Shown here one piece after another: positions 1-64,000 of a stretch of 64,000 nucleotides of DNA. The DNA is taken from assembly GCF_014297285.1 (NCBI RefSeq), contig NZ_JACOQI010000011.1, positions 1-64,000 on the forward strand, in the 5' to 3' direction. Each line of letters begins with the position of its first letter. The first letter of the stretch is position 1. The position numbers and the translations under genes are program-made. The notes beneath the pieces were generated by a model. It was given only the letters and a program-made list of their open reading frames with translations. It did no database searches and was not told the origin of the DNA. Source of the DNA: Dysosmobacter segnis (GTDB taxonomy: Bacteria; Bacillota; Clostridia; Oscillospirales; Oscillospiraceae).

Positions 1-40
1 CGAACAGGCTGCCCATGGTGATTTGTGTTAACCAGGTCAT
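1..40 (-). CDS. Start of a conjugation gene cut by the window edge
   Basis: An ATG at 40 is preceded by the purine-rich GAAAGGGTG (46-54) and opens a frame reading MTWLTQITMGSLF to the window edge. It lies 12 bases after the stop of the TrbL-like gene on the same strand, as expected for the next gene of a transfer operon. Only 13 codons are visible, so the product cannot be named. A second ATG at 45 runs into a stop after two codons. Confidence 0.45.
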   Translation of the reverse strand, partial: MTWLTQITMGSLF

Positions 41-52
41 ATCATCACCCTT

Positions 53-949
53 TCATTTGATCGCCGCGGCGATGGTTCGGGTGGTGTTGACGGCAGCCTG
101 CGCCGTATAAACGGCGCTCATAATATTGGCCTTTGTTGTGGTGTCCAAGCCGAAGCTGCCGGCGATGCGCGGCACTTCGCCAGCGGAGAGCATGAGCCCC
201 ACGCCCATCAGCGCGTGGTCCTTGAACACCATGAGTCCCGCAATGAGGATGGTGGACTGGAGGAAGGCGGTCAGGCACAAGCCGATGACCTGCCGCATCC
301 AGCCCATAAAGCCATCCAGATAGCCGCGCGGGACGCTGAACATATAAAGGCTGCCCACGGCAATTTGAATCAGCAAAATGCCCCCGCGTTTGAGGTTGGC
401 GAAAAACACCTTGATGACCGCGTAACCCATGAGGATCACGCAAAAAAGGAGCATAATGGGGCTGGTGATGATGCCGAGACCGAAGTGGGAACTGTTCACC
501 ACATCTGCAAGTGTCTGTATCTCGCTGAGTTCGGTGATGATGTCCTGTCCAACCTCACCGATGCTTCGTCCATAGCCGGTAAGCCCCGCGGAAAAGGTTC
601 CCTGCAGCGACACCGATAAGGCATAGAGCCGGACGGGGACAACGGTGAACAGGCTCACCGCAAGAAAGCCCTTGATGATGTTCATCCCGCACTGCTGGAG
701 ATTGCCCCTGCCGGTGGAGTATTCGATACCGCATTCAAAGGCGCAGACCACCACGCTGACGGTAAACAGCGCCCACGCAAGGCGGGAGAAAAAGAGAATG
801 ATGGCGCTGACCCATTCCAGCTCGAACAGCTCCACGCCCATATTGCCCATGAGGGCAAAGAAGTTGCCGAGAAAGCCTATGGCCTGCCCATAGACCCAGT
901 CCATGAGCTGATCCAGGACTGTCGCGGCGACAAAATCCCAAATAAATAT
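53..949 (-). CDS. TrbL/VirB6-like conjugal transfer membrane protein
   Basis: Polytopic inner-membrane protein of the type IV secretion channel, of the VirB6/TrbL-like (CD1112-type) family found in clostridial conjugative elements. About six hydrophobic segments are visible, with the family signature stretch GNMGVELFELEW near the N-terminus and FECGIEYSTGRGN after the second segment. The first ATG (904) has no ribosome site. A good GGAGGTG at 958-964 sits 8 bases before an ATA codon at 949-947 in the same frame; starting there gives an N-terminus reading MFIWDFVAATVLDQL, which matches my memory of how family members begin. I therefore place the start at 949 as a non-standard ATA (an ATT at 943 is also possible). 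It follows the MNT/HEPN pair and precedes a further transfer gene. Confidence 0.8.
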   Translation of the reverse strand: MFIWDFVAATVLDQLMDWVYGQAIGFLGNFFALMGNMGVELFELEWVSAIILFFSRLAWALFTVSVVVCAFECGIEYSTGRGNLQQCGMNIIKGFLAVSLFTVVPVRLYALSVSLQGTFSAGLTGYGRSIGEVGQDIITELSEIQTLADVVNSSHFGLGIITSPIMLLFCVILMGYAVIKVFFANLKRGGILLIQIAVGSLYMFSVPRGYLDGFMGWMRQVIGLCLTAFLQSTILIAGLMVFKDHALMGVGLMLSAGEVPRIAGSFGLDTTTKANIMSAVYTAQAAVNTTRTIAAAIK

Positions 950-972
950 TGTTCATTCACCTCCGGAGACGC

Positions 973-1006
973 GACAAGGCCGCCGCCCTTTCGGGCGACG
1001 GCCTTG
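973..1006 (-). other. Intercistronic hairpin between HEPN and TrbL genes
   Basis: A strong inverted repeat, AAGGCCGCCGCCC, a TTTC loop, then GGGCGACGGCCTT, lies between the HEPN stop (1021) and the TrbL ribosome site (958-964). On the minus strand no U-run follows, so it is more likely an RNA-processing or stability stem than a terminator. It matches the placement of other stems in this operon. Confidence 0.6.
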
Positions 1007-1020
1007 ACTGCTGTCTTTAC

Positions 1021-1449
1021 TTATTTCATTGTCTGTCCAAAGCTTTGGGTATCTTTGCTTTCCGGTTCATATCCAAGTTTCTGGCAAACAAAGTCTTGAA
1101 CGAGCCTGCATTCCTTTAACGCGCAGACGGCGTCGGATTCATCCAGTTCTAAATTGGACGGATAGCGAACTTGAACGCCGTATGGCGTCAGTTCAATACA
1201 GGAGTCTGCCAGTTGCTCAAATCGCGTGTCTACTTCGCAACACAGCTTACAAAGCTGGATAAGGTCATGCGTTTTGGGCGGCTCTCTGTCGAATTGAACA
1301 AGCGTGGCTTTTAGAAATTTTTCGGCAGCCTGTTCACAGTGATAGCAAATAATTTCCACAGGCAGCGGACGCATCGTCAGCAGATGTTCCGCGGCGCTGA
1401 GATCCATATAGGCAAAGTCAAGCCATTCGCTGCTCCAGCCGGTGCTCAT
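1021..1449 (-). CDS. HEPN-domain protein (toxin half of MNT/HEPN pair)
   Basis: 142-aa all-alpha HEPN-domain protein (Pfam HEPN type). Helical segments include YHCEQAAEKFLKA, the EPPKTHDL turn and VRYPSNLEL, all usual in HEPN partners of minimal nucleotidyltransferases. In the family these are RNases or putative toxins that the partner neutralises, in studied cases by adding AMP to a tyrosine. A REPPKTH stretch fits R-x5-H, but it sits earlier than the usual C-terminal RNase motif, so RNase activity is uncertain. The start at 1449 has AGAGGGGG upstream; a longer frame to 1533 lies inside the partner gene and is unlikely. It overlaps the MNT gene by 32 bases. The protein ends in QTMK, like other tails in this element. 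Confidence 0.85.
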   Translation of the reverse strand: MSTGWSSEWLDFAYMDLSAAEHLLTMRPLPVEIICYHCEQAAEKFLKATLVQFDREPPKTHDLIQLCKLCCEVDTRFEQLADSCIELTPYGVQVRYPSNLELDESDAVCALKECRLVQDFVCQKLGYEPESKDTQSFGQTMK

Positions 1450-1762
1450 ACAGCAAGACCCCCTCTCTTGCGATTTTCCGCTCCAGAGAAGCGTGTTCCG
1501 CTCTCTGATGGAATGCGTTAGAGCGATAAACAATTACATCCAAGGGGACGGACTGCGCTGAAAAGAGCGCACGGCGGATCGCCTTGACCGCGTCTGCCGG
1601 ACGCATGGAATTTTCCGGGATAATGACGCACAAATCGTAGTCACTATCATCGGTTGGTGTACCATAGGCGTATGAGCCGAAAAGATAGATCTTCTCTGTA
1701 TCCACAGTTGCGTCAATGATCCGGCAGATATCAGAAAGCTCATTTTTCACAGATTCTGTCAT
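1418..1762 (-). CDS. MNT-domain nucleotidyltransferase (antitoxin half)
   Basis: 114-aa minimal nucleotidyltransferase of the DNA polymerase beta superfamily. The signature LFGSYAYGTPTDDSDYDLCV holds the GS motif and the DxD metal-binding pair. Family members pair with HEPN proteins and act as antitoxins, in tested cases by AMPylating the HEPN partner. It is transcribed with the downstream HEPN gene, whose start lies inside its 3' end. A close-to-consensus promoter (TTGCTT at 1817-1812, TATAAT at 1794-1789, 17-base spacer) lies directly upstream, so the pair can be expressed apart from the transfer operon. This supports a cargo toxin-antitoxin module that stabilises the element. Confidence 0.87.
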   Translation of the reverse strand: MTESVKNELSDICRIIDATVDTEKIYLFGSYAYGTPTDDSDYDLCVIIPENSMRPADAVKAIRRALFSAQSVPLDVIVYRSNAFHQRAEHASLERKIAREGVLLYEHRLEQRMA

Positions 1763-1788
1763 TCGCGCCGCTTCCTTTCCTAATTTTC

Positions 1789-1817
1789 ATTATACCCAGC
1801 ACACAGAAAATAAGCAA
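1789..1817 (-). promoter_or_regulatory. Promoter of the MNT/HEPN pair
   Basis: On the minus strand TTGCTT (1817-1812) is followed by a 17-base spacer and a perfect TATAAT (1794-1789). The first codon of the nucleotidyltransferase lies 27 bases downstream. Confidence 0.7.
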
Positions 1818-1839
1818 CTGATTTTTACCCTTGCACCTC

Positions 1840-2175
1840 TTAGATGCCGATGATGCTCCAAATGTATTTCGGAGCCGTCAGGGTGAAGATGAGGCAGGCA
1901 AAGAGGATAGCGGGACCGGTCCATTCAAATTGACCTCGCTGGCGAAAATCAAAATACGCGCCGCCAAGCTTTACAAAGAACGCGATGGCGAGGATCATAT
2001 CCAGCGCCGGGAACACCACCTTCTCCACCACAGCCTTGATCTGTTTGGCTGCCTCCGTCCACGTCTGTTCCACAGCGCCCGCCACATCGCCGCCCGCGGC
2101 AAGGGCGGAGGTGCAGCAGAGCACGGTCAGGAGCAGGAGCGTCAACGCCAAAATCATGATTTTTTTGTGTTTCAA
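1840..2175 (-). CDS. DUF3852 family conjugative-element membrane protein
   Basis: 111-aa protein with an N-terminal signal or membrane segment (ILALTLLLLTVLCCTSALA), then a family-typical stretch WTEAAKQIKAVVEKVVFPAL, a second membrane helix (DMILAIAFFVKLGGAYFDF) and a third near the C-terminus (PAILFACLIFTLTAPKYIW). DUF3852 proteins sit next to the channel genes of clostridial conjugative elements and are presumed envelope parts of the transfer apparatus; their role is unknown. The start is a TTG at 2175, eight bases after AAGGAGG; the in-frame ATG further up (2223) lies inside a strong hairpin and has no ribosome site. Confidence 0.8.
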   Translation of the reverse strand: MKHKKIMILALTLLLLTVLCCTSALAAGGDVAGAVEQTWTEAAKQIKAVVEKVVFPALDMILAIAFFVKLGGAYFDFRQRGQFEWTGPAILFACLIFTLTAPKYIWSIIGI

Positions 2176-2197
2176 GATCTCAACCTCCTTAATTTGG

Positions 2198-2225
2198 GGA
2201 TGCCGCCCCTTGCGGAGCGGCATCC
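2198..2225 (-). other. Hairpin between adhesin and DUF3852 genes
   Basis: A 12-bp stem closed by a GCAA tetraloop (GGATGCCGCTCC / GGGGCGGCATCC on the minus strand) lies between the adhesin stop and the AAGGAGG of the DUF3852 gene. No U-run follows, so it may stabilise or process the mRNA rather than end it. Confidence 0.6.
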
Positions 2226-2239
2226 GTTGTTGTTAGCTC

Positions 2240-5200
2240 TTAATAACCGGTGCGGGGCAGGGGCTTGCTGGGAGCATAAACTCTGGTAACCCAGCGGGAG
2301 GTCGCCATGATCCACTGCCCATTGTAGACGCCGCCCGCATCCGCCTGATTAACGAACTGCGTACCGCCGGTGAGCTTGGCAAGGGCCTTGCAGTCCACGC
2401 GAGGGGCTTCCACCTGCCGGAAGTTGGCGGGGACAATGCCGAACGATGCCATGAACTCCGTCACATACTCGTTGGCGGCAAGTCCCAGCGCCGCGGGGGA
2501 AGCATCCAGCACATAGTTCTTGCTGGTGGAAAGGTTATCCGCCAGCGTGCGCCAGGTATTGCCGCTGAGATTTGTGCGGTACACGATCTTATAATTTCCA
2601 GGGGTATTCCACGTGCCGGTGTAAATGGTCTGGAGACGAACCGCCTTGGCAGGCAAAGTGTCTCTCCAATAAAAAGATTCCAGCGCCGTGGTGGAATTGT
2701 TGGCGATGCCGGTAAAGTTGTAGCGGACGAGCTGCCCCGGCATGACCTCCACATAGCCGGTTTTCTTGATGGAAACGTTGGTAGACAGGCTCTTGTTGGT
2801 CATGCTTGCCTTGACGATCTGACCGGCATACTCAATTTCTACCTCAATGGGTGTCTTATCCAGCCCGTAAAATTCCGCCGCCTTGGATTCCACGATCTTG
2901 TACCGCGCCAGCGGCAGGGGTTTGCTCACCGCCAAGCCGTTTTTGTCCGTCTTAATGGTATCCACCAGACGGTTGGTGCGGGCGTTGTAGATCTCAAAGA
3001 CGGTGTTGGGGATGGGCGTCCCGGCAGGCCAGCCATTCATGGAATTATAGTCCGCCGAGGTCTTGACGATCTGGATCTGTCCGGTGATGGGGGTATTCTG
3101 CCACTCGATTTCCGTGGTTTCGCCGGACTTTACATACACGGTCTTTTTCTGCGTGTCGGGGATATAGCCCTCATTCTCCAGTTCCCGCAGATAGTAGCGG
3201 CCATCTTCCAGTCCCTCAAACCGGACATAGCCCCGGTCATCGCTGGCTTCCTGCGCGATGGGGTTGTTGCCGCTGTCATAGAGAATGAAGGAAACGCCGG
3301 GGATACCCTCGCCGGTGGCCGAATCGACCTTGTGGATCAGGATGCCGGAGATGGCCTTGTTGGTGATCTCCAGCGTGGCGGTCTGCCCATCCCTGACCTC
3401 GACCCGATGGGGCGTGTCATCCAGACGGTAGCCCTCGGCAGCTTTCAGCTCCGTCACGGTGTACCAGCCGTTTTCCGCTTCGGGGAGATAGATCACGCCG
3501 TTTTCATCGGTGGTGAAGGTGCCGACGATCTCGCCATCCATTTTCCGGATCTCAAACTGGACGCCGGGGATGCGCTCTCCGGTTTTTTCGTCCTTCTTAA
3601 TGACGGTAAGCCCGCCCGCGCGGACGTTATAAAAGCGAAGGGTCTGTACCTCACCCGCCTTGATGAGAATGGATTTCGGGGAACTATCCAGCACAAAGTC
3701 CTCCACGGTCTTGACCTCCCGCACCGTAACGGTGGTGCCGGGGATCAGATCATTGATAACGACGCGGCCATTCTCATCGGTGATGAACTCTCCATTGGAG
3801 TTGCCCACCACCGCGCCGCTGCTGTCGGTGACAAGGAAGGTCACGCCCTTCAGCGGCGTCGTGGTGCCCTCGATATACTTTTCAATCACAAGGGTGGTGC
3901 TGGGCGTGTTGGTGAAGTGCAGCGTCTGGGTGTCATTGGGGTTGACTACCACCGTCTGGGTGCGGCTGGCCTCGTCGATGGTGTAACCAGGAATGGTGGC
4001 CGTTTCCGTCACCACCAGCGTCCCCACCACGCCATGGATGGTGATTTTTCCGTCCTTATCGGTGAAGTACAGGCCGTTGCTGCTGATCTGTCCGTTTTCA
4101 GCGGGTACAAACGCGCCGGTAGAGGTCGTCACCTTGAAGGTCACGCCCTGCAAGGGCTTCCCGGTGAGGGAATCCCGCTTGTCGATCACCAGGGTTCCGG
4201 CCTTGGAGTTTTTCACGATGACAGTCTGTGTATCGCCGTTTTTGCCGATGACCACGTTTGTGGACGCACGATCCATCACATACCCTGTCGGGGCCTTGAT
4301 CTCGTTGATGACATAAGCACCGGGGGCCAGATTGGTGATTTTGATCTCGCCCTGACCGTCGGTGGTAAAAATGCCGTTTTGCGTCAGGGTGCTGGTGCCG
4401 ATCACGCCATCCAGCCCCACCTCACAGCCAGCGGCAGTGGTCACCCGGAACTCCGCGCCGGGAAGTGGCTGACCGGTGGCGCTGTCCCGCTTCTGGATGA
4501 TGAGCTTGCCCTTGGGCTGGTTCTTGAAGGTCAGGCTGACCGTGCGGCCTTCCTTGATCTGAACGGTCTGGCTCTGGGTGTCGATCAGATAGCCGTCTGG
4601 AGCCTTCGTTTCCGTCACAATAACGCTCTTGCCGGGCTTCAGGCCGGGGACGCGGATCTCGCCGTGTTCGTCCGTCCGGAAGATGCCGTTGCTGTCCCCG
4701 ATCAGCGTACCGTCCGCATAGGTGATCTTGAATTCCGCGTTGGCGAGGGTCACGCTGGGGTTCACGGAACAGACCTTGCGGATCAGGAGGATGCCGTCCG
4801 GGGCGTTGTCAAAGCGGACGGTGACTACACTCTGCTCACCGCTGTCCGCCAGATAGATCGTTTCGGAGGCGTTGATGATGGAGTACCCATCGGCAGGGTC
4901 AACCTCCTCCACGATATAGGTGCCGCTTTTCAGGCCCGTCCAGATGGCGGTGCCGTTCTTGCCGGTGACCTTCTGCCCGATGGTCGTGCCGCCGGTGCCG
5001 CTGGTGCCGCCCAAAAACCGCAGCTGGAAGGTGCAGCCGGGGAGCGCTTCATGGGTCACGCTGTCATACTTCTCAACAACAATGGCATTCAGCGGAGTAT
5101 TCTGGAAGGTCAGGGTCTTGCTCTCGCTGCCGTGGAGGATGATCTTCTGGGTGGAGGGTTCCTTCATCTGGAAACCGGGAGCGGGTTCCACCTCGGTCAC

Positions 5201-7525
5201 GGTGTACTCGCCGGGATAGAGCCGCTTGCCCTGCTCATGGAGCCGGATCTCGCCCTTGGCGTCTGTGAGGATCGTTCCGTAGTCGATGGTGGCAGGGGCT
5301 TCGGCGGATTCGCCGCTGCTGGTGTAAGTGATGTGGAACTTGGCTCCCTCGATGGGCGCGCCAGCCACGCTGTCCTCCTTGTAGATGGTGAGCTGGGGCA
5401 TTTTCCGATTTTTGAAAGTGACATGCACCTCGCCACCGGCGTTCAGGCTGACGGTCTGCTCCCGGTCGGCGTTTTTGCTGGGCAGGTAGTACGGTGCGGG
5501 AACAGACTTTTCAATGATCTTGTAGCTGCCGGGGGCCACGCGGTCCGTCACCGTGCCGTCCTCGCCGGTGACCCAATCGGCGGAGAAATCACTGTCGATG
5601 CCCTCTACGGTGAACACGGTGCCGGGGATGGGCTTGGAATCCTCCGCGTCGATTTTGGTGACGGTCAGCCGGGGCATTTTCAGGTTTTCAAATACGAGGT
5701 TTTGATCGTCACCGGGGCCGAGGTAAATGGTCTGGATCGTCTCGCCGCCCACTACATAGGGGGCAGGGACGGATGTTTCCTTTACTTCATAGCTGTCAAC
5801 AGGGATCGCGGTGAGAACCGCCTTGCCATCCGGCCCGGTGGTGACATCCTGATGATAGCCGTAATGGATGCCCTTGATCTCAAAGACCGTGCCGGGGATG
5901 GGCTGCTTGGTCTGCTTATCCAGCTTCTGGATGGTCAGATCAGGGAGCTTCTGGTCCTTCGCCGTTACGGTCACGGTGCCGCCGCCAGCGACAGTGGCCT
6001 GATCTACATGGGCGCAGACGGGGGCGGTCAGCTTGGCGTAGGGGGCGGGAGCGCTGACCTCCACAAAGGCGTACATCCCCTCCGTCACATGGGGGACTGT
6101 GATCCTGCCGGACGCGTCTGTGACCTCCGTGCCGATCAGCTGGCCGTCCCGGAGGATGTGGAATACCGCACCGGGGAGGGGCGCATTGGCGTCGGTCAGC
6201 TTGATGAGCTGGATCTTTACCTTCGCGTCATTCTCAAAAACGAGAGATACGTCCGTTTTGCCGTCCCAATAGAATTCCTGACGGACTTTACCGGCGTCCT
6301 TGCTCAGAGAGTAGCCGTTGGGCGGCGTCACTTCTTCCGCCACATAGCTGCCGATGGGCATGGTATCCCAAGGCACATCCGTGAGCGCACCGCCCGCTCC
6401 GGTGGTATAGGTGCCGGTGAAATTGTTATCCACGCCGGTGATCTTGATGACCGCGCCCGCGAGACCTCTGGTGGGATCGTCCGCGTCCACCTTGCGGATC
6501 TTACCGGTGGCGGTGACGGTGGGGGTATCCGTAAAGGTGATCGTCACGGTGCTGCTGCCATTATTCGGCAGGACTACATATTCGGGCCCCGCGTTGTCGA
6601 TCTCGTAGCCGTTCGGAGCCGCCGTTTCTGTTACAGCGTAGGTTCCGGCGTCCAAGGGAGAGAAGGTATAGGTGCCGTCCGTGCCGGTGACGATGTCCCT
6701 GGAAAAGGAGCCGTTGGTGGATTCCACGTGGAACCGCGCTCCGGCAAGGCCCTTGGTGGGGTTGGTGGCGTCTACCTTCTTGACCACCAGCGTGTACTGC
6801 TCGTTTGTGACGGTAAGACTGCCGATCATAACGCTCTGGACGGTGCTGGCGGGGTGGGCGGCAGAGCCAGCGCCGGTGAAGGAATACTCTTTTACGTCGC
6901 AATCGCCCCAAACAGCCTGCTTGCCAAGATCCAGGATATATTTCGTCCGGTCCCGGAATGTGGCGCCGTCGCAGGTCTGGTCGATGCTGGTATAGCTCGC
7001 ACCCTTCAGCGAGTTCCAGACGTACATCAATTCCTCCGCACAGGCGGTGGCGGGATCACCCAGGGAGCCGTCCTTATACCGCCACACGATGGCCTGTACC
7101 CAGGCGTTCATGTACCAGCTATAACCGGAATCCCAGATGTCATCCACGCCCAGGGCGTGGGCCTTGTCCGTGAAGATGCCGAGGGAGTGGGCGTAGTAAT
7201 AGGCCATCATCATTTTGACGGTGGGATCGGTGACGGGCTTCGGATTGCCCCAGGTCTGACCGATCAGAGAGGTGCCCATGCCGCCGCCCTTCGTCCCGCA
7301 GAAGCCCACGGAGGTCTTTCCGGCCACGCCGTAATACATCTGGTGCATTGTGCATCTGCCAAGGCTGGCAGACTGATAGGAAACACCGCTCATGCCGAAC
7401 CGCTCTAACTTGATGGTGTCGGCTCCCGCTGCCAGCGCGGCAGTGGGGAGCAGGCCGAGGACGCAGATCAGGGCCAGCAGCATCGCGGTCACGCGATTTT
7501 TCAATGAATGCCATGTCTTTTTCAT
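2240..7525 (-). CDS. Giant SpaA/Cna-B repeat surface adhesin with thioester domain
   Basis: 1761-aa surface protein. A signal peptide (about residues 1-33, ending TAALAAG) is followed by a region that fits a thioester domain: a Cys in VGFCGTKGG and the motif WVQAIVWRY roughly 100 residues later, matching the Cys and Gln that form the internal thioester in class I TED adhesins. I count 14 Cna-B/SpaA prealbumin-like repeats, each opening with a K-containing strand (for example LTIQKLDKQ, LIIQKRDSA) and closing with F-x-N, the Lys and Asn used for isopeptide bonds. A C-terminal non-repeat region precedes LPRTGY and the stop. The sortase motif is therefore the very end: there is no hydrophobic segment or charged tail. 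The ATG at 7525 follows AAAGG by ten bases. It probably mediates cell or surface contact during conjugation. Confidence 0.9.
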   Translation of the reverse strand: MKKTWHSLKNRVTAMLLALICVLGLLPTAALAAGADTIKLERFGMSGVSYQSASLGRCTMHQMYYGVAGKTSVGFCGTKGGGMGTSLIGQTWGNPKPVTDPTVKMMMAYYYAHSLGIFTDKAHALGVDDIWDSGYSWYMNAWVQAIVWRYKDGSLGDPATACAEELMYVWNSLKGASYTSIDQTCDGATFRDRTKYILDLGKQAVWGDCDVKEYSFTGAGSAAHPASTVQSVMIGSLTVTNEQYTLVVKKVDATNPTKGLAGARFHVESTNGSFSRDIVTGTDGTYTFSPLDAGTYAVTETAAPNGYEIDNAGPEYVVLPNNGSSTVTITFTDTPTVTATGKIRKVDADDPTRGLAGAVIKITGVDNNFTGTYTTGAGGALTDVPWDTMPIGSYVAEEVTPPNGYSLSKDAGKVRQEFYWDGKTDVSLVFENDAKVKIQLIKLTDANAPLPGAVFHILRDGQLIGTEVTDASGRITVPHVTEGMYAFVEVSAPAPYAKLTAPVCAHVDQATVAGGGTVTVTAKDQKLPDLTIQKLDKQTKQPIPGTVFEIKGIHYGYHQDVTTGPDGKAVLTAIPVDSYEVKETSVPAPYVVGGETIQTIYLGPGDDQNLVFENLKMPRLTVTKIDAEDSKPIPGTVFTVEGIDSDFSADWVTGEDGTVTDRVAPGSYKIIEKSVPAPYYLPSKNADREQTVSLNAGGEVHVTFKNRKMPQLTIYKEDSVAGAPIEGAKFHITYTSSGESAEAPATIDYGTILTDAKGEIRLHEQGKRLYPGEYTVTEVEPAPGFQMKEPSTQKIILHGSESKTLTFQNTPLNAIVVEKYDSVTHEALPGCTFQLRFLGGTSGTGGTTIGQKVTGKNGTAIWTGLKSGTYIVEEVDPADGYSIINASETIYLADSGEQSVVTVRFDNAPDGILLIRKVCSVNPSVTLANAEFKITYADGTLIGDSNGIFRTDEHGEIRVPGLKPGKSVIVTETKAPDGYLIDTQSQTVQIKEGRTVSLTFKNQPKGKLIIQKRDSATGQPLPGAEFRVTTAAGCEVGLDGVIGTSTLTQNGIFTTDGQGEIKITNLAPGAYVINEIKAPTGYVMDRASTNVVIGKNGDTQTVIVKNSKAGTLVIDKRDSLTGKPLQGVTFKVTTSTGAFVPAENGQISSNGLYFTDKDGKITIHGVVGTLVVTETATIPGYTIDEASRTQTVVVNPNDTQTLHFTNTPSTTLVIEKYIEGTTTPLKGVTFLVTDSSGAVVGNSNGEFITDENGRVVINDLIPGTTVTVREVKTVEDFVLDSSPKSILIKAGEVQTLRFYNVRAGGLTVIKKDEKTGERIPGVQFEIRKMDGEIVGTFTTDENGVIYLPEAENGWYTVTELKAAEGYRLDDTPHRVEVRDGQTATLEITNKAISGILIHKVDSATGEGIPGVSFILYDSGNNPIAQEASDDRGYVRFEGLEDGRYYLRELENEGYIPDTQKKTVYVKSGETTEIEWQNTPITGQIQIVKTSADYNSMNGWPAGTPIPNTVFEIYNARTNRLVDTIKTDKNGLAVSKPLPLARYKIVESKAAEFYGLDKTPIEVEIEYAGQIVKASMTNKSLSTNVSIKKTGYVEVMPGQLVRYNFTGIANNSTTALESFYWRDTLPAKAVRLQTIYTGTWNTPGNYKIVYRTNLSGNTWRTLADNLSTSKNYVLDASPAALGLAANEYVTEFMASFGIVPANFRQVEAPRVDCKALAKLTGGTQFVNQADAGGVYNGQWIMATSRWVTRVYAPSKPLPRTGY

Positions 7526-7563
7526 CGTTATTTGACCTTTCTTTTTAGATTTGCTCATAAGAA

Positions 7564-7595
7564 ATGGCCTTCCGGCGATGAAGCTGGAAGGCCAT
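7564..7595 (-). other. Hairpin upstream of the adhesin gene
   Basis: ATGGCCTTCC and GGAAGGCCAT form a 10-bp stem with a 12-base loop between the CAP-protein stop and the adhesin start. Minus-strand sequence after it reads TTTCTT, only a weak U-run, so termination is possible but partial. Confidence 0.55.
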
Positions 7596-7620
7596 GTGAG
7601 CATATTGAGTTGCGGATAGG

Positions 7621-8589
7621 TTATGCGTAGGGATTGTGCGCGTTGGGATCACCGACGAACAGGAAGCAGATCGTTCCGCCCTCATCAGCTGAGATCCCGA
7701 CGCCGATGGTGTCGCAATCAGGGTTTATCATCGTCTGGAAGTGGCCGGGAGAATTCCGCCAATTCTCCACTGCCCGCCCCGCGATCTCGGATGCGGGCAC
7801 ATTCGTGAATGCGGTGATGTTCGATCCAAATCCATGGGGATACCCAGAGACCGCTACCGCCTCGCACTCCACCTTATTCTGGTGGTATGCGACACGCAGG
7901 GACGCGCAATGCTGCGCCGCGTCCATCAGAGCCGCGTTGACCGTCAGCTCCGGCACACCGTTTTCCCGGCGCACCTGATTGACCAGCCGGACGATCTCAT
8001 GCCGTGCCGCGTCTGTCTGACTGGCGTCGGATTCCGGAATGCTCGCACCTTGCTTGCCGTCAACTACCGTCAGCGTTAAAGTGGCGGTCTGGCCATGCTG
8101 ATTGGTCACGACCACGTCGGATGTGCCGCTGCTGACCGCGATAGCGGTCCAGAAGCCGGAGGCATTCTCAACGCGGATGACATTGGGCTGCGTGGAGACC
8201 ACACTTTTTATATCCGCACTGGGACTGATATTCAAGCCGCTGCGGTCTCCGGGGCGGAGGGTGCTGCCTTTGTAGCTGCTGACGCGGATGCCGGATGCGG
8301 CAGGGGCGATCCCCGTGTATGGATGCCCGGTGTCGATTTGGACTCCGGCGTTCCAATAAACATTGAAACCGACCTGCTTGCCCATGTCCCGCAGTTGCAC
8401 ATAGTTGTGCCCCGCAATGTTGTAGGCTTGCATTTCCACCTGTTGACCATCCACAAAGATGGGCTGCCAGGTGGGTTCCGCCGTGATCCCGGCTGCGACC
8501 GCGATAGAGCCGCCGGTCAGCGCCGCGCCGATCACCATGCCGGTGAACATCATACTGACATTCTTTCTCACGTTTTTGCTCTCGTTCAT
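7621..8589 (-). CDS. Secreted CAP-domain protein with stalk-like N-terminus
   Basis: 322-aa exported protein. A membrane or signal segment (FTGMVIGAALTGGSIAVAAG, residues about 15-34) precedes a copper-amine-oxidase-N-like strand region (IFVDGQQVEMQAYNIAGHNYV), a Big-like beta domain around residues 105-180, and a C-terminal CAP/SCP-PR1 domain (about residues 195-322: ARHEIVRLVNQVRRENG, then HFQTMINPDC, then FLFVGDPNAH). CAP domains are found in many secreted proteins of unknown activity. The ATG at 8589 follows GGAGG by seven bases. It lies between the sortase and the giant adhesin and probably belongs to the same surface cassette. Confidence 0.85.
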   Translation of the reverse strand: MNESKNVRKNVSMMFTGMVIGAALTGGSIAVAAGITAEPTWQPIFVDGQQVEMQAYNIAGHNYVQLRDMGKQVGFNVYWNAGVQIDTGHPYTGIAPAASGIRVSSYKGSTLRPGDRSGLNISPSADIKSVVSTQPNVIRVENASGFWTAIAVSSGTSDVVVTNQHGQTATLTLTVVDGKQGASIPESDASQTDAARHEIVRLVNQVRRENGVPELTVNAALMDAAQHCASLRVAYHQNKVECEAVAVSGYPHGFGSNITAFTNVPASEIAGRAVENWRNSPGHFQTMINPDCDTIGVGISADEGGTICFLFVGDPNAHNPYA

Positions 8590-8702
8590 CTTCCTGCCTC
8601 CATTCTAACTGTGTATGTGTGAAATTCTTCTTCGCAGCTTCACCATATCACAAGTGAGGGGCAGAAGTCGAACAGAACCGATTCGGCAAAAGGGAGAAAG
8701 AT

Positions 8703-9485
8703 TCAGACCTCCGCTGCGGTGACGCACCAGCGCTGGTCCCGCTGGTTGCGGACGCAGGTGTAGAGCGTCAGCATATTTTCGCCGGAGTCCGCAAGACCAC
8801 TGCGATCCGTTTCGCTGACCTTGCTGACATCCGTCACCTTGTAGGTACGGGTGCCCAGCTTGGTGGTCAGGGTAATTTTGTCCCCGATGTCCAGCGTGTG
8901 GATCTGGCCGAAGTAGCTGTTGGCGCCCCGGTTATGGGCGGCGAGGCAGACGTTGCCGTTCCAGATGGAGGTGTCCTCAAAGTGCCCGATCCCCTTGGCA
9001 AGCGTCTTGATGTCCGTCCCCTGATAGATGCGGACGCTCAGATCCAGCGTGGGGATCTCCAGCCTGCCGAGGGAGCTGTTTTTGTAGTAGAGGTCGCCCG
9101 TCACCTCTGTGAACAGCACGGCGGGCTGATAGCCGCTGCCTCCATTCACCGTGCTGCCTGGGGTGACAACAGTGGCGGCGCTGCCGCCAATGACCGCGCC
9201 GGACGCGGGAATACCACCGGGGGCAAGGTTTGGCGTGAGGTACTCGCCGGTATGGAGGGCGTTCATACTCTCCGAGCCAAATGCAGGCGGAATAAGCGCG
9301 GCGTTCTTGCTCATGTCGGCGTTTTTCATAGCGCCGCCATCCGCCGTGTGAATCACTTCAATGGAGGTGTCCTTACCGAAATCGTAATCGTCCGGCGCGT
9401 CAATGCTGTATTCCAGCGCATACGTCGGAGCCGCCAGAGCCGCTGTCATGCAAAGGCTCAGACAAAGGGTAATGATCTTTTTCAT
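8703..9485 (-). CDS. Sortase (class D/B-like) of the element
   Basis: 260-aa transpeptidase. The C-terminal 130 residues form a sortase fold with the catalytic His in AAHNRG, the Cys in LYTCVRNQ and the Arg in QRWCVTA. The N-terminus is a signal peptide (residues about 1-23, ending PTYA) rather than a plain membrane anchor, followed by about 100 low-complexity residues. The usual substrate would be an LPxTG-like motif; the giant adhesin of the same operon ends in LPRTGY. The gene overlaps the upstream membrane protein by four bases (ATGA), so the two are translationally coupled. Confidence 0.87.
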   Translation of the reverse strand: MKKIITLCLSLCMTAALAAPTYALEYSIDAPDDYDFGKDTSIEVIHTADGGAMKNADMSKNAALIPPAFGSESMNALHTGEYLTPNLAPGGIPASGAVIGGSAATVVTPGSTVNGGSGYQPAVLFTEVTGDLYYKNSSLGRLEIPTLDLSVRIYQGTDIKTLAKGIGHFEDTSIWNGNVCLAAHNRGANSYFGQIHTLDIGDKITLTTKLGTRTYKVTDVSKVSETDRSGLADSGENMLTLYTCVRNQRDQRWCVTAAEV

Positions 9486-10399
9486 TCTGTATCCTCCTCA
9501 TCCGCGTTTTCTTTTCTGTGCTTCACCAGCAGCGCACCACCGACGCCCGCGCCTGCCGCGGCCACGATCCCAATGGGGATGAGCACATAAGACCAGCGGA
9601 ACGCGGACGCCGTGGCGGGTGTCTCCGCAGGCTCCGTGGGCTGGATGGGCGTTCCCTCAAAGATAGCCACATAGCGGACACGGTTCAAGGCGATCCGGCT
9701 GACGGTCCCGGCGTAGTCCGCCGTGACGGTATAGCCTTTCACATAGCTGCTGGTGGCGCTGCCGGAATAGGTGGCAACGGCCGTGTAGCGATCTGCCACA
9801 GCGTAGCCGTCCAGATTGGCGGTGTTGTCCGTCTGCCACTGGATGTCCGTGAGCGTCAGGGTCCTGCCGTTTTCCGTAATGGTTTTGGGAAGATACTGCG
9901 TATCCTGCTCGGCAAGGTTAGGATAGCTGCGCTTGGTGGTGATTTCCCTGGTGGAGCTGCCATAGCCGGACGGCTCCACCTGCACGGTATCAAGTCGGAG
10001 CGTCAGGGTCCCCATGAGGCCGTCATCCGTGATGAATTCCCGCTCCTGCGGCAGCAGCGCCAATACAGATTCCATGTCTTTTTTGGCGCTCTCGACGGAA
10101 ACGTGTTCCGTGTGCTGGCGGCTCTCATTTTCCGGAAGCTCCTGCTTCAGAAGGTCCGTCAGGGTGTAGTGAAAGCCGTCCTGCCGGAAGTCCGAGCGGG
10201 GAATACCGGCAGGATCATCTTCGGGGCTCAGATCATAGATTTTTTTCAGTTCCGTACCATCGTCACTGCGAACGATGGCGGTGGGGTAGCAAACCTTGGC
10301 GTTCGGTACCGCAGGCTCAAAGTCCGCCGCCAGCGCGGTGGGCGTCAGCGCCAGGGTCAGGCACAGCGCCGCGGCGCAAAGGGAAAGCATTCGTTTCAT
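9482..10399 (-). CDS. Exported single-pass membrane protein of unknown function
   Basis: 305-aa protein with a signal peptide (cleavage likely after LTPTALAA), a long beta-rich extracytoplasmic region, a Pro/Thr-rich linker near residue 260 and one C-terminal membrane helix (SYVLIPIGIVAAAGAGVGGALL), ending in a short charged cytoplasmic tail. I do not recognise a named domain. Orthologues sit beside sortases in clostridial conjugative elements, so a role in building or presenting the adhesin is plausible but unproven. The ATG at 10399 is preceded by AAGGAGG; its end overlaps the sortase start. Confidence 0.75.
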   Translation of the reverse strand: MKRMLSLCAAALCLTLALTPTALAADFEPAVPNAKVCYPTAIVRSDDGTELKKIYDLSPEDDPAGIPRSDFRQDGFHYTLTDLLKQELPENESRQHTEHVSVESAKKDMESVLALLPQEREFITDDGLMGTLTLRLDTVQVEPSGYGSSTREITTKRSYPNLAEQDTQYLPKTITENGRTLTLTDIQWQTDNTANLDGYAVADRYTAVATYSGSATSSYVKGYTVTADYAGTVSRIALNRVRYVAIFEGTPIQPTEPAETPATASAFRWSYVLIPIGIVAAAGAGVGGALLVKHRKENADEEDTE

Positions 10400-10412
10400 G
10401 TTGTCATCCTCC

Positions 10413-11030
10413 TTAATGTTTCTTCATTTTATAGTGATCTCTTGTCTGCTCCAGCAGGAGGTCATATTCCCAAGGCTCCACTTCTAAGGAGAGGTAGGCG
10501 CCGTCCTTCGTCATGCCGTCCACCCGATAGCGCAACACCAGAGGAAGCTGCCTCTGCTTTTTCACATCCTGGGGTGAGAGCCAGCCAGCGCCTTCTACAA
10601 AAACAGCGCGAATAGCGGAATCATAGTTTTCTTCATAGCCCTGCCAGAGAAGGGCCTCCCGCAGTTCTTTCCGCAGCTTCTTGCACTGGGGGACGGGGAT
10701 CAGGCGCTCCGGCTCCAGCAGAAAACGGGGGCGCAGGCTTTCCAAGCAAATATCCAGCGCGTCTTTCAGGGCAGCGTTCTTTTTCGTCATGCCGCCGCGC
10801 CAGTGATCTGCCGCCAGAACATCCTCGCCCTGGGCATCGCCGGGGAAAAGACGCACACAGCGGATGAGCTCATAGGCGTGGGCATCATCCGCCATGCCGA
10901 GGACGCGGGCCCCATCCATAGGGAGAGACCGGTAATGGGAGATCGCGTCATTCAACGCGGAAAAACGTTTCACACCCCAGCCGGATCTTCCGGGCCGAAG
11001 ATCGTCCACGGTATAATAGGTCACGCTCAT
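10413..11030 (-). CDS. YodL-domain protein
   Basis: 205-aa soluble protein. The first half (VTYYTVDDLRPGRSGWGVKRF onwards) fits the YodL-like domain of conjugative elements and large polyvalent phage/plasmid proteins. The second half is not recognised. Such genes are common in the leading accessory part of clostridial ICEs, and roles in establishment or counter-defence have been proposed, without direct evidence here. It ends in a Met/Lys-rich HYKMKKH. The ATG at 11030 follows GAGGAGG, which lies just after the stop of the DUF3849 gene. Confidence 0.7.
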   Translation of the reverse strand: MSVTYYTVDDLRPGRSGWGVKRFSALNDAISHYRSLPMDGARVLGMADDAHAYELIRCVRLFPGDAQGEDVLAADHWRGGMTKKNAALKDALDICLESLRPRFLLEPERLIPVPQCKKLRKELREALLWQGYEENYDSAIRAVFVEGAGWLSPQDVKKQRQLPLVLRYRVDGMTKDGAYLSLEVEPWEYDLLLEQTRDHYKMKKH

Positions 11031-11043
11031 GCAAGTATCCTCC

Positions 11044-11778
11044 TCACTTCATTTTCATACCGCCCATTGTGGGGGCGTCCGTCTGTTCCTGTGTCATCAT
11101 CTCCTCCAGCTTTTCACGTGCCCAGTCGGGCAGAAACTTGTCATCCAGTACGCCAATGAAATCCTCCCGGTTCCATCTGGCTGTTTCACCGTCCGAGAGG
11201 CAGGTGGCGAAAACCGCTCGACCACTGGAATGCGGCTCGCAGCCAAAACCGCTCCGAGCATACCAGAGCTGGTTTTTCTGCCCCCAATACTGCTCCCGCA
11301 GCGCCTCCGGCGACAGCACTAGCACCTTGCCGGTGAAGTCCTGCTCCGCGCGGTCACCAACGCAATGCTCCGCGCCAAAGAGATTTAACGCCTGCACTGC
11401 CTTACGGTAGAAAGTGACGAAGCCATCCAGCACAGCCGGATGGCTTCGGACAACAAAGTCGCTGTTGTGGTTGATGTCTTTGGGAATGCAGGCGCGCTCC
11501 GCCCACTGCTTGTTGGCATGACCGAAGCGCCCGTCCCACTTGAGTTCGTGCAAGGTGTTGGCAAGCACCCACGCGGTGCGTTTGTAGCCGTATTCCTCCA
11601 GCACCGGCGTGATACAGTTCTTGTCCAGATGCATTCCGTCGAAGCTCTGACGGATGGTGTCCTCGATGGCGTTGCGGCAGGCGATGTTCGCCTTGTGGCT
11701 CTCCCGCCAGAGGGAAAGCTCGTTCCGATCTCTCGCCTCGGCAGAGGAATAGGGGTAGAGATAGGTGTCATTCGTCAT
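11044..11778 (-). CDS. DUF3849 family protein
   Basis: 244-aa soluble protein. The N-terminal 130 residues (YPYSSAEARDRNELSLWRES, ACRNAIEDTIRQSFDGMHLD, VLEEYGYKRTAWVLANTL) match DUF3849, a domain typical of conjugative elements of gut Clostridia. The function is unknown. The C-terminus reads PTMGGMKMK, one of the recurrent tails in this operon. The start overlaps the end of the preceding gene by 11 bases; its AGGAGG is encoded in that gene's last codons, implying coupled translation. Confidence 0.8.
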   Translation of the reverse strand: MTNDTYLYPYSSAEARDRNELSLWRESHKANIACRNAIEDTIRQSFDGMHLDKNCITPVLEEYGYKRTAWVLANTLHELKWDGRFGHANKQWAERACIPKDINHNSDFVVRSHPAVLDGFVTFYRKAVQALNLFGAEHCVGDRAEQDFTGKVLVLSPEALREQYWGQKNQLWYARSGFGCEPHSSGRAVFATCLSDGETARWNREDFIGVLDDKFLPDWAREKLEEMMTQEQTDAPTMGGMKMK

Positions 11779-12289
11779 GATCCAGTTCCTCCTTCAAAAG
11801 CAGGAAGAGCCCGGACAACGAAACGCCCGCGCTTTTCAGCAGATCGCGGAAGTCATCATCCAGACTCTTCATCATTTCATATACATTTGTATCAGTGCCG
11901 GACCGCAGTACCAGCGTACCGTCCTTCACCGCGCATTCGAAATCGCCTTCCTCCGGGTCAATGCCGGCCTCTGCCAGCATACACAGCGGCAGGACGTCCT
12001 GAAAACACTCTTTTTCCCAATGGCATCCATCGCAAGCGTCATTTTCGGCGCCGTGGGCCAGAGCGCTGCTTTTTCCCAGTCGGAACAGGAGCTCTGCGTT
12101 GATCGCCGTCAGCAGTTGGAAGGTTTTCAGTGTTTGCGCGACAGACAATTTGTCCGGCAGCAGCAGAACGCAGCCGTTTTCGGTATGGATCGTCAGATCG
12201 CTGGTTTCGGCAAGGCCGGAGAGCTGCAAAGCGGCGCGGGGGATGGTAAGGGTCTTGTTCGCGGGGTCATGGTTCAAATGGAATTTCAT
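11768..12289 (-). CDS. Unknown protein with AbrB-like N-terminus and Cys cluster
   Basis: 173-aa protein. Residues 1-50 (NKTLTIPRAALQLSGLAETS, then GCVLLLPDKLS) look like a swapped-hairpin AbrB/SpoVT-type fold, which in known cases binds DNA or serves as an antitoxin. A CDGCHWEKEC cluster (about residues 86-95) could bind a metal. The C-terminus is helical. No family name is firm. The ATG at 12289 has AGGAGG seven to eight bases upstream, and the end overlaps the DUF3849 gene. Confidence 0.6.
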   Translation of the reverse strand: MKFHLNHDPANKTLTIPRAALQLSGLAETSDLTIHTENGCVLLLPDKLSVAQTLKTFQLLTAINAELLFRLGKSSALAHGAENDACDGCHWEKECFQDVLPLCMLAEAGIDPEEGDFECAVKDGTLVLRSGTDTNVYEMMKSLDDDFRDLLKSAGVSLSGLFLLLKEELDHDE

Positions 12290-12301
12290 CTTGTTTGCCT
12301 C

Positions 12302-13327
12302 CTATTGTAATAAGTTTTGGTTGGAAGCCCGACATCCGGCTGGGCTTTCTTTCCGTCTTGGTGGATGATTTGGAATGTGGACCAGCTTCAGTTCCCACTC
12401 GCCCAGAGATTCGTCAAAGAGGTTCAGTTGCCGGGTCATATAAGGGCGGGGGTCATAGTTGGTGAGGATGAGCTCGCCAAAGGACGCGCCCTTTTTCTGA
12501 GACAGCGGGTTGCCGCGCTGGAAGGATAAAATGTACCAGTCTCTATAGAGTTTGCGGATGAAGGAGCAGTCATTGTAGGAGAGGACGACATAGCCCTTGC
12601 AGGCAGACAGCACCTGCCACAGCCGGACATGGAATTTACGAAAATGTCTGGTTTTTCCTACGATCCGATAGATCCGCTCCGTTTTGACATAGGGTGGATC
12701 GGCATAGATGAGACCGTCCTCTCGGTCCCGCTCCCGAATGAGCTGCAAGGCGTTTTTGTTCTCCAGCGGCACGTCCTTCAGCCGTGCGGACACAGGTGGA
12801 AACAGTTTCAAAAGGTTTTCAACATCCATGCCCTTGACGCCGAAGGAGGTGACCGTCGCGCTGAAGCTGCCCCGGATGGCGAGGTAATACGCCGCCGCCC
12901 GTTTTACATCGAACAGTGCCAGCCGCTCCTGAAAAATGGGGAGCAGCTCCCCGGCCTGTTCCTCCGTAAAACAGGAGCGGTCGCCCAGACACGCGATCTC
13001 TGCCTGCACATTTTGATAGTAGACCTCCTTGTGGGCGACAAAGTCACGGTAATACTCGAAAAGCCTGCGGCTGTGGATGGGCAGGAATTTCAGCTCCCGC
13101 AGCAGAACGTTGGAGCACTCCTTGATGCAGGAATACAGGTTCACCAGCTCGGCGTCCAAGTCATTATAGATGTCCAAGCGGCTTGGGTCCTGGGGCAGCG
13201 CCAGCAGCACCGCGCCGCTGCCGCCGAAGGGCTCCACATACTGCGCCAGCTTCGCAGGGAAGGTTTGCAGGATGTAGGGCGCGATCTTCTCCTTGCCGCC
13301 GATCCACGGAAAGGGCGGCTTAGCCAT
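12302..13327 (-). CDS. Dam-type DNA adenine N6-methyltransferase
   Basis: 341-aa D12-class adenine methyltransferase. The N-terminal AdoMet motif reads PPFPWIGGKEKI, followed by YVEPFGGSGAVLL; the catalytic motif DPPY lies near residue 230 (DGLIYADPPYVKTER). It probably methylates element or host DNA to escape restriction or to control replication; the target site cannot be read. There is no partner endonuclease nearby, so it is an orphan enzyme. The ATG at 13327 is preceded by GGGGAGG encoded within the last codons of the upstream gene (overlap of eight bases); an ATG at 13342 is less likely. Confidence 0.88.
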   Translation of the reverse strand: MAKPPFPWIGGKEKIAPYILQTFPAKLAQYVEPFGGSGAVLLALPQDPSRLDIYNDLDAELVNLYSCIKECSNVLLRELKFLPIHSRRLFEYYRDFVAHKEVYYQNVQAEIACLGDRSCFTEEQAGELLPIFQERLALFDVKRAAAYYLAIRGSFSATVTSFGVKGMDVENLLKLFPPVSARLKDVPLENKNALQLIRERDREDGLIYADPPYVKTERIYRIVGKTRHFRKFHVRLWQVLSACKGYVVLSYNDCSFIRKLYRDWYILSFQRGNPLSQKKGASFGELILTNYDPRPYMTRQLNLFDESLGEWELKLVHIPNHPPRRKESPAGCRASNQNLLQ

Positions 13328-13634
13328 GTCCGGCCTCCCCATGCTCCCGGAAGCGTTCCATAGACCGTTCCAGACCGCTGATGGCCGCCTCCAGTCCGGA
13401 TACCATCTGCTTTAGCTGGCGGATGGTGTCATAGACCTCGTCGGCATTGGTGGCATAGAAGTAGCCGCTGCGGTCACTGGCAATGGGGTGCTCCTTGCAC
13501 CGCAGCCGGTTGACCTGCTTTCGCAGGCAAGTCCCACTGATATGGAGGGTCCGCTCCAGCTCCGTTCCGCTGGCGCGGTTCGCTTTTCCGAAACAGGAGC
13601 CTTCGAGATATGCAAGAATTTTTTCGTTTTGCAT
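13320..13634 (-). CDS. Small winged-helix/coiled-coil protein
   Basis: 104-aa basic protein. Residues 1-60 resemble a winged helix (SGTELERTLHISGTCLRKQV as helix-turn-helix, then a wing with SDRSGYFYATN), and residues 62-100 form a coiled coil (DTIRQLKQMVSGLEAAISGL). A DNA-binding or adaptor role for replication or transcription of the element is plausible. It directly precedes and overlaps the methyltransferase gene. The ATG at 13634 follows AAAGGAAA. Confidence 0.65.
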   Translation of the reverse strand: MQNEKILAYLEGSCFGKANRASGTELERTLHISGTCLRKQVNRLRCKEHPIASDRSGYFYATNADEVYDTIRQLKQMVSGLEAAISGLERSMERFREHGEAGHG

Positions 13635-13681
13635 TGTGATTTCCTTTCCGGGACTGTACTCCCGGAGGAAGGGACAATGCG

Positions 13682-13724
13682 CAAAAAAGAAGGGGCCGCT
13701 TTCCCCCTCCGGGAATACGGCCCC
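13682..13724 (-). terminator. Intra-operon terminator before the winged-helix gene
   Basis: On the minus strand GGGGCCG and CGGCCCC pair around an inner GC-rich loop and are followed by TTCTTTTTT, a classical Rho-independent form. The next gene starts at 13634, only about 50 bases on, so the stop must be bypassed for downstream transfer genes to be read. Confidence 0.7.
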
Positions 13725-13763
13725 TAAAATGATTCTGATCCGCGTTCGCGGGTCAAGGCGGTG

Positions 13764-14966
13764 TTATTTCATCTTCATCTCCATTTTCTGTGTTTCCTGC
13801 ATTGGTGACAGCATGGGCTGATAGTCCGCACGGTGCAGCAGGCCGTAGGGTGAAAGCACTGCATTGTCCTCCTTGATGATGTCGCAGCCGTAGGCGTAGA
13901 GGTTCACATGGGAGAGCAACAGCTCCGCCGGGTGGTCATCCGTCATGAAGTGAAGCTGGTCGATGGCAGTTTCCTGCGGTGAACTGATCTTCGGCGTGAG
14001 GACGTAGTCCGCCAGATGCTCCGTCAAGCCCATGGCGGTTTCGATGTCCCGTACCTCGAACTGCTCCAGCAGAGCCTTCAGCTTTGGCACCTCGGATCTC
14101 GGAATGTCCCGTGCGGCCTTGGTGAAGGCGTTAAATTCCTCCAGCTCCATGGGCAGATCGGTGAAGTCCGCCGCATAGGGGATGATCCCGTCATAATCAA
14201 TGACCGTGACGCCCTCCCAGCCCTCCACACCGAGCTGTTCCTGCGCGTCCAGCAGCTCCGCCTCTGCTGCGGGAAGATCCAGTGTCACCGTGCGCGCATC
14301 GCCAATGTCGGGATGCAGTCCGAGCGTGAGCCGGAAGAGGTATCCCGGCTTTCCCGGCAGCGTTTTTTGGACGGGCGGCGCGGTGGTCAATTCGCCATCC
14401 CGCAGTACATACAGACTGTCCACAAAAACGCCGTTTTCACTGCACCGCATCATTCTTCCGATGCCGGCGAAGTCCAGCATCTCGAACACCTCGTTGGATA
14501 CGCCGTCCAGTTCGGGGACAAAGTCGTTTTCCGCGTAGAAGCGGCCAAGCTGGGCGTCATCTGCGGCATCCACTACATGATAACAGTCGGTCTTTGCGCT
14601 GACAGCCAGATCTCTCATATCCTGCATTGTGATGATACCGCCGTTGGTGTTTACTTTTTTCTGCACCTCCATGGAGAACAGTCCCTCAAAGGCGATCCCC
14701 TGTACCTCATCCAACGTCGCAAGCCTTGCGGCAAGGTCGTTGAGCTCGTTGAGACTGATATCCAGCTCCTCTAAATGCGGGGCAAGATATTCGAAAGCAT
14801 AGTAATCGTCGATCTCCATGTACAGTGCTTCGCCATCCTTCAGCCGCACCTTTTCCATCGCGTCCCACAGCTCCCACGGGGAGGCGGGCAGTTCCAGCTT
14901 GGCATACGCCTCGTTGTTGGGTACGTCTTCTTTCGCAAGATATACCTCGAATATCTTCTTACCCAA
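13764..14966 (-). CDS. ArdA-like antirestriction protein, copy 1
   Basis: 400-aa acidic protein, related in layout to the second ArdA-like protein at 17381-18568: an N-terminal domain with LELPASPWELWDAMEKV, then a helical stretch ELNDLAARLATL, a middle beta domain, and a C-terminal part with DYVLTPK. ArdA proteins mimic bent B-DNA with surface Asp/Glu and block type I restriction enzymes on entry to a new host. Similarity is weaker than for copy 2. The start is TTG at 14966; the GGGAGGG seven bases before it is encoded in the last codons of the upstream gene. The protein ends in KMEMKMK. Confidence 0.7.
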   Translation of the reverse strand: MGKKIFEVYLAKEDVPNNEAYAKLELPASPWELWDAMEKVRLKDGEALYMEIDDYYAFEYLAPHLEELDISLNELNDLAARLATLDEVQGIAFEGLFSMEVQKKVNTNGGIITMQDMRDLAVSAKTDCYHVVDAADDAQLGRFYAENDFVPELDGVSNEVFEMLDFAGIGRMMRCSENGVFVDSLYVLRDGELTTAPPVQKTLPGKPGYLFRLTLGLHPDIGDARTVTLDLPAAEAELLDAQEQLGVEGWEGVTVIDYDGIIPYAADFTDLPMELEEFNAFTKAARDIPRSEVPKLKALLEQFEVRDIETAMGLTEHLADYVLTPKISSPQETAIDQLHFMTDDHPAELLLSHVNLYAYGCDIIKEDNAVLSPYGLLHRADYQPMLSPMQETQKMEMKMK

Positions 14967-15702
14967 GAGTCATCCCTCCCATTTTCATCCCATTCTGCTC
15001 ACGGAGTTTGGGGGCGAACAATTCCTGTTCCGTCTGGATACTCCACTCGTCCGAATTCCAAAAGTGGACATACAATTCACCGCCGTCATCCACGGAAATC
15101 TCCCGCTGCTCAAAACCCTCGCACCAGCCGTCCGAAGCCTGTCCGGTGATAAACTCTTTCAAAGTATCCATTTCGGTGTCCGACAATTCCCCGGCGACAC
15201 GGCATTCCGCCACACCCCAGAGCTGCCGGTCACGTTCCTCTACGGTGAAGACGGCGGAGCGCACCTTGTGGTCAACGCTGTCGGCTTCATCATACCAATG
15301 CATGAGACCTCGCTCGGTTTCCTCCGGCATCCGGTTTTTCACCAGCGCCGCCGTGATCTGATCCTGATAGCCCCGCAGCTCACTGCCCTCCAGCAATGTG
15401 CTGCTATCGTCAAAGTCACCATACTCGTTCCGCTCGTAGAGATCGGCGGTCAGGGGCATATACAGCTTGAGCGTGGTCAGCTTGGGCGGCAGCACCGTGA
15501 AGCTGTCCTCGCCGGGGGCGAGCGGCAGCGTGCGGCCATTGTCCCACTTCATAAAAATTTGCCCCTTATCGTCCACGAAGTCCACTTCGCCCTCCGTGCC
15601 GGGAAGAATGGGATGATAAGGGTCCTCCATCGAATTAAGCCGGATGCGGGTGCCGGGGGGATACTGCTCCTTGATAAAATTCACCATTTTTCTGTCCATC
15701 AT
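14959..15702 (-). CDS. DUF4314 / DUF6329-like element protein
   Basis: 247-aa protein. Residues 1-70 (PPGTRIRLNSMEDPYHPILP, then GEVDFVDDKGQIFMKWDNGR) fit the DUF4314 SH3-like domain. The C-terminal 60 residues (ASDGWCEGFEQREI, then LYVHFWNSDEWSI) resemble a domain annotated DUF6329. Both occur in accessory genes of Clostridia conjugative elements and have no known activity. The start overlaps the previous gene by four bases, and its ribosome site is in that gene's final codons. It ends in GMKMGGMTLG, which encodes the ribosome site of the next gene. Confidence 0.75.
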   Translation of the reverse strand: MMDRKMVNFIKEQYPPGTRIRLNSMEDPYHPILPGTEGEVDFVDDKGQIFMKWDNGRTLPLAPGEDSFTVLPPKLTTLKLYMPLTADLYERNEYGDFDDSSTLLEGSELRGYQDQITAALVKNRMPEETERGLMHWYDEADSVDHKVRSAVFTVEERDRQLWGVAECRVAGELSDTEMDTLKEFITGQASDGWCEGFEQREISVDDGGELYVHFWNSDEWSIQTEQELFAPKLREQNGMKMGGMTLG

Positions 15703-16403
15703 TTTATTCCTCCCATTGTCATGCCCTGATCGGGCATTTTTTGATATTCCTCCAACTGACGGGGATTTTCCTCGCCATAAAGGTCAAAAACGATATCGTC
15801 CACTGCCTTGCGGACGGCGGGATCATCGGTCACCACTTCATAGCGCAGACCTGTGGTCGGACGATACGGAAGTTCTTCCCGCACACACTTGAGAAAGGCT
15901 TCGGCATCGGTAAACTCCTGTGTATCGCCGTTGGCATAGGACACGCGGCCCACCAGGGGCTTGTCCCGCGCCGTGTTCTGCCGCTGGACGGCCAAATCGT
16001 ATACCGCGAGGTAGCCGTTATAATCGCCCGGAGAGGGGTTGCAGCGCAGACAGTATCGGTAGCGCTCCGTTTCCACGATGTAGCCATAGTTCTGTACATA
16101 GCCACCGTCGATTTTTCCGCCGTGGTCATAGCAGAAACGCTCCATCGCGAAGCGGTTTTTCAGCACATCTTCACGGAGCTTACCAACGATCTGCTGCAAC
16201 TCCGCTTTGAACGCGGGGCTGTTCAGTTCCTCCGGGCCACGAGGCCACCATGTATGCCAAAATTCGTTTCCGCTGCGCCCGAAGTCCATGCGGACACAGC
16301 CGACAGCGCCAAGACGCTTATTTTCTTCGGGGTGCTGGGCATAAAATAAGCCCGCCTCCTCCGGGCGGGCAGGACGGATATGAAATTGTGTTGCATCTTT
16401 CAA
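15699..16403 (-). CDS. LPD28-like accessory protein
   Basis: 234-aa soluble protein. The segment EFTDAEAFLKCVREELPYRP and DPAVRKAVDDIVFDLYG match what I know as large-polyvalent-protein-associated domain LPD28. The N-terminal 130 residues (GCVRMDFGRSGNEFWHTWWP, RFCYDHGGKIDGGYVQNYGY) are a separate unrecognised domain. The role is unknown. The start is TTG at 16403 with AAAGGAGAT upstream. It is the first minus-strand gene after the inserted tag gene, and no clear own promoter is visible. It ends in GMTMGGIK, which encodes the GGGAGGA for the next start. Confidence 0.65.
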   Translation of the reverse strand: MKDATQFHIRPARPEEAGLFYAQHPEENKRLGAVGCVRMDFGRSGNEFWHTWWPRGPEELNSPAFKAELQQIVGKLREDVLKNRFAMERFCYDHGGKIDGGYVQNYGYIVETERYRYCLRCNPSPGDYNGYLAVYDLAVQRQNTARDKPLVGRVSYANGDTQEFTDAEAFLKCVREELPYRPTTGLRYEVVTDDPAVRKAVDDIVFDLYGEENPRQLEEYQKMPDQGMTMGGIK

Positions 16404-16435
16404 GGTTAAGATCTCCTTTCGGTGTAGAATTTGGC

Positions 16436-16464
16436 TTTACACATTTTTGGGGGTGTGCTATGAT
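16436..16464 (+). promoter_or_regulatory. Promoter of the tag gene
   Basis: TTTACA (16436-16441), a 17-base spacer and TATGAT (16459-16464) form a near-consensus sigma-A promoter 39 bases before the ATG at 16503. Confidence 0.75.
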
Positions 16465-16502
16465 GTGGCAAACAAAAGTGAGTTTATAGGACGGAGAAAC
16501 TT

Positions 16503-17069
16503 ATGGAAGAATTGATACAAAGATGTTCATGGGCAACTACCGACTTATATAAAGAGTATCATGATAATGAATGGGGAAAGCCCGTTCATGATGAGAATAA
16601 ATTATTTGAGATGTTAATACTTGAAGGTATGCAGGCAGGACTATCGTGGCTGACAATACTAAACAAAAGAGAGGCATTTAGAATTGCTTTTGATAACTTT
16701 GACTGCAAAAAAGTAGCGCTGTACGATGATGCAAAAATAGAAGAGCTAATGCAAAATAGCAGCATTGTTCGTAATCGGTTAAAAATCAAATCAGCAATAA
16801 CAAATGCTCAACAGTTTATAAAAATCCAAGAATCGTATGGCAGTTTTGATTCGTTTATATGGTCTTATGTTGATGGTAAGCCAATTCTCAATCAGTTCCA
16901 AACTGAAACTGATATACCCGCAAGGACTGCACTCTCAGATCAAATTAGTAAAGACTTAAAAGAGCTTGGCTTTAAGTTTGTTGGTAGTACAATTATATAT
17001 GCCTATATGCAGGCAATAGGGATTGTCAATGACCATGTAAAAGGTTGCCATTTATATGCCAACAAATAG
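16503..17069 (+). CDS. tag: DNA-3-methyladenine glycosylase I
   Basis: 188-aa base-excision repair enzyme that removes 3-methyladenine from DNA. Family features are the zinc ligands Cys8 (RCSW) and His (EYHDNEWG) near the N-terminus and the HVKGCH pair near the C-terminus, and the active-site stretch LEGMQAGLSW. Length is normal. It is the only plus-strand gene inside the element, with its own promoter and terminator. Its base composition is strikingly AT-rich against the GC-rich genes on both sides, so it looks like a recent insertion of foreign cargo. It separates the ArdA copy 2 block from the LPD28-like gene. Confidence 0.93.
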   Translation: MEELIQRCSWATTDLYKEYHDNEWGKPVHDENKLFEMLILEGMQAGLSWLTILNKREAFRIAFDNFDCKKVALYDDAKIEELMQNSSIVRNRLKIKSAITNAQQFIKIQESYGSFDSFIWSYVDGKPILNQFQTETDIPARTALSDQISKDLKELGFKFVGSTIIYAYMQAIGIVNDHVKGCHLYANK

Positions 17070-17154
17070 CATTTCACTTTCGATTGATAGAACAGCAGCT
17101 CAGCAGGCTTGTTAAGGGCTTTCTACATCACAATTTCAAGTTTGTCTGCTTATT

Positions 17155-17188
17155 AAGCGGCTCGTTCCAAATGGATCGAGCCGCTTTT
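17155..17188 (+). terminator. Terminator of the tag gene
   Basis: AAGCGGCTCG and CGAGCCGCTT form a stem followed by TTTT on the plus strand, 85 bases after the tag stop codon. Confidence 0.75.
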
Positions 17189-17190
17189 AC

Positions 17191-17384
17191 TTACATCATC
17201 CTCTGCCCCTGCGTCTGCTCCGGGAAGGGCGGCTCCAAACGCCGCAGCAGGCCGAACTCCGTTTCCATCACGCAGTCGTTTTCCATGCAGTCCTGACCGT
17301 ATTTCTCAAAATCCATACAGCCACGGCGCAGGTGTCTGCCTCGCACCCGGTCTGCTTACATTTCAGTTCCGCCCGAATGATCAT
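17191..17384 (-). pseudogene. Frameshifted small Cys-rich gene
   Basis: An ATG at 17384 overlaps the stop of the ArdA gene (ATGA) and uses a ribosome site in its tail. The frame reads MIIRAELKCKQTGCEADTCA and then stops at 17268. The adjacent frame continues from about 17316 as DFEKYGQDCMENDCVMETEF to a stop at 17191, ending QRMM. Both halves look like real protein, and EKYG also occurs in the ArdA C-terminus (YEKYGTERMN). A single-base change near 17316-17330 best explains this; two overlapping tiny genes are the alternative. The break lies at the junction with the inserted tag gene. Confidence 0.5.
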
Positions 17385-18568
17385 CGTGAAAGCCCTCTCA
17401 TCTCCATGTGGCTGCTCTGGCTTCCGTTCATCACTTCTTCCAAGCGAAAAAAGCCCTTGTAGGCGATATAGCCCCGGTCAGTGAACATCCCGTCCTCATC
17501 ATTCATGCGCTCCGTGCCGTACTTCTCATAGTCATAAAAAGCGTCGAGATTTTCGTCATAGTCGAAATGACCGGACTGGCGGATCATGTACTTGCCGTAC
17601 TCGGCGGGAGAGTGTGCGCCGGGGGCAAAGTCAAAGAGGTCAAGACTTTCCGCAAGGTTTTTGATCTGTGCCACGGACTTTGGCTTTGCCAGCATGACCA
17701 CAGCCCCCAGCTTTTCCATATCCGCATTTGACAACCCATCCGTCGCTTCTGCCAGTTCGTTGAGGTCGGAGAGGGTTTCGTACTCCATATCCAACAGGAT
17801 ATCCACCTCATTGGGGAGCTGGCTGTCCTCCAGCCGCAGGCGGACATCGGCGGGATCTGTGATGTCCCCGCGAAGGAGGGCGCGGTCGATTTCCTCCCGC
17901 TCCATGGGGAGGTACAGCCATGTGGCGTGCTCGGTGTCCTCCGGCTCGGTTTTGGAGGTCACCGCAACGGTGATGGCGTTCGGCTCATAGTAATAGCAGG
18001 GGAAGAGCCGGCCATCATAGATCTGCTCTAACTTCATGCCGTTGTCGTAGACTACGCCGTAGGGTGTGATCGTGCCGCCGCCGTTTTCAATGAGCCGCCG
18101 CGCGGTTTCCTCGCCATCCAGCGCATCCAATTCCTCTGTTTTGGCGCTGCCGCCGTGCAGGTTCATGTAGTGGTCGCGGCCAACAGCGGCGAGGTCGGAA
18201 AAGTCGGTAATGACCGTGGCCTGCTGGCAGCAGAAGGTCAGGTTGATGAGATCTTTCAGCTCGAAGAATTCCAGCTTGTGGGCCATGGCCTGAAACTGCG
18301 CGGCCTCGCCGGTATCGAAGCTTTCCAGCCGTTTGGCGAGGTAGTTCAGCTCCTCCACATTGACCGCGAGCATTTCCGCTCGTTTCAGGACAGTGTAGAA
18401 ACTGTCGATCTTCTCCACCTTACAGTCCGCCTTGACCGCGTCGCCGATCTCCAGTGCCTCCAACAGCTCCATGCAGTGTGCGTACTGGTCGCGGGGGATG
18501 GGGAACGGGATGGTCGCCACGCCGTATTCCGGGTGGTTGGGATTACCGAGAACCGCTTGAATCATCAT
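17381..18568 (-). CDS. ArdA-like antirestriction protein, copy 2
   Basis: 395-aa acidic DNA-mimic-type protein. It opens with GNPNHPEYGVATIPFPIP, has a central TFCCQQATVITDFSDLAAVG, and ends with AEYGKYMIRQSGHFDYDENL and EKYGTERM, a layout I recognise from proteins annotated ArdA in gut Clostridia elements. The expected role is to inhibit type I restriction in the recipient cell. The start overlaps the previous gene by 26 bases and uses GGAGGAAAA inside it. The tail reads HMEMRGLSR and carries the ribosome site for the following small gene. Confidence 0.8.
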   Translation of the reverse strand: MMIQAVLGNPNHPEYGVATIPFPIPRDQYAHCMELLEALEIGDAVKADCKVEKIDSFYTVLKRAEMLAVNVEELNYLAKRLESFDTGEAAQFQAMAHKLEFFELKDLINLTFCCQQATVITDFSDLAAVGRDHYMNLHGGSAKTEELDALDGEETARRLIENGGGTITPYGVVYDNGMKLEQIYDGRLFPCYYYEPNAITVAVTSKTEPEDTEHATWLYLPMEREEIDRALLRGDITDPADVRLRLEDSQLPNEVDILLDMEYETLSDLNELAEATDGLSNADMEKLGAVVMLAKPKSVAQIKNLAESLDLFDFAPGAHSPAEYGKYMIRQSGHFDYDENLDAFYDYEKYGTERMNDEDGMFTDRGYIAYKGFFRLEEVMNGSQSSHMEMRGLSR

Positions 18569-18779
18569 TTGTGTTTTCCTCCAATCCGTTGATTTTGTTC
18601 ATTCTGGTCCGCAGACAGGTCCCGTCCGCACCCCAGCAGAGAAAGCCATGGCGGGGGTAAGGGCAGCCGTCACATTCCGGGGAGCGGCTGCAAACAGGCG
18701 CTGGCAGCGGCTCCTGCTGAAAGCCGGGGAAGTGCGGAAGAATGAGTTTGAAGTGGATCGTGCCGTAAATTTCCATCAT
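18543..18779 (-). CDS. Small Cys-rich protein
   Basis: 78-aa protein with seven cysteines or so, including CSRSPECDGCPYP and GFLCWGADGTC, suggesting a metal-binding knuckle. The N-terminus (EIYGTIHFKLILPHFPGF) is hydrophobic beta. No family is recognised. The ATG at 18779 has GAGGAGG five bases upstream, and the gene overlaps the ArdA start, so it belongs to the same translational chain. Confidence 0.6.
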   Translation of the reverse strand: MMEIYGTIHFKLILPHFPGFQQEPLPAPVCSRSPECDGCPYPRHGFLCWGADGTCLRTRMNKINGLEENTNDDSSGSR

Positions 18780-18793
18780 CTTTTCCTCCTCGT

Positions 18794-18826
18794 AAAATAA
18801 AAAGGCCGAGCAAAAATGCTCGGCCT
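18794..18826 (-). terminator. Intra-operon terminator before the Cys-rich gene
   Basis: AGGCCGAGC and GCTCGGCCT form a perfect 9-bp stem; on the minus strand TTTTTATTTT follows. The next ribosome site, GAGGAGG, comes right after the U-run, and the gene starts at 18779. Confidence 0.8.
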
Positions 18827-18836
18827 GCGTGGATAC

Positions 18837-19514
18837 TTATTTCATTGTCATGCCGCTCTGTTCCGGTGCGTCCCGCTGCCGCGGAGCATCCGCAGGCAGC
18901 AGTCCGTCGACCTGTTCCATCAGCTCCGCCAGCTCCTGATCCCGTCCGCACGAAAGGGTTTCGTCTTGCTCGCGGACGAACGCCAGCGCACGGTAGATCT
19001 CCGCAAGCTGCTCCGGCTCGAAAAGGGCGCCTTTTTGAACAAGCCCGCCGCGCACGGTGAAGTCCCGCTTGGCGGCATCGTAGTCGTCCTGGAAATAGTG
19101 CCCGTGATGGACGCCCTCTCGGTCATAGTCCCACTCCCAAGTCACAAACTGGACGCCGTGCTCGGTGGGGTGGCCCGCCAGCACCGCGTCACCGAAGTCC
19201 GCGAGGATACGGTAGTCGCCATCCAGTCCGCTGGCTTTGAGCCGCGGCGCGGTTTCCAGAATCGCCATGTATTCCGAAGTCATTTTGGCGGTGTCGATCA
19301 CGGTTTGCAGCGCATCCTGCGCCCGAATACTGTCCACGTTCTCTTGCCGGTACAACACGCTGCCCTTGCCGGATACGCGGCAGAGACGCCCTTTTTCCCA
19401 GCAGACGGGCAGGTGGTGATCCTCAATCGGCTCCACCGTGAAACCATTCTGTCGCAGCCGGATGGCGGTTTCTTCAAGGAAACGGAGCTGCGCGGTTTCA
19501 TTCTGATTGTTCAT
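18837..19514 (-). CDS. Unknown first gene of the minus-strand operon
   Basis: 225-aa soluble acidic protein. Visible features are a helical N-terminus (AQLRFLEETAIRLRQNGF), a beta segment ending CRVSGKGSVLYR, a helix SEYMAILETAPRLKASGL, and a compact region with VQFVTWEWDYDREGVHHGHY. I do not recognise the family with confidence; similar accessory proteins occur with ArdA and DUF3849 genes. The tail SGMTMK matches the recurrent tails of this operon. The ATG at 19514 follows GAGGAGG by eight bases; an upstream extension to 19637 crosses a terminator stem and is unlikely. Confidence 0.65.
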   Translation of the reverse strand: MNNQNETAQLRFLEETAIRLRQNGFTVEPIEDHHLPVCWEKGRLCRVSGKGSVLYRQENVDSIRAQDALQTVIDTAKMTSEYMAILETAPRLKASGLDGDYRILADFGDAVLAGHPTEHGVQFVTWEWDYDREGVHHGHYFQDDYDAAKRDFTVRGGLVQKGALFEPEQLAEIYRALAFVREQDETLSCGRDQELAELMEQVDGLLPADAPRQRDAPEQSGMTMK

Positions 19515-19533
19515 TTTGGAGTCCTCCTCGTAA

Positions 19534-19571
19534 GCAAAAAAATAAGCCGGAGCATCCTGAAATGCTCCGGC
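19534..19571 (-). terminator. Leader terminator ahead of the operon's first gene
   Basis: GCCGGAGCAT and ATGCTCCGGC form a 10-bp stem with a short loop, followed on the minus strand by TTATTTTTTTGC. The first gene begins at 19514, immediately after the U-run and a GAGGAGG. Its position suggests attenuation of the whole element operon. Confidence 0.75.
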
Positions 19572-19739
19572 CGGTTGACGGATTAAGTTGTGAAATGAAA
19601 AAGGGCGCCTTTTTGATGGCTTCGACGAAACCAACAAACAGACGCCCGAAAGATCGTATAAAATTTTGAGGAAAGATCGCTCTATTTTGCGCCCGCAAAA
19701 AGGGCGCTTCTCAGGATTTTGCCTTTGAATCTGTGAAAA

Positions 19740-19766
19740 GGGGAGTTCAAATCTCCCCGGTTACCA
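19740..19766 (+). other. tRNA T-arm-like fragment, possible attachment-site relic
   Basis: GGGAG, TTCAAAT and CTCCC form a typical T stem and loop, followed by CGGTTACCA, resembling the 3' end of a tRNA on the plus strand. No matching 5' half exists next to it. Conjugative elements often integrate at tRNA 3' ends, so this may mark the right end, but the other end is not visible. The surrounding 19572-19811 holds no convincing gene, only a small GCGCCC/GGGCGC stem at 19690-19707. Confidence 0.3.
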
Positions 19767-19811
19767 AAATAACGCGAAAATATCTTTTTTTCTGAGCGCA
19801 GAATTTGAAAT

Positions 19812-19878
19812 AAAAAAAGGTGGCAACCCTTTGGTATTCTAAGCGTTGCGCTTAAAATATCCGAATTGTTGCCACCTT
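19812..19878 (-). terminator. Terminator of the tRNA-Ser genes
   Basis: AAGGTGGCAAC and GTTGCCACCTT form the base of a stem with an inner AAGCG/CGCTT stem; TTTTTTTA follows on the minus strand, directly after the CCA end of tRNA-Ser(GCT). Confidence 0.85.
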
Positions 19879-19879
19879 A

Positions 19880-19972
19880 TGGCGCGGAAGGAGGGATTTG
19901 AACCCTCGCGCCGGTTTTATCCAGCCTACTCCCTTAGCAGGGGAGCCCCTTCGGCCTCTTGGGTACTTCCGC
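19880..19972 (-). tRNA. tRNA-Ser (GCT anticodon)
   Basis: Class II tRNA reading AGC/AGU codons. Acceptor strands GCGGAAG and CTTCCGC pair, the anticodon loop is CTGCTAA between CTCCC and GGGAG, a long variable arm follows, and the T loop is TTCAAAT. CCA is encoded (19882-19880). Confidence 0.95.
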
Positions 19973-19995
19973 AGGTCGATGGTGTTTTATGAAAT

Positions 19996-20083
19996 TGGCG
20001 GAGAGAGTGGGATTCGAACCCACGGAGACTTGCGCCTCGCCGGTTTTCAAGACCGGTTCCTTAAACCACTCGGACATCTCTCC
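19996..20083 (-). tRNA. tRNA-Ser (TGA anticodon)
   Basis: Class II tRNA reading UCA and related codons. Acceptor strands GGAGAGA and TCTCTCC pair, the anticodon loop is CTTGAAA between CCGGT and ACCGG, and the T loop is TTCGAAT. CCA is encoded. It is read first, then tRNA-Ser(GCT) 23 bases downstream. Confidence 0.95.
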
Positions 20084-20121
20084 ATCGGCAGAGGAGTTCT
20101 CCGGCTCTCAAACGCTTGATT

Positions 20122-20151
20122 AGTTTACCATAGATTGGGGCGGTTTGTCAA
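20122..20151 (-). promoter_or_regulatory. Promoter of the tRNA-Ser pair
   Basis: On the minus strand TTGACA (20151-20146), an 18-base spacer and TAAACT (20127-20122) lie about 40 bases before the first tRNA. Confidence 0.7.
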
Positions 20152-20304
20152 CCGAAAACGGAGAATCTTTTTATAAAAATTTATCAGGCGGAAAACGTTC
20201 ACAATTTAAAGATGACTTTTCCGCAGGGAACGGTTATAATAATGCTATCTGTCCGGTGGGTCTGGACCGCCGGGATACCTGAACGAATGACAGGAGGACC
20301 CGTT

Positions 20305-21168
20305 TTGAAGAAACTGAACCAATGGATCGACCGGTTTGCGTACAGCCATCCTCGTTTCGGCATACCGAACCTGATGCTCTACATTGTTATCGCCAATGCG
20401 GTGACGTACATCCTGACGCTGTTCGCCGGGGCAGCGGCCCTGAGCTTTTTGAAATTTGACCTCTACCATGTGCTTCATGGCGAGGTGTGGCGGTTGGTGA
20501 CCTTTGTGCTGCTGCCCTTTACCTATCGCCCCATATCGCTGTTCATCATGCTGTCTTTCTGCTACTTCGTGGGCGGGACGCTGGAGCGGGAGTGGGGCAC
20601 CGCCAAGTTTACCCTGTACTATCTCAGCGGTATGCTGTTCAGCGTGCTGTCCACGGTGATCCTCTCGCTGGCTACGAGGTATTACGGCTGGAGCCTGTCC
20701 GACGCCTATTACATCAACCTGACGATGTTCCTGGCCTTCGCAGTGATGTATCCCGACGCGCAGGTCTGGTTTTATGGGGTGATCCCTCTGAAGGCCAAGT
20801 GGCTGGCATGGGCGGACATCGCTTTGATGGCGTGGAACATCGCTCGGTCCGTGCGGTACGGTGCCTACGCCAGTGCTCTGGCCGCTGTGGTGGCAATTTT
20901 GAACTTTGTGATCTTCTTCTGGGAGGATATCAAGAGCATTTTGGGGATCCAGAGCCGTCAGCGGTCCAGACAGACCATTCAATTCAAGTCCGCCGTCCGG
21001 CAGCAGAAGAAGGCGGAGACGGAGCGAGGCTACCGCCACAAGTGCGAGGTCTGCGGCCGCACGGACGCTGACCACCCGGAGCTGGAATTCCGCTACTGTT
21101 CCAAATGCCAGGGCTATCACTGCTTCTGCTCAGACCACATTTTTGACCACCAGCACTTCACAAAATAA
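20305..21168 (+). CDS. Rhomboid-like membrane protein with C-terminal zinc-binding domain
   Basis: 287-aa polytopic membrane protein of the rhomboid superfamily layout: VWRLVTFVLLPF after the first helix, then FVGGTLEREWGT, and about six membrane helices up to residue 215. The GxSx serine motif and the catalytic His of active rhomboid proteases are not seen (the matching helix reads YINLTMFLAFAVMYP), so it is probably a pseudoprotease like derlins. A basic linker leads to a Cys/His module at residues about 245-287 (CEVCG, CSKCQGYHCFCSDH), a likely zinc site in the cytosol. The start is TTG at 20305, seven bases after AGGAGG; the in-frame ATG further upstream lacks one. Confidence 0.75.
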   Translation: MKKLNQWIDRFAYSHPRFGIPNLMLYIVIANAVTYILTLFAGAAALSFLKFDLYHVLHGEVWRLVTFVLLPFTYRPISLFIMLSFCYFVGGTLEREWGTAKFTLYYLSGMLFSVLSTVILSLATRYYGWSLSDAYYINLTMFLAFAVMYPDAQVWFYGVIPLKAKWLAWADIALMAWNIARSVRYGAYASALAAVVAILNFVIFFWEDIKSILGIQSRQRSRQTIQFKSAVRQQKKAETERGYRHKCEVCGRTDADHPELEFRYCSKCQGYHCFCSDHIFDHQHFTK

Positions 21169-21171
21169 AGC

Positions 21172-21206
21172 AATCCCGGCGCGGTTTGACCGTGCCGGGA
21201 TTTTTT
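21172..21206 (+). terminator. Terminator between rhomboid-like gene and rsmI
   Basis: AATCCCGGC and GCCGGGATT pair around a GC-rich loop and a run of six T follows on the plus strand. It lies between convergent genes and probably serves both. Confidence 0.8.
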
Positions 21207-21210
21207 GCCC

Positions 21211-22041
21211 TTACCGCTCCAAGGCGGCAGCGTACAGCTCGTTTTTGGAAAGGCCGGTGTGCTCCGCCACCTCCTTGGCGGCGTCCTTCAGTCGCATCCC
21301 CTGTTCCTTCAGAGCGAGGACCTGCGCCACGCCGTCCTCCAGCGTCACCACGGCGCCGGTTTTGGGAGCGGCTCCGGCCACCACAAGGACGTATTCGCCC
21401 TTGGGGGCGTTCTCCTCGTAATAGGCCACGGCCTCGGCCAGGGTGAAACGCAGGACCTCCTCGTGGAGCTTGGTCAGCTCCCGGCACAGGGAGATCCGGC
21501 GGTCCGGGCCGAAGGCCTCCATCAGGTCATTCAGTGTGGTGCGGAGCTTGTGAGGGGCTTCGTGGAAGATCATGGTCCGGGTCTCGTCCTTTAAGGAATT
21601 CAGGTGCTCCCGGCGGCTTTTTTTATTGACAGTGAGGAACCCTTCAAAGGTGAAGCGTCCGGTGGGCAGACCGCTGACAGCTAAGGCGTTGACGGCGGCG
21701 CAGCAGCCGGGAATGGCCCGGACCTCCACGCCGTTTTCCGCGCACAGCCGCACCAGATCCTCACCGGGGTCAGAGATGGCGGGGGTGCCGGCGTCCGTCA
21801 TCAGAGCGCAGGATTCCCCGGCCAGCAGTCGATTCAGAACGCTCTGCCCGGCGGTGACGTGATTGTGTTCGTGATAGCTGATCAAAGGCTTTTTCACGCC
21901 GAAATGGTTCAAAAGCTTCATGGACACACGGGTGTCCTCCGCAGCGATGAAGTCCGCGTTTTCCAGCGTTTCCACCGCACGGGGGGTGAAGTCCCCCAGA
22001 TTGCCGATGGGCGTAGCTACCAGATATAAAATGCCTGCCAT
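21211..22041 (-). CDS. rsmI: 16S rRNA 2'-O-methyltransferase RsmI
   Basis: 276-aa AdoMet-dependent enzyme that methylates the 2'-O of C1402 in 16S rRNA. The family signature LYLVATPIGNLGDFTPRAVE is at the N-terminus, with AAEDTRVSMKLLNHF, MTDAGTPAISDPG and VRAIPGCCAAVNAL following. Length is normal. It lies two bases after trmN6 and forms an operon with it, a frequent pairing in Bacillota. The ribosome site AGGAGG precedes the ATG at 22041. Confidence 0.95.
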   Translation of the reverse strand: MAGILYLVATPIGNLGDFTPRAVETLENADFIAAEDTRVSMKLLNHFGVKKPLISYHEHNHVTAGQSVLNRLLAGESCALMTDAGTPAISDPGEDLVRLCAENGVEVRAIPGCCAAVNALAVSGLPTGRFTFEGFLTVNKKSRREHLNSLKDETRTMIFHEAPHKLRTTLNDLMEAFGPDRRISLCRELTKLHEEVLRFTLAEAVAYYEENAPKGEYVLVVAGAAPKTGAVVTLEDGVAQVLALKEQGMRLKDAAKEVAEHTGLSKNELYAAALER

Positions 22042-22043
22042 GG

Positions 22044-22772
22044 TCAGACCTCCTGATCTCGAAAGTAAATGGCGTTCAGCTCCCAGGAGGGAGCGCCGGT
22101 ATCCGTTTGCAAAAGAAGGGGCGGTTGAATGTCCACCCCCGGCTTACCGCCCCGGCAGCCCTCTATCAAAAAGAGGGAAGGGGCTGTGTCCGGTCGGTTC
22201 TGGACGAAGCGCAGCCGCTTGGGTTCCATGCCCGCCTCCCGCAGAGCGCAGGCTGTGTCCGTCAGCCGTTCTGGCTTGTGGACCAGACAGAATTTTCCGC
22301 CCCACCGCAGCAGATAGGACGCGGCGGTGCAGATATCCGTCAGACTCGCCTCCGTTTCGGAGCGGGCAGTGCGGCGGGCGCTGTCCCCGGAGACTTTTCC
22401 GCTGGCAGGCGGATAGTAGGGCGGGTTGCAGACCACCAGATCAAAGGAGCCGGTGGAAAAATGCTGCCGCACCTGCCGGAGGTCGATACACCGAAACGTG
22501 AGCCGGTCCGTCAGGCGGTTTTCGGCGGCGGCCCGCTCTGCCAGCGCCACAGCCGCCGGTTGAATATCGATCCCGGTGACGGTCAGTTCCGACTGCCTTT
22601 GCAGGAGCAGCAGCCCCACTAGGCCGGTGCCGCAGCCCAGATCGCAGACCCGCAGTCCGGCGGAGAGCTTCGGCAGGGAGGACAGCAGAAAGGAGTCCGT
22701 GCCGGGGCGGAACAGCGTATCATCCCAGACGAACCGCAGCCCGTCCGGTTTCAGGTATTCCCAATGCTCCAC
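22044..22772 (-). CDS. trmN6: tRNA1(Val) A37 N6-methyltransferase-like protein
   Basis: 242-aa Rossmann-fold methyltransferase of the YabB/TrmN6 family. The AdoMet motif is VCDLGCGTGLVGLLLL, and the N6-adenine motif NPPY appears in FDLVVCNPPYYPP, consistent with methylating A37 of a tRNA. The N-terminus (GLRFVWDDTLFRPGTDSFLL) is typical. The start is GTG at 22772 behind GGGAGGTG. It is transcribed with rsmI. Confidence 0.88.
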   Translation of the reverse strand: MEHWEYLKPDGLRFVWDDTLFRPGTDSFLLSSLPKLSAGLRVCDLGCGTGLVGLLLLQRQSELTVTGIDIQPAAVALAERAAAENRLTDRLTFRCIDLRQVRQHFSTGSFDLVVCNPPYYPPASGKVSGDSARRTARSETEASLTDICTAASYLLRWGGKFCLVHKPERLTDTACALREAGMEPKRLRFVQNRPDTAPSLFLIEGCRGGKPGVDIQPPLLLQTDTGAPSWELNAIYFRDQEV

Positions 22773-22844
22773 GCCGTCACCTCCCGTTGAACGTTTCTAT
22801 TATTATATAGGGGAACCGCTTTCTTCGCAAGTCCCGGCGGCAAA

Positions 22845-22882
22845 CAAAAAAACCGTCTCAGGATCGGGCCTGAGACGGTTTT
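22845..22882 (-). terminator. Terminator of the ferredoxin gene
   Basis: AACCGTCTCAGG and CCTGAGACGGTT form a 12-bp stem; on the minus strand TTTTTTTG follows, 18 bases after the ferredoxin stop. Confidence 0.85.
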
Positions 22883-22899
22883 ATGTATCCCTTTAAGAA

Positions 22900-23073
22900 T
22901 TATTCCTCGGGGACGATGGCGCCGTTGGGGCAGGTGTCGCTGCAAGAACCGCAGTCCAGGCAAGCGGCAGAATCGATCACGTACTGATCGTCGCCCTGGC
23001 TGATAGCGCCGGCGGGGCAAACGTCTGCGCAGGAACCGCAGCTGACGCAAGCAGAAGTAATCTTATAAGCCAT
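22900..23073 (-). CDS. 2[4Fe-4S] ferredoxin
   Basis: 57-aa clostridial-type ferredoxin that carries electrons in the cytosol. Two CxxCxxC...CP motifs are visible: CVSCGSCADVCP and CLDCGSCSDTCP, each binding one 4Fe-4S cluster with the last Cys of the other. The start at 23073 follows GGAGG. It is monocistronic, between its own terminator and the ctsR promoter region. Confidence 0.95.
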   Translation of the reverse strand: MAYKITSACVSCGSCADVCPAGAISQGDDQYVIDSAACLDCGSCSDTCPNGAIVPEE

Positions 23074-23292
23074 GTGTACACACCTCCATTAGAATGTGCC
23101 TTCATTGTATCATACAATTTCTAAAAAGCAAGGGCGATTTGTTAAATTCTTACCAAGGAAAAAGAAAACTGTGAAAATGTCACAAAAATCGGAAAAACAT
23201 TGGAAAAAGCAGGGCCTTTCGGCGGTTAGAGATATTGAACTGCATATGCGAACTATGGGGGAAATGAGCGTTCACAAACTGTTTACACAAAT

Positions 23293-23381
23293 GGTCAAAG
23301 AAAGTCAAAAATAGCTATTGACATTGGAAAAGATCGTGCTATACTACAATCAAACAAAGGTTAAAGATAGTCAAAGTCAAA
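23293..23381 (+). promoter_or_regulatory. ctsR promoter with CtsR operators
   Basis: TTGACA (23318-23323) and TATACT (23340-23345) are separated by 16 bases. A perfect CtsR box, GGTCAAA-GAA-AGTCAAA, lies at 23293-23309 upstream of the -35; a second, GGTTAAA-GAT-AGTCAAA, at 23359-23375 overlaps the transcript start, with an extra AGTCAAA half-site at 23375-23381. This predicts heat- and stress-controlled autoregulation of the ctsR-mcsA-clpC operon. The rest of the 23074-23409 gap shows nothing else. Confidence 0.88.
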
Positions 23382-23409
23382 AGACAGAGACGAGAAAGGA
23401 GATGTCCCC

Positions 23410-23862
23410 ATGGGGATTTCAGATTTGATCGCCAGCTTTTTGCAGGATAGCTTGGATACGGCGGAGAACGGTGTGCTGGAGGTCCAGCGCAGCGAGTTGG
23501 CCCAGCGGTTCAACTGTGTACCCAGCCAGATCAACTATGTGATGTCCACCCGGTTTTCACCGGAGCGGGGCTACATCGTAGAGAGCCGGCGCGGCGGCAA
23601 CGGATATATCCGCATCACCCGGGTGCAGGTGGACCGGCAGACGCTGATGATGCACGTCATCAACAGTCTGGGCAGCAGCGTGGATCTGGCTTCGGCCAGA
23701 GCCATCCTCAGCAATCTGGTGCAGTCCGGCGCGTTGGAGCGGGACATGGGTCAGACGATCCTCACCGCCGTGGGCGATAAGGCCCTGAGCCGGGTACCCC
23801 GGGAGAGCCGGGACGCCGTCCGGGCGGATATCCTGCGACAGGTGCTGATCCTTCAGGTTTGA
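23410..23862 (+). CDS. ctsR: Transcriptional repressor CtsR
   Basis: 150-aa repressor of class III heat-shock genes. The N-terminal winged helix has VQRSELAQRFNCVPSQINYV and the wing ESRRGGNGYIRI with the conserved GGxGY-type turn; the C-terminal dimerisation domain follows. It binds the GGTCAAA direct repeats seen upstream. The ATG at 23410 follows GAAAGGAG. It leads an operon with mcsA and clpC. Confidence 0.95.
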   Translation: MGISDLIASFLQDSLDTAENGVLEVQRSELAQRFNCVPSQINYVMSTRFSPERGYIVESRRGGNGYIRITRVQVDRQTLMMHVINSLGSSVDLASARAILSNLVQSGALERDMGQTILTAVGDKALSRVPRESRDAVRADILRQVLILQV

Positions 23863-23929
23863 ACGCCTGAAGAAGGGCACGCAACACAGTTAAGAAAAAA
23901 TTTATATACAGTTTATGGAGGAATGCATT

Positions 23930-24442
23930 ATGAAATGTGAGAATTGCGGAAAGAATGAAGTCAGCTTTGTATATCGCAGCAGCATCAACGGAAGAACAGA
24001 AGAACACCATCTCTGCCAGGCCTGCGCGGAAAAACTGGGGTATACCCAGAAGCTCTTTAACCGGCGGCCGTCCATGCGGGACAGCTTCTTTGGCAATGAT
24101 GATTTCTTCGGAGATTTCTTCAGCCCCATGCCCTCTCTGCTGGGTCGGATGAACCGGATGCTGGAAAGCCCCTTCGATGATTTCTTCGACGCCATGCCCG
24201 CCATCGGCGCAGCGCCGGTGCAGGAGGTCAAGGAGGAAAAGAAGGATGACCTCATGAGCCATGAGGAACAGATCCGGTTCTCCTATCTGCGTCAGCTGAA
24301 TGCGTTGAAGCTGGAGCAGAAGAAGGCTATCCACGAGGAGAACTTCGAGCGGGCCGCCCAGTTGCGGGACGAGATCCACAAGCTGGAGGAGGCCCACAAG
24401 GAGGCCAAGGAGTCCCACAAGGACGGCAAGGAAAGCGCTTAA
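23930..24442 (+). CDS. mcsA: McsA-like zinc-finger/UVR protein
   Basis: 170-aa regulator. The N-terminal zinc finger has CENCG and CQACAEKLG, the middle is acidic and Phe-rich (DDFFGDFFSPMPSL), and the C-terminal UVR motif reads EENFERAAQLRDEIHKLEE. In Bacillus McsA activates the arginine kinase McsB and tunes CtsR and ClpC; here no mcsB follows, so it may act directly on ClpC or CtsR. Only one CxxC pair set (four Cys) is visible, fewer than in B. subtilis McsA. The start at 23930 has GGAGG eight bases upstream; ATG 23915 does not. Confidence 0.85.
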   Translation: MKCENCGKNEVSFVYRSSINGRTEEHHLCQACAEKLGYTQKLFNRRPSMRDSFFGNDDFFGDFFSPMPSLLGRMNRMLESPFDDFFDAMPAIGAAPVQEVKEEKKDDLMSHEEQIRFSYLRQLNALKLEQKKAIHEENFERAAQLRDEIHKLEEAHKEAKESHKDGKESA

Positions 24443-24493
24443 CAGGCGCGTTCAAACAAAACGCACACCCCAGAATAAAAGAGGTATTGAATT

Positions 24494-26959
24494 ATGAATG
24501 AAAATAAATTTACTCCCACTGCGGAGGAAGCCCTGCGGCTGGCACAAGAGGCCGCAGGCGAATTGGGTCACGGCTATGTGGGAACGGAACACCTGCTGCT
24601 GGGCCTGATGCGTGAGGACGAGGGCATGGCCCACACCGTCCTGACGGAGGCGGGCCTGACCGACGACCTGCTGACGGAAATGGTTCGGAAAAGCGTCGGC
24701 GCCGGTCTTCCCGGCGGCAATCCCGCTCAGGGTCTGACCCCTCGCGCCAAGCACGTTGTGGAGATCGCCATGGAGGATTCCATCCGGGGCGGCTACGCCT
24801 ACATCGGCACCGAGCATCTGCTGGCCGGTATCCTGCGGGAGGGCAACAACATGGCAGTCCGTATTCTGCGGTCCGCCGGCGTGGACGCCCGTCAGCTCTA
24901 TACCGCGCTGATGAAGAAGCTCACCGCCGCGCCCAGAGCAGCCCAGAGCGGCGACAGCCGTACTCCGGCAGCCGGCTCCGCCAAGGAGGACGGCAAGGGC
25001 AGCAAGACGCTGGCAGAGTTCACCCGTGACTTGACGGCAGATGCCCGGACCGGCAAGCTGGACCCTGTCATCGGCCGTGATGACGAGATCCAGCGGGTCA
25101 TCCAGATCCTGTCCCGCCGCACCAAGAACAACCCCTGCCTGATCGGTGAGCCCGGCGTGGGCAAGACTGCCATCGCCGAGGGCCTGGCCCGGAAGATCGC
25201 CATGGGCGATGTGCCGGAGAACCTGCTGGATAAGAAGCTCCTGTCTCTGGACCTTTCCGGCATGGTGGCCGGCACCAAGTACCGGGGCGAATTTGAGGAG
25301 CGTATCAAGAAGGTGATGCAGGAGGTTCAGAAGAACGGCAACATCATCCTCTTCATCGATGAGCTGCACACCATCGTGGGCGCAGGCTCCGCCGAGGGCG
25401 CTGTGGACGCCGCCAACATCATCAAGCCCGCTCTGGGCCGCGGTGAGATCCAGATCATCGGCGCCACCACCCTGAACGAATATCGCAAGTATATCGAAAA
25501 GGACGCCGCTCTGGAGCGCCGGTTCCAGCCAGTGACGGTGGGCGAGCCCAGTCAGGAGGCTACGCTGGAGATCCTGAAGGGCCTGCGGGAGAAGTATGAG
25601 CAGCACCACAAGCTGCACATCACCGACGAGGCGCTGAAGGCCGCTGTGGAACTGTCCACCCGGTATATCAATGACCGGTTCCTGCCCGACAAGGCCATCG
25701 ACCTGATGGACGAGGCCGCCAGCCGGGTGCGGATGGAGCAGGAGGAACCCTCCGAGGAACTCAAGAGCCTGGAGGAGAAGATCAATGCCCTGTCCAAGGA
25801 CAAGGACGCCGCCATCAACGCCCAGGACTTTGAGAAGGCCGCCCAGCTGCGGGACATCGAGAAGGACTACAAGGAGCAGGTGGAGATCGAGCGTGACAAG
25901 CGCCGCAAGAATGATCAGGAGCACCGGGACGTCAACGCGGAGGACATCGCCGCTGTGGTGTCTGGTTGGACCGGTATCCCAGTGACCCGTCTGACAGAGG
26001 ACGAGGGCCAGCGCTTGCTGCACATGGAGGATATCCTTCATAAGCGTGTGGTGGGTCAGGACGAGGCTGTGAAGGCCGTGGCCCGGGCCATCCGCCGTGG
26101 CCGTGTGGGTCTGAAGGACCCCAAGCGTCCCATCGGCAGCTTCCTGTTCCTGGGCCCCACCGGCGTGGGCAAGACGGAACTGTGTAAGTCTCTGGCAGAG
26201 GCCATGTTCGGTGACGAGAACGCCATGATCCGGATCGATATGTCCGAATACATGGAGCGGCATACAGTATCCCGCCTCATCGGTTCCCCTCCCGGCTATG
26301 TGGGCCATGATGAGGGCGGCCAGTTGACGGAGAAGGTGCGCCGTAAGCCCTACTCCGTGGTGCTGTTCGATGAGATCGAAAAGGCCCACGAGGACGTCTG
26401 GAACATCATGCTTCAGATTTTGGACGATGGCCGGATCACCGACTCTCAGGGCCGCACCGTAGACTTCAAGAACACTGTCATCGTCATGACCAGCAACATC
26501 GGCGCCAAGGCGCTGACCGCTGCCGGCGCCAAGCTGGGCTTCGACGCGGACGATAAGAAGGCCGAGGCGGATGCCGACGCGGCCTATGCACAGGCCAAGG
26601 AGACCGTTCTGGCGGAGCTGCGCCAGACCTTCCGTCCGGAGTTCCTGAACCGGATCGACGATATCATCGTGTTCCGCGCTCTCACTGAGCAGAATATTGA
26701 GGAGGTTGCCCGCCGGATGCTCAAGACCGTGGCGGACCGTATGGAGACCATGGACATCCATTTGGACGCTTCCGACGAGGCGGTGAAGGAACTGGCCAAG
26801 GAGGGCTTCGACCCCAAGTACGGTGCCCGTCCCCTGCGCCGGGCCATCCAGAGCAAGGTGGAGGACGCTGTGGCCGAGAAGATGCTGGACGGCACCCTCA
26901 AGACCGGCGACACCGCCAAGCTGGCTGTGGAGGACGACAAGCTGGTCGTCACCAAGTAA
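24494..26959 (+). CDS. clpC: Clp protease ATPase subunit ClpC
   Basis: 821-aa Hsp100 unfoldase that feeds substrates to ClpP. In order: two Clp N repeats (residues about 1-145, with [12 protein letters not shown] and [12 protein letters not shown]), AAA-1 with Walker [10 protein letters not shown], a middle domain with a UVR-like motif ([13 protein letters not shown]), AAA-2 with GPTGVGKTE and Walker [12 protein letters not shown], and a C-terminal D2-small domain. Third gene of the CtsR-controlled operon. The ribosome site is AAAGAGG. Length is normal. Confidence 0.96.
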
Positions 26960-26978
26960 CGGCCCTTCCAATAAAATC

Positions 26979-27016
26979 AAGGTCCCTCTGCCGCGTTCGG
27001 CGGCAGAGGGACCTTT
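26979..27016 (+). terminator. Terminator of the ctsR operon
   Basis: AAGGTCCCTCTGCCGC and GCGGCAGAGGGACCTT form a 16-bp stem followed by TT, 20 bases after the clpC stop. Confidence 0.85.
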
Positions 27017-27039
27017 TGGCCCAACGTCGGCGGGCGGCC

Positions 27040-27068
27040 TTGATTTGTTCATACTTTTCCGGTATGAT
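27040..27068 (+). promoter_or_regulatory. Promoter of the 619-aa membrane protein gene
   Basis: TTGATT (27040-27045), a 17-base spacer and TATGAT (27063-27068) lie 46 bases before the start codon. Confidence 0.6.
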
Positions 27069-27114
27069 AAATTTGTATCAGTTTTGATAACTTTTGGAAA
27101 GGAAGGCAAACCCT

Positions 27115-28974
27115 ATGCCCTTTACCTTCAATTTCGGCGGCTTCAACCCCGGAGATTTCGGACAGGGGGGCGAGCGCCCTCAGCGGGAGCGTAAGCCCCG
27201 GAAGCCCATCGGCACTCCCGTGACCCGCACCCTCATCAACATCGCCGTGACGGCGCTGGTGGGGCTGGTGTACTTCTATGTGGAGCTGCCCGCCCTGAAC
27301 CCCCATGCGGAGGAATTTTACTTCTTTGTGTTCCTGCTGTGCGCCGTGTACTGCGGCTGCGCTGTCCTGACCTCCGGATTTCAGGGCACCGGTGCGAGAG
27401 GGTATCTCGGCTTTGTGAAAAAGCAGTGCACCATACCCTTCTTCGTGGTGATCGCCATGATCGCAGCCATCGCCATTGGCTCCCTTTCCTCTTGGGTGGT
27501 GCTGCGGGCTGGGGCATACAGCAAGCTGCTGCCCTTGACCACCGGTGACTTCGTCACGGAGGTGGAGGAGATCCGCTATGACCAGATCCCCATGCTGGAC
27601 AGCGACTCCGCCGCCCGGTTGGGCAGCCGGAAGCTGGGTGAGCTGGCGGATATGGTGTCTCAGTTTGAGATCCTGCCCAACTACACCCAGATCAACTATA
27701 AGGGCCGCCCCGTGCGGGTCACGAGCCTTGCCTACGGAGACCTCATCAAGTGGTTCACCAACCGCTCCAACGGCCTGCCTGCCTATATCGTCATCGACAT
27801 GGTGACCCAGGAGGCGGAGGTGGTCCGGCTGGACGAGGGCATGAAGTATACCACGGCGGAGCACTTCTCCCGGAACCTCTACCGCCACCTGCGGTTCCAG
27901 TATCCCACCATGATGTTCGACGAGCCGGTGTTTGAGATCGACGAGGAGGGCACCCCCTACTGGGTCTGCTCCCGGATCGTCAAGCGCATCGGGCTTTTCG
28001 GCGGTACGGACGTGAAGGGCGCCGTGCTGGTGAACGCCGTCAGCGGCGAGAGCCAGTATTACGAGGATGTGCCCACCTGGGTGGACCGGCTGTACTCCTC
28101 CGACATCATCATGGATCAGTATGACTACTACGGCCAGTTCCACAACGGCTTTCTGAACGCCTACTTCGGCCAGCGGGACGTGACGCTGACCACAGCGGGC
28201 TGGAACTATATCGCCATCAATGACGATGTGTATATGTACACCGGCGTGACCTCCGTTACCAGCGACCAGTCCAACATCGGCTTCATCCTCACCAATCAGC
28301 GCACCAAGGAGACCCGGTTCTACCCCTGCGCCGGTGCGACGGAGACCTCTGCCCAAAGCTCCGCTCAGAGCCAGGTCCAGCAGATGCGCTATTCCGCCAC
28401 CTTCCCGCTGCTGCTGAATATCGCCGACCAGCCCACCTACTTCATGGCTTTGAAGGGCGAGGACGGTCTGGTGAAGATGTATGCCATGGTGAACGTCCAG
28501 CAGTACAATATTGTGGAGACGGGGCAGACCGTGGCCCAGTGTGAGGAAAATTACCGGAAAACGCTGCTGAATAACGGCATCATCGACCGGGCCGACGCGG
28601 AGGTGCCTGCGGAGGATCAGACGCTTCAGGAGACAAAGGGCACCATCGCCGAGATCCGCAGTGCCGTGATCGAGGGGACCAGCGTCTATTACCTTCGGTT
28701 TGAAGGAGAGAGCGGCTTCTCCGTGTATGTCAGCGCCGCGCAGGTGCCGGAGGCCCCGCTGCTGAACGTGGGAGATACCGTCACCGTCTATTGGAATGAT
28801 GGCGCGCAGTGGATCACCGCACGGAAGATCGCAGTGGAGAACCGGGCTGTGTCCACGCCGCCGGAGACACCGGCTGAGGAGCCTGCGGAGCCGGAAACGG
28901 ACCTCCTGCCAGACACCGGAACGGAGGAAGGAGCCGGCGGCTGGCAGCAGACGGTCATTTACGGAAAAGCGTGA
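27115..28974 (+). CDS. Large membrane-anchored protein of unknown function
   Basis: 619-aa protein. A Gly/Phe-rich and basic cytosolic N-terminus (FTFNFGGFNPGDFGQGG) is followed by three membrane helices (about residues 40-60, 70-90, 110-135) and then a 460-residue, largely beta extracytoplasmic region with many aromatic residues. The C-terminus is Pro/Glu-rich and holds LLPDTG, an LPxTG-like string, but with no hydrophobic segment after it, so anchoring by sortase is unlikely. I recognise no domain. It has its own promoter and terminator. The ATG at 27115 follows AAGGAAGG; an in-frame ATG at 27094 lies too close to the promoter. Confidence 0.75.
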   Translation: MPFTFNFGGFNPGDFGQGGERPQRERKPRKPIGTPVTRTLINIAVTALVGLVYFYVELPALNPHAEEFYFFVFLLCAVYCGCAVLTSGFQGTGARGYLGFVKKQCTIPFFVVIAMIAAIAIGSLSSWVVLRAGAYSKLLPLTTGDFVTEVEEIRYDQIPMLDSDSAARLGSRKLGELADMVSQFEILPNYTQINYKGRPVRVTSLAYGDLIKWFTNRSNGLPAYIVIDMVTQEAEVVRLDEGMKYTTAEHFSRNLYRHLRFQYPTMMFDEPVFEIDEEGTPYWVCSRIVKRIGLFGGTDVKGAVLVNAVSGESQYYEDVPTWVDRLYSSDIIMDQYDYYGQFHNGFLNAYFGQRDVTLTTAGWNYIAINDDVYMYTGVTSVTSDQSNIGFILTNQRTKETRFYPCAGATETSAQSSAQSQVQQMRYSATFPLLLNIADQPTYFMALKGEDGLVKMYAMVNVQQYNIVETGQTVAQCEENYRKTLLNNGIIDRADAEVPAEDQTLQETKGTIAEIRSAVIEGTSVYYLRFEGESGFSVYVSAAQVPEAPLLNVGDTVTVYWNDGAQWITARKIAVENRAVSTPPETPAEEPAEPETDLLPDTGTEEGAGGWQQTVIYGKA

Positions 28975-29005
28975 CTTTTCAAGGGAAACCGATCAAAACG
29001 AAGAG

Positions 29006-29043
29006 AACCCGCGGCGGGCAAAATGCCCGCCGCGGGTTTCTTG
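29006..29043 (+). terminator. Terminator after the 619-aa protein gene
   Basis: AACCCGCGGCGGGCA and TGCCCGCCGCGGGTT form a very stable 15-bp stem, followed by TCTTGT. Confidence 0.8.
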
Positions 29044-29157
29044 TGGGAACTGTCAAAATCCAAACGGAAATTTTGGCTGGCGCAAGGACCGCTTTTCATT
29101 GTAAACGTTCACGCAGTATGGTATCTTTGTAACAACAACACAGGAGGGGGACTGCGT

Positions 29158-30111
29158 ATGCTGGCTCTGGATTTTATCAACATAGGCAACGGAGACTGTA
29201 TTCTCATTCGGGAGATGGAGGGGACGCGGCAGAAGTTTGCCTTGATGGTGGATTTTGGCCATGACTGTCTGATACGGGACGATCATCCGGGAGAACTGGA
29301 TCCCAGGTCTCAGCGGATCTATGCGGGAGATTTCCTTCGGGAATTGGGCGTGACCCATCTGGATGTGGCTCTGGCCACGCATTTCCACCGGGATCACATC
29401 GGCGGTCTTGGCCGGGTGCTGGATGCCGTGACCATCGACCGGTTTTATACCACCTACCTGCCCCCGGAAAATGCCCCGGAGCTGGACCCCTTCCATCCGG
29501 ATAACAACTTGCCCAAGGCTGCGAGAAACGCCCTTCTCTGCCTCCAGATCTATACCGAGGCACTGCAAAGCCACCCCGACCGTATCAAGCAGTTTGAATT
29601 GGTGCAGGGGACGGAAACGATTTCCCTCCAGCTGACGCCGGACCTGAAAATGGATATCCTCTGCGGCGAACCGGCCCTGTACCGGCGGCAGAAGGAGATC
29701 TATGACGCGGCCTTCAACGGAGAGCGGAACGGATATGAACTGGTGCGCTGGGCCAAATCCATAAACGTGTGCTCTTTGCGCCAGCGGCTGTATTACCACG
29801 GCAAGGAGATCGTTCTGGGCGGCGACGCCTACGCCCATGTGTGGGAGACCGTGAACCTGACCCCCTGTGACATTCTGAAGGTGCCCCACCATGCCTCCTT
29901 CGATTCCACCTCCCGGAAGCTGCTGGAAAAGCTCCAACCCAAAACGGCGGTGGTGACGGTGGCGGCCCGGCGGCCTGACGAGCGGCCCCATCCCTATGTG
30001 GTGTCCCTGCTGCAGGAGTACGTCGAGAATCTGTATTTTACCGACGCGGTGGAGCTCCCCGGTTTGGTGGAGCCTCAGTTCCATAAGTCCGTTCACTTAG
30101 AAGTGGAGTGA
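29158..30111 (+). CDS. Metallo-beta-lactamase-fold hydrolase
   Basis: 317-aa MBL-fold protein. The metal motif HFHRDHIGG (HxHxDH) is near residue 80, GGDAYAH provides the later Asp, and KVPHHASFDS gives the final His, the layout of ComEC/Rec2-type stand-alone hydrolases. It has no signal peptide or membrane helix, so it acts in the cytosol. The substrate is unknown; relatives include nucleases and phosphodiesterases. The ATG at 29158 has AGGAGGGGG upstream; a longer frame to 29023 runs through the terminator stem. Confidence 0.85.
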   Translation: MLALDFINIGNGDCILIREMEGTRQKFALMVDFGHDCLIRDDHPGELDPRSQRIYAGDFLRELGVTHLDVALATHFHRDHIGGLGRVLDAVTIDRFYTTYLPPENAPELDPFHPDNNLPKAARNALLCLQIYTEALQSHPDRIKQFELVQGTETISLQLTPDLKMDILCGEPALYRRQKEIYDAAFNGERNGYELVRWAKSINVCSLRQRLYYHGKEIVLGGDAYAHVWETVNLTPCDILKVPHHASFDSTSRKLLEKLQPKTAVVTVAARRPDERPHPYVVSLLQEYVENLYFTDAVELPGLVEPQFHKSVHLEVE

Positions 30112-30193
30112 GGAAGCTGTTTGAACGCTGAACCGCGTTTGTATCGAAAAAGCAAAAGCGCCGGAGAAAACTCCGGCACTTGCGAAAAAGCAT

Positions 30194-30232
30194 AAAACAC
30201 GGAGCCCGACCATTGGCCAGGCTCCGTGTTTT
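30194..30232 (-). terminator. Terminator of the iol operon
   Basis: AAAACACGGAGCC and GGCTCCGTGTTTT pair perfectly and can stop transcription in both directions. A second stem, GCCGGAG/CTCCGGC at 30160-30177, lies between it and the MBL gene and may serve the plus strand. Confidence 0.85.
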
Positions 30233-30250
30233 ATATTGGATGGGGTGAGA

Positions 30251-31288
30251 TTACTTGTACATCTCGGGCTTTTCCATGGTCTCCACCTTCATGAACTGAG
30301 AGGTGCCGCGGGAGGCGTTCAGAGCGTCGCCAGCCACGCAGGCCACATAGCCGTCCCAAGAGGAGGGGCCGGTGAGCTTGCCGGCGTGGACAGACTCCAC
30401 CCACTTGCAGAATTCGATATCATAGGCCTCAATGAAGCGCTCCTTCCAGTCGGTCATGATGGGCATGGACTCGGCGGGCTGGACGCTGTCCCAACCGGCG
30501 GGACGAGAGCGGCGGACCACAGCGTAGGGATCGGGCAGCTTCACGGTGCCGTTCTCGCAGACGACCTCGCACTGGATGTCATAGCCGTAGCCGTCAGCAA
30601 CCTGAACCTCCACGTCGATGAAGCAGCCGTTCTTGGTGCGCATCAGCATGACCTGGGGGTTGTCATAGCCCTTGTTGGAGTTGGAGCTCTGACGGACCTT
30701 GACGCACTGCACATCCTCATACTCATCGCCCAGCAGCCAGCGGCAGATGTCCAGCTCGTGGATGGCCACGTTGGTGACGCCGTTCTCGGTCTTGAAGCCC
30801 GGGCCCTGAGCAACGTTGCGGTGGCAGCACTTGATCAGCAGGGGCTTGCCGATCTCACCGGAGTCGATGATGCGCTTCATCTCGGCATAGCCGCGGTCAT
30901 AGTGACGCATGAAGCCCACCTGCACCAGACGCTTGCCGATCTCCTGCTCGCGCTTGATGATGTCCTCGCAGTCAGCGGCGTTCTGGCTCAGGGGCTTCTC
31001 GCAGAAGCACCACTTCTCCTCAGCCAGAGTCTTCATGACATAGTCATGATGGGTGGGGTCGATGGAGGTGATGACCACGGCCTCAACCTCGGGATCCTTG
31101 ATCATGCCGTCGCAGTCATTGCCGTAGGACTTGATGCCGTACTTGGCGGCGGTGTCGTCAGCGGCGGCGGCCACATAGTCGGACACGGCCACAACGGTAG
31201 CACCGGGGACGGTCTCAATGATGCGGCGGCAGTGATCCTTGCCGATAGCGCCGCAGCCGATAATGCCGATCTTCAATACCTTTTCCAT
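30251..31288 (-). CDS. iolG: Inositol 2-dehydrogenase (Gfo/Idh/MocA family)
   Basis: 345-aa NAD-dependent dehydrogenase, first step of myo-inositol breakdown (to 2-keto-myo-inositol). The nucleotide motif is IGIIGCGAIGKDH; the catalytic-site motif CEKPLS and the later H-E-LDICRWLLG stretch (VAIHELDICRWLLGD) are typical of IolG. Last gene of the iolE-B-D-G operon on the minus strand. A paralogous Gfo/Idh sugar dehydrogenase is possible, but the neighbours fix the pathway. Confidence 0.9.
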   Translation of the reverse strand: MEKVLKIGIIGCGAIGKDHCRRIIETVPGATVVAVSDYVAAAADDTAAKYGIKSYGNDCDGMIKDPEVEAVVITSIDPTHHDYVMKTLAEEKWCFCEKPLSQNAADCEDIIKREQEIGKRLVQVGFMRHYDRGYAEMKRIIDSGEIGKPLLIKCCHRNVAQGPGFKTENGVTNVAIHELDICRWLLGDEYEDVQCVKVRQSSNSNKGYDNPQVMLMRTKNGCFIDVEVQVADGYGYDIQCEVVCENGTVKLPDPYAVVRRSRPAGWDSVQPAESMPIMTDWKERFIEAYDIEFCKWVESVHAGKLTGPSSWDGYVACVAGDALNASRGTSQFMKVETMEKPEMYK

Positions 31289-31343
31289 GTTAGTAACCTT
31301 CCTTTTTTATAGTTTGGATGGGTTTTCGTAAGCAAAAATGATC

Positions 31344-33272
31344 TTAGTACTTCCGGACTTCCTTCAGGTGAGCCTGCAGGTCGGCATAAGCCGCCAGGTT
31401 CTCCTTGCGTTCGGACACCTCGGTGTCACCCACGCGCCACCAGGAGGAATAGCCGTCGGTCATGGTCTTGGGCAGGACCTTGATGTCGAAGAGGACGGGG
31501 ATGTTCTTTACCTTCTTGGCATCCTCGAAGGCGGCCACCAGCTCTTCCATGGTGCGGACGGTGTAGCTCTTGCAGCCGTAAGCCTCCGCCACCTTGGCGT
31601 AGTCGATGTTCATGAAGTTGCCGAACAGACCATCCTTATTGCGATAGCGCAGCTCGGTGCACAGCGTAACGTTGCCGTGGCCAACCTGCAGGTTGTTGAT
31701 GCAGCCGAAAGAGGCGTTGTCGAACAGGCAGATGTTGATCTTCTTGTGCTCCTGGCAGGCGGTGATCAGCTCACCGTGGAGCATATTGAAGCTGCCATCA
31801 CCGCAGAAGGAATAGACCTCGTGCTTGTCGCCAATGGCCAGCTTCACGCCCAGAGCGCCGGCCACCTCGTAGCCCATGGTGGAATAGCCGTACTCCATGT
31901 TGTAGGTGTCAACGCCGGTGGGACGCCACATCCGCTGCATATCGCCGGGCAGAGAGCCGGCGGCGCCAATGGCAACGTCGCCCTCGCTCATCATGGCGTT
32001 GATGGCGCCCAGAGCAGAGGTCTGGGTCAGCTGGGCATTGACGTCCTGCGCGAAGCGCTTGGCGGAATCGGCGTTGGCGTCATTGATCTCCGGCTTCCAG
32101 CTCTTCTTGTCGGAGAAGGTGATGTGATCCAGACGGTTCAGCTCATCGATCCACTTCTCCTTGGCGACCTTGACCTCATCCTTATAGGCGGTCTGATAGC
32201 CCTCCAGCAGCTTTTCCAGACGGGGCAGGGCTTCCTTGGCGTCAGCCACCACGGGGACAGCCTCCATCTTCAGGCTCTGGAACTCAGAGACATTGATGTT
32301 GACGAATTTGCAGGTATCCTTGAACAGCCACTTGGAAGCGGTGGTGAAGTCGGTGTAGCGGGTGCCCACGCCGATGACCAGATCGGCCTTCCGGGCGATC
32401 TCGTTGGCTGCGGAGCAGCCGGTGGTGCCCACGCCGCCCAAGTTCAGGGGGTGCAGCCAGTCGGTGGCGGACTTGCCCGCCTGGGTCTCGCCGTAGGGGA
32501 TGCCGAAGGCCTCGGCAAAGTGCAGAAACTCAGCGTGCGCCTCGGAATAGCGGACGCCGCCGCCGCAGATCATCATGGGGCGCTTGGCCTTGCGGATGGC
32601 CTCGGCAGCGTCAGCCAGAGCGGCCTCGGTGGCGGGGCGGCGCTCCAGACGCCAGACGCGCTTGGCGAAGAAGCTCACGGGATAATCATAGGCCTCACCC
32701 TCAACGTCCTGGGGCATGGCAACGCAGACCGCACCGGTGTTTGCGGGATCGGTCAGCACCCGGAAGGCGTTGATCATAGCGCTCATCAGCTGCTCGGGGC
32801 GGACAACGCGGTCCCAGTAGCGGCACACGGCCTTGAAAGCGTCATTGGTGGTGGTGGCCAGGGAGTTGGTGTGCTCCACCTGCTGCAGAACGGGGTCGGG
32901 CTGACGGCAGGCGTAGGTGTCGCCGGGCAGCACCAGCAGGGGGATGTTGTTGGCGGTGGCGGTGCCGCAGGCGGTGACCATGTTGGCGGCGCCGGGGCCC
33001 ACGGAGGAGGTAGCAACGCAGATCTGCTTACGCTTCATCTGCTTGGCGAAGGCCACGGCGGCCTGGGCCATGCCCTGCTCGTTCTTGCCCTGATAGATCT
33101 CCAGGTGCTTGGCCTCCTGGCTCAGCGCCTGACCGAGACCTACCACGTTGCCGTGGCCGGGAATGATGAACACGCCGCGGACGAAGCGGTGCTGGGCACC
33201 GTCAACCTCCATGTACTGATTTTCCAGAAAACGGACCAAAGCCTGCGCCATGGTCAAACGGACAGTTTTCAT
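31344..33272 (-). CDS. iolD: 3D-(3,5/4)-trihydroxycyclohexane-1,2-dione hydrolase
   Basis: 642-aa thiamine-diphosphate enzyme that opens the ring of THcHDO to 5-deoxy-glucuronate in inositol catabolism. It has the three-domain ThDP layout: N-terminal Pyr domain (FIIPGHGNVVGLGQAL), central domain (VIGVGTRYTDF), and PP domain with the ThDP motif GDGSFNMLHGELI and later NNLQVG. The start at 33272 follows GGAGG; the upstream ATG at 33293 overlaps iolB without a ribosome site. It lies between iolB and iolG. Confidence 0.94.
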   Translation of the reverse strand: MKTVRLTMAQALVRFLENQYMEVDGAQHRFVRGVFIIPGHGNVVGLGQALSQEAKHLEIYQGKNEQGMAQAAVAFAKQMKRKQICVATSSVGPGAANMVTACGTATANNIPLLVLPGDTYACRQPDPVLQQVEHTNSLATTTNDAFKAVCRYWDRVVRPEQLMSAMINAFRVLTDPANTGAVCVAMPQDVEGEAYDYPVSFFAKRVWRLERRPATEAALADAAEAIRKAKRPMMICGGGVRYSEAHAEFLHFAEAFGIPYGETQAGKSATDWLHPLNLGGVGTTGCSAANEIARKADLVIGVGTRYTDFTTASKWLFKDTCKFVNINVSEFQSLKMEAVPVVADAKEALPRLEKLLEGYQTAYKDEVKVAKEKWIDELNRLDHITFSDKKSWKPEINDANADSAKRFAQDVNAQLTQTSALGAINAMMSEGDVAIGAAGSLPGDMQRMWRPTGVDTYNMEYGYSTMGYEVAGALGVKLAIGDKHEVYSFCGDGSFNMLHGELITACQEHKKINICLFDNASFGCINNLQVGHGNVTLCTELRYRNKDGLFGNFMNIDYAKVAEAYGCKSYTVRTMEELVAAFEDAKKVKNIPVLFDIKVLPKTMTDGYSSWWRVGDTEVSERKENLAAYADLQAHLKEVRKY

Positions 33273-33289
33273 GCTTTTGTTACCTCCGA

Positions 33290-34093
33290 TCAATGATTGG
33301 GATAGATGTGGTCATTGGCATCGGGCTTCCACAGCCACTCGTGCTCCTTGTCGTCGATGCGGGTCTTCAGCCAGGGATCGCCCTCCAGATGCCGGATACC
33401 CCAGGCGTAGCACATGGCATAGCCGGGAGCCACCACCTGAGAGTGGAAGCCGTGGTTGATGACGGCGCAGCCGTTCTGCTCGGTCTTGTAAACATCGCCG
33501 TTGGCAAAACCGGCGCCGAAGCCGTGAGGATAGTCGAAACGGTAGAAATAGACCTCCGGCTGGGGATGATGATGAGGAGGATAGGAGGACCACTTGCCGG
33601 GACGGTTCAGCACCTCACCCAGCACCATGTTGGAGAAGGGGGCGTTGTCATAGTCGAAGAAGGTCTTGATCTCACGCTCCATAGCACCCATCAGCTCGCC
33701 CTTGGAACCGGCGTGCTGGGTCTGGACGGTCTCCGGGGTGTACATGACCGGCTCATAATCCTTCTCGTTCAGGGTGTCCTGCATGTAAAGCTCGCTGTGG
33801 CTGTGAGCCGTCAGGGTGATCTTGGTGCCCTTGGGAGCCAGCAGGCAGTAGGCTTCGTGATGGAAGCAGTTGGGGCGGTCGGCCTCAACGGTCTTGCCGG
33901 CGTATTCATAGGTGACCTTGCCCTCGAAAAGCAGGATGGCAACCTCGCGGTCGGCGCTTTCGTAGGTATAGGTGTCGCCGTCCTCCATCACCAGCAGGCC
34001 CACGTTCATCAGGGTACCCATGTAGTTGGTGGATTCGTCGATATAGGCGTTGTAGCCCCGCTTGAGTTCCTTGTTCTTATTGAAATAAGTCAT
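33290..34093 (-). CDS. iolB: 5-deoxy-glucuronate isomerase
   Basis: 267-aa double-cupin enzyme that converts 5-deoxy-glucuronate to 5-dehydro-2-deoxy-gluconate. The metal-binding cupin motif is visible in PPHHHPQPEVYFYRFDYPHG, and HSHSELYM-like residues occur earlier. The ATG at 34093 lies nine bases after AGGAG; the ATG at 34102 is too close to it. Second gene of the iol operon. Confidence 0.93.
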   Translation of the reverse strand: MTYFNKNKELKRGYNAYIDESTNYMGTLMNVGLLVMEDGDTYTYESADREVAILLFEGKVTYEYAGKTVEADRPNCFHHEAYCLLAPKGTKITLTAHSHSELYMQDTLNEKDYEPVMYTPETVQTQHAGSKGELMGAMEREIKTFFDYDNAPFSNMVLGEVLNRPGKWSSYPPHHHPQPEVYFYRFDYPHGFGAGFANGDVYKTEQNGCAVINHGFHSQVVAPGYAMCYAWGIRHLEGDPWLKTRIDDKEHEWLWKPDANDHIYPNH

Positions 34094-34171
34094 TGGAAAC
34101 ATCTCCTGTTTGATGTCAAAAAGTGGTATGGAAACGCGGTGGGGAGGACCGGGGTCCTCCCATCGCGCGAT

Positions 34172-35074
34172 TTACAGACCGGTGTGCTCCCGGATGTAGG
34201 TACGGCCCTTGATAGCGTACTCCAGAGGATTGGCCTTGGCGGGATCCTGCTCAGCCTCCACCAGCAGCCAGCCCTGATAGCCGGCGTCGGAGAGCACCTT
34301 GAACACGGGATCGAAGTCCACGTTGCCGTCACCGGGGACGGTGAACGCGCCGTTGCGGACGGACTGCAGGAAGGACCAGTTGTTCTTGCGGGCTTCCTCC
34401 ACCACGGGCAGACGCATATCCTTCAGATGGACGTGGCCCACGCGGTCCACATACTTCTTCAGCATGGCCAGGGGATCCTCGCCGGCGAAGGTGAAGTGGC
34501 CGGTATCATAGCAGAGGAACACATACCGGGGATCGGTGTTGGACATCATGCGGTCGGTCTCCTCGCTGGTCTGGACCACGGTGCCCATGTGATGATGGAA
34601 GCACAGCTTGAAGCCATGCTCGGAAGCGATCTGGCCCAGACGGTTCAGACCCTTGCAGAAGCGATCCCACTCCTCATCGTTCATGACATGCTTGTGGCCG
34701 CCGGTGAGGATGGGCACGTCCACCTTGCCCTGAATGGAGTAGCTCTGCTCGGAGACGTTGATGTGATTTGCGCCGACAGCCTCCAGGAAGTCCAGGTTGG
34801 CGATGAAGTCCTTCTCCTCTTCCTCCATGGAACGGGTCAGGATGAAGGAAGAATACCAGCGGCTGGCGATGCGCATACCGCGCAGGTCCAGAGCCTTCTT
34901 CAGCTCAGCGGGGTCGGTGGGATACTTGTTGCCGATTTCGCAGCCGGTGAAGCCGGCCAGAGCCATCTCGCTGACGGTCTGCTGGAAGGTGTTCTCGGCA
35001 CCCAGCTCCGGCATATCGTCATTGCACCAGCCGATGGGAGCAATACCCAGGGAAACAGTTTTCGGATCAAACAT
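34172..35074 (-). CDS. iolE: Inosose dehydratase
   Basis: 300-aa TIM-barrel metalloenzyme that dehydrates 2-keto-myo-inositol to THcHDO. Typical stretches are IGWCNDDMPELG at the N-terminus, FHHHMGTVVQTSEE with metal-binding His, CYDTGHFTFAGEDP and HVHLKDMR. First gene of the iol operon, 160 bases downstream of the promoter, with AAGGAGG before the ATG. Confidence 0.94.
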   Translation of the reverse strand: MFDPKTVSLGIAPIGWCNDDMPELGAENTFQQTVSEMALAGFTGCEIGNKYPTDPAELKKALDLRGMRIASRWYSSFILTRSMEEEEKDFIANLDFLEAVGANHINVSEQSYSIQGKVDVPILTGGHKHVMNDEEWDRFCKGLNRLGQIASEHGFKLCFHHHMGTVVQTSEETDRMMSNTDPRYVFLCYDTGHFTFAGEDPLAMLKKYVDRVGHVHLKDMRLPVVEEARKNNWSFLQSVRNGAFTVPGDGNVDFDPVFKVLSDAGYQGWLLVEAEQDPAKANPLEYAIKGRTYIREHTGL

Positions 35075-35216
35075 AAAACGTCCTCCTTATGAATATTTAG
35101 GATCATTATTTGGATAAGCGTACAAATAGAAAATGGTTTGCGGGGAAAAGGTTGGCGAAAGCGCAAACGGATTTTTCTGTGTCCGTTAACAGACATGCGG
35201 AAACTACATCCGCAAG

Positions 35217-35266
35217 AAAACGATTTCGCTTGTTATCAAGATAGCACGGTTCCCAAAAAAAATCAA
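35217..35266 (-). promoter_or_regulatory. iol operon promoter with LacI/cre-like operator
   Basis: On the minus strand TTGATT (35266-35261), a 17-base spacer and TATCTT (35243-35238) form a promoter. Immediately downstream, GCGAAATCGTTTTC (about 35230-35216) is an imperfect palindrome centred on CG, as in LacI-family or CcpA sites. The following 140-base leader holds a TGCGGA/TCCGCA stem (35192-35213 region) and no gene. Assignment of the regulator is a guess. Confidence 0.5.
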
Positions 35267-35350
35267 CGCTTTCCCACGGCAAAACCAGATTTTTTCCGAA
35301 AGTGCCAAAGGTGGGCTGTTTTTTTTATTGCTTTTAGAGAATGGCGGGGG

Positions 35351-35377
35351 ACCGTGTGCTGTTCCGGCGCATAGAAT
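35351..35377 (+). promoter_or_regulatory. Possible sigma-K-type sporulation promoter
   Basis: AC at 35351-35352 and CATAGAAT at 35370-35377 fit the AC-N17-CATAnnnT pattern of late mother-cell promoters. The DUF11 gene starts 49 bases downstream. No sigma-A promoter is seen here. Confidence 0.4.
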
Positions 35378-35425
35378 GGAACGCGCAGACGCGCGAATCT
35401 GAGCGATTTTAAGGAGGCTTGTTTT

Positions 35426-36283
35426 ATGCCCACATCCTTTCAGAATATGGCGACCCTCACCTATACCGGCGGCACCGTCAATTCCAATATTGTCACCGGA
35501 GAGCTGAGGGAGGTCCTGACCGCCGCAAAAACGGCGGTGCGGGAGAATTACGAGCCGGGCGGGACGGTCACGTATGTGGTCAGCCTTACCAACAGCGGCG
35601 TCACGCCCCTGACGGGCCTGACCATTTCCGACAACCTGGGCGGCTACACCTTTGGCGGAGCGACCCTATATCCTCTGGCCTATTTGCCGGGCAGCGTTCG
35701 GTACTATGTGAACGGCGCACTGCAAGCCGCTCCGGTTGTTAACGCCGGACCGCCCATGACCGTCACCGGCATCACGGTCCCTGCCGGGGGCAGCACCCTT
35801 GTGATCTATGAGACGGAGGTGACCCGCTACGCGCCGCTGGCAGCGGAGTCCAGCGTTGTCAACACCGTCACCGTGACCGGCGGCGGGCTGGCCGCACCTG
35901 TGACGGCGGAGGAGACAGTTGGCGTGGTGAGCAGCCCGAGACTGTCCATCACCAAGGGGCTGAATCCCACGGTGGTAGCGGAGAACGGCCGGATCACCTA
36001 CACCTTTACCATCCAGAACACCGGCAATACCCCCGTCACCGCGACGGACGATGTGATCCTCCGGGATACCTTTGATCCGGTTCTCAACGGTCTCACGGTG
36101 ACCTACAACGGCGCACCCTGGACTGCCGGTACGCAGTACACCTATGACGGGACCACAGGTCTGTTCGCTACAACAGCGGGGCAGATCACCGTCCCCGCGG
36201 CCACGTATACCCAGGACCCGGTAACCGGGGCGTGGGCCGTGACCCCCGGCGTCAGCGAGCTGATCGTCACCGGCACGGTATAA
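35426..36283 (+). CDS. DUF11-repeat protein, possibly spore-surface
   Basis: 285-aa beta-rich protein made of two DUF11-type Ig-like repeats: one at about residues 35-130 (GGTVTYVVSLTNSGVTPLTG) and one at about 175-280 (NGRITYTFTIQNTGNTPVTA). Such repeats build stalks of surface proteins. There is no signal peptide, membrane helix or sortase motif, so it is either kept in the cell or delivered as a coat or exosporium protein, which the sigma-K-like promoter would explain. The ATG follows AAGGAGG. It is monocistronic. Confidence 0.7.
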   Translation: MPTSFQNMATLTYTGGTVNSNIVTGELREVLTAAKTAVRENYEPGGTVTYVVSLTNSGVTPLTGLTISDNLGGYTFGGATLYPLAYLPGSVRYYVNGALQAAPVVNAGPPMTVTGITVPAGGSTLVIYETEVTRYAPLAAESSVVNTVTVTGGGLAAPVTAEETVGVVSSPRLSITKGLNPTVVAENGRITYTFTIQNTGNTPVTATDDVILRDTFDPVLNGLTVTYNGAPWTAGTQYTYDGTTGLFATTAGQITVPAATYTQDPVTGAWAVTPGVSELIVTGTV

Positions 36284-36299
36284 GAGGCAGCCAAGGACA

Positions 36300-36326
36300 A
36301 AAGGAAGGGCGCAGGCCCTCCTTTTT
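36300..36326 (+). terminator. Terminator of the DUF11 gene
   Basis: AAGGA(A)GGGC and G(GC)CCTCCTT pair around a GCA loop and TTTTT follows, 17 bases after the stop. Confidence 0.8.
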
Positions 36327-36350
36327 GCACCGTGTTCGACAGAAAAATGA

Positions 36351-36481
36351 TTGACAAGCGCGGACGCACATGGTACGATCGATGCTGATTTGTTGAATCA
36401 GGTCTTTTTTGAATACAAAATGAGCAAAGGCGTTCATTTTCAGCGGGAGCATGGCTCCCGTTGGAAGTGGACGCCTTTTTT
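36351..36481 (+). ncRNA. Candidate small RNA upstream of glnA
   Basis: A consensus-like promoter (TTGACA 36351-36356, 17-base spacer, TACGAT 36374-36379) is followed by a stem CTGATT/AATCAG (36385-36401) and, at 36426-36481, a long stem-loop ending in TTTTTT: GGCGTTCATTTTC pairs with GGAAGTGGACGCC using several G-U pairs, and CGGGAGC/GCTCCCG forms the tip. A transcript of about 95 nt is predicted that ends well before the separate glnA promoter. No open reading frame fits. It could be a regulatory RNA tied to nitrogen control. Confidence 0.55.
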
Positions 36482-36622
36482 GTTGCAGAACGGGCTGGCG
36501 GTTGGAAAAGAATCGCCGCAGAGCGCAAAACAGGACAGGAGATCAGACCGGCAGCAGCCTCCAATGTGTGAGCATGACGGAGAATAAGTCTCGGAAAACC
36601 ATGATTTTTTCTGTTTTACATA

Positions 36623-36652
36623 TTGTAAATTCATGAAAAGGTGTGCTATAAC
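36623..36652 (+). promoter_or_regulatory. Promoter of glnA
   Basis: TTGTAA (36623-36628), an 18-base spacer and TATAAC (36647-36652) lie 76 bases before the glnA ATG. The leader between them contains a short GGCCTGGATCGCCGGGC stem-like stretch at about 36674-36690. The stretch 36482-36622 holds nothing else I can support. Confidence 0.6.
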
Positions 36653-36727
36653 AGTTGCATCAAAAAATGAGGGGGCCTGGATCGCCGGGCATGCATACGG
36701 AAACCATAACGGAAAGGCGGAGACAAT

Positions 36728-37933
36728 ATGCAGTATTCGGTTGAGGAGATCAAGCAGTATGCGGCGGAGGAGGACGTGAAGTTCATCCGCATGGCCTTCT
36801 GCGACGCGGCGGGCCGCCAGAAAAATATCGCCATTATGCCGGAGGAACTGGACCGGGCCTTCCAGTACGGTATCGCCATCGACGGCTCCGCCATTCCCGG
36901 CTTCGGCGGGGAGGTCCACTCTGATCTGCTGCTGCGCCCGGACCCGTCCACCCTCTGTGTGCTGCCCTGGCGGCCGGAGCATGGACGGGTGGTGCGGATG
37001 TTCTGCGCCGTGACCCAGCCGGACGGCACCGTCATCGGCGCGGACGCCCGGAGCCTGTTGAAAAAAACGGTAGAGGACGCCAAAAAGGCCGGATTGACCT
37101 TTGCCTTCGGAACAGAGATGGAATTCTATCTGTTCCGGCTGGACGAGGACGGCGAGCCCACCAAAATTCCCTATGACCGTGCCGGTTACATGGACATTGC
37201 CCCGGCAGACAAGGGGGAGAATGTCCGCCGGGAGGCCTGCCTGACGCTGGAGCGCATGGGCATCCGGCCGGAAAGCTCTCACCATGAGGAGGGCCCCGGC
37301 CAGAACGAAATTGATTTCCGCTATGCAGACCCGGTCACTGCGGCGGATAACGCCGTGACCTTCCGGGCGGCTGTGGATACGGTGGCGGCCCGGAACGGGC
37401 TGTATGCCGATTTCGGACCCAAGCCTCTGGCAGACAAGGCGGGCAACGGAATGCACATCAACTTCTCCGCTGTCAGCGAGGATAAGCGGGACGTGATGCC
37501 CCAGGTCCTTGCCGGGGTGCTGGCCCATGTGGAGGCCATGACGGCGTTCCTGAACCCCACGGAGGAATCCTACCGCCGCTTTGGAAGCTGGAAGGCACCC
37601 GGCTATCTTTCCTGGTCCGCTGAGAACCGCTCTCAGCTCATCCGGGTCCCGGCGGCGGTGGGGGAATACCGGCGGGCGGAACTGCGGTCTCCGGACCCGC
37701 TGTGCAACCCGTATCTGGCCTTTGTCCTGCTGATTCGGGCGGGAATGGAGGGCGTTGCTCACAACATGCAGCTGCCGCCTGCGGCGGATCTGAACCTCTA
37801 CACGGCGCCGGAGGAGATCCGGGCCCGGTACCGCAGACTGCCGGAGACCTGGGCGGAGGCCAAGGCAGCGGCCGCCGCCAGTGATTTTATCAAAGAACAT
37901 CTTCCTGCAGCGATCATCCAATACTATACCTGA
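36728..37933 (+). CDS. glnA: Glutamine synthetase (short type I)
   Basis: 401-aa glutamine synthetase, making glutamine from glutamate, ammonia and ATP. Catalytic motifs seen are DGSAIPGF (active-site loop), FGTEMEFYLF (metal ligands), SSHHEEGPGQNEIDFRY (ATP site), NGMHINFS and the glutamate loop NPTEESYRR. It is about 40 residues shorter than Bacillus GlnA and lacks the adenylylation-loop extension. It is transcribed with the ANTAR regulator 49 bases downstream. Confidence 0.93.
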   Translation: MQYSVEEIKQYAAEEDVKFIRMAFCDAAGRQKNIAIMPEELDRAFQYGIAIDGSAIPGFGGEVHSDLLLRPDPSTLCVLPWRPEHGRVVRMFCAVTQPDGTVIGADARSLLKKTVEDAKKAGLTFAFGTEMEFYLFRLDEDGEPTKIPYDRAGYMDIAPADKGENVRREACLTLERMGIRPESSHHEEGPGQNEIDFRYADPVTAADNAVTFRAAVDTVAARNGLYADFGPKPLADKAGNGMHINFSAVSEDKRDVMPQVLAGVLAHVEAMTAFLNPTEESYRRFGSWKAPGYLSWSAENRSQLIRVPAAVGEYRRAELRSPDPLCNPYLAFVLLIRAGMEGVAHNMQLPPAADLNLYTAPEEIRARYRRLPETWAEAKAAAAASDFIKEHLPAAIIQYYT

Positions 37934-37982
37934 CCGCTCAGAAAGCACGCGGTAAAAAGCATAGAAAAGGAGGGGGACAACG

Positions 37983-38564
37983 ATGGAGCTTGGCCATGCG
38001 TACAGCGTTCTGGTGGTGTCCGCCTCCGCAAAATTCAATGAATCCGTCCGGGGCCTTCTGCCGGAGCGGTTCTATTGGCCGGTCACGGTGCTGACGGACG
38101 CCGCCGGTGCCCGCCGGGAGCTGCTGGAAAACAGCTACGATCTGGTGGTGATCAACACGCCGCTGCCGGATGAGTTCGGCACCCGACTGGCGCAGGATAT
38201 CTGCCAGCACAGCGCCGCCGGGGTACTGCTGCTGGTGAAGGCAGAGCATTTTCCGGATATTGACGGACGGCTGACGCCACAGGGCGTTCTGGTGCTGTCC
38301 AAGCCTATGTCGACCCAGCTGTTTACCCAATCCCTGCGGCTGCTGTGCGGTACCCGGGAGCGTTTGCGGGGGCTGGAAAAGAAGAATGCCACCATTGAGG
38401 AAAAAATGGAGGAGATCCGCCTTGTGAACCGGGCCAAGTGGCTGCTGATCGAGGAACTGAATATGACGGAGCAGGAGGCCCACCGATACATCGAAAAGCA
38501 GGCGATGGACCGCTGCGTGACGAAGCGGGCCGTGGCGGAGCAGATCTTGTCGACTTATAAATAA
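37983..38564 (+). CDS. ANTAR-domain response regulator
   Basis: 193-aa protein with a degenerate receiver domain (residues 1-120; SYDLVVINTPLPDEFG occupies the usual phosphorylation site, with Asn or Thr in place of a clear Asp) followed by a coiled coil (LRGLEKKNATIEEKMEEI) and a C-terminal ANTAR domain (KWLLIEELNMTEQEAHRYIE). ANTAR domains bind paired hexaloop RNA hairpins and prevent termination. Its coupling to glnA suggests control of nitrogen-assimilation transcripts. The ATG follows AAGGAGGGGG. Confidence 0.85.
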   Translation: MELGHAYSVLVVSASAKFNESVRGLLPERFYWPVTVLTDAAGARRELLENSYDLVVINTPLPDEFGTRLAQDICQHSAAGVLLLVKAEHFPDIDGRLTPQGVLVLSKPMSTQLFTQSLRLLCGTRERLRGLEKKNATIEEKMEEIRLVNRAKWLLIEELNMTEQEAHRYIEKQAMDRCVTKRAVAEQILSTYK

Positions 38565-38589
38565 AAACTGCCAAAGCGGGACTGCGTAG

Positions 38590-40224
<1,635 letters not shown>

Positions 40225-40261
40225 AGGCGCAATATCTGAATTTATTTTTCAGGAGGTCTCT

Positions 40262-41803
40262 ATGGCATCACAAACCGTTTTAGTTCTCGATTTCGGAGGT
40301 CAGTATAATCAGCTTATCGCCCGGCGGGTCCGGGAATGCAGTGTATACTGCGAGGTCAGGCCTTACACCACCCCGGTGGCGGAGATCAAGGCGATGGCCC
40401 CCATCGGCATTATCTTTACCGGCGGGCCCAACAGTGTGTACGATCCTGCATCCCCGCAGGCGGACCCGGAGATCTTCAAGCTGGGGATCCCCATTCTGGG
40501 CATTTGCTACGGCTGTCAGCTCATCGCTCACAATCTGGGCGGCCGGGTGACGGCGGCTACGGCGGATTCCGCCCGGGAGTACGGCAAGACGGAGACCTAT
40601 TTCCGCACCGACTGCAAGCTGTTCAAGGGCCTGCCTGCCGAGAGCGTTACCTGGATGAGCCACGGCGACTATATGGAGAAGGTGCCGGAGGGTTTTGAAC
40701 TGGTGGCTCATTCCGACGCCTGTCCCAATGTGGCCATCTGTGACGAGCGCCGGGGCTTTTACGGCGTCCAGTTCCACCCGGAGGTGAATCACACCGTCTA
40801 CGGCACCGCCATGCTCCGCAACTTCCTCTATGAGGTCTGCGGCGCAAAGGGGCAGTGGACCATGGGAGATTATAAGGATGTTGCCATCCGTCAGATCCGG
40901 GAAAAGGTGGGGGACGGCAAGGTGCTGCTGGCCCTCTCTGGCGGCGTGGATTCCTCTGTGGCGGCGGCGCTGATAGCGGAGGCCGTAGGCAATCAACTGA
41001 CATGCGTATTTGTGGACCACGGCCTCATGCGTCTCAACGAGGGAGACGAGGTAGAGGAGGCCTTCAGAAAGTGGGACATCAACTTCGTCCGGGTCAACGC
41101 GGAGAAGCTGTTTTTGAGCAAGCTGGCCGGCGTCAGTGAGCCGGAGCGCAAACGGAAGATCATCGGCGAGGAATTCATCCGGGTCTTTGAGGCGGAAGCA
41201 AAAAAAATCGGCCAGGTGGATTACCTGGCTCAGGGTACGATTTACCCGGATGTGATCGAGTCCGGCGCCGGTGACGCTGCTGTGATCAAGAGCCATCACA
41301 ATGTGGGCGGTCTGCCGGATTATGTGGATTTTAAGGAGATCATCGAGCCTCTGCGGATGCTCTTTAAGGACGAGGTGCGGCAGCTGGGCCGTGAGTTGGG
41401 TCTGCCGGAGTATCTGGTGATGCGTCAGCCCTTCCCCGGCCCCGGCCTTGCCATCCGCTGTCTGGGGGATGTGACGAAGGAAAAACTGGATATTCTGCGT
41501 CTGGCGGATTTCATCTTCCGGGACGAGGTTGCCAAGGCGCATCTGGAGAGCGCCATGAGTCAGTATTTCGCAGTGCTGACCAATATGCGCTCCGTAGGTG
41601 TGCAGGGCGATGGCCGGACCTATGATTATACTCTGGCCCTCCGCAGTGTCACCACCACGGACTTCATGACCGCCGACTGGACCCGGATCCCCTACGATGT
41701 GCTGGACCGGGTCTCCGTCCGTATCGTCAACGAGGTGCCCCACATCAACCGCATCGTCTACGATATTACCTCCAAGCCCCCTGCGACTATTGAGTGGGAA
41801 TGA
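40262..41803 (+). CDS. guaA: GMP synthase (glutamine-hydrolysing)
   Basis: 513-aa enzyme converting XMP to GMP. N-terminal class I amidotransferase: [13 protein letters not shown] holds the catalytic Cys, FHPEVNHT the His and Glu. ATP-pyrophosphatase domain: [15 protein letters not shown] is the P-loop. The C-terminal dimerisation domain ends [11 protein letters not shown], the usual terminus. The ATG at 40262 has AGGAGG upstream. Confidence 0.97.
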
Positions 41804-41810
41804 TTGCAAT

Positions 41811-41852
41811 AACCCGCCGGTTCGCTGCAACGCAGCGGACCGACGGGTTTTC
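41811..41852 (+). terminator. Terminator of pyrG-guaA
   Basis: AACCCGCCGGT and ACCGACGGGTT pair around an inner CGCTG/CAGCG stem and TTCC follows, seven bases after the guaA stop. Confidence 0.75.
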
Positions 41853-42002
41853 CATGATATACTGTCAGTTTGCTGCCAAAACGTTTTGACTGTGAAAAAG
41901 CCATGTGGTAAAATTAATTCAAGAATGAAAGCGAATTGGGTCACGAACATCTAATTTCTCACTTTTGACGCTTTGAAATCCGGCGAAAGGGGGGCCAACG
42001 GA

Positions 42003-42146
42003 ATGGGAAGCATCGTCGAAGCTGCCCTATATGACATTGTCGGGAAGTTTTTCCTGCTTTTCGTGATCGTGCCTGCGGGGGTCATCTTTTTGGGATATGT
42101 GATCTACATGATCGCGAAAATCCTTCAGGAACTGCGAAAAAAGTAG
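42003..42146 (+). CDS. 47-aa single-pass membrane protein
   Basis: A small gene reading MGSIVEAALYDIVGKFFLLF onward, with one long hydrophobic helix (residues about 13-38) and a basic C-terminus (LQELRKK). AAAGGGGGG lies about eight to ten bases before the ATG, and a strong terminator follows directly, so it is very likely expressed. No family recognised. Confidence 0.65.
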   Translation: MGSIVEAALYDIVGKFFLLFVIVPAGVIFLGYVIYMIAKILQELRKK

Positions 42147-42159
42147 AACTTATATATGG

Positions 42160-42198
42160 AAAGAGCCTGCTTTCTAATTTAGAAAGCAGGCTCTTTTT
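42160..42198 (+). terminator. Terminator after the 47-aa protein gene
   Basis: AAGAGCCTGCTTTCT and AGAAAGCAGGCTCTT form a 15-bp stem followed by TTT. It is symmetric enough to end the histidine kinase transcript on the minus strand as well. Confidence 0.85.
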
Positions 42199-42206
42199 AA
42201 AGCGGT

Positions 42207-43337
42207 TCACCGGAGGGGAAGGGACACCGCCACGGTGGTGCCTGCCTCCGAGCTGTTCTCCACGCACACGGTACCGCCGTGGAGCTTGACGATCTCCCAC
42301 ACCAGCGAAAGCCCCAAGCCCACGCCGCCGTATTCTCGGCTGCGGGATTTGTCCACCCGGAAAAAGGGCTGGAATACGCTCCGCTGAAAGTGTTCCGGGA
42401 TGCCCCGGCCCGTGTCGGCCACCCGAATCAACAGTTTTTCAGGCTCCGGCGTCACGGAAAGGCGCACGGAGCCGCCAGGGCGGTTATACTTGATGGCGTT
42501 CTCCGTCAGGTTGAACAGCAGGCGGTAGATCAGCGTGTCGCTGCCGGTCATGGTGCCGTCTCCCTCCCGCTCTAACATGACGTTATTTTTCTCTGCCAGC
42601 GGAGCGAGATCCGCGAAAATTTCATCGATCATAGGGCCGAGCTCGATGTGATCCGTACAGGGCACCGCCTGCAAGCCGCACATTTCCAGAAGGGTCCTTG
42701 TCATCTGGGTCATCCGCTCCGTCTGCTCCCGCAGAAGGCGGAGGAAATCTGCGGTTTCCGGCAATACGTCCGGGTGCTCGGCGGAGAAAAGCTCCACCTG
42801 CGCCTGCATCAGCGCCAGCGGTGTGCGCAGCTCATGGGCGGCGTTTCCGGTGAATTGCCGTTGGGCTGTGAAGCCCTCGTCCAGCCGCTCCAACATCTGG
42901 TTGAAGGAGTCGCTGAACTGCCGGAATTCCGGCAGCACCTCTTCCGTGATCTTCATGTCCGCCAGATTGTTGGGCTGTACCTTTTCCACCTGCGCCACGA
43001 AGGTCCGCAGAGGTCTCAGTGCCCGGCCGCTGACGAAATAGGCCAGAATGCCCCCCAACAGCGTCACCGCCGCCGTGATATACCAGTTAGTTGCTGTGAA
43101 AGAGGTTTGCGCTCCGTAGATCACGATGGTCAGGTTGGGGTCAAGCCCCTCCCGGCTGGGGTCGAAGTATTCCACCGCCCCCTCCGAGGGATCGATGGCG
43201 GTGGAGAGGTTGGCACCAATGGAGTCCATATAGTGCCGGCCGGAGCAGCCAATCAGCCAGTTCATCGCCATGCAGGTGGAGCAGATGAGCAGAGCCGTCA
43301 TCAGGGTGATCCGCCATTGCAAAGACAGCTTTTTCAT
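42207..43337 (-). CDS. Sensor histidine kinase
   Basis: 376-aa membrane kinase. Two membrane helices (about residues 10-28 and 85-105) flank a short extracytoplasmic loop, a HAMP linker follows (SGRALRPLRTFVAQVEKV), then the phosphoacceptor His in GNAAHELRTPLALM, N-box NLTENAIKYN, G1 DTGRGIP and G2 GGVGLGLSLVWEIV. It phosphorylates the partner regulator, whose gene overlaps it by four bases. Confidence 0.92.
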   Translation of the reverse strand: MKKLSLQWRITLMTALLICSTCMAMNWLIGCSGRHYMDSIGANLSTAIDPSEGAVEYFDPSREGLDPNLTIVIYGAQTSFTATNWYITAAVTLLGGILAYFVSGRALRPLRTFVAQVEKVQPNNLADMKITEEVLPEFRQFSDSFNQMLERLDEGFTAQRQFTGNAAHELRTPLALMQAQVELFSAEHPDVLPETADFLRLLREQTERMTQMTRTLLEMCGLQAVPCTDHIELGPMIDEIFADLAPLAEKNNVMLEREGDGTMTGSDTLIYRLLFNLTENAIKYNRPGGSVRLSVTPEPEKLLIRVADTGRGIPEHFQRSVFQPFFRVDKSRSREYGGVGLGLSLVWEIVKLHGGTVCVENSSEAGTTVAVSLPLR

Positions 43338-44011
43338 GCCTGCTCCTCCTCAATCAAATATCCCTCGCCGATGCGGTTGCGGACGGGGTCATAGCCCAGT
43401 GCCGTCCGCAGTTTTTTCCGCAGAGCGGAAATGTGTACCCGGATGGAGTTGCTGAAATTGTCCACGCTGTTGTCCCAGACGTGCTCCAAAAGCTCCTCCT
43501 GACTGACGGGCCGCCCCTGGTGGAGCAGCAGGTATTCCAGAATGCCGGTCTCCTTTCGCGTCAGGGCCAACGGCTGACCGGCGGCGGTGGCGGCGCGGGA
43601 GCGGGTGTCGAAGGACAGGGGCCCGCAGTGGAGCACCACATCGTTCTGGGTGAACTGCCGGAGGGTCAGGCTGCGGATGCGGGCCTCCAGTTCCTCTAAA
43701 TGAAAGGGCTTTGCCAGATAGTCGTTGGCCCCGGCGTCCAGACCTTCCACCTTGTCAGCGACCTCGCTGCGGGCGGAGAGGATCAGCACCCGCGTCTCCC
43801 GGTCGGTCTGGCGAAGGGTACGGAGCACCGTCATGCCGTCCGCTCCCGGCAGGTTCAGATCCAGCAGCACCAGATCGTACCGCTCCGAGCCAAGCAGGTC
43901 GATGGCGGTGTCACCGTCATAACAGGGATCCACACTGTAAGCAAGGCGGCGGAGACTGCGGACGATGGTCTCACAAAGGGCACGTTCATCTTCAACTACA
44001 AGAATACGCAT
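43334..44011 (-). CDS. OmpR/PhoB-family response regulator
   Basis: 225-aa regulator. The receiver has the acidic pair in VVEDERAL, the phospho-Asp in LVLLDLNLPGADG and the Lys in AKPFHLEEL; the C-terminal winged helix includes LTRKETGILEYLLLHQGR and SNSIRVHISALRKKLR. The start at 44011 is five bases after GGAGG; an ATG at 44026 is too early. It reads divergently from the redox gene trio at 44.4-46.4 kb, which is its likely target. Confidence 0.92.
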   Translation of the reverse strand: MRILVVEDERALCETIVRSLRRLAYSVDPCYDGDTAIDLLGSERYDLVLLDLNLPGADGMTVLRTLRQTDRETRVLILSARSEVADKVEGLDAGANDYLAKPFHLEELEARIRSLTLRQFTQNDVVLHCGPLSFDTRSRAATAAGQPLALTRKETGILEYLLLHQGRPVSQEELLEHVWDNSVDNFSNSIRVHISALRKKLRTALGYDPVRNRIGEGYLIEEEQA

Positions 44012-44080
44012 AAAAACCTCCGGCATAATAATCTGAGACTGTCAATAAAGTGGTAAATTCTCCGCGACGGTAAGGTAGGG

Positions 44081-44284
44081 CAGCCGTTAGCGGCTGTGCC
44101 GCTTTACGGATGCTGCATACCCCTTGCGGGTGAAGGGTGTGCGCGGGAAACCCAAGAAGGGGAAACAGGCGAAGTGCCGCCGGTGGCGGATAAAACGAGC
44201 CTGTTTCGAGGAAGGCCCCGGTTTCTGGGTGCAAAGCGCACGGAAACCGGCTGGGCCGACGGTGTATTCCTGCTCCACGCGTGG
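44081..44284. repeat. Multi-hairpin GC-rich intergenic element
   Basis: About 200 bases made of consecutive stems: CAGCCG/CGGCTG (44081-44096), CCCTT/AAGGG (44121-44136), AACAGGC/GCCTGTT (44164-44205, enclosing GCCGCC/GGTGGC), CGGTTTC/GAAACCG (44219-44249, extended by GGCC/GGCC) and palindrome CCACGCGTGG (44275-44284). No convincing gene in either strand. It resembles interspersed repeats I have seen in this family's genomes or a structured RNA; I cannot decide which. Confidence 0.45.
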
Positions 44285-44348
44285 CGAAAAGGCTTTTTCA
44301 ACACGCTGAGTGAACCATTTGTGTTCATTATAGCACAGGCAGATAAGA

Positions 44349-44401
44349 TTTCTGTTAACTTTCTGTTCTTAACGAAAATCTTACATCTCCTGTGGTACAA
44401 T
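44349..44401 (+). promoter_or_regulatory. Promoter with direct-repeat response-regulator box
   Basis: TTTCTGTT occurs at 44349-44356 and again at 44360-44367, an 11-base period typical of OmpR/PhoB-family binding. A TACAAT -10 lies at 44396-44401, while the -35 position (about 44373-44378) has no consensus, as in activator-dependent promoters. The downstream genes are the redox trio; the divergent gene encodes an OmpR-type regulator. Confidence 0.55.
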
Positions 44402-44428
44402 AAGGCAGCAATGAAGGGAGTGAGCAAA

Positions 44429-44575
44429 TTGCCGCAATCGAAAAAGACGATGGCACAGGTCGGTTTGCTGTTGGCCGGGGCTGCCATGGTGTGCGTCGGC
44501 GTACTGCGGGGCGAAACGGCCACGGTGCTGAGCAAGGCCATTAAAGTATGTCTGGAGTGTGTGGGTATTGGATAA
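44429..44575 (+). CDS. CD1871A-like CxxC small membrane protein
   Basis: 48-aa protein with one membrane helix (MAQVGLLLAGAAMVCVGVLR) and a C-terminal CLECVGIG, matching the CD1871A family that carries an end-of-protein CxxC motif. Family members sit with 4Fe-4S membrane proteins and thioredoxin-like lipoproteins and probably relay electrons. The TTG start at 44429 follows AAGGGAG by eight bases; ATG 44411 would add six residues. The stop overlaps the next gene's start. Confidence 0.8.
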   Translation: MPQSKKTMAQVGLLLAGAAMVCVGVLRGETATVLSKAIKVCLECVGIG

Positions 44576-45479
44576 AAAGCATCAAACAATTTCCCATCTC
44601 CTTGCCCGCTGGCGGGGATGGATCCAGGCGGGGGCGGCACTGCTGACCAATCTTCACCTGCCGAACTTCTTTAAGGGAAGTCTTTATCAGGGGGCGGGAA
44701 AAACCGTCTGCGTGCCGGGGCTGAACTGCTATTCCTGTCCCGCGGCGTCCGGGGCCTGTCCTATCGGGGCGTTTCAGGCGGTGGTGGGCTCATCGAAGTT
44801 CCGTTTCTCCTATTATATCACAGGCTTTCTCATCCTGTTAGGGGTTTTGCTGGGACGCTTCATCTGCGGCTTTCTCTGCCCCTTCGGATGGTTTCAGGAG
44901 CTGCTGCATAAAATCCCCACGAAAAAGCTCTCCACAAAGAAACTGAAGCCCCTGACCTATCTCAAATACGCCGTTTTGCTGGTGATGGTCGTTTTACTGC
45001 CGGCGTTTTTGGTGAACGACGTGGGTATGGGGGACCCCTTTTTCTGCAAGTACCTCTGTCCGCAGGGCGTGCTGGAGGGGGCGATCCCGCTGTCCCTTGC
45101 CAATTCCGGCATCCGGGCAGCGCTGGGCAAGCTGTTTACATGGAAGCTCGGCATTTTACTGGCGGTGGTTGCGCTGAGTGTGGTGTTCTACCGGCCGTTT
45201 TGCAAATGGCTCTGCCCGCTGGGGGCGTTCTACGCCCTGTTCAACAGAGTGTCCCTATTCCAGATGAAGGTGGACGAAAATAAGTGCGTTTCCTGCGGGA
45301 AATGCGCCAGAGCCTGCAAGATGGATGTGGACGTGACGAAAACGCCCAACCATACCGAGTGTATCCGCTGCGGGATGTGCGTCAGCGCTTGTCCCACCGG
45401 GGCCGTGAGCTTCCGCTATGGCTTTGGAGACGGAAAACAAAATATCAACATTGAAGAAAACACGGAGGAATCAACATGA
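44568..45479 (+). CDS. NapH-like 4Fe-4S membrane protein
   Basis: About 303-aa membrane electron carrier. Cys motifs in order: CYSCPAASGACPIGA near residue 50, CGFLCPFGWFQ and CKYLCPQGVLE (the CxxxCP signatures of NapH/RnfC-like membrane proteins), CKWLCPLGAFY, and two C-terminal 4Fe-4S clusters, CVSCGKCARACKMD and CIRCGMCVSACPTGA. Four to five membrane helices lie between them. It likely passes electrons across the membrane to the next gene's lipoprotein. The start may be TTG 44568 or GTG 44559. Confidence 0.85.
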   Translation: MDKKHQTISHLLARWRGWIQAGAALLTNLHLPNFFKGSLYQGAGKTVCVPGLNCYSCPAASGACPIGAFQAVVGSSKFRFSYYITGFLILLGVLLGRFICGFLCPFGWFQELLHKIPTKKLSTKKLKPLTYLKYAVLLVMVVLLPAFLVNDVGMGDPFFCKYLCPQGVLEGAIPLSLANSGIRAALGKLFTWKLGILLAVVALSVVFYRPFCKWLCPLGAFYALFNRVSLFQMKVDENKCVSCGKCARACKMDVDVTKTPNHTECIRCGMCVSACPTGAVSFRYGFGDGKQNINIEENTEEST

Positions 45480-46366
45480 AGATGAAGAAATTGACCGCGC
45501 TGCTGCTGGCAACGCTGATGGTGCTGTCCCTGGCCGCCTGCGGCGCGAAGGGTGACAGCAAGACCGAAAACAGCGGCGACACGGCCCAGACGGAGGAGGC
45601 CGCCGCCACCCACAAGTCCCTGATGGATCGGGAGAATGAGATCCTGTCGGAGAACACGGAGCTTTGGGAAAAGGTCTTTCTGGCGGCGGACAAGGGCATG
45701 GCCATGATCGAGGACGGCAAGAATTACGGCGATTTCCTGCTGGACACCATCGAATCCGCCAAGGACCAGTTCAGCGATGAGGAATACGCGCTGCTGAAGA
45801 AGTCCGCGCAGGAGATCAGCGAGATCGAGAATAAGCTGACCGAGCTGGAAAAGCAGCATCCCGAAATTCTGAATGAGGAGACCGACGCCAACGGCGATGT
45901 GCAGAAGTTCCCCTCCTTTGAGGGCAAGGATCTGGACGGCAACGAGGTCAAGAGCGACGAGCTGTTCTCCGCCAACGCCGTCACCGTGGTGAATTTCTGG
46001 TTTACCACCTGCAGCCCCTGCGTGGGTGAGCTTGGCGAGCTGGACGCGCTGAACAAGGAGCTGGCGGACAAGGGCGGCGCGCTCATCGGCGTCAACGCCT
46101 TTACGCTGGACGGCGACGAGACGGCCATCGCCGACGCGAAGGACGTGTTGGCCAAGAAGGGCGCCACCTATCAGAACGTGTATTTCGATTCCAGCAGCCC
46201 GGCGGGAGCCTTTACCGCCAACATCTTCGCCTTCCCCACCACCTATGTAGTGGATCGGAACGGCAACATCGTGGGTGAGCCCATCGTAGGTGCCATCACC
46301 GAGAAGAATCAGGCGGAGACGCTGCAATCCCTCATCGATCAGGCCATCGCCGCCGACGCGGGCTGA
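45476..46366 (+). CDS. TlpA-like thioredoxin-fold lipoprotein
   Basis: 296-aa lipoprotein: signal peptide with lipobox LSLAAC (Cys about residue 22), a Glu-rich helical middle (residues 45-140), and a C-terminal thioredoxin/TlpA fold with active-site WFTTCSPCVGELG and cis-Pro region FAFPTTYVVDRNG. It would reduce disulfides outside the cell membrane, supplied by the upstream 4Fe-4S membrane protein. The start overlaps that gene by four bases (ATGA). Confidence 0.9.
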   Translation: MKMKKLTALLLATLMVLSLAACGAKGDSKTENSGDTAQTEEAAATHKSLMDRENEILSENTELWEKVFLAADKGMAMIEDGKNYGDFLLDTIESAKDQFSDEEYALLKKSAQEISEIENKLTELEKQHPEILNEETDANGDVQKFPSFEGKDLDGNEVKSDELFSANAVTVVNFWFTTCSPCVGELGELDALNKELADKGGALIGVNAFTLDGDETAIADAKDVLAKKGATYQNVYFDSSSPAGAFTANIFAFPTTYVVDRNGNIVGEPIVGAITEKNQAETLQSLIDQAIAADAG

Positions 46367-46397
46367 GAAAAGTCCAAATGACATTCGCTTGTACCCC

Positions 46398-46432
46398 AAA
46401 AAGAGCTGACTGCAATGCAGTCAGCTCTTTTA
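46398..46432 (+). terminator. Terminator between tlpA-like gene and phnE
   Basis: AAAAGAGCTGACTGCA and TGCAGTCAGCTCTTTT form a perfect stem usable in both directions between convergent genes. Confidence 0.85.
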
Positions 46433-46434
46433 TA

Positions 46435-47961
46435 TTACCGGCGGAGGGAGGTGGAGAGGCGGTCAATGCGCCAGACCAGCAGAATCAGTCCAAGGGCGAT
46501 GGCCCCGGCCTCGCTCCATTTGTAGTGGTTCATGGCGAAGATCAAAGGCGCGCCGATGCCGCCCGCGCCCACCAGTCCCAGAACCGACGCTTCCCGGATG
46601 TTCACGTCGAAGCGGTACAGCACCGCCGAGGCCAACGCCGGGAGCAGCTGGGGGAGCACGGCGTACCGGATGCGGAGCAGGAGGGGGACGCCCATGGCCT
46701 CTAAGGCGTGATAAGCCCGAAAGTCCAGCGCTTCAATGGCCTCCGTGAACCGTTTGCTCAAAAGACCAACGCTGCAAACGCCCAGAGTGAGCACGCCGGT
46801 AAAGGGGCCGGGACCGGCCACCCGAATAAAGATCAGACCGTAGATCAGGAAAGGAACAGAGCGGATCGCCATGATGACCACCCGGAACAGCAGTGCCGGG
46901 AGCTTTGGCATCAGGCAGGGGGTAGAGAGGAAAGACAGGGGCACTGCGATAACTGTTCCGGCGCAGGTGCCCACCAGAGCGATGCACACGGTCTCCAGCA
47001 GCAGGTACCCCAAGCCACTGGTATCCGTCTCAAAGAAGAAAGCCCAGTCGGGGTGGAACAGGCCGGAAATCATGGCCTGCACCGCCCGGGGGCTGATATG
47101 GGAGAAGTCCGGGGGCTGGAGAGACAGCGTACAGACCAAAGCCAGCAGAACGGCAGCGCCGGTGAGGAGCCGCTTCCCAAGGGGAGACAGGCTCCGTTCC
47201 TCCCGGATGATCTGGGACAGCAGGCCGCTGATCCCCTCGATGACGCAGACGGTGAGGAACAGGAAAAACAGGATCATGCCCACCTTGCCGTATTCCAGCC
47301 ATGAAATTTTTTCGTTCAGCAGCAGACCGATGCCTCCGGCCCCTACATAGCCCAGAATGGAACTGTGGCGCACGTTGGTCTCCAACAGGTACAGGACATT
47401 GGAGAAATAGGATGGGGCGATCCCCGGCACAACGGCCCGCCAGTAGACTTTGGCAGGCACCGCGCCCATGGCGCACAGAGCGTGGTAGGGGGCCAGTTCC
47501 GCCGATTCGATGTCCTCATAGGTCAGCCGGGTCAAAATGGCAAAGGTGTAGACCGTAATGGCCACGGTACCGGAGAAGGTGCCCAAGCCAAACAAGAACG
47601 TAGCCAGCAGCGCTAAAATCAGCGTAGGGAAGGAGCGGAGCACCTGCACCAGCAGCCGCAGCGTCCACCGGAGCGGCTTGGGGGCATGGAGATTTTCTGC
47701 GCACAGGGGGGCCAGCAGCAGCGCCAGAAACGATCCCAGCGCCGTGCCGGTGACGGACATCTGCACCGTAGCCAGCAGCGGGGACAGGATTCGGGGGGCA
47801 TACCCCCAATCCGGCGGGAGCATGGCGGAGATCAGGTCCGTCAGATGGCTCCGCCGCGCCCAGAACAGGGCGAGGGAGCAGTTGGTGAACCGCGCCGCAG
47901 CCAGCAGCAGAAGGAAAAGTGCCAGCGTCCGCAGCCAGCGCTTTCCGGAGGAACGGGTCAT
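46435..47961 (-). CDS. phnE: Fused phosphonate-type ABC permease (two PhnE domains)
   Basis: 508-aa permease with two homologous halves, each of about five to six helices. Each half has an EAA-like loop: LAPYHALCAMGAVPAKVYWR with GYVGAGGIGLLL in the first, and FRAYHALEAMGVPLLLRIRY with GLVGAGGIGAPL in the second, as in PhnE. The usual gene is one half this size, so the fusion supplies both channel subunits. Last gene of phnD-phnC-phnE; overlaps phnC by four bases. The substrate may be phosphonate, phosphite or another phosphorus compound. Confidence 0.88.
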   Translation of the reverse strand: MTRSSGKRWLRTLALFLLLLAAARFTNCSLALFWARRSHLTDLISAMLPPDWGYAPRILSPLLATVQMSVTGTALGSFLALLLAPLCAENLHAPKPLRWTLRLLVQVLRSFPTLILALLATFLFGLGTFSGTVAITVYTFAILTRLTYEDIESAELAPYHALCAMGAVPAKVYWRAVVPGIAPSYFSNVLYLLETNVRHSSILGYVGAGGIGLLLNEKISWLEYGKVGMILFFLFLTVCVIEGISGLLSQIIREERSLSPLGKRLLTGAAVLLALVCTLSLQPPDFSHISPRAVQAMISGLFHPDWAFFFETDTSGLGYLLLETVCIALVGTCAGTVIAVPLSFLSTPCLMPKLPALLFRVVIMAIRSVPFLIYGLIFIRVAGPGPFTGVLTLGVCSVGLLSKRFTEAIEALDFRAYHALEAMGVPLLLRIRYAVLPQLLPALASAVLYRFDVNIREASVLGLVGAGGIGAPLIFAMNHYKWSEAGAIALGLILLVWRIDRLSTSLRR

Positions 47962-48710
47962 GGCTGATCCTCCTGACGGTGGTAGACGGCGGCGAGGATC
48001 TCCTTCGCCGGGGTGTCCGCCGGGGCGTCCAGCACCACGGTTCCTTGGTTCAGGCCGATGAGACGGCTGGAAAATTCTTGTGACAGCTCCAGATTGTGGC
48101 TGTTCATGAGAACGGTCAGCTTTTGATCCTGCTGAATGTCCCGGAGCAATTCTAAAATCTGCCGTCCGGTGACGGGGTCCAAGGACGCTACCGGCTCGTC
48201 CGCCAGCAGCAGCGCGGGATGCCGCATCAGCGCCCGGGCGATGGCTACCCGCTGCTTTTGACCGCCGGAGAGGTTCTTCACCGGCTCGTGGACCTTGTCG
48301 GCAAGGCCCACCCGCTCCAGCAGGGCGTCCGCCTCGGCGACGCGCTCCTTTCCGAAAAAGCCGCAGACCGCCGGGAGGAACGCCATGTCCGGCAGACAGG
48401 CGTTCAACACGTTCTGGCGGCAGGTGGCATTTTCCACCAGTGCGAAATCCTGATAGATGGTGCCGATGGTGGTCTGAATGGCCCGGCGGGTCCTGCGGTC
48501 GGCAGACTCAAAGTGAACGCCGTTTACCAGAATGGCACCGCCGTCACAGCGGAGAGAACCGTTGAGGATGCGGAACAGGGTGGTTTTGCCCGCACCGGAG
48601 GGACCGATCACAGATACAAAATCCCCCTGACTGACGGAAAAGCTGGCGTCGGTCAGGGCGAGGGTGCGGTTTTGAAATTCTTTACGGACATGTTGGACTT
48701 CCAGCAGCAT
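47958..48710 (-). CDS. phnC: Phosphonate-type ABC transporter ATPase
   Basis: 250-aa ATPase. Walker A is GPSGAGKTT, signature LSGGQKQRVAIARAL, Walker B LLLADEPVASLDP, and switch His in MNSHNLELS. The PhnC-like features FQNRTLALTDASFSV and YQDFALVENATCRQNVL are present. It powers the PhnE permease. Coupled by overlap to phnE and 64 bases after phnD. Confidence 0.9.
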   Translation of the reverse strand: MLLEVQHVRKEFQNRTLALTDASFSVSQGDFVSVIGPSGAGKTTLFRILNGSLRCDGGAILVNGVHFESADRRTRRAIQTTIGTIYQDFALVENATCRQNVLNACLPDMAFLPAVCGFFGKERVAEADALLERVGLADKVHEPVKNLSGGQKQRVAIARALMRHPALLLADEPVASLDPVTGRQILELLRDIQQDQKLTVLMNSHNLELSQEFSSRLIGLNQGTVVLDAPADTPAKEILAAVYHRQEDQP

Positions 48711-48774
48711 AAATAGCCTTTCAGCCCCGCGGCTCCTGAGAAGCCGCGGGGCAAGTGTTTTTTAAAGGGGGGAC

Positions 48775-49839
48775 TTAGCCTTCCAGAGACTTCAGCAGCT
48801 CCTGCGCGGCCCGCTCGCCGTCATAATCGGAATCCTGACCCCAGGTGTAGCCCACCTGACTGAACACACTGATGATCTCCCGGCCCTCGTCGGTGTCGGC
48901 GATCTCGATGAAGCTTTCGCCCAGCGCCTTGCGGAAATCCTCATCCGCCATGGTATCGGAGTTCTTGCTGTAAGCGATCATATCGTTGTAGATGCCCTCG
49001 GTGACGCCGATAACGCCGGTCTGCTCCACCATGGGAGCGGTGCCGCCCAGCTCGCTCTCCCACTTGGGGGCGTTCTTGATGCGGATGTGGCCGAAGGAAA
49101 CCATCACGTCCACCTGACCGGCGGCCAGACGGGCCACGGAAGTGGTGTGAGAGTCAGACTGGACCACGTGCTCCAGATCGCTGATGCCCTTGCCGTAGTG
49201 ATCCTGGAGCCACAGGCAGGGATAGATGTAGCCGGAGGCGGAGGTGGGGCTGAGGACGGACCAGGTGGCGCTGTTGAGATCATCCCAGGTCAGTTCTTCA
49301 CCGGCATTGACCTTGGCCTGCAGTTCCTGACCCTTTTCGCTGGGACCGGCCAGAATGATGCAGCGGTAATAGGTGCTCATATCCTTGGTGTTTTCCTCGA
49401 TGGTGCCGTCATTCCAGTCAGCAGGGTTCTCGGAATCCTTGTTGATGGCATAGCGCAGAGCGGTGAGCAGCACATCGCAATCGTCGGAGAAGAGGACGTA
49501 GTTGCCGCCGGAGATGAAGCCGATGTCGGCGCTGCCGGCGCTGAGGGCCTCGCCCACGGCGGTGTAGCTGGTGCCCACGGTCATGTCGATGTCCTTCACG
49601 TCATAGCCCTTTTCCAGAAGCTTTGCCTGAAGCAGCTGCTCCAGAGGCTCCGTGGCGGTGGTGATCTGGTCCGCGTCGGCGTAGGGGGAGAAAGCGATCT
49701 TCAGAGAGGGGATCTCCTTCACACCGGTCTCACCGGCGCTTTCCGTGTCATTCTCCGCCGGGATCTGCTTGCCGGCGCAGCCGGTGGCGAGCCCCAGGCA
49801 CAGGGCCAGGGTCAGAATACTTGCAAGAAACTTTTTCAT
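48775..49839 (-). CDS. phnD: Phosphonate-type substrate-binding lipoprotein
   Basis: 354-aa lipoprotein with lipobox GLATGC near residue 20, and the PhnD/phosphite-binding fold: LKIAFSPYADADQITTATEP, then YDVKDIDMTVGTSYTAVGEA, FISGGNYVLF, and WSVLSPTSASGYIYPCLWLQ (the S-x-SG-type phosphate-binding stretch). It captures the substrate for PhnCE. The ATG at 49839 has GGAGG eight bases upstream; the longer frame to 49920 overlaps the leader terminator. Confidence 0.9.
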   Translation of the reverse strand: MKKFLASILTLALCLGLATGCAGKQIPAENDTESAGETGVKEIPSLKIAFSPYADADQITTATEPLEQLLQAKLLEKGYDVKDIDMTVGTSYTAVGEALSAGSADIGFISGGNYVLFSDDCDVLLTALRYAINKDSENPADWNDGTIEENTKDMSTYYRCIILAGPSEKGQELQAKVNAGEELTWDDLNSATWSVLSPTSASGYIYPCLWLQDHYGKGISDLEHVVQSDSHTTSVARLAAGQVDVMVSFGHIRIKNAPKWESELGGTAPMVEQTGVIGVTEGIYNDMIAYSKNSDTMADEDFRKALGESFIEIADTDEGREIISVFSQVGYTWGQDSDYDGERAAQELLKSLEG

Positions 49840-50117
49840 GGGATTTACCTCCAGATTTGATTTTCTGCTCAAAGCGCAAAAAAATATGTGCCTTGCAGCA
49901 CATACCGAATTTGACTTCAAGCAGATGCTGACAGCTCCCCCGGCGTCACCGGGGGAAACAGGGGCGGTCGATCCTTACTGGGATCCTCTCAACCCGGAAC
50001 ACGGGTTCCCTCGCAATCTGGTTTCGTCATCAATCTGAGCGCGGCGCCAAGGCGCTCCCCTTTTCACCGCATTCCGTAACCGTGGATTACCTTACCACAC
50101 TCTTCCGCAAAATACAA
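49840..50117 (-). promoter_or_regulatory. Structured leader with terminator upstream of phnDCE
   Basis: On the minus strand TTGTAT (50117-50112) and TAAGGT (50094-50089), 17 bases apart, start a leader of about 240 nt. It holds, in order, a GCGC-rich stem (about 50058-50036), AACCCG/CGGGTT (50009-49992 region), GATCC/GGATC (49985-49969 region), CCCCCGG/CCGGGGG (49956-49938 region), and finally TATGTGC/GCACATA followed by TTTTTTT, a terminator just before the phnD ribosome site. This is riboswitch-like architecture. I cannot match it to a known riboswitch class. Confidence 0.6.
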
Positions 50118-50221
50118 GCGCAAATCCGCAAATAACCGACAAAAACGGGACATTGTGTTCCTATGACTGGTTTTGGGAGACAGCTTTACAAATTTGCCGC
50201 AGCTCGCCGGGGAGACAACGA

Positions 50222-50264
50222 ACCCCGGCAGGCCATCATAAGCGTGGCGGCCTGCCGGGGATTC
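50222..50264 (-). terminator. Probable terminator after the PHP gene
   Basis: CCCCGGCAGGCC and GGCCTGCCGGGG form a strong 12-bp stem 30 bases after the PHP stop. The U-run on the minus strand is weak (TTCGTTG). Confidence 0.6.
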
Positions 50265-50295
50265 AAAGTCAGTCATTATTCTGATGGGAAGGCAA

Positions 50296-51018
50296 TTACT
50301 TGCCCTGACGCATTTCCTCGTCGATATCAATGAGATCCTGGAAATCCGGGCCCCAGAGACGGAAGTTTCCAGACTCGATCATTGCCTTATATTGGAAGGA
50401 GTCCCGGACCCGCTCCGGCAGGATGACGCCCGCACGGGCCTCATCACCGTCCTGATGGGTGTCAGATCCGGCCAGACGGAAATAGTTGGGATGGCGGCGG
50501 CACAGCTCCACGCCCCGGTCGCTGTGATTTTCGTGGCGGGGGTTGCCGTTGATGATCTCCGTGCCGTCCACAGCGTCCTCAAACACGGTGGTGTTGCCGT
50601 CCCGGTAGGGGTGGGCGTGGATGATGAGGACCTCATTGTGGAATTTCTCGTAGAATTCCCGGGCACTGGTGCAGCACATATAGGGGTTGGAGCGAAGCCA
50701 GTCCTCGTCGATGCCGTACACCAGATAGTCATTGTCATTCTGGGGGAAGCGCAGCTCGGCGCCCAAAATCACATCGAAGCCCAGCTCGTCACCCCGCTTT
50801 TTGGAGGCCTTGTAGCCGGAGAGATAGTGGTCCATGGCCTTCTGCCAGTCATGCTCCGTGTCGATGCGGGAGAGGTACTCCGGATGCAGATGGTCTGTGA
50901 CCACCAGACCGGAAAAGCCGTGCTTCACATAGCGCTCCACAACGTCGGCGGCAGGCAGATGGCCGCATTTGCTGGTTTCCGCAGTATGGGTATGAGGATC
51001 GTAAAGATAACCTTGCAT
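50296..51018 (-). CDS. PHP-domain phosphoesterase
   Basis: 240-aa soluble metal-dependent hydrolase. PHP motifs are seen in order: DPHTHTAETSKCG (HxH), VVTDHLHPEY, GAELRFPQ, IIHAHPYRDG and AGSDTHQDGD, giving a three-metal site. PHP enzymes include histidinol-phosphate phosphatase and nucleoside or other organophosphate phosphatases. It is read from the lacI gene's transcript (56-base gap), which ties it to the HAD/mutase/transporter cluster. Confidence 0.88.
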   Translation of the reverse strand: MQGYLYDPHTHTAETSKCGHLPAADVVERYVKHGFSGLVVTDHLHPEYLSRIDTEHDWQKAMDHYLSGYKASKKRGDELGFDVILGAELRFPQNDNDYLVYGIDEDWLRSNPYMCCTSAREFYEKFHNEVLIIHAHPYRDGNTTVFEDAVDGTEIINGNPRHENHSDRGVELCRRHPNYFRLAGSDTHQDGDEARAGVILPERVRDSFQYKAMIESGNFRLWGPDFQDLIDIDEEMRQGK

Positions 51019-51073
51019 GGTTGGATGTTCCTTTCTACCAGGGGCGGCAGGCCGTCCCGAATTTACAGTGAGA

Positions 51074-52090
51074 TCACTTGGAGGGATCCAGCTTCCGGCA
51101 GGTGCCCCGCTGGATCAGCGTCGGCAGCAGGATCTGGTGGACATAGCCCTGAGTGCCGTTTTCAATTTTGTCCCGGAGCATATCCACCGCCTGCACCGCC
51201 ATGTCCCGCTTGGGCTGGTCAACGGTGGTCAGGTCGATGCGGGAGAGGGCCGTGGCGCTGATGTTATCGAAGCCGATGAGGCTCAGATGCCCCGGAATAT
51301 CAATGCCCATTTCATCTGCCGCCGTCAGAATACCCAAGGCATTGGAGTCCGTGGCGGCAAAGACTGCGGTGCAGTCCAGAGGCTTCCGGAACAGCTCCTT
51401 GGCCAGCTGATATCCGCCCTGAATGGAAGAGCGGGAATATTCGCTGTTGAAAAAATGAGGCGTGAGGTCAAATTCATGACAGGCCTTCATATATCCGTCC
51501 GCTCGGAGCTGATGAGTCGTGGAACCGGGACGCTGGCCGAAATAGAGAATGTCCTGGTGGCCCAGCTCATAGAGGTATTGGGTACCCAGATAGGTGCCCC
51601 GGCTGTTGTCAACGGCCACATAGCTCTGGGGCTGGCTCCGCAGGTTTTCACTGAGGAACACCGTGGGGACCTGGTCCAGATAAGACTTGAGGTTATCGTA
51701 GGATTTAGAGCTCTGAGGGACGATGAGGATCCCGTCCACCTGCCGGCCCAGCAGCAGCTTGAACACGGTCTTTTCCTGCTTCAGGTCCGGACCGGAATCA
51801 CAGAGCATGATATTATAACCGTGGGCACGGGCGCTGACTTCCGCGTGGTAGGCAAGCTCCGACATGAACTGGTTGTCCACAGAGGGGACCACAAGTCCGA
51901 TGAGGTTGGTGCGCTTGGTCACCATGGACCTGGCCACAAAGTTGGTGGTGTAGCCCATCTCATCGCACAGCTTCAGAACCCGTTCCCGGGTCTCGCTGCC
52001 GATCTGGGAGCTGCCGGAAAGGGCACGGGATACGGTAGCATAGGAGACGCCTGCTGCTTTGGCGACATCCTTTAATGTTACATTTTTCAT
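51074..52090 (-). CDS. LacI-family transcriptional regulator
   Basis: 338-aa repressor. The N-terminal helix-turn-helix and hinge read VTLKDVAKAAGVSYATVSRA and GYTTNFVARSMVTKRT; the periplasmic-binding-protein-like effector domain follows (LIGLVVPSVDNQFMSELAYH, GILIVPQSS, GFDNISATALSRIDLTTV). The likely operator is GCAAACGTTTGC, found at the promoters of the divergent HAD operon and of the ABC transporter operon, with a near copy (52123-52134) in its own leader. The ATG at 52090 follows AAGGGAG; the longer frame has no ribosome site. Confidence 0.92.
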   Translation of the reverse strand: MKNVTLKDVAKAAGVSYATVSRALSGSSQIGSETRERVLKLCDEMGYTTNFVARSMVTKRTNLIGLVVPSVDNQFMSELAYHAEVSARAHGYNIMLCDSGPDLKQEKTVFKLLLGRQVDGILIVPQSSKSYDNLKSYLDQVPTVFLSENLRSQPQSYVAVDNSRGTYLGTQYLYELGHQDILYFGQRPGSTTHQLRADGYMKACHEFDLTPHFFNSEYSRSSIQGGYQLAKELFRKPLDCTAVFAATDSNALGILTAADEMGIDIPGHLSLIGFDNISATALSRIDLTTVDQPKRDMAVQAVDMLRDKIENGTQGYVHQILLPTLIQRGTCRKLDPSK

Positions 52091-52122
52091 AAAGTTGACT
52101 CCCTTGCGAAGGTTGTGTTTGT

Positions 52123-52134
52123 GCAAACGTTTCC
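52123..52134. promoter_or_regulatory. Near-palindromic LacI operator in the lacI leader
   Basis: GCAAACGTTTCC matches the 12-base palindrome of the other two sites in all but one position. It lies 33 bases before the lacI start codon on the minus strand, suited to autoregulation. Confidence 0.65.
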
Positions 52135-52288
52135 GACTTTTTAGGAAAATTGGCAGAAAAAACTGCCAAGGTACTTCAGACGAATCAAGAATAGCCGATT
52201 TTTGATCTTCTGTCAATATCAACCTAAATTTTTAAGGCATTTTGGACAATCCAGCAAAAAAAGTGTCTGAGCTTTGACATTTGGGATA

Positions 52289-52347
52289 TTGACAAAAAGG
52301 GGCGAACTCCTATAAAATAAAAACAGAAATCGCAAACGTTTGCGATT
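52289..52347 (+). promoter_or_regulatory. Promoter and LacI operator of the HAD/mutase operon
   Basis: TTGACA (52289-52294), a 16-base spacer and TATAAA (52311-52316) are followed, right after the expected start site, by a perfect 20-bp palindrome AATCGCAAAC/GTTTGCGATT (52328-52347) centred on CG, the form of LacI-family operators. Repressor bound here would block elongation. Confidence 0.85.
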
Positions 52348-52428
52348 CTCGGGGGCGTCACACCTCCGAGGATCGCCGTGCTTTCCCGCAGTTGGGCCGC
52401 GACCCTGAATTTCAAAGGAGGAACTGCC

Positions 52429-53163
52429 ATGACCGCCAATATCCAAACCATTTTCTTCGATGTAGGAAACACCCTGCGCATTGTCCTGCCGGATCAGGAG
52501 TTTATTGACCGGGCGGAAGCCGGTCTCATGGAACTGATCGGCACCACGGAGAGCCACGACGCCCTGTTTGCCAAGCTGGAGGAGCGCTGGAAGGCATACC
52601 GCAAGCAGTCCAAGACCACCCTGCTGGATGCTTCCGAGGGAGAACTGTGGACCCAGTACATGCTGCCGGAATATGATCCGAATATGATTTTTGCCAACGC
52701 CCCCAAGCTGACCCGCCTGTGGCGCGACCATGACGGCCGCCGGGTGGCCCGGCCGGACGCCGTAGCCACCATCAAGGAGCTGCACCGCCGGGGCTATACC
52801 CTTGGCATCATCGCCAACACCGTGACGGAGACGGAGATCCCCGATTGGATGGCCGCTGACGGCGTGGCCCAGTGCTTCAAAACCACGATCCTCTCCTCCA
52901 AGGTGCGCCTGCGCAAGCCGGACCCGGACATCTATCACCTGGCCTGCCGCTGCATCGGCACGCCGGAAGCCAACTGCGCCTATGTGGGCGATAACCCGGT
53001 GCGGGACGTGGAGGGCACTCAGGCTGCCGGCTTCGGTATGATGATCCGGATCGATGAGCCGGATACGCTGAACAAGGAAAAGGCCACCGGCAAGGAGTTT
53101 ACCCCGGATCATGTCATCACCAGCCTTTCTGAATTGCTGGACATCTTCCCTGAGCGGGCTTAA
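52429..53163 (+). CDS. HAD-like hydrolase 1 of the LacI-controlled operon
   Basis: 244-aa HAD-superfamily protein. Motif I is IFFDVGNTLR, with the nucleophile Asp but Gly in place of the usual second Asp (DxG instead of DxD). A helical C1 cap follows (residues about 20-100), motif II-like IIANTVTE, motif III Lys in RLRKPDPDIY and motif IV YVGDNPVRDVEG. Loss of the acid/base Asp is seen in HAD enzymes with other chemistry, such as dehalogenases and phosphonatase. The ATG at 52429 follows AAAGGAGG. First of three tandem paralogues. Confidence 0.85.
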   Translation: MTANIQTIFFDVGNTLRIVLPDQEFIDRAEAGLMELIGTTESHDALFAKLEERWKAYRKQSKTTLLDASEGELWTQYMLPEYDPNMIFANAPKLTRLWRDHDGRRVARPDAVATIKELHRRGYTLGIIANTVTETEIPDWMAADGVAQCFKTTILSSKVRLRKPDPDIYHLACRCIGTPEANCAYVGDNPVRDVEGTQAAGFGMMIRIDEPDTLNKEKATGKEFTPDHVITSLSELLDIFPERA

Positions 53164-53173
53164 AGGAGGACCT

Positions 53174-53896
53174 ATGGAAAAACAGTATAAAGCCGTCTTT
53201 TTCGACTTGGGCGGCACTCTGCGCATTGCTTTCCTGGAGGAGGCCTATATGCGCCACGCCCGTCGGAAAATGGCGGAGATCGCAGGCACGGATATGCCTT
53301 ATGAGGAATTCTATCAGATGATCGAGGAGCGCTACGAGCCGTACCGCAAGTGGGCTTTGGGCGAGTTCAAGGAATCCGGAGATGAAGAACTGTGGTGCAA
53401 ATGGCTGCTGCCGGACTATGACCCGGCCCGGATCCGTCAGGTGTGCCATGAGCTGAGCTTCCAGTACCGGCAGTGCAAGGGGCGCCGCGAGGTGGTAGAC
53501 GGCGGCGTGGAGGTCATCAAGGGCCTGCATGAGCGCGGCTACAAGCTGGGGATCATCTCCAACCTCATCGGTGAGAACGAGGTGCCCGACTGGCTGGAGG
53601 AGGACGGTCTGGATTCCTATTTTGACACAGTGATCCTCTCCTCCGTGTGCCACATGCGCAAGCCCTGCTCTGAGATCTACGATCTGGCCTGCCAGCAGAT
53701 CGGCGTGAAGCCGGAGGAGTGCGTGTCCGTTGCGGACAACATCAAGCGCGACATTGCCGGGGCCAAGAAGGCCGGTATCGGCTGCAATATTATTTTCCGG
53801 TCTCCGGAGAAGAAGCATCCCGTGGAATTTACGGAGGAAAACCGCCCGGACTATGTCATTGAAGATTTCCGGGAGATCCTGAACATTCTGCCCTGA
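53174..53896 (+). CDS. HAD-like hydrolase 2
   Basis: 240-aa paralogue of the flanking HAD genes. Motif I VFFDLGGTLRIAF again has DxG, the cap holds ELWCKWLLPDYDPARI, motif II IISNLIGENEVPDWLEEDGL, motif III HMRKPCSEIYDLA and motif IV SVADNIKRDIAGAK (Ala for the usual Gly). Shared cap wording with copies 1 and 3 shows recent common origin. The ATG at 53174 has AAAGGAGG, ten bases after the previous stop. Confidence 0.85.
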   Translation: MEKQYKAVFFDLGGTLRIAFLEEAYMRHARRKMAEIAGTDMPYEEFYQMIEERYEPYRKWALGEFKESGDEELWCKWLLPDYDPARIRQVCHELSFQYRQCKGRREVVDGGVEVIKGLHERGYKLGIISNLIGENEVPDWLEEDGLDSYFDTVILSSVCHMRKPCSEIYDLACQQIGVKPEECVSVADNIKRDIAGAKKAGIGCNIIFRSPEKKHPVEFTEENRPDYVIEDFREILNILP

Positions 53897-53939
53897 TGCG
53901 TTCCGGGCCAGCGGCCCGGTGAAAAGGAGGAAGCAAGCC

Positions 53940-54716
53940 ATGAATACGGACATCCGTTATATTTTTCTGGATCTGGGCGGTACCTTCCGGGTCATTGACA
54001 AGGACCCGGCTTATCTGGCTACCGCCCGGGCGAAAATCGCAGAGCTGTGCGGCGTGAAGACGGAAGATCCTACCCGGTGGTTCGAGGATGTGATCGACAA
54101 GCGGTACGATGTATACCGGGAATGGGCCCTGAAATATATGTGCGAGGCCCCGGAAGAGGTGCTGTGGCGGCGCTGGCTGGCCTATGACTGTGATCCGGAG
54201 CTGATCCGGCGCAATGCCTCGGAGCTTTGCTACCAGTACCGGCAGACCAAGGGCCGCCGCACGGTGGTAGAGGGCGGCGCAGATACAGTGAAGGAGCTGT
54301 GCCGCCGGGGCTACACTCTGGGCATCATCTCGGATCTGGTGGGCAGACGGGAAGTGGACGAGTGGCTGGATCAGGATGGCCTGCGCCCCTATTTCCAGAC
54401 AGTCCAGCAGTCCTCGGTCACCTATATCCGCAAGCCCGGCCCCGCGATCTACTATTACGCCATGGAGGAAGTGGGAGCCGAACCGGAAAACTGCTGCTAT
54501 GTGGGCGACAATCTGAACCGGGACATCATCGGCGCCAAGGCCGTCGATTTCGGTATGACCGTCACGGTGCAGTACCAGAAGGATAAGCCCCTGAAGCTGA
54601 CGGCGGAAAACCGCCCGGATGCCAAGGTCTATCGGTTCCCGGACCTGCTGGATATTTTCCCCAAGCGGGGGCAGGTGGCCGTGGAAAAGCTGATCCCGCC
54701 GGAGGATGGACAATAA
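53940..54716 (+). CDS. HAD-like hydrolase 3
   Basis: 258-aa paralogue. Motif I YIFLDLGGTFRVIDKD (DxG), a cap with EEVLWRRWLAYDCDPELI and CYQYRQTKGRRTVVEGG, motif II GIISDLVGRREVDEWLDQDG, motif III YIRKPGPAIYYYA and motif IV YVGDNLNRDIIGAK. Like copies 1 and 2 it keeps the nucleophile Asp, Lys and motif IV Asp but not the second Asp of motif I. The ATG at 53940 follows AAAAGGAGG. Followed by the permuted mutase. Confidence 0.85.
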   Translation: MNTDIRYIFLDLGGTFRVIDKDPAYLATARAKIAELCGVKTEDPTRWFEDVIDKRYDVYREWALKYMCEAPEEVLWRRWLAYDCDPELIRRNASELCYQYRQTKGRRTVVEGGADTVKELCRRGYTLGIISDLVGRREVDEWLDQDGLRPYFQTVQQSSVTYIRKPGPAIYYYAMEEVGAEPENCCYVGDNLNRDIIGAKAVDFGMTVTVQYQKDKPLKLTAENRPDAKVYRFPDLLDIFPKRGQVAVEKLIPPEDGQ

Positions 54717-54802
54717 GTTCGCCCCGGTCGGATAAAAAAATGCGCAGTGGCGCGGGAAAGAACCGTTTCACGCACCGCTCGACTCATAAGGAGGTACTTT
54801 TT

Positions 54803-56371
54803 ATGTCTGAATCCAAGCGCGGCGGCGCACAACTGGCGCGGGCCGTGGAAAAAGCGTATCAGGCGGGGCAGGATGACTACCATCTGGAACCCATGGTCCT
54901 GGTGGAGAACGGCAAGCCTGTAGGCAAGATCGGAGATGGCGATGCCGCCGTGTTCTGTTGCCGCCGCGGTGAGCGGGAGATCGAGCTGACGGAGCTGTTC
55001 ACCGATCCGGACTTCAACAAGGTGCAGCGGAACCAGCTGAAGGATCTGGATTTCGTCATCATGACCATGTATCATGACAAATTCAAGGATCTGCCCATCG
55101 CCTTTGCGCCGTCTCATGTGGTGAAGCCTCTGGCTCAGGTCCTCAGCGAGGCGGGGAAGAATCAGTTCCACTGCGCGGAGAGCGAGAAGTATGCCCATGT
55201 GACCTTTTTCTTCAACGGCGGCGAGAACGCGCCCTTCCCCGGCGAGGATGACGTGTGCGTGCCGTCCCCCAAGGGCATTGACTTTGACCAGCAGCCGGAG
55301 CTGAGCCTGCCTGCCGTGGCTGATCAGGTCATGGGTGCTTTGGGTAAATACGATTTCGTGGTGACCAACTTCGCCAACGGCGACGTGATCGGCCACACCC
55401 TGAATACCGCCGCCAAGCTGGAAGCCTGCAAGCATGTCAGCCACTATCTGGATGTGGTGGTCCATGACGCGCTGGCCAAGGGCTATGTGGTGGCCGTCAC
55501 CGCGGATCACGGCAACATTGAAAAGCTGTACACCGCCGCAGGCAAGCCCGACGGCGCCCACACCACCAATCTGGTGCCTTTCATTCTGATGGACCCCGCC
55601 CACAGCGGCCCCATTGCCCTGCGGGACGGCTGTCTGGGTGACGTGGCGCCTACGGTGCTGAACGTCATGGGCATCCCCCAGCCTGCGGAGATGACCGGCA
55701 AATCTCTGGCGGAGGGACACGATTTCGGCAAGGACCGGAAGATGCTGCTCATCATCTGCGATGGTTGGGGTCTCGGCTCCGGCGATGACGGCGACGCGAT
55801 CCATCTGGCGGATACCCCCTACTGGGATTCCCTGCTGGCGGAGCAGTCCTGGAGCAAACTCCACGCCTCCGGCGAGCATGTTGGCCTGGGAAGCGGAAAG
55901 GCCGGCAACTCCGAGGCAGGCCACTCCAATCTGGGCGCAGGCCGCTGCGTCATGCAGGATGACGTCCGTCTGGACGCCGCTGTGAAGGACGGCAGCTTCA
56001 AGAAGAATCCCATCTTCTTACAGGCCATCGAACACGCCAAAAAGAACGGCACGGCGCTGCATCTGCTGGCATATCTCACTTATAAATCCTCTCACGGCTG
56101 CATCGACTACCCGTTGGCCATCTGCGAAATGGCCCGGGATGCCGGACTGGATCAGGTATTCTTCCACATCATCTTTGACGGCCGCTCCACGGAACCCGGC
56201 TCCGCACCCAAGCTGCTGGCAGAGCTGGACGAAAAGCTGGATGCCATCGGCGTGGGCCGCATTGTGGATGGTGTGGGCCGCGGCGTGGCGCTAGACCGGG
56301 ACAAGAACTATGACAAGGTGAAACGGGCCTATGACGCCATGGTGGACGGCGCAGGTACCCGGTATGAGTAA
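54803..56371 (+). CDS. Circularly permuted cofactor-independent phosphoglycerate-mutase-like enzyme
   Basis: 522-aa metalloenzyme of the alkaline phosphatase/iPGM superfamily with its halves swapped. Residues 1-310 match the second part of normal iPGM in order: LARAVEKAYQ, GDGDAAVFCCRRGER, AESEKYAHVTFFFNGG (Lys129), NFANGDVIGH (Asp194, His198), TADHGN (Asp235, His236), AHTTN (His253) and EMTGKSL, the usual C-terminus. Residues 314-522 then match the usual N-terminal part: LLIICDGWG (Asp320), AGNSEAGH (nucleophile Ser370), His431, DGRST (459-463), GRGVALDRD and KRAYDAM. The phosphatase domain is thus continuous and the transferase domain split. Metal ligands are kept; DGRDT is DGRST and the RPDR-like loop is RRGER, so the substrate may differ. 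The ATG follows AAGGAGG. Confidence 0.85.
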   Translation: MSESKRGGAQLARAVEKAYQAGQDDYHLEPMVLVENGKPVGKIGDGDAAVFCCRRGEREIELTELFTDPDFNKVQRNQLKDLDFVIMTMYHDKFKDLPIAFAPSHVVKPLAQVLSEAGKNQFHCAESEKYAHVTFFFNGGENAPFPGEDDVCVPSPKGIDFDQQPELSLPAVADQVMGALGKYDFVVTNFANGDVIGHTLNTAAKLEACKHVSHYLDVVVHDALAKGYVVAVTADHGNIEKLYTAAGKPDGAHTTNLVPFILMDPAHSGPIALRDGCLGDVAPTVLNVMGIPQPAEMTGKSLAEGHDFGKDRKMLLIICDGWGLGSGDDGDAIHLADTPYWDSLLAEQSWSKLHASGEHVGLGSGKAGNSEAGHSNLGAGRCVMQDDVRLDAAVKDGSFKKNPIFLQAIEHAKKNGTALHLLAYLTYKSSHGCIDYPLAICEMARDAGLDQVFFHIIFDGRSTEPGSAPKLLAELDEKLDAIGVGRIVDGVGRGVALDRDKNYDKVKRAYDAMVDGAGTRYE

Positions 56372-56420
56372 GCCTCCGGCATAAACCGCCCCCCAAAAAA
56401 AGAAAACCAAGAGAATGTTA

Positions 56421-56460
56421 AAAATCCCGCAGAGAGCAAATACTCTCTGCGGGATTTTTG
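56421..56460 (+). terminator. Terminator of the HAD/mutase operon
   Basis: AAAATCCCGCAGAGAG and CTCTCTGCGGGATTTT pair perfectly and are followed by TG on the plus strand with a T-run in the stem base. Confidence 0.85.
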
Positions 56461-56560
56461 CACGGGAAAAGTGCGAAAAAGCAACAAATCACGGAACAGA
56501 CATCGAAAACGGGAATATTTGCGTTGGCGGACTGCTGATCTGCACCCCGACTGAAAGCCG

Positions 56561-56600
56561 CAAAAAGTGCCCGGACCGCCACAGCGGTCCGGGCCTTCTT
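56561..56600 (-). terminator. Terminator of the transporter operon
   Basis: GCCCGGACCGC and GCGGTCCGGGC form an 11-bp stem; on the minus strand ACTTTTTG follows, 20-odd bases after the HAD-4 stop. Confidence 0.8.
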
Positions 56601-56620
56601 GTCATACATCAAAACAGGGA

Positions 56621-57367
56621 TCAGCGGGCGTCCTTCAGAATCGTGTAGACCTCATAAATGTCCTTCACGCTGTAAGTGGGCTTCACGTCCGCGGGAACAT
56701 TGGTGTCCTTCAGCTTGGTGAGGTAGGAGTCGATGTGGAAGGTGGCGCCGAAGCCCATGCGGATGGGGCCGATGACGTCCCGGGAGAGGGTATCGCCCAC
56801 ATAGGCACAGCTGGCGGGGTCAGACTGGACCTGATGGAGGGAGACCAGAAAAATGTTGGGGTCTGGCTTGCGATATCCGGTGACGGAAGAAAGCGTCACA
56901 TCCTGGAAGTAGTCCCGGATGCCGTAGTCTTTCAGAACGTCAAACACCTGATAGAGACTGGCTGTGTTGCTGATGACGCCCAGCTTCATACCCAGCCCCT
57001 TCAGCCCTTCCAGCATTTCCTTCACGTGGGGGCGGAGAGTACGGTGATAGTGGGTGATCTCCCACATGTGGGCCAGCTCCTCGGCGTAGGGACGCACAGA
57101 ATCTTCATTCAGGCCGAAATCCGTCAAAACGAAGCTGCCCCAGATCTCCTCCGGCTTCAGCTCCCGCTGCCGGGGGTCCCGGTAAGCGCCGTAACGTTCC
57201 CAGCCGGCATTGATGCTCTGAGCCGTAGTTTCAAAGTCCATGTTCAGATCGATGCCGTGAGCGCGTAGAATATCCAGCACGCCCTGAATGGAAGAATGGC
57301 GGCTTTCATCGTCAACCCAGATGTCCTCCAGAGTGCCACCCATATCGAACAATACAGTATCTATCAT
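56621..57367 (-). CDS. HAD-like hydrolase 4, end of transporter operon
   Basis: 248-aa HAD protein. Motif I VLFDMGGTLEDIW (DxG again), cap with ELKPEEIWGSFVLTDFGLNE, motif II VISNTASLYQVFD, motif III GYRKPDPNIFLVS, motif IV YVGDTLSRDVIGPIRMG. It is more distant from the tandem copies but shares the missing second Asp. Encoded on the opposite strand, as the last gene after the ABC importer and a membrane protein, so transport and processing are linked. The ATG at 57367 follows AAAGG by ten bases. Confidence 0.85.
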   Translation of the reverse strand: MIDTVLFDMGGTLEDIWVDDESRHSSIQGVLDILRAHGIDLNMDFETTAQSINAGWERYGAYRDPRQRELKPEEIWGSFVLTDFGLNEDSVRPYAEELAHMWEITHYHRTLRPHVKEMLEGLKGLGMKLGVISNTASLYQVFDVLKDYGIRDYFQDVTLSSVTGYRKPDPNIFLVSLHQVQSDPASCAYVGDTLSRDVIGPIRMGFGATFHIDSYLTKLKDTNVPADVKPTYSVKDIYEVYTILKDAR

Positions 57368-57416
57368 AGTTTCACAGCCTTTTTTTAAAGTTGCATACAT
57401 GGGAAAAAACGGTTAT

Positions 57417-57923
57417 TCAGAGAGAGTTTCTGCGGCGAAGCAGCCACCAGGAGCTTCCAAAACCCATCAGCAGCGGCACAGGGACCATCATACCGAAGAG
57501 CTGGAGAAACAGGACCGACGCGCCGTGATCGCCCCGCAGCAGGAGCAGCATGGTCACCAGACTGGCGAGGGCCAGCAGCAAGAGCCAGCCGTATGCAGCC
57601 AGAACAGTCTGAGGGTGGCAGATCAGGTGGGTCAGCGCGCAGATTGCTGTCCCGATCAGGGCGGGGAGCAGCGCGCTGACCAGATTTTCTACCGCCCGGG
57701 GCGCAAGGGCAAGCCATGCGTGAATGGGATCGGTCAGCAGAAAGAAGGCCGCGCCGTAAACTGCCAGAAAGAGGATGGACAGGCAGAAGGAATTCAGCAG
57801 CAGCGTGCTTTTTACATGGCCGTTTTCCGTCAGCCGGAAGGCATCCCAAAAGGATTCCACCCGTCTGGCCTGTTCTTTTTCCCGTTCTGCCCGGCGCAGT
57901 TCTTTTTCAAAATCCTGGTTCAT
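57417..57923 (-). CDS. Small four-helix membrane protein
   Basis: 168-aa protein: a charged, helical N-terminus (DFEKELRRAEREKEQARRV) then four membrane helices (about residues 42-65, 80-100, 108-128, 135-160). No family recognised. It sits between the binding protein and HAD 4 in the transporter operon, so a role with the importer is plausible. GGAGAT-like ribosome site before the ATG. Confidence 0.65.
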   Translation of the reverse strand: MNQDFEKELRRAEREKEQARRVESFWDAFRLTENGHVKSTLLLNSFCLSILFLAVYGAAFFLLTDPIHAWLALAPRAVENLVSALLPALIGTAICALTHLICHPQTVLAAYGWLLLLALASLVTMLLLLRGDHGASVLFLQLFGMMVPVPLLMGFGSSWWLLRRRNSL

Positions 57924-58001
57924 GTTATCTCCTATCTGAATGATTCAAAAGGCCCGGGCAGCGGCGGTTGCCGCCGCCCGGGAAAATCGCGGTGCTTGAA
58001 T

Positions 58002-59306
58002 TTACTTCATCTTGGGGTTCTTGGACAGCCAGTAAGTCCACATATCCTGCACGTCGGGATAGATGTAATAGATGGCGCTGAGGTCGTTGGCGCGGGCGCC
58101 CAGTTCGCTGAGCTTTGCGGGGTTCTTCTTGTCCTCCACGTCGTCGCGGACGGGCCAGTTGCCTTCCTTCTTGAAGGGCTTCATACCTTCGCTCTGGCCG
58201 TCGGCACCGCCGGTGATGTAGCGGACGAACAGACGGGCGCCGGCGGGGCTGTTGGTGCCCTTGGCGATGAACAGGGACTCCAGATTCAGCAGGGCGGTGT
58301 AAGGCTCCAGATTCAGGCACCAGGCGATGTTGTAGCCGGATTCGTCACGGTTGCCGATCTTGCCGGCGGAGGCCAGGCACAGGGCGGGTTCGTCGGCGGT
58401 GGAGTTGTGGACGGCCAGCACCAGCTCATCACCGTCACCGATGAAGGTCATCTCGGCCTGAGAGAAGCGCCACAGGTACTCCACGCCGGCGTTCTTCTCG
58501 GGAACTTCAAAGTTGAAATCGGAGGCATCGTAGGTGTATTCCAGATCCTTGCCGTAGGTGTCCTTATAGGACTGCGCCATCTCGTCGGCGTTGTTGATGA
58601 AGCTGGCAAACAGGGACAGGTACGCGGACTCCTGACCGATCTCCTTGGTGAACAGGTGGTACTTCTGGGTGCCGTCGTCCTTCTTCTCAATGATCTCCCA
58701 CCAGCTGTGGATGGGCTGTCCATCGGGGAAGGCGGCGGTGTTGTAGAACCACATGGACTGGGAGGCGTACAGAGGATAGCCATATTTCAGGTTTTCCTCG
58801 TCGATGTGAGAGCAGATGTCCTTGGGGAAATAAGGCTCCAGAATGTCCTGATTGTACCACTCGTGGAACACGTTGCCGTTGACATCCTTGGTCTGGAGCA
58901 CGTCGGCGGTGATGTTGCCGGTGTCGTGCTCGATTTTGGCCTTGGAGAGCACCTCGTCGTTGTCCAGATCGAATACCACCAGATCAAGGCCGGGGTAGGT
59001 TTCCTCAAAGCTCTCCTCCACCTTCATCATCTTGGAGGAGGTGGCGTAGACGTTGATGGTGGTGTCCTCCGTCAGGGCTTCTTCATAAAGCTCGTCGTCG
59101 GTCTTTTCGCTCCAGTCGTCATAGTAGGGGCCGTAATAATTTTCACCGGTGTTAAGGTCATAGCCAAGGTGCAGGTCGCTGGCGGCAGCTTCGCTGCCGG
59201 ACTGGGAATCGTCGGAGGGCTGGTCGGTGCTCTTGCCGCCGCAGGCGGCCAGACTCAGCACCATGGAAAGCGCGAGAAGCAGTGCAGAAAACTTCTTCAT
59301 ATTCAT
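58002..59306 (-). CDS. ABC importer substrate-binding lipoprotein
   Basis: 434-aa lipoprotein with lipobox LSLAAC near residue 21, an acidic Ser-rich linker, and a type II periplasmic-binding fold of the Fbp/Afu/PotD cluster: INVYATSSKMMKVEESFEE, LDLVVFDLDNDEVLSKA, VLQTKDVNGNVFHEW, YGYPLYASQSMWFYN. Proteins of this group bind iron, polyamines, phosphorylated sugars or 2-aminoethylphosphonate; the ligand is unknown here. The ATG at 59306 has AAAGGAG five bases upstream. Confidence 0.85.
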   Translation of the reverse strand: MNMKKFSALLLALSMVLSLAACGGKSTDQPSDDSQSGSEAAASDLHLGYDLNTGENYYGPYYDDWSEKTDDELYEEALTEDTTINVYATSSKMMKVEESFEETYPGLDLVVFDLDNDEVLSKAKIEHDTGNITADVLQTKDVNGNVFHEWYNQDILEPYFPKDICSHIDEENLKYGYPLYASQSMWFYNTAAFPDGQPIHSWWEIIEKKDDGTQKYHLFTKEIGQESAYLSLFASFINNADEMAQSYKDTYGKDLEYTYDASDFNFEVPEKNAGVEYLWRFSQAEMTFIGDGDELVLAVHNSTADEPALCLASAGKIGNRDESGYNIAWCLNLEPYTALLNLESLFIAKGTNSPAGARLFVRYITGGADGQSEGMKPFKKEGNWPVRDDVEDKKNPAKLSELGARANDLSAIYYIYPDVQDMWTYWLSKNPKMK

Positions 59307-59373
59307 CGGGACTCCTTTCATATTTTGACCGCGCCGCAGACACGGCCGAGTGGGGGACCTATCAAAACACGGC

Positions 59374-60495
59374 TTATACCGCACGTTTGATCAACCGAGT
59401 GGTTTCCTTGTTGTAGATGTTGATCTTATCCTGATCGATAATGGCCCAGACCTTCTGATCCAGATCGTAGCGGATCTGGCCGATGTCCTTGGCCAGGAAC
59501 TCGTCGGTGCCGGCCTTCAGGGTGGTGATGGTTTCAGAGCCGGCGGGCTGGTTGGCGTAAATGGTAACGGGAATGGCGCCCTCCACCGGCTGGGTGGAGA
59601 TGGCAATCTGCTCGGGACGGATGGCCAGCACGCAGTCGAACTCGCCGCTCTTGGGGAATTCCTCACTGGTAAGGTGCTCGGCGGGGAAGGTGTGGCCGCC
59701 CAGATCGCTCTTAACCACCAGCTGGCCGTTGATAACCTCGGCCTTGCCGTCCAGCAGGTTGATGCGGGGATTGCCGATGAAGTCCGCCGCTTCCAGATCA
59801 ATGGGGTTGTTGTACAGTTCCGTGGGGGTGGCCACCTGATTCAGCTCGCCGGCCTTGAACAGGGCGATCTTGGTGGACATGGTCAATGCCTCGGTCTGGT
59901 CGTGGGTCACATAGATGATGGTGGTGCCCAGTTCCTTATGGAGGCGCTGCAGCTCCGCACGCATATCAATGCGCAGCTTGGCGTCCAGGTTGGACAGCGG
60001 CTCGTCAAGCAGCAGCAGCTTGGGGCTGGAGGCTACGGCACGGGCGATGGCCACCCGCTGCTGCTGGCCGCCGGACAGCTCGGTGGGATAGCGGTCCTTG
60101 TACATGTCAATACGCATCATCCGCAGGGAGTCCATGACCCGGCGGTCGATCTCCGCCTTGCTCATCTTCTGGATCTTCAGGCCGAAGGCGATGTTGTCGT
60201 AGACCGTCATGTGGGGCCACAGGGCGTAGGACTGGAACACCAGATTCAGCCCCCGCTTGCTGGGCTCGGCGTAATAGGCGTCGTCTGCGTTGATCATCTC
60301 CACGCCGTCGATGGTCATGGTGCCGTTCTGGGGCTTTTCCAGTCCGGAAACCACACGCAGCGTGGTGGTCTTGCCGCAGCCGGAGGGCCCCAGCAGGGTC
60401 ATGAAGTCGCCGTCCTCAATGGTGAGGTTGATGTCCCGCAGGACGTGGTTGCTGCCGTAAAATTTATCAATGTGCTTCAATTCAATGCGGCTCAT
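59374..60495 (-). CDS. ABC importer ATPase (PotA/FbpC/UgpC-like)
   Basis: 373-aa ATPase. Walker A GPSGCGKTT, Q-loop FQSYALWPHMTVYDN, signature LSGGQQQRVAIARAV, Walker B LLLLDEPLSNLDAKLR, switch His YVTHDQTEAL; the C-terminal 130 residues form a TOBE/OB regulatory domain. It drives the fused permease encoded upstream. Overall closest to importers for iron, spermidine, glycerol-3-phosphate or phosphonates, judged by the layout. Confidence 0.9.
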   Translation of the reverse strand: MSRIELKHIDKFYGSNHVLRDINLTIEDGDFMTLLGPSGCGKTTTLRVVSGLEKPQNGTMTIDGVEMINADDAYYAEPSKRGLNLVFQSYALWPHMTVYDNIAFGLKIQKMSKAEIDRRVMDSLRMMRIDMYKDRYPTELSGGQQQRVAIARAVASSPKLLLLDEPLSNLDAKLRIDMRAELQRLHKELGTTIIYVTHDQTEALTMSTKIALFKAGELNQVATPTELYNNPIDLEAADFIGNPRINLLDGKAEVINGQLVVKSDLGGHTFPAEHLTSEEFPKSGEFDCVLAIRPEQIAISTQPVEGAIPVTIYANQPAGSETITTLKAGTDEFLAKDIGQIRYDLDQKVWAIIDQDKINIYNKETTRLIKRAV

Positions 60496-60532
60496 ATCAT
60501 TTTTCCTTTCTGTTCTGTCACAATTCCGGGAC

Positions 60533-62356
60533 TTACATACTCTTGTTGAGGTCTGCGCCGAAGCGGTTGGCCACGGTGTAGCACACCAGAATGAAGACCA
60601 GCACGCAGACGGATACCGCGTCGGACATCTGGTTGTAGCCCTCCTGCGAGTAGGTAAAGGCCAGATAGGACATGGTCTGGGTGGAGGGAGTCATCATGAT
60701 GATGACCAGATCCAACTCCTTGGCAATGGAGATGAAGGTCAGCATGAAGCCGGAGATGAAGCCGTTTTTCGCCAGCGGCACGATGATGGAACTCATCCGC
60801 TTCCAGAAGCTGGCGCCGGCGATATCTGCCGCCTCCTCCAGCTCCACGCTGATGGAGAGCATATTGGCGGTACCGGACTTGCTGGCGAAGGGGAAGTGCT
60901 TGACCACCGAGGTCAGCACGATCAGGGTAAAGGTGCCGTACAGGGAGGGCATCAGTCCGCCGAAATGCGGCCGGGAGAACATGGAGAAATACATGGTGGA
61001 GAAAGCAATGCCGCTCATCAGGTAGGGCACGAACACCATCTGCTCCGTCAGGTCGCCGTACCACTTGCCACGGCCCCGGGAACTGATATAGCCCAGGAAC
61101 TGGCCGCAGATGGCGGTGATGATGGAGCCGATGAGGGTCAGGCGGATGGTGTTCCAGAAGGCACTGAAGAACTTGGGATTCCGGAAGATGCCTTCGTAGT
61201 TGGTGTACTTGGCAATTTGGCCGGACTTGCCGATCCAGTTGTAGAGGGTCAGGTTATCCAGCCCGTAGCCGGCGCCGGTGGTGATCTGGAAGGTTTCCAT
61301 AATCAGCACGAAGAAGGGCACCACCATGGCCAGGAAGAGGAATACCATCAAAAATGCCATCAGAGGCTTCTTGGCCTTGCCCAGAGGCATCAGCGTGGCG
61401 CGGCCGCCCTTGCCGCTGACGGTGGCGTAGGACTTCCGGACGCCCACGATCCGCTGGTTGGAGAAGATGATGACGGCAGCCAGCAGCACCAGCACGATGG
61501 ACATGGCGTAGCCCACGGCCTGGGGACCCTGGTCGATGAAGTTGCGCATCTTGGTGGCCAGCGTATAGTAGCCGATGCGGTTGCCCAGGTTGGCGGGGAC
61601 GCCGTATGTACCGATGGATTTGCTGATGGTCATGACGGTGGCAGACAGCACGGAGGGCAGGATCAGGGGCAGGGTGATGTGCCGCAGGATCTGGGCCTTG
61701 CTGGCGCCCTGGATCTCACCCATCTCCTCCAGCTCGGAGTTGATGGAGCGGAGCGCGCCGGAGACCATGATGTAGGAGAATGCGTAATAGTGCATGGACA
61801 TGCACAGCACGATGGCAATGGGACCGTAGGCCAGCCAGTCGGGGATGGGGATGCCCATACCGGCCAGAAAGCCGTTGGCGCCGGAGGTGGAGTTGCGGAA
61901 CATGGCCAGCCAGGCCAGCGCCTTGGTCCACGAAGGGATCATATAGGGCACGGTCACCAGCAGTCCCAGAATTTTCTTGCCGGGGATGTCTGTGCGGATC
62001 ATCAGCCAGGCCAGCACGGAGCCAAGGGGGACCGATACCAGCACGGTGAAGAAGCCGCAGATAAAGGAGTTCTTCAGTGGCCCCCACAGCACGGCGCCGG
62101 ACATGGTGCTGGCAAGGATGTATTTCCAGTAGTACAGGGTAAAGTCGCCCACGTGACCCTGGACCCGGCGCAGCTCGCCTTGAGCCAGCGTAAAGGTGCT
62201 GGAGATCATGGTCAGCAGAGGGATGATGATGAGGCAGAACAGGATGATGAGACTGACCAGCACCACCATGTTAAAGGGGTTTTTCAGCACATTCAGGATC
62301 AGGTTCTTTAAACGCCGCTTGGTCAGGGGTTTTCTGGGTAATCCATTTTTCGACAC
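60533..62356 (-). CDS. Fused ABC importer permease (two FbpB/AfuB-like domains)
   Basis: 607-aa permease with about 12 helices in two homologous halves, as in FbpB, AfuB and PhnU/V-type fusions. Each half has the cytoplasmic EAA loop: EEMGEIQGASKAQILRHITL in the first and EEAADIAGASFWKRMSSIIV in the second. First gene of the operon. The start is GTG at 62356, five bases after AAAGAGGTG. The LacI-type operator and consensus promoter lie 106 to 161 bases upstream. Confidence 0.9.
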   Translation of the reverse strand: MSKNGLPRKPLTKRRLKNLILNVLKNPFNMVVLVSLIILFCLIIIPLLTMISSTFTLAQGELRRVQGHVGDFTLYYWKYILASTMSGAVLWGPLKNSFICGFFTVLVSVPLGSVLAWLMIRTDIPGKKILGLLVTVPYMIPSWTKALAWLAMFRNSTSGANGFLAGMGIPIPDWLAYGPIAIVLCMSMHYYAFSYIMVSGALRSINSELEEMGEIQGASKAQILRHITLPLILPSVLSATVMTISKSIGTYGVPANLGNRIGYYTLATKMRNFIDQGPQAVGYAMSIVLVLLAAVIIFSNQRIVGVRKSYATVSGKGGRATLMPLGKAKKPLMAFLMVFLFLAMVVPFFVLIMETFQITTGAGYGLDNLTLYNWIGKSGQIAKYTNYEGIFRNPKFFSAFWNTIRLTLIGSIITAICGQFLGYISSRGRGKWYGDLTEQMVFVPYLMSGIAFSTMYFSMFSRPHFGGLMPSLYGTFTLIVLTSVVKHFPFASKSGTANMLSISVELEEAADIAGASFWKRMSSIIVPLAKNGFISGFMLTFISIAKELDLVIIMMTPSTQTMSYLAFTYSQEGYNQMSDAVSVCVLVFILVCYTVANRFGADLNKSM

Positions 62357-62461
62357 GATAACACCTCTTTCTGAAGTCTGCCGGGGATTGCAGGGACAGC
62401 AGATTGCTCTCTTTTCTCAGTTCTGTGCGCAGTCTGACCGGCGGTGTGCCGTCCTCCGGTC

Positions 62462-62517
62462 GCAAACGTTTGCACTTCCTTGCTACCATTATAAAGAATT
62501 CTTAACGGAATTGTCAA
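62462..62517 (-). promoter_or_regulatory. Promoter and LacI operator of the transporter operon
   Basis: On the minus strand TTGACA (62517-62512), an 18-base spacer and a perfect TATAAT (62493-62488) are followed by GCAAACGTTTGC (62473-62462), a perfect 12-base palindrome identical to the core at 52332-52343. The site sits just downstream of the start point, the same geometry as at the HAD/mutase promoter. Confidence 0.88.
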
Positions 62518-62640
62518 GGAGGATTATGGCTATTTTCCCATGATTTTTTTATTCAATTTCACGTACACTGTGTAAAGTGCACAAATAAAAAGGCCGACCT
62601 TTGGTTGTTATTTTTGGAGGAAGAAAAAACGAATTTGACG

Positions 62641-62660
62641 CGAAAACGTATACGTTTTCG
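62641..62660. promoter_or_regulatory. Second, different 20-bp palindrome
   Basis: CGAAAACGTA/TACGTTTTCG is a perfect 20-bp inverted repeat, 124 bases upstream of the transporter -35. The half-site CGAAAACG differs from the GCAAACG half-site of the other operators. It may bind another LacI-type or global regulator. The rest of 62518-62705 shows no gene. Confidence 0.5.
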
Positions 62661-62707
62661 TAAAATGAAACGAACACTCTGATGCTGTCGAATGAAAACG
62701 AACGCAA

Positions 62708-62738
62708 AAAAGGAGACAGGGCGAGCCTGTCTCCTTTT
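62708..62738 (-). terminator. Terminator of spo0A
   Basis: AAAAGGAGACAGG and CCTGTCTCCTTTT form a 13-bp stem with T-run on the minus strand, 20 bases after the spo0A stop. Confidence 0.85.
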
Positions 62739-62758
62739 ATATAGACTGTGAAAAGCTG

Positions 62759-63511
62759 TCAGGCTCTGAGAGCTTGATCATCCTCCAGAGTCAGCCGTTC
62801 TGCCAGCAGAGCAATGAATTCCGCATTGGAGGGCTTTCCACGCTGACTGCTGACGGTGCAGCCGAAGTATTTGGGGAGTGTCTCCGGCGAAGCCCGGTCC
62901 CAGGCGGTCTCTATGGCGCTGCGGATACATCGTTCTACTCGAAGGGCAGTGGTACCGTAACGCCGGGCGATCTCAGGATAGAGGATCTTGGTTACAGCCT
63001 TGTTCAGTACACTTGGATCGGCGGCGGTGATCAGGATCGCTTCCCGCAGATACTGGTAGCCGGAGATATTGGCAGGCATACCTGCATCATGAAGCATGTG
63101 GGTGACGCGGGCTTTCAGAGAGGGGCGGGTGGCTTTCGGCTTTTCCCAGAACAGGTTCCGCATCCGGTCCAACAGCGTGTCCATCCGAAAGGGTTTTGGC
63201 AGAAAATAGGCAGCGCCCAGCTCCGTTGCTTCCGCCAACGTCTGGTCGGAAACAAATGCGGAGGTCAGAATGGTCATGGGAGCGTAGCCAAGCTCCTGCA
63301 GCTCCCGCAGAGCGCTGAGACCGTCCAGCCCCGGCAGGATCACATCCATGATCAGAATATCCGGTTCCTGCTCCTGAACTTTTTCCAGAACTTCGTCACC
63401 GGTTTGAGCTACATCCACCCAAAATTCTCCTGTTTTTTCCATGGCTTCCCGCAGCAGAATGCGGAATTCCGTGCTGGTATCTGCCAGCAGCACCGTTCTG
63501 CGCTGTTCCAT
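62759..63511 (-). CDS. spo0A: Stage 0 sporulation protein A
   Basis: 250-aa master regulator of sporulation. The receiver domain has the phospho-Asp in ILIMDVILPGLDG, Thr in MTILTSAF and Lys in FLPKPFRMD; the acidic pair is reduced (LLADTSTEF has one Asp there). The C-terminal Spo0A DNA-binding domain reads THMLHDAGMPANISGYQYLR, ALRVERCIRSAIETAW and GKPSNAEFIALLAERL. The ATG at 63511 follows AAGGAG by ten bases. A TGCCCGCA/TGCGGGCA stem lies just upstream (63541-63564). Confidence 0.94.
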   Translation of the reverse strand: MEQRRTVLLADTSTEFRILLREAMEKTGEFWVDVAQTGDEVLEKVQEQEPDILIMDVILPGLDGLSALRELQELGYAPMTILTSAFVSDQTLAEATELGAAYFLPKPFRMDTLLDRMRNLFWEKPKATRPSLKARVTHMLHDAGMPANISGYQYLREAILITAADPSVLNKAVTKILYPEIARRYGTTALRVERCIRSAIETAWDRASPETLPKYFGCTVSSQRGKPSNAEFIALLAERLTLEDDQALRA

Positions 63512-63718
63512 GTTCCCACAACTCCTTCCCAATAAGAATGTGCCCGCAGATATCACTGCGGGCATGATCTTGTGTGTATTGTCAAAATATCATAAAATTC
63601 CATGTTTTACAAGTTAAAAACTGGAAAACAGGCATAAAATATCCGCAAAGATTTTTGATGGATTGCTGAAAGTCCGCAATTTTTCCGGATGCGTCTCCGA
63701 AACTGGCCTGCGGTCCTG

Positions 63719-64000
63719 CTATTGACCGGCTCCGCTGCCCACAGGCTTTTCCAGTTCTGCCCGCAGCTTTTCCAATGCCCGCTTCTCAATACGCGATACA
63801 TAGCTCCGGGAAATGCCGAATGTGGAGGCGATCTCCCGTTGGGTCAGGGGGACGGTGCCGCCAAGACCGTACCGCAGACGGATGACCTCTGATTCCCGCT
63901 GGGTCAGGCACTCCTTCACCAACCGCCGCAGGCGGAGGGCGCTGTCCCGGTCATAGAGGTCCTCCAGCATGGTGTCATCTACACCGATGACGTCCATTAG
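63719..64000 (-). CDS. C-terminal part of a sporulation sigma factor (SigK/SigE-like)
   Basis: Partial gene running off the window end; 93 codons are seen. It holds sigma region 4 with LTQRESEVIRLRYGLGG and the helix-turn-helix LTQREIASTFGISRSYVSRI followed by EKRALEKLRAEL. The ISRSYVSRIEKRA string is as in mother-cell sigma factors SigK and SigE of Bacillota; SigK fits best. The N-terminal part lies beyond 64000. Confidence 0.8.
   Translation of the reverse strand, partial: LMDVIGVDDTMLEDLYDRDSALRLRRLVKECLTQRESEVIRLRYGLGGTVPLTQREIASTFGISRSYVSRIEKRALEKLRAELEKPVGSGAGQ

Follow-up and report, generated by a model that had tools for sequence, protein, structure and literature searches.

The window analyzed, a stretch of DNA of 64,000 nucleotides, harbors on its plus strand a frame open over 522 codons (54803..56371), preceded by the ribosome-binding site aaggaggtactttttATG. 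The frame itself, the family profile, phmmer and the structure model concur that its 522-aa product resembles cofactor-independent phosphoglycerate mutase (iPGM) in a circularly permuted form. Upstream, on the same strand and likely in the same operon, reside the genes of three HAD-type hydrolases recognized by family scans: HAD1 (52429..53163, motif I DVGNT), HAD2 (53174..53896, DLGGT) and HAD3 (53940..54716, DLGGT). A LacI-family regulator gene (51074..52090, minus strand) is divergent from this operon, and the gene of a PHP-domain protein with a HisJ-like match below the cut-off lies beyond it (50296..51018, minus strand); both were assigned by family scans.

On the other side of the mutase-like gene, an ABC importer operon occupies the minus strand. 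It starts with a fused permease (60533..62356), whose best NCBIfam match in the family scan, PhnU2, is below the cut-off, followed by an ATPase (59374..60495; assigned by reading and by similarity to related loci), a solute-binding lipoprotein (58002..59306; family scans and an ortholog profile), a small, apparently membrane-spanning protein recognized by reading (57417..57923), whose slot recurs in related loci, and, as the last gene, a fourth HAD-type hydrolase found by family scans (HAD4, 56621..57367, motif I DMGGT). The binding protein fell into none of the Pfam and NCBIfam families; when eight of its orthologs were combined in a profile, a weak match to the Fe3+-type binding protein 6fjl (E 6e-5) emerged.

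The two operons share a putative operator. According to the palindrome search, the perfect LacI-type palindrome GCAAACGTTTGC occurs at two sites in the 64 kb, one upstream of HAD1–HAD2–HAD3–mutase (52332..52343) and one upstream of the importer operon (62462..62473), and nowhere else. With one mismatch, it is found at 23017 and at 52123..52134 alone, the latter upstream of lacI, where it likely mediates autoregulation; chance alone would give 0.17 sites with at most one mismatch. In related loci, the core AAACGTTT is present in 43 of 55 intergenic stretches between lacI and the next gene. The first-pass annotation had placed the mutase-like gene in a LacI regulon with HAD proteins and an importer, and the position of GCAAACGTTTGC before both operons bears this out.

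Several other features of the window deserve mention in their own right. A second perfect palindrome of 20 bp, CGAAAACGTATACGTTTTCG, is located upstream of the importer operon (62641–62660) and is perhaps a site of another LacI-family regulator. Beside the regulon lies a phosphonate-type ABC system (46435–49872) with a PhnE fusion above the cut-off, a PhnD-like binding protein below it and a PhnC-like ATPase recognized by reading. The minus strand at 30251–35074 carries genes of myo-inositol catabolism, of which iolD and iolE score above the cut-off and the iolG- and iolB-like genes below it. The region 2240–7603 encodes a predicted surface protein of 1787 residues with many CnaB-like repeats, as judged by reading, and with a C-terminal LPRTGY-like motif, presumably a sorting motif.

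Block order and catalytic site of the mutase-like protein

The chain of the window protein begins with what is normally the second part of iPGM. Its residues 14–302 (54842..55708, plus strand) were aligned by phmmer with residues 219–508 of the Bacillus stearothermophilus iPGM (1ejj), i.e., the normal C-terminal part, whereas residues 313–521 (55739..56365, plus strand) match residues 5–213, the normal N-terminal part with the nucleophile Ser370 and DGRST, without a gap. Between them, phmmer leaves a new linker of residues 303–312 (55709..55738, plus strand) that connects the former C terminus with the former N terminus, and the model has a pLDDT of 92 there (block 301–310). The permutation point hence corresponds approximately to iPGM residue 213/219. 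The TIGR01307 profile scored 468.8 bits in total against a cut-off of 330.65, in two separate stretches. Comparisons of the window model with iPGM by VIA and Foldseek mainly covered one half, because these aligners follow the chain order, so the assignment of the other half comes from the phmmer alignment.

The frame with its iPGM blocks in the order second part, first part had been proposed in the first-pass annotation, and phmmer and TIGR01307 confirm it. The motifs were also as described there: EMTGKSL at residues 296–302, Ser370 as the nucleophile, DGRST at 459–463, RRGER at 54–58 and the KRAYDAM block close to the C-terminal end. The claim on the junction stands in part: EMTGKSL and DGWG (320–323) are indeed adjacent blocks, but DGWG starts 18 residues past the end of EMTGKSL, not within 14, with a linker of approximately ten residues. 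The protein possesses the PF01676 metalloenzyme domain, the binuclear metal site and the fold that characterize the alkaline phosphatase superfamily; the block order of GpmI (the Asp12/Ser62 block, the transferase domain, then the C-terminal metal block) is not the order found in it. Thus, the window protein is a naturally circularly permuted iPGM homolog.

Residues of the catalytic site, numbered after 1ejj according to the phmmer alignment, were scored in 232 permuted proteins. The metal ligands and the nucleophile (Asp12, Ser62, Asp403, His407, Asp444, His445 and His462) are present in all 232, so their retention, noted initially for the window protein, extends to the whole set. At each of the positions His123, Arg153, Arg185, Arg191, Arg261, Arg264 and Lys336, 230 or 231 of the 232 proteins retain the residue, the remainder being gaps or single exceptions. 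The role of Ser62 as the nucleophile is consistent with the title of a report on the S62A mutant, and the metal-site pattern of iPGM agrees with the accessible part of PMC5382265.

Against this conserved background, certain positions separate the two classes. The change of DGRDT to DGRST, pointed out earlier for the window protein, is general: position 154 is Ser in all 231 permuted proteins with a letter there and Asp in 20 of 20 normal genes. In iPGM, Asp154 presumably contacts a substrate hydroxyl; no passage on its role was found in the open-access literature. At position 260, 229 of 230 permuted proteins have Arg and one has Lys, but the 20 normal genes have Phe (18) or Tyr (2). When 42 permuted proteins were compared with the 20 normal ones, seven class-separating positions emerged, all of them within four residues of a catalytic-site residue. 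Four of these (430, 432, 462 and 497 in P0001) split without exception on either side; residue 54 is Arg in 42 of 42 permuted proteins as opposed to Phe (18) and Tyr (2), and residues 53 and 503 distinguish 40 of 42 permuted proteins from 20 of 20 normal ones. The permuted family thus departs from iPGM in two defining features, the block order and Asp154. As judged from its residues, the permuted enzyme would keep the phosphoserine-forming machinery of iPGM, with chemistry that is probably alike, while its substrate site seems to have lost one acid and gained one base.

Spread and origin of the permuted family

A collection of species-representative genomes (84,980 species) was scanned with an alignment of 12 permuted proteins. 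The scan matched 251 stretches; 223 of them passed confirmation, and the 80 best were retained. All 80 of these best loci feature the swapped order together with FDGRST and CCRRGER. By record titles, they include three strains of Oscillibacter valericigenes (L004, L018 and L026), Lachnospiraceae, Christensenella and Chloroflexi bins, and one of them (L023) is located on the complete chromosome of [Clostridium] asparagiforme DSM 15981. In a survey of 398 genomes of the phylum of L018, the permuted mutase was matched in 12 at E <= 1e-90, one of them being the center genome; the other 11 matches, including a partial one, were each colinear in one stretch at 39–43% identity, and the seven loci read from the survey were all permuted. 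Few candidates were scored per genome, so the survey counts (12/398, 3/17, 2/301 and 4/200) mean "at least"; e.g., the permuted mutase of the genome G108 was missed.

A protein search with one of the 39–43% relatives as the query returned 120 relatives among the matches listed, 44–97% identical to the query. The minority of them with named sources came from Bacillota, Anaerolineae and Thermotogota. Altogether, 241 proteins were classified: 232 are permuted, six combine a normal part with a second Ser block and three escape classification by motifs. Homologs with the swapped order, as called for in the first-pass annotation, are therefore plentiful, and the source names suggest that the family spans many species of at least three phyla. 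Six matches were on viral contigs: L081–L083 are of normal order, L086 is partial with normal N-terminal blocks, and L084 and L085 could not be scored. No permuted iPGM was encountered in titles and abstract openings of the open-access literature among the matches listed, in line with the initial statement that no described case was known; in a paper carrying both terms, "circular permutation" refers to glutathione synthetase.

The six proteins with two Ser blocks (P0063, P0066, P0068, P0069, P0081 and P0085; 629–727 aa) possess the architecture N-half, C-half, N-half. Their first part is normal, with DGRD in all six and the loop FRPDR in five (YRPAR in P0068), and the remainder is permuted sequence, near-identical among five of the six. 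Such an architecture is what a duplication route to permutation would be expected to look like. As tandem intermediates, these proteins were nevertheless disfavored: the switch point falls in blocks conserved in both types and each protein forms a one-member cluster, so they were taken as likely assembly chimeras of normal and permuted genes. The resemblance of these six to chimeras lends some color to the idea that the window protein is itself a sequencing or assembly error fusing two gene fragments, but the probability of that is negligible, with the same order in 80 of 80 best loci, including the complete chromosome, and in 232 of 241 proteins, and with identical chain ends in a second clade.

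The phylogeny was inferred for 42 permuted and 20 normal proteins with their halves put in the same order. The split between the two types received a support of 1.0 for the full length, 0.999 for the N half and 0.993 for the C half, which argues for one origin of the permuted proteins with respect to these 20 normal iPGMs; the normal set comes entirely from genomes carrying a permuted gene, and a wider sample could change the picture. With the permuted proteins rooted on a normal gene, two clades were distinguished. Clade 1 (18 sampled proteins, support 0.946) comprises the window protein and relatives 53–100% identical to it, including P0172 and P0191, which bear Anaerolineae names. Clade 2 (24 sampled, support 0.999) is 36–42% identical to the window protein and includes the Thermotogota-named P0165 and P0170. 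A more divergent permuted protein is encoded in L173 of Chloroflexota (3205–4830, minus strand), with LGRRGE, by reading, at the site of DGRD in iPGM; its gene adjoins a histidine-phosphatase-like gene, also recognized by reading (dPGM-like).

A separate gpmI of normal order, a search for which had been suggested at the outset, was sought in 30 genomes of relatives carrying the permuted gene. It was found in 24 of them, in two cases broken into pieces; two further genomes contained a fragment of indeterminate order and four lacked a second iPGM. These last genomes may be incomplete or may use another mutase. All 20 second-copy genes fetched displayed the normal order and DGRD, and C. asparagiforme harbors two permuted copies along with a normal one. 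Since most of the genomes possess a normal-order iPGM, glycolysis is probably not the task of the permuted copy.

Gene neighborhoods of the two clades

In clade 1, genes up to 12 positions from the mutase were counted in 80 loci, many of which are cut by contig ends, and each neighbor family was named after one member. One of HAD1–3 is found near the mutase in 74 loci, lacI in 61, a PfkB-type kinase in 52, the window-type binding protein in 27, an MgtC-type gene in 27 and a membrane-pyrophosphatase-type gene in 25. The binding protein is missing from many loci, and contig ends explain many of these cases, not all. A transketolase split into two genes was observed near the permuted gene in 15 of the 80 loci (downstream of it in L001, L003, L007 and others), and an iron alcohol dehydrogenase in 12.

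The window contains four HAD-type proteins and many relatives have five, with DxGxT wherever motif I was recognized. HAD phosphatases usually carry a general acid/base Asp at position D+2 of this motif. Among 299 HAD genes, motif I was recognized in 231, and all 231 have Gly at D+2; the other 68, mostly HAD3, are outside the strict pattern, and a looser pattern detects DLG in 67 of 71 HAD3. The Gly may signify either an unusual chemistry or a non-hydrolytic partner set. The one kinase tested (L009:4653-5531, minus strand) is TM0415-like (141 bits). According to the available portion of PMC5931981, TM0415 is a PPi-dependent myo-inositol kinase; of the five PPi-donor residues given there, the L009 kinase, by reading, keeps four (K171, R229, R232 and M266), and F221 is replaced by Ile. 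Together with the pyrophosphatase-type genes, a PPi-based economy around the clade-1 permuted genes is possible.

Clade-2 neighborhoods were compared in 11 loci. In L126, L127, L128, L129 and L134, the order is GntR, a gene termed d4, binding protein, permease, ATPase and permuted mutase (in L127, from d4 onward); in L133 and L136, the ATPase, or the ATPase and the permease, precede the mutase and then the contig is cut. The d4 protein matched no Pfam or NCBIfam family in the scans, though a newer precomputed Pfam entry, PF27272, exists. The d4 of L126 aligns with solved cyclic-2,3-diphosphoglycerate (cDPG) synthetases at 435–438 bits. The residues reported for the 2,3-DPG/ADP-Mg site of the synthetase in the accessible text of PMC10690619 (E45, K145, R146, K149, T150, D208 and K406) are conserved in it, the alignment being read by eye.

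In the 398 genomes, the synthetase was detected in eight, the permuted mutase in 12 and both in six (Fisher p ~5e-9, with kinship ignored); in G303, the two reside on two contigs. In the seventh synthetase genome, G108, the operon is complete and includes a permuted mutase ORF of 562 aa, which makes a sixth linked locus, and in the eighth, G349, which gave no mutase match in the survey, the contig ends in the ATPase gene where the mutase would come. The synthetase is absent from five of the 11 clade-2 genomes (those of L130, L131, L132 and L135, and G255) and from all 19 clade-1 genomes searched. Neither an importer of the clade-2 type nor the synthetase is near the mutase in L130, L132 and L135, and L131 is cut just upstream. 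The other neighbors in this subgroup, as annotated in L130, are RapZ, a phosphoglucomutase-like protein and chromate transporters. Homologs of the synthetase are common in bacteria (7,995 matches); therefore, its link with the permuted mutase is not exclusive.

The best matches of the clade-2 importer are PhnS2, PhnU2 and PhnT2, all below the cut-offs. The best solved relative of its binding protein is 6wce, a pyridoxal-phosphate binder, followed by 4r72–4r75, which we take to be the sugar-phosphate binder AfuA. The accessible part of PMC4546632 describes AfuABC as a sugar-phosphate importer. The names of most of the binding protein's 37 solved relatives refer to iron or to other ligands, and, going by these similarities, an iron importer would be possible.

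Predicted function and relation to known systems

The loss of an acid and gain of a base at the substrate site, combined with the clade-2 importer and a synthetase using 2,3-bisphosphoglycerate, make a substrate with one more phosphate than 2- or 3-phosphoglycerate the simplest prediction. Hence, the permuted iPGM homolog is tentatively read, with somewhat less than even confidence, as a phosphoserine-forming phosphotransferase/phosphatase whose substrate is 2,3-bisphosphoglycerate or an imported bisphosphate much like it, and not as a glycolytic mutase. This is in keeping with the new substrate that the first-pass annotation considered likely. A broader proposal is more doubtful: the permuted proteins, databased as gpmI, would be an ancient branch of single origin handling 2,3-bisphosphoglycerate in an undescribed bacterial pathway of guts, rumens and digesters for the uptake and use of phosphoglycerate-type organophosphates, e.g., cyclic 2,3-diphosphoglycerate, which is known as a methanogen solute.

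In the proposed mechanism, the ABC importer would bring in the organophosphate, and the LacI-type regulator would sense it or one of its products. Ser370, activated by two metal ions, would take one phosphate as in iPGM, and room and charge for the second would come from the loss of the acidic side chain and the gain of Arg. The phosphate might then be passed to water or another hydroxyl, releasing 2- or 3-phosphoglycerate for glycolysis, and the HAD proteins with, in related loci, the PPi-type kinase would handle other phosphates. Counted against 2,3-bisphosphoglycerate as the substrate are the lack of the synthetase in the genomes searched of the clade of the window protein and the weak Fe3+-type match of the window binding protein. 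The neighbors in this clade, the HADs and, in relatives, the TM0415-like kinase, would be compatible with inositol or sugar phosphates as well, which is a serious alternative.

The rival that survives best, though an unlikely one, is a permuted yet ordinary phosphoglycerate mutase for the catabolism of imported phosphoglycerates, special in its expression and not in its chemistry. It would account for the retention of almost all iPGM catalytic residues, for the TIGR01307 score above the curated cut-off and for the linkage of clade-2 genes to a PhnS2/PhnU2/PhnT2-type importer, but not readily for the seven class-differing positions near the catalytic site, Asp154-to-Ser included, nor for the normal-order gene already present in 24 of the 30 genomes.

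Less likely again is an enzyme of a gut phosphate-scavenging regulon that acts as a mutase or phosphatase on phosphorylated sugars or cyclitols (e.g., phytate-derived inositol phosphates). The kinase near 52 of the 80 clade-1 genes, its tested member being close to TM0415, is consistent with such a role, as are the iol genes of the window and the existence of Afu-type sugar-phosphate importers (PMC4546632, as far as accessible). Yet all substrate-site Arg residues of iPGM are kept, the iol genes are ~20 kb off, no such kinase was noticed, by reading, beside the window regulon, and clade 2 has the cDPG synthetase instead.

Rather improbable is a 2,3-bisphosphoglycerate synthase moving phosphate between two phosphoglycerates, whose product would go to the cDPG synthetase in clade 2 and to a different acceptor in clade 1: the synthetase is encoded in the clade-2 operon and no 2-phosphoglycerate kinase was recognized among the annotated clade-2 neighbors, but the importer in the same operon suggests uptake. 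The probability of a phosphonate-processing enzyme of the alkaline phosphatase superfamily is very low. The similarity of the importer subunits to 2-aminoethylphosphonate ABC proteins (PhnU2 in the window; PhnS2, PhnU2 and PhnT2 in clade 2), the phosphonate ABC system beside the window regulon, with PhnE above the cut-off, and the Gly at D+2 in the HAD proteins with a recognized motif I point toward it; against it, the matches to PhnS2, PhnU2 and PhnT2 are all below the cut-offs, and the transferase half and the Arg set of iPGM, which phosphonoacetate hydrolase is not known to possess, are conserved in the permuted proteins.

The window protein scores above the naming cut-off of gpmI, and several of its relatives bear this name; consequently, metabolic models of gut Firmicutes may misplace the permuted proteins. 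Should the predicted substrate prove right, bacteria would possess a route for 2,3-bisphosphoglycerate or cyclic 2,3-diphosphoglycerate outside methanogens.

Among the known systems, the nearest named types of the neighboring importers are AfuABC and the 2-aminoethylphosphonate ABC importers, with NCBIfam matches below the curated cut-offs. The cDPG synthetase (8ork, 9sxb) is non-homologous to the permuted mutase; its gene is a neighbor of clade-2 members alone and is absent from the window. The accessible part of PMC10690619 indicates that it uses 2,3-bisphosphoglycerate, a compound from the same area of metabolism. Phosphopentomutase and other members of the alkaline phosphatase superfamily display lower similarity to the window protein. 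Their cap domain is different from that of iPGM. The closest system is GpmI (TIGR01307; 1ejj/1o98), which is homologous over the whole length and shares the metal ligands, the Ser nucleophile and almost all of the Arg, Lys and His residues of the substrate site. Unlike GpmI, the permuted proteins are opened at approximately residue 213/219, the changes of Asp154 to Ser and Phe260 to Arg are fixed in them, and their genes reside beside ABC importers or HAD genes, with a normal paralog in most genomes searched. Whereas iPGM is the standard example of a domain inserted within another domain, the conserved permuted family represents this insertion turned inside out, and on it the part played by chain connectivity in domain insertion, hinge closure and phosphate transfer can be tested directly.
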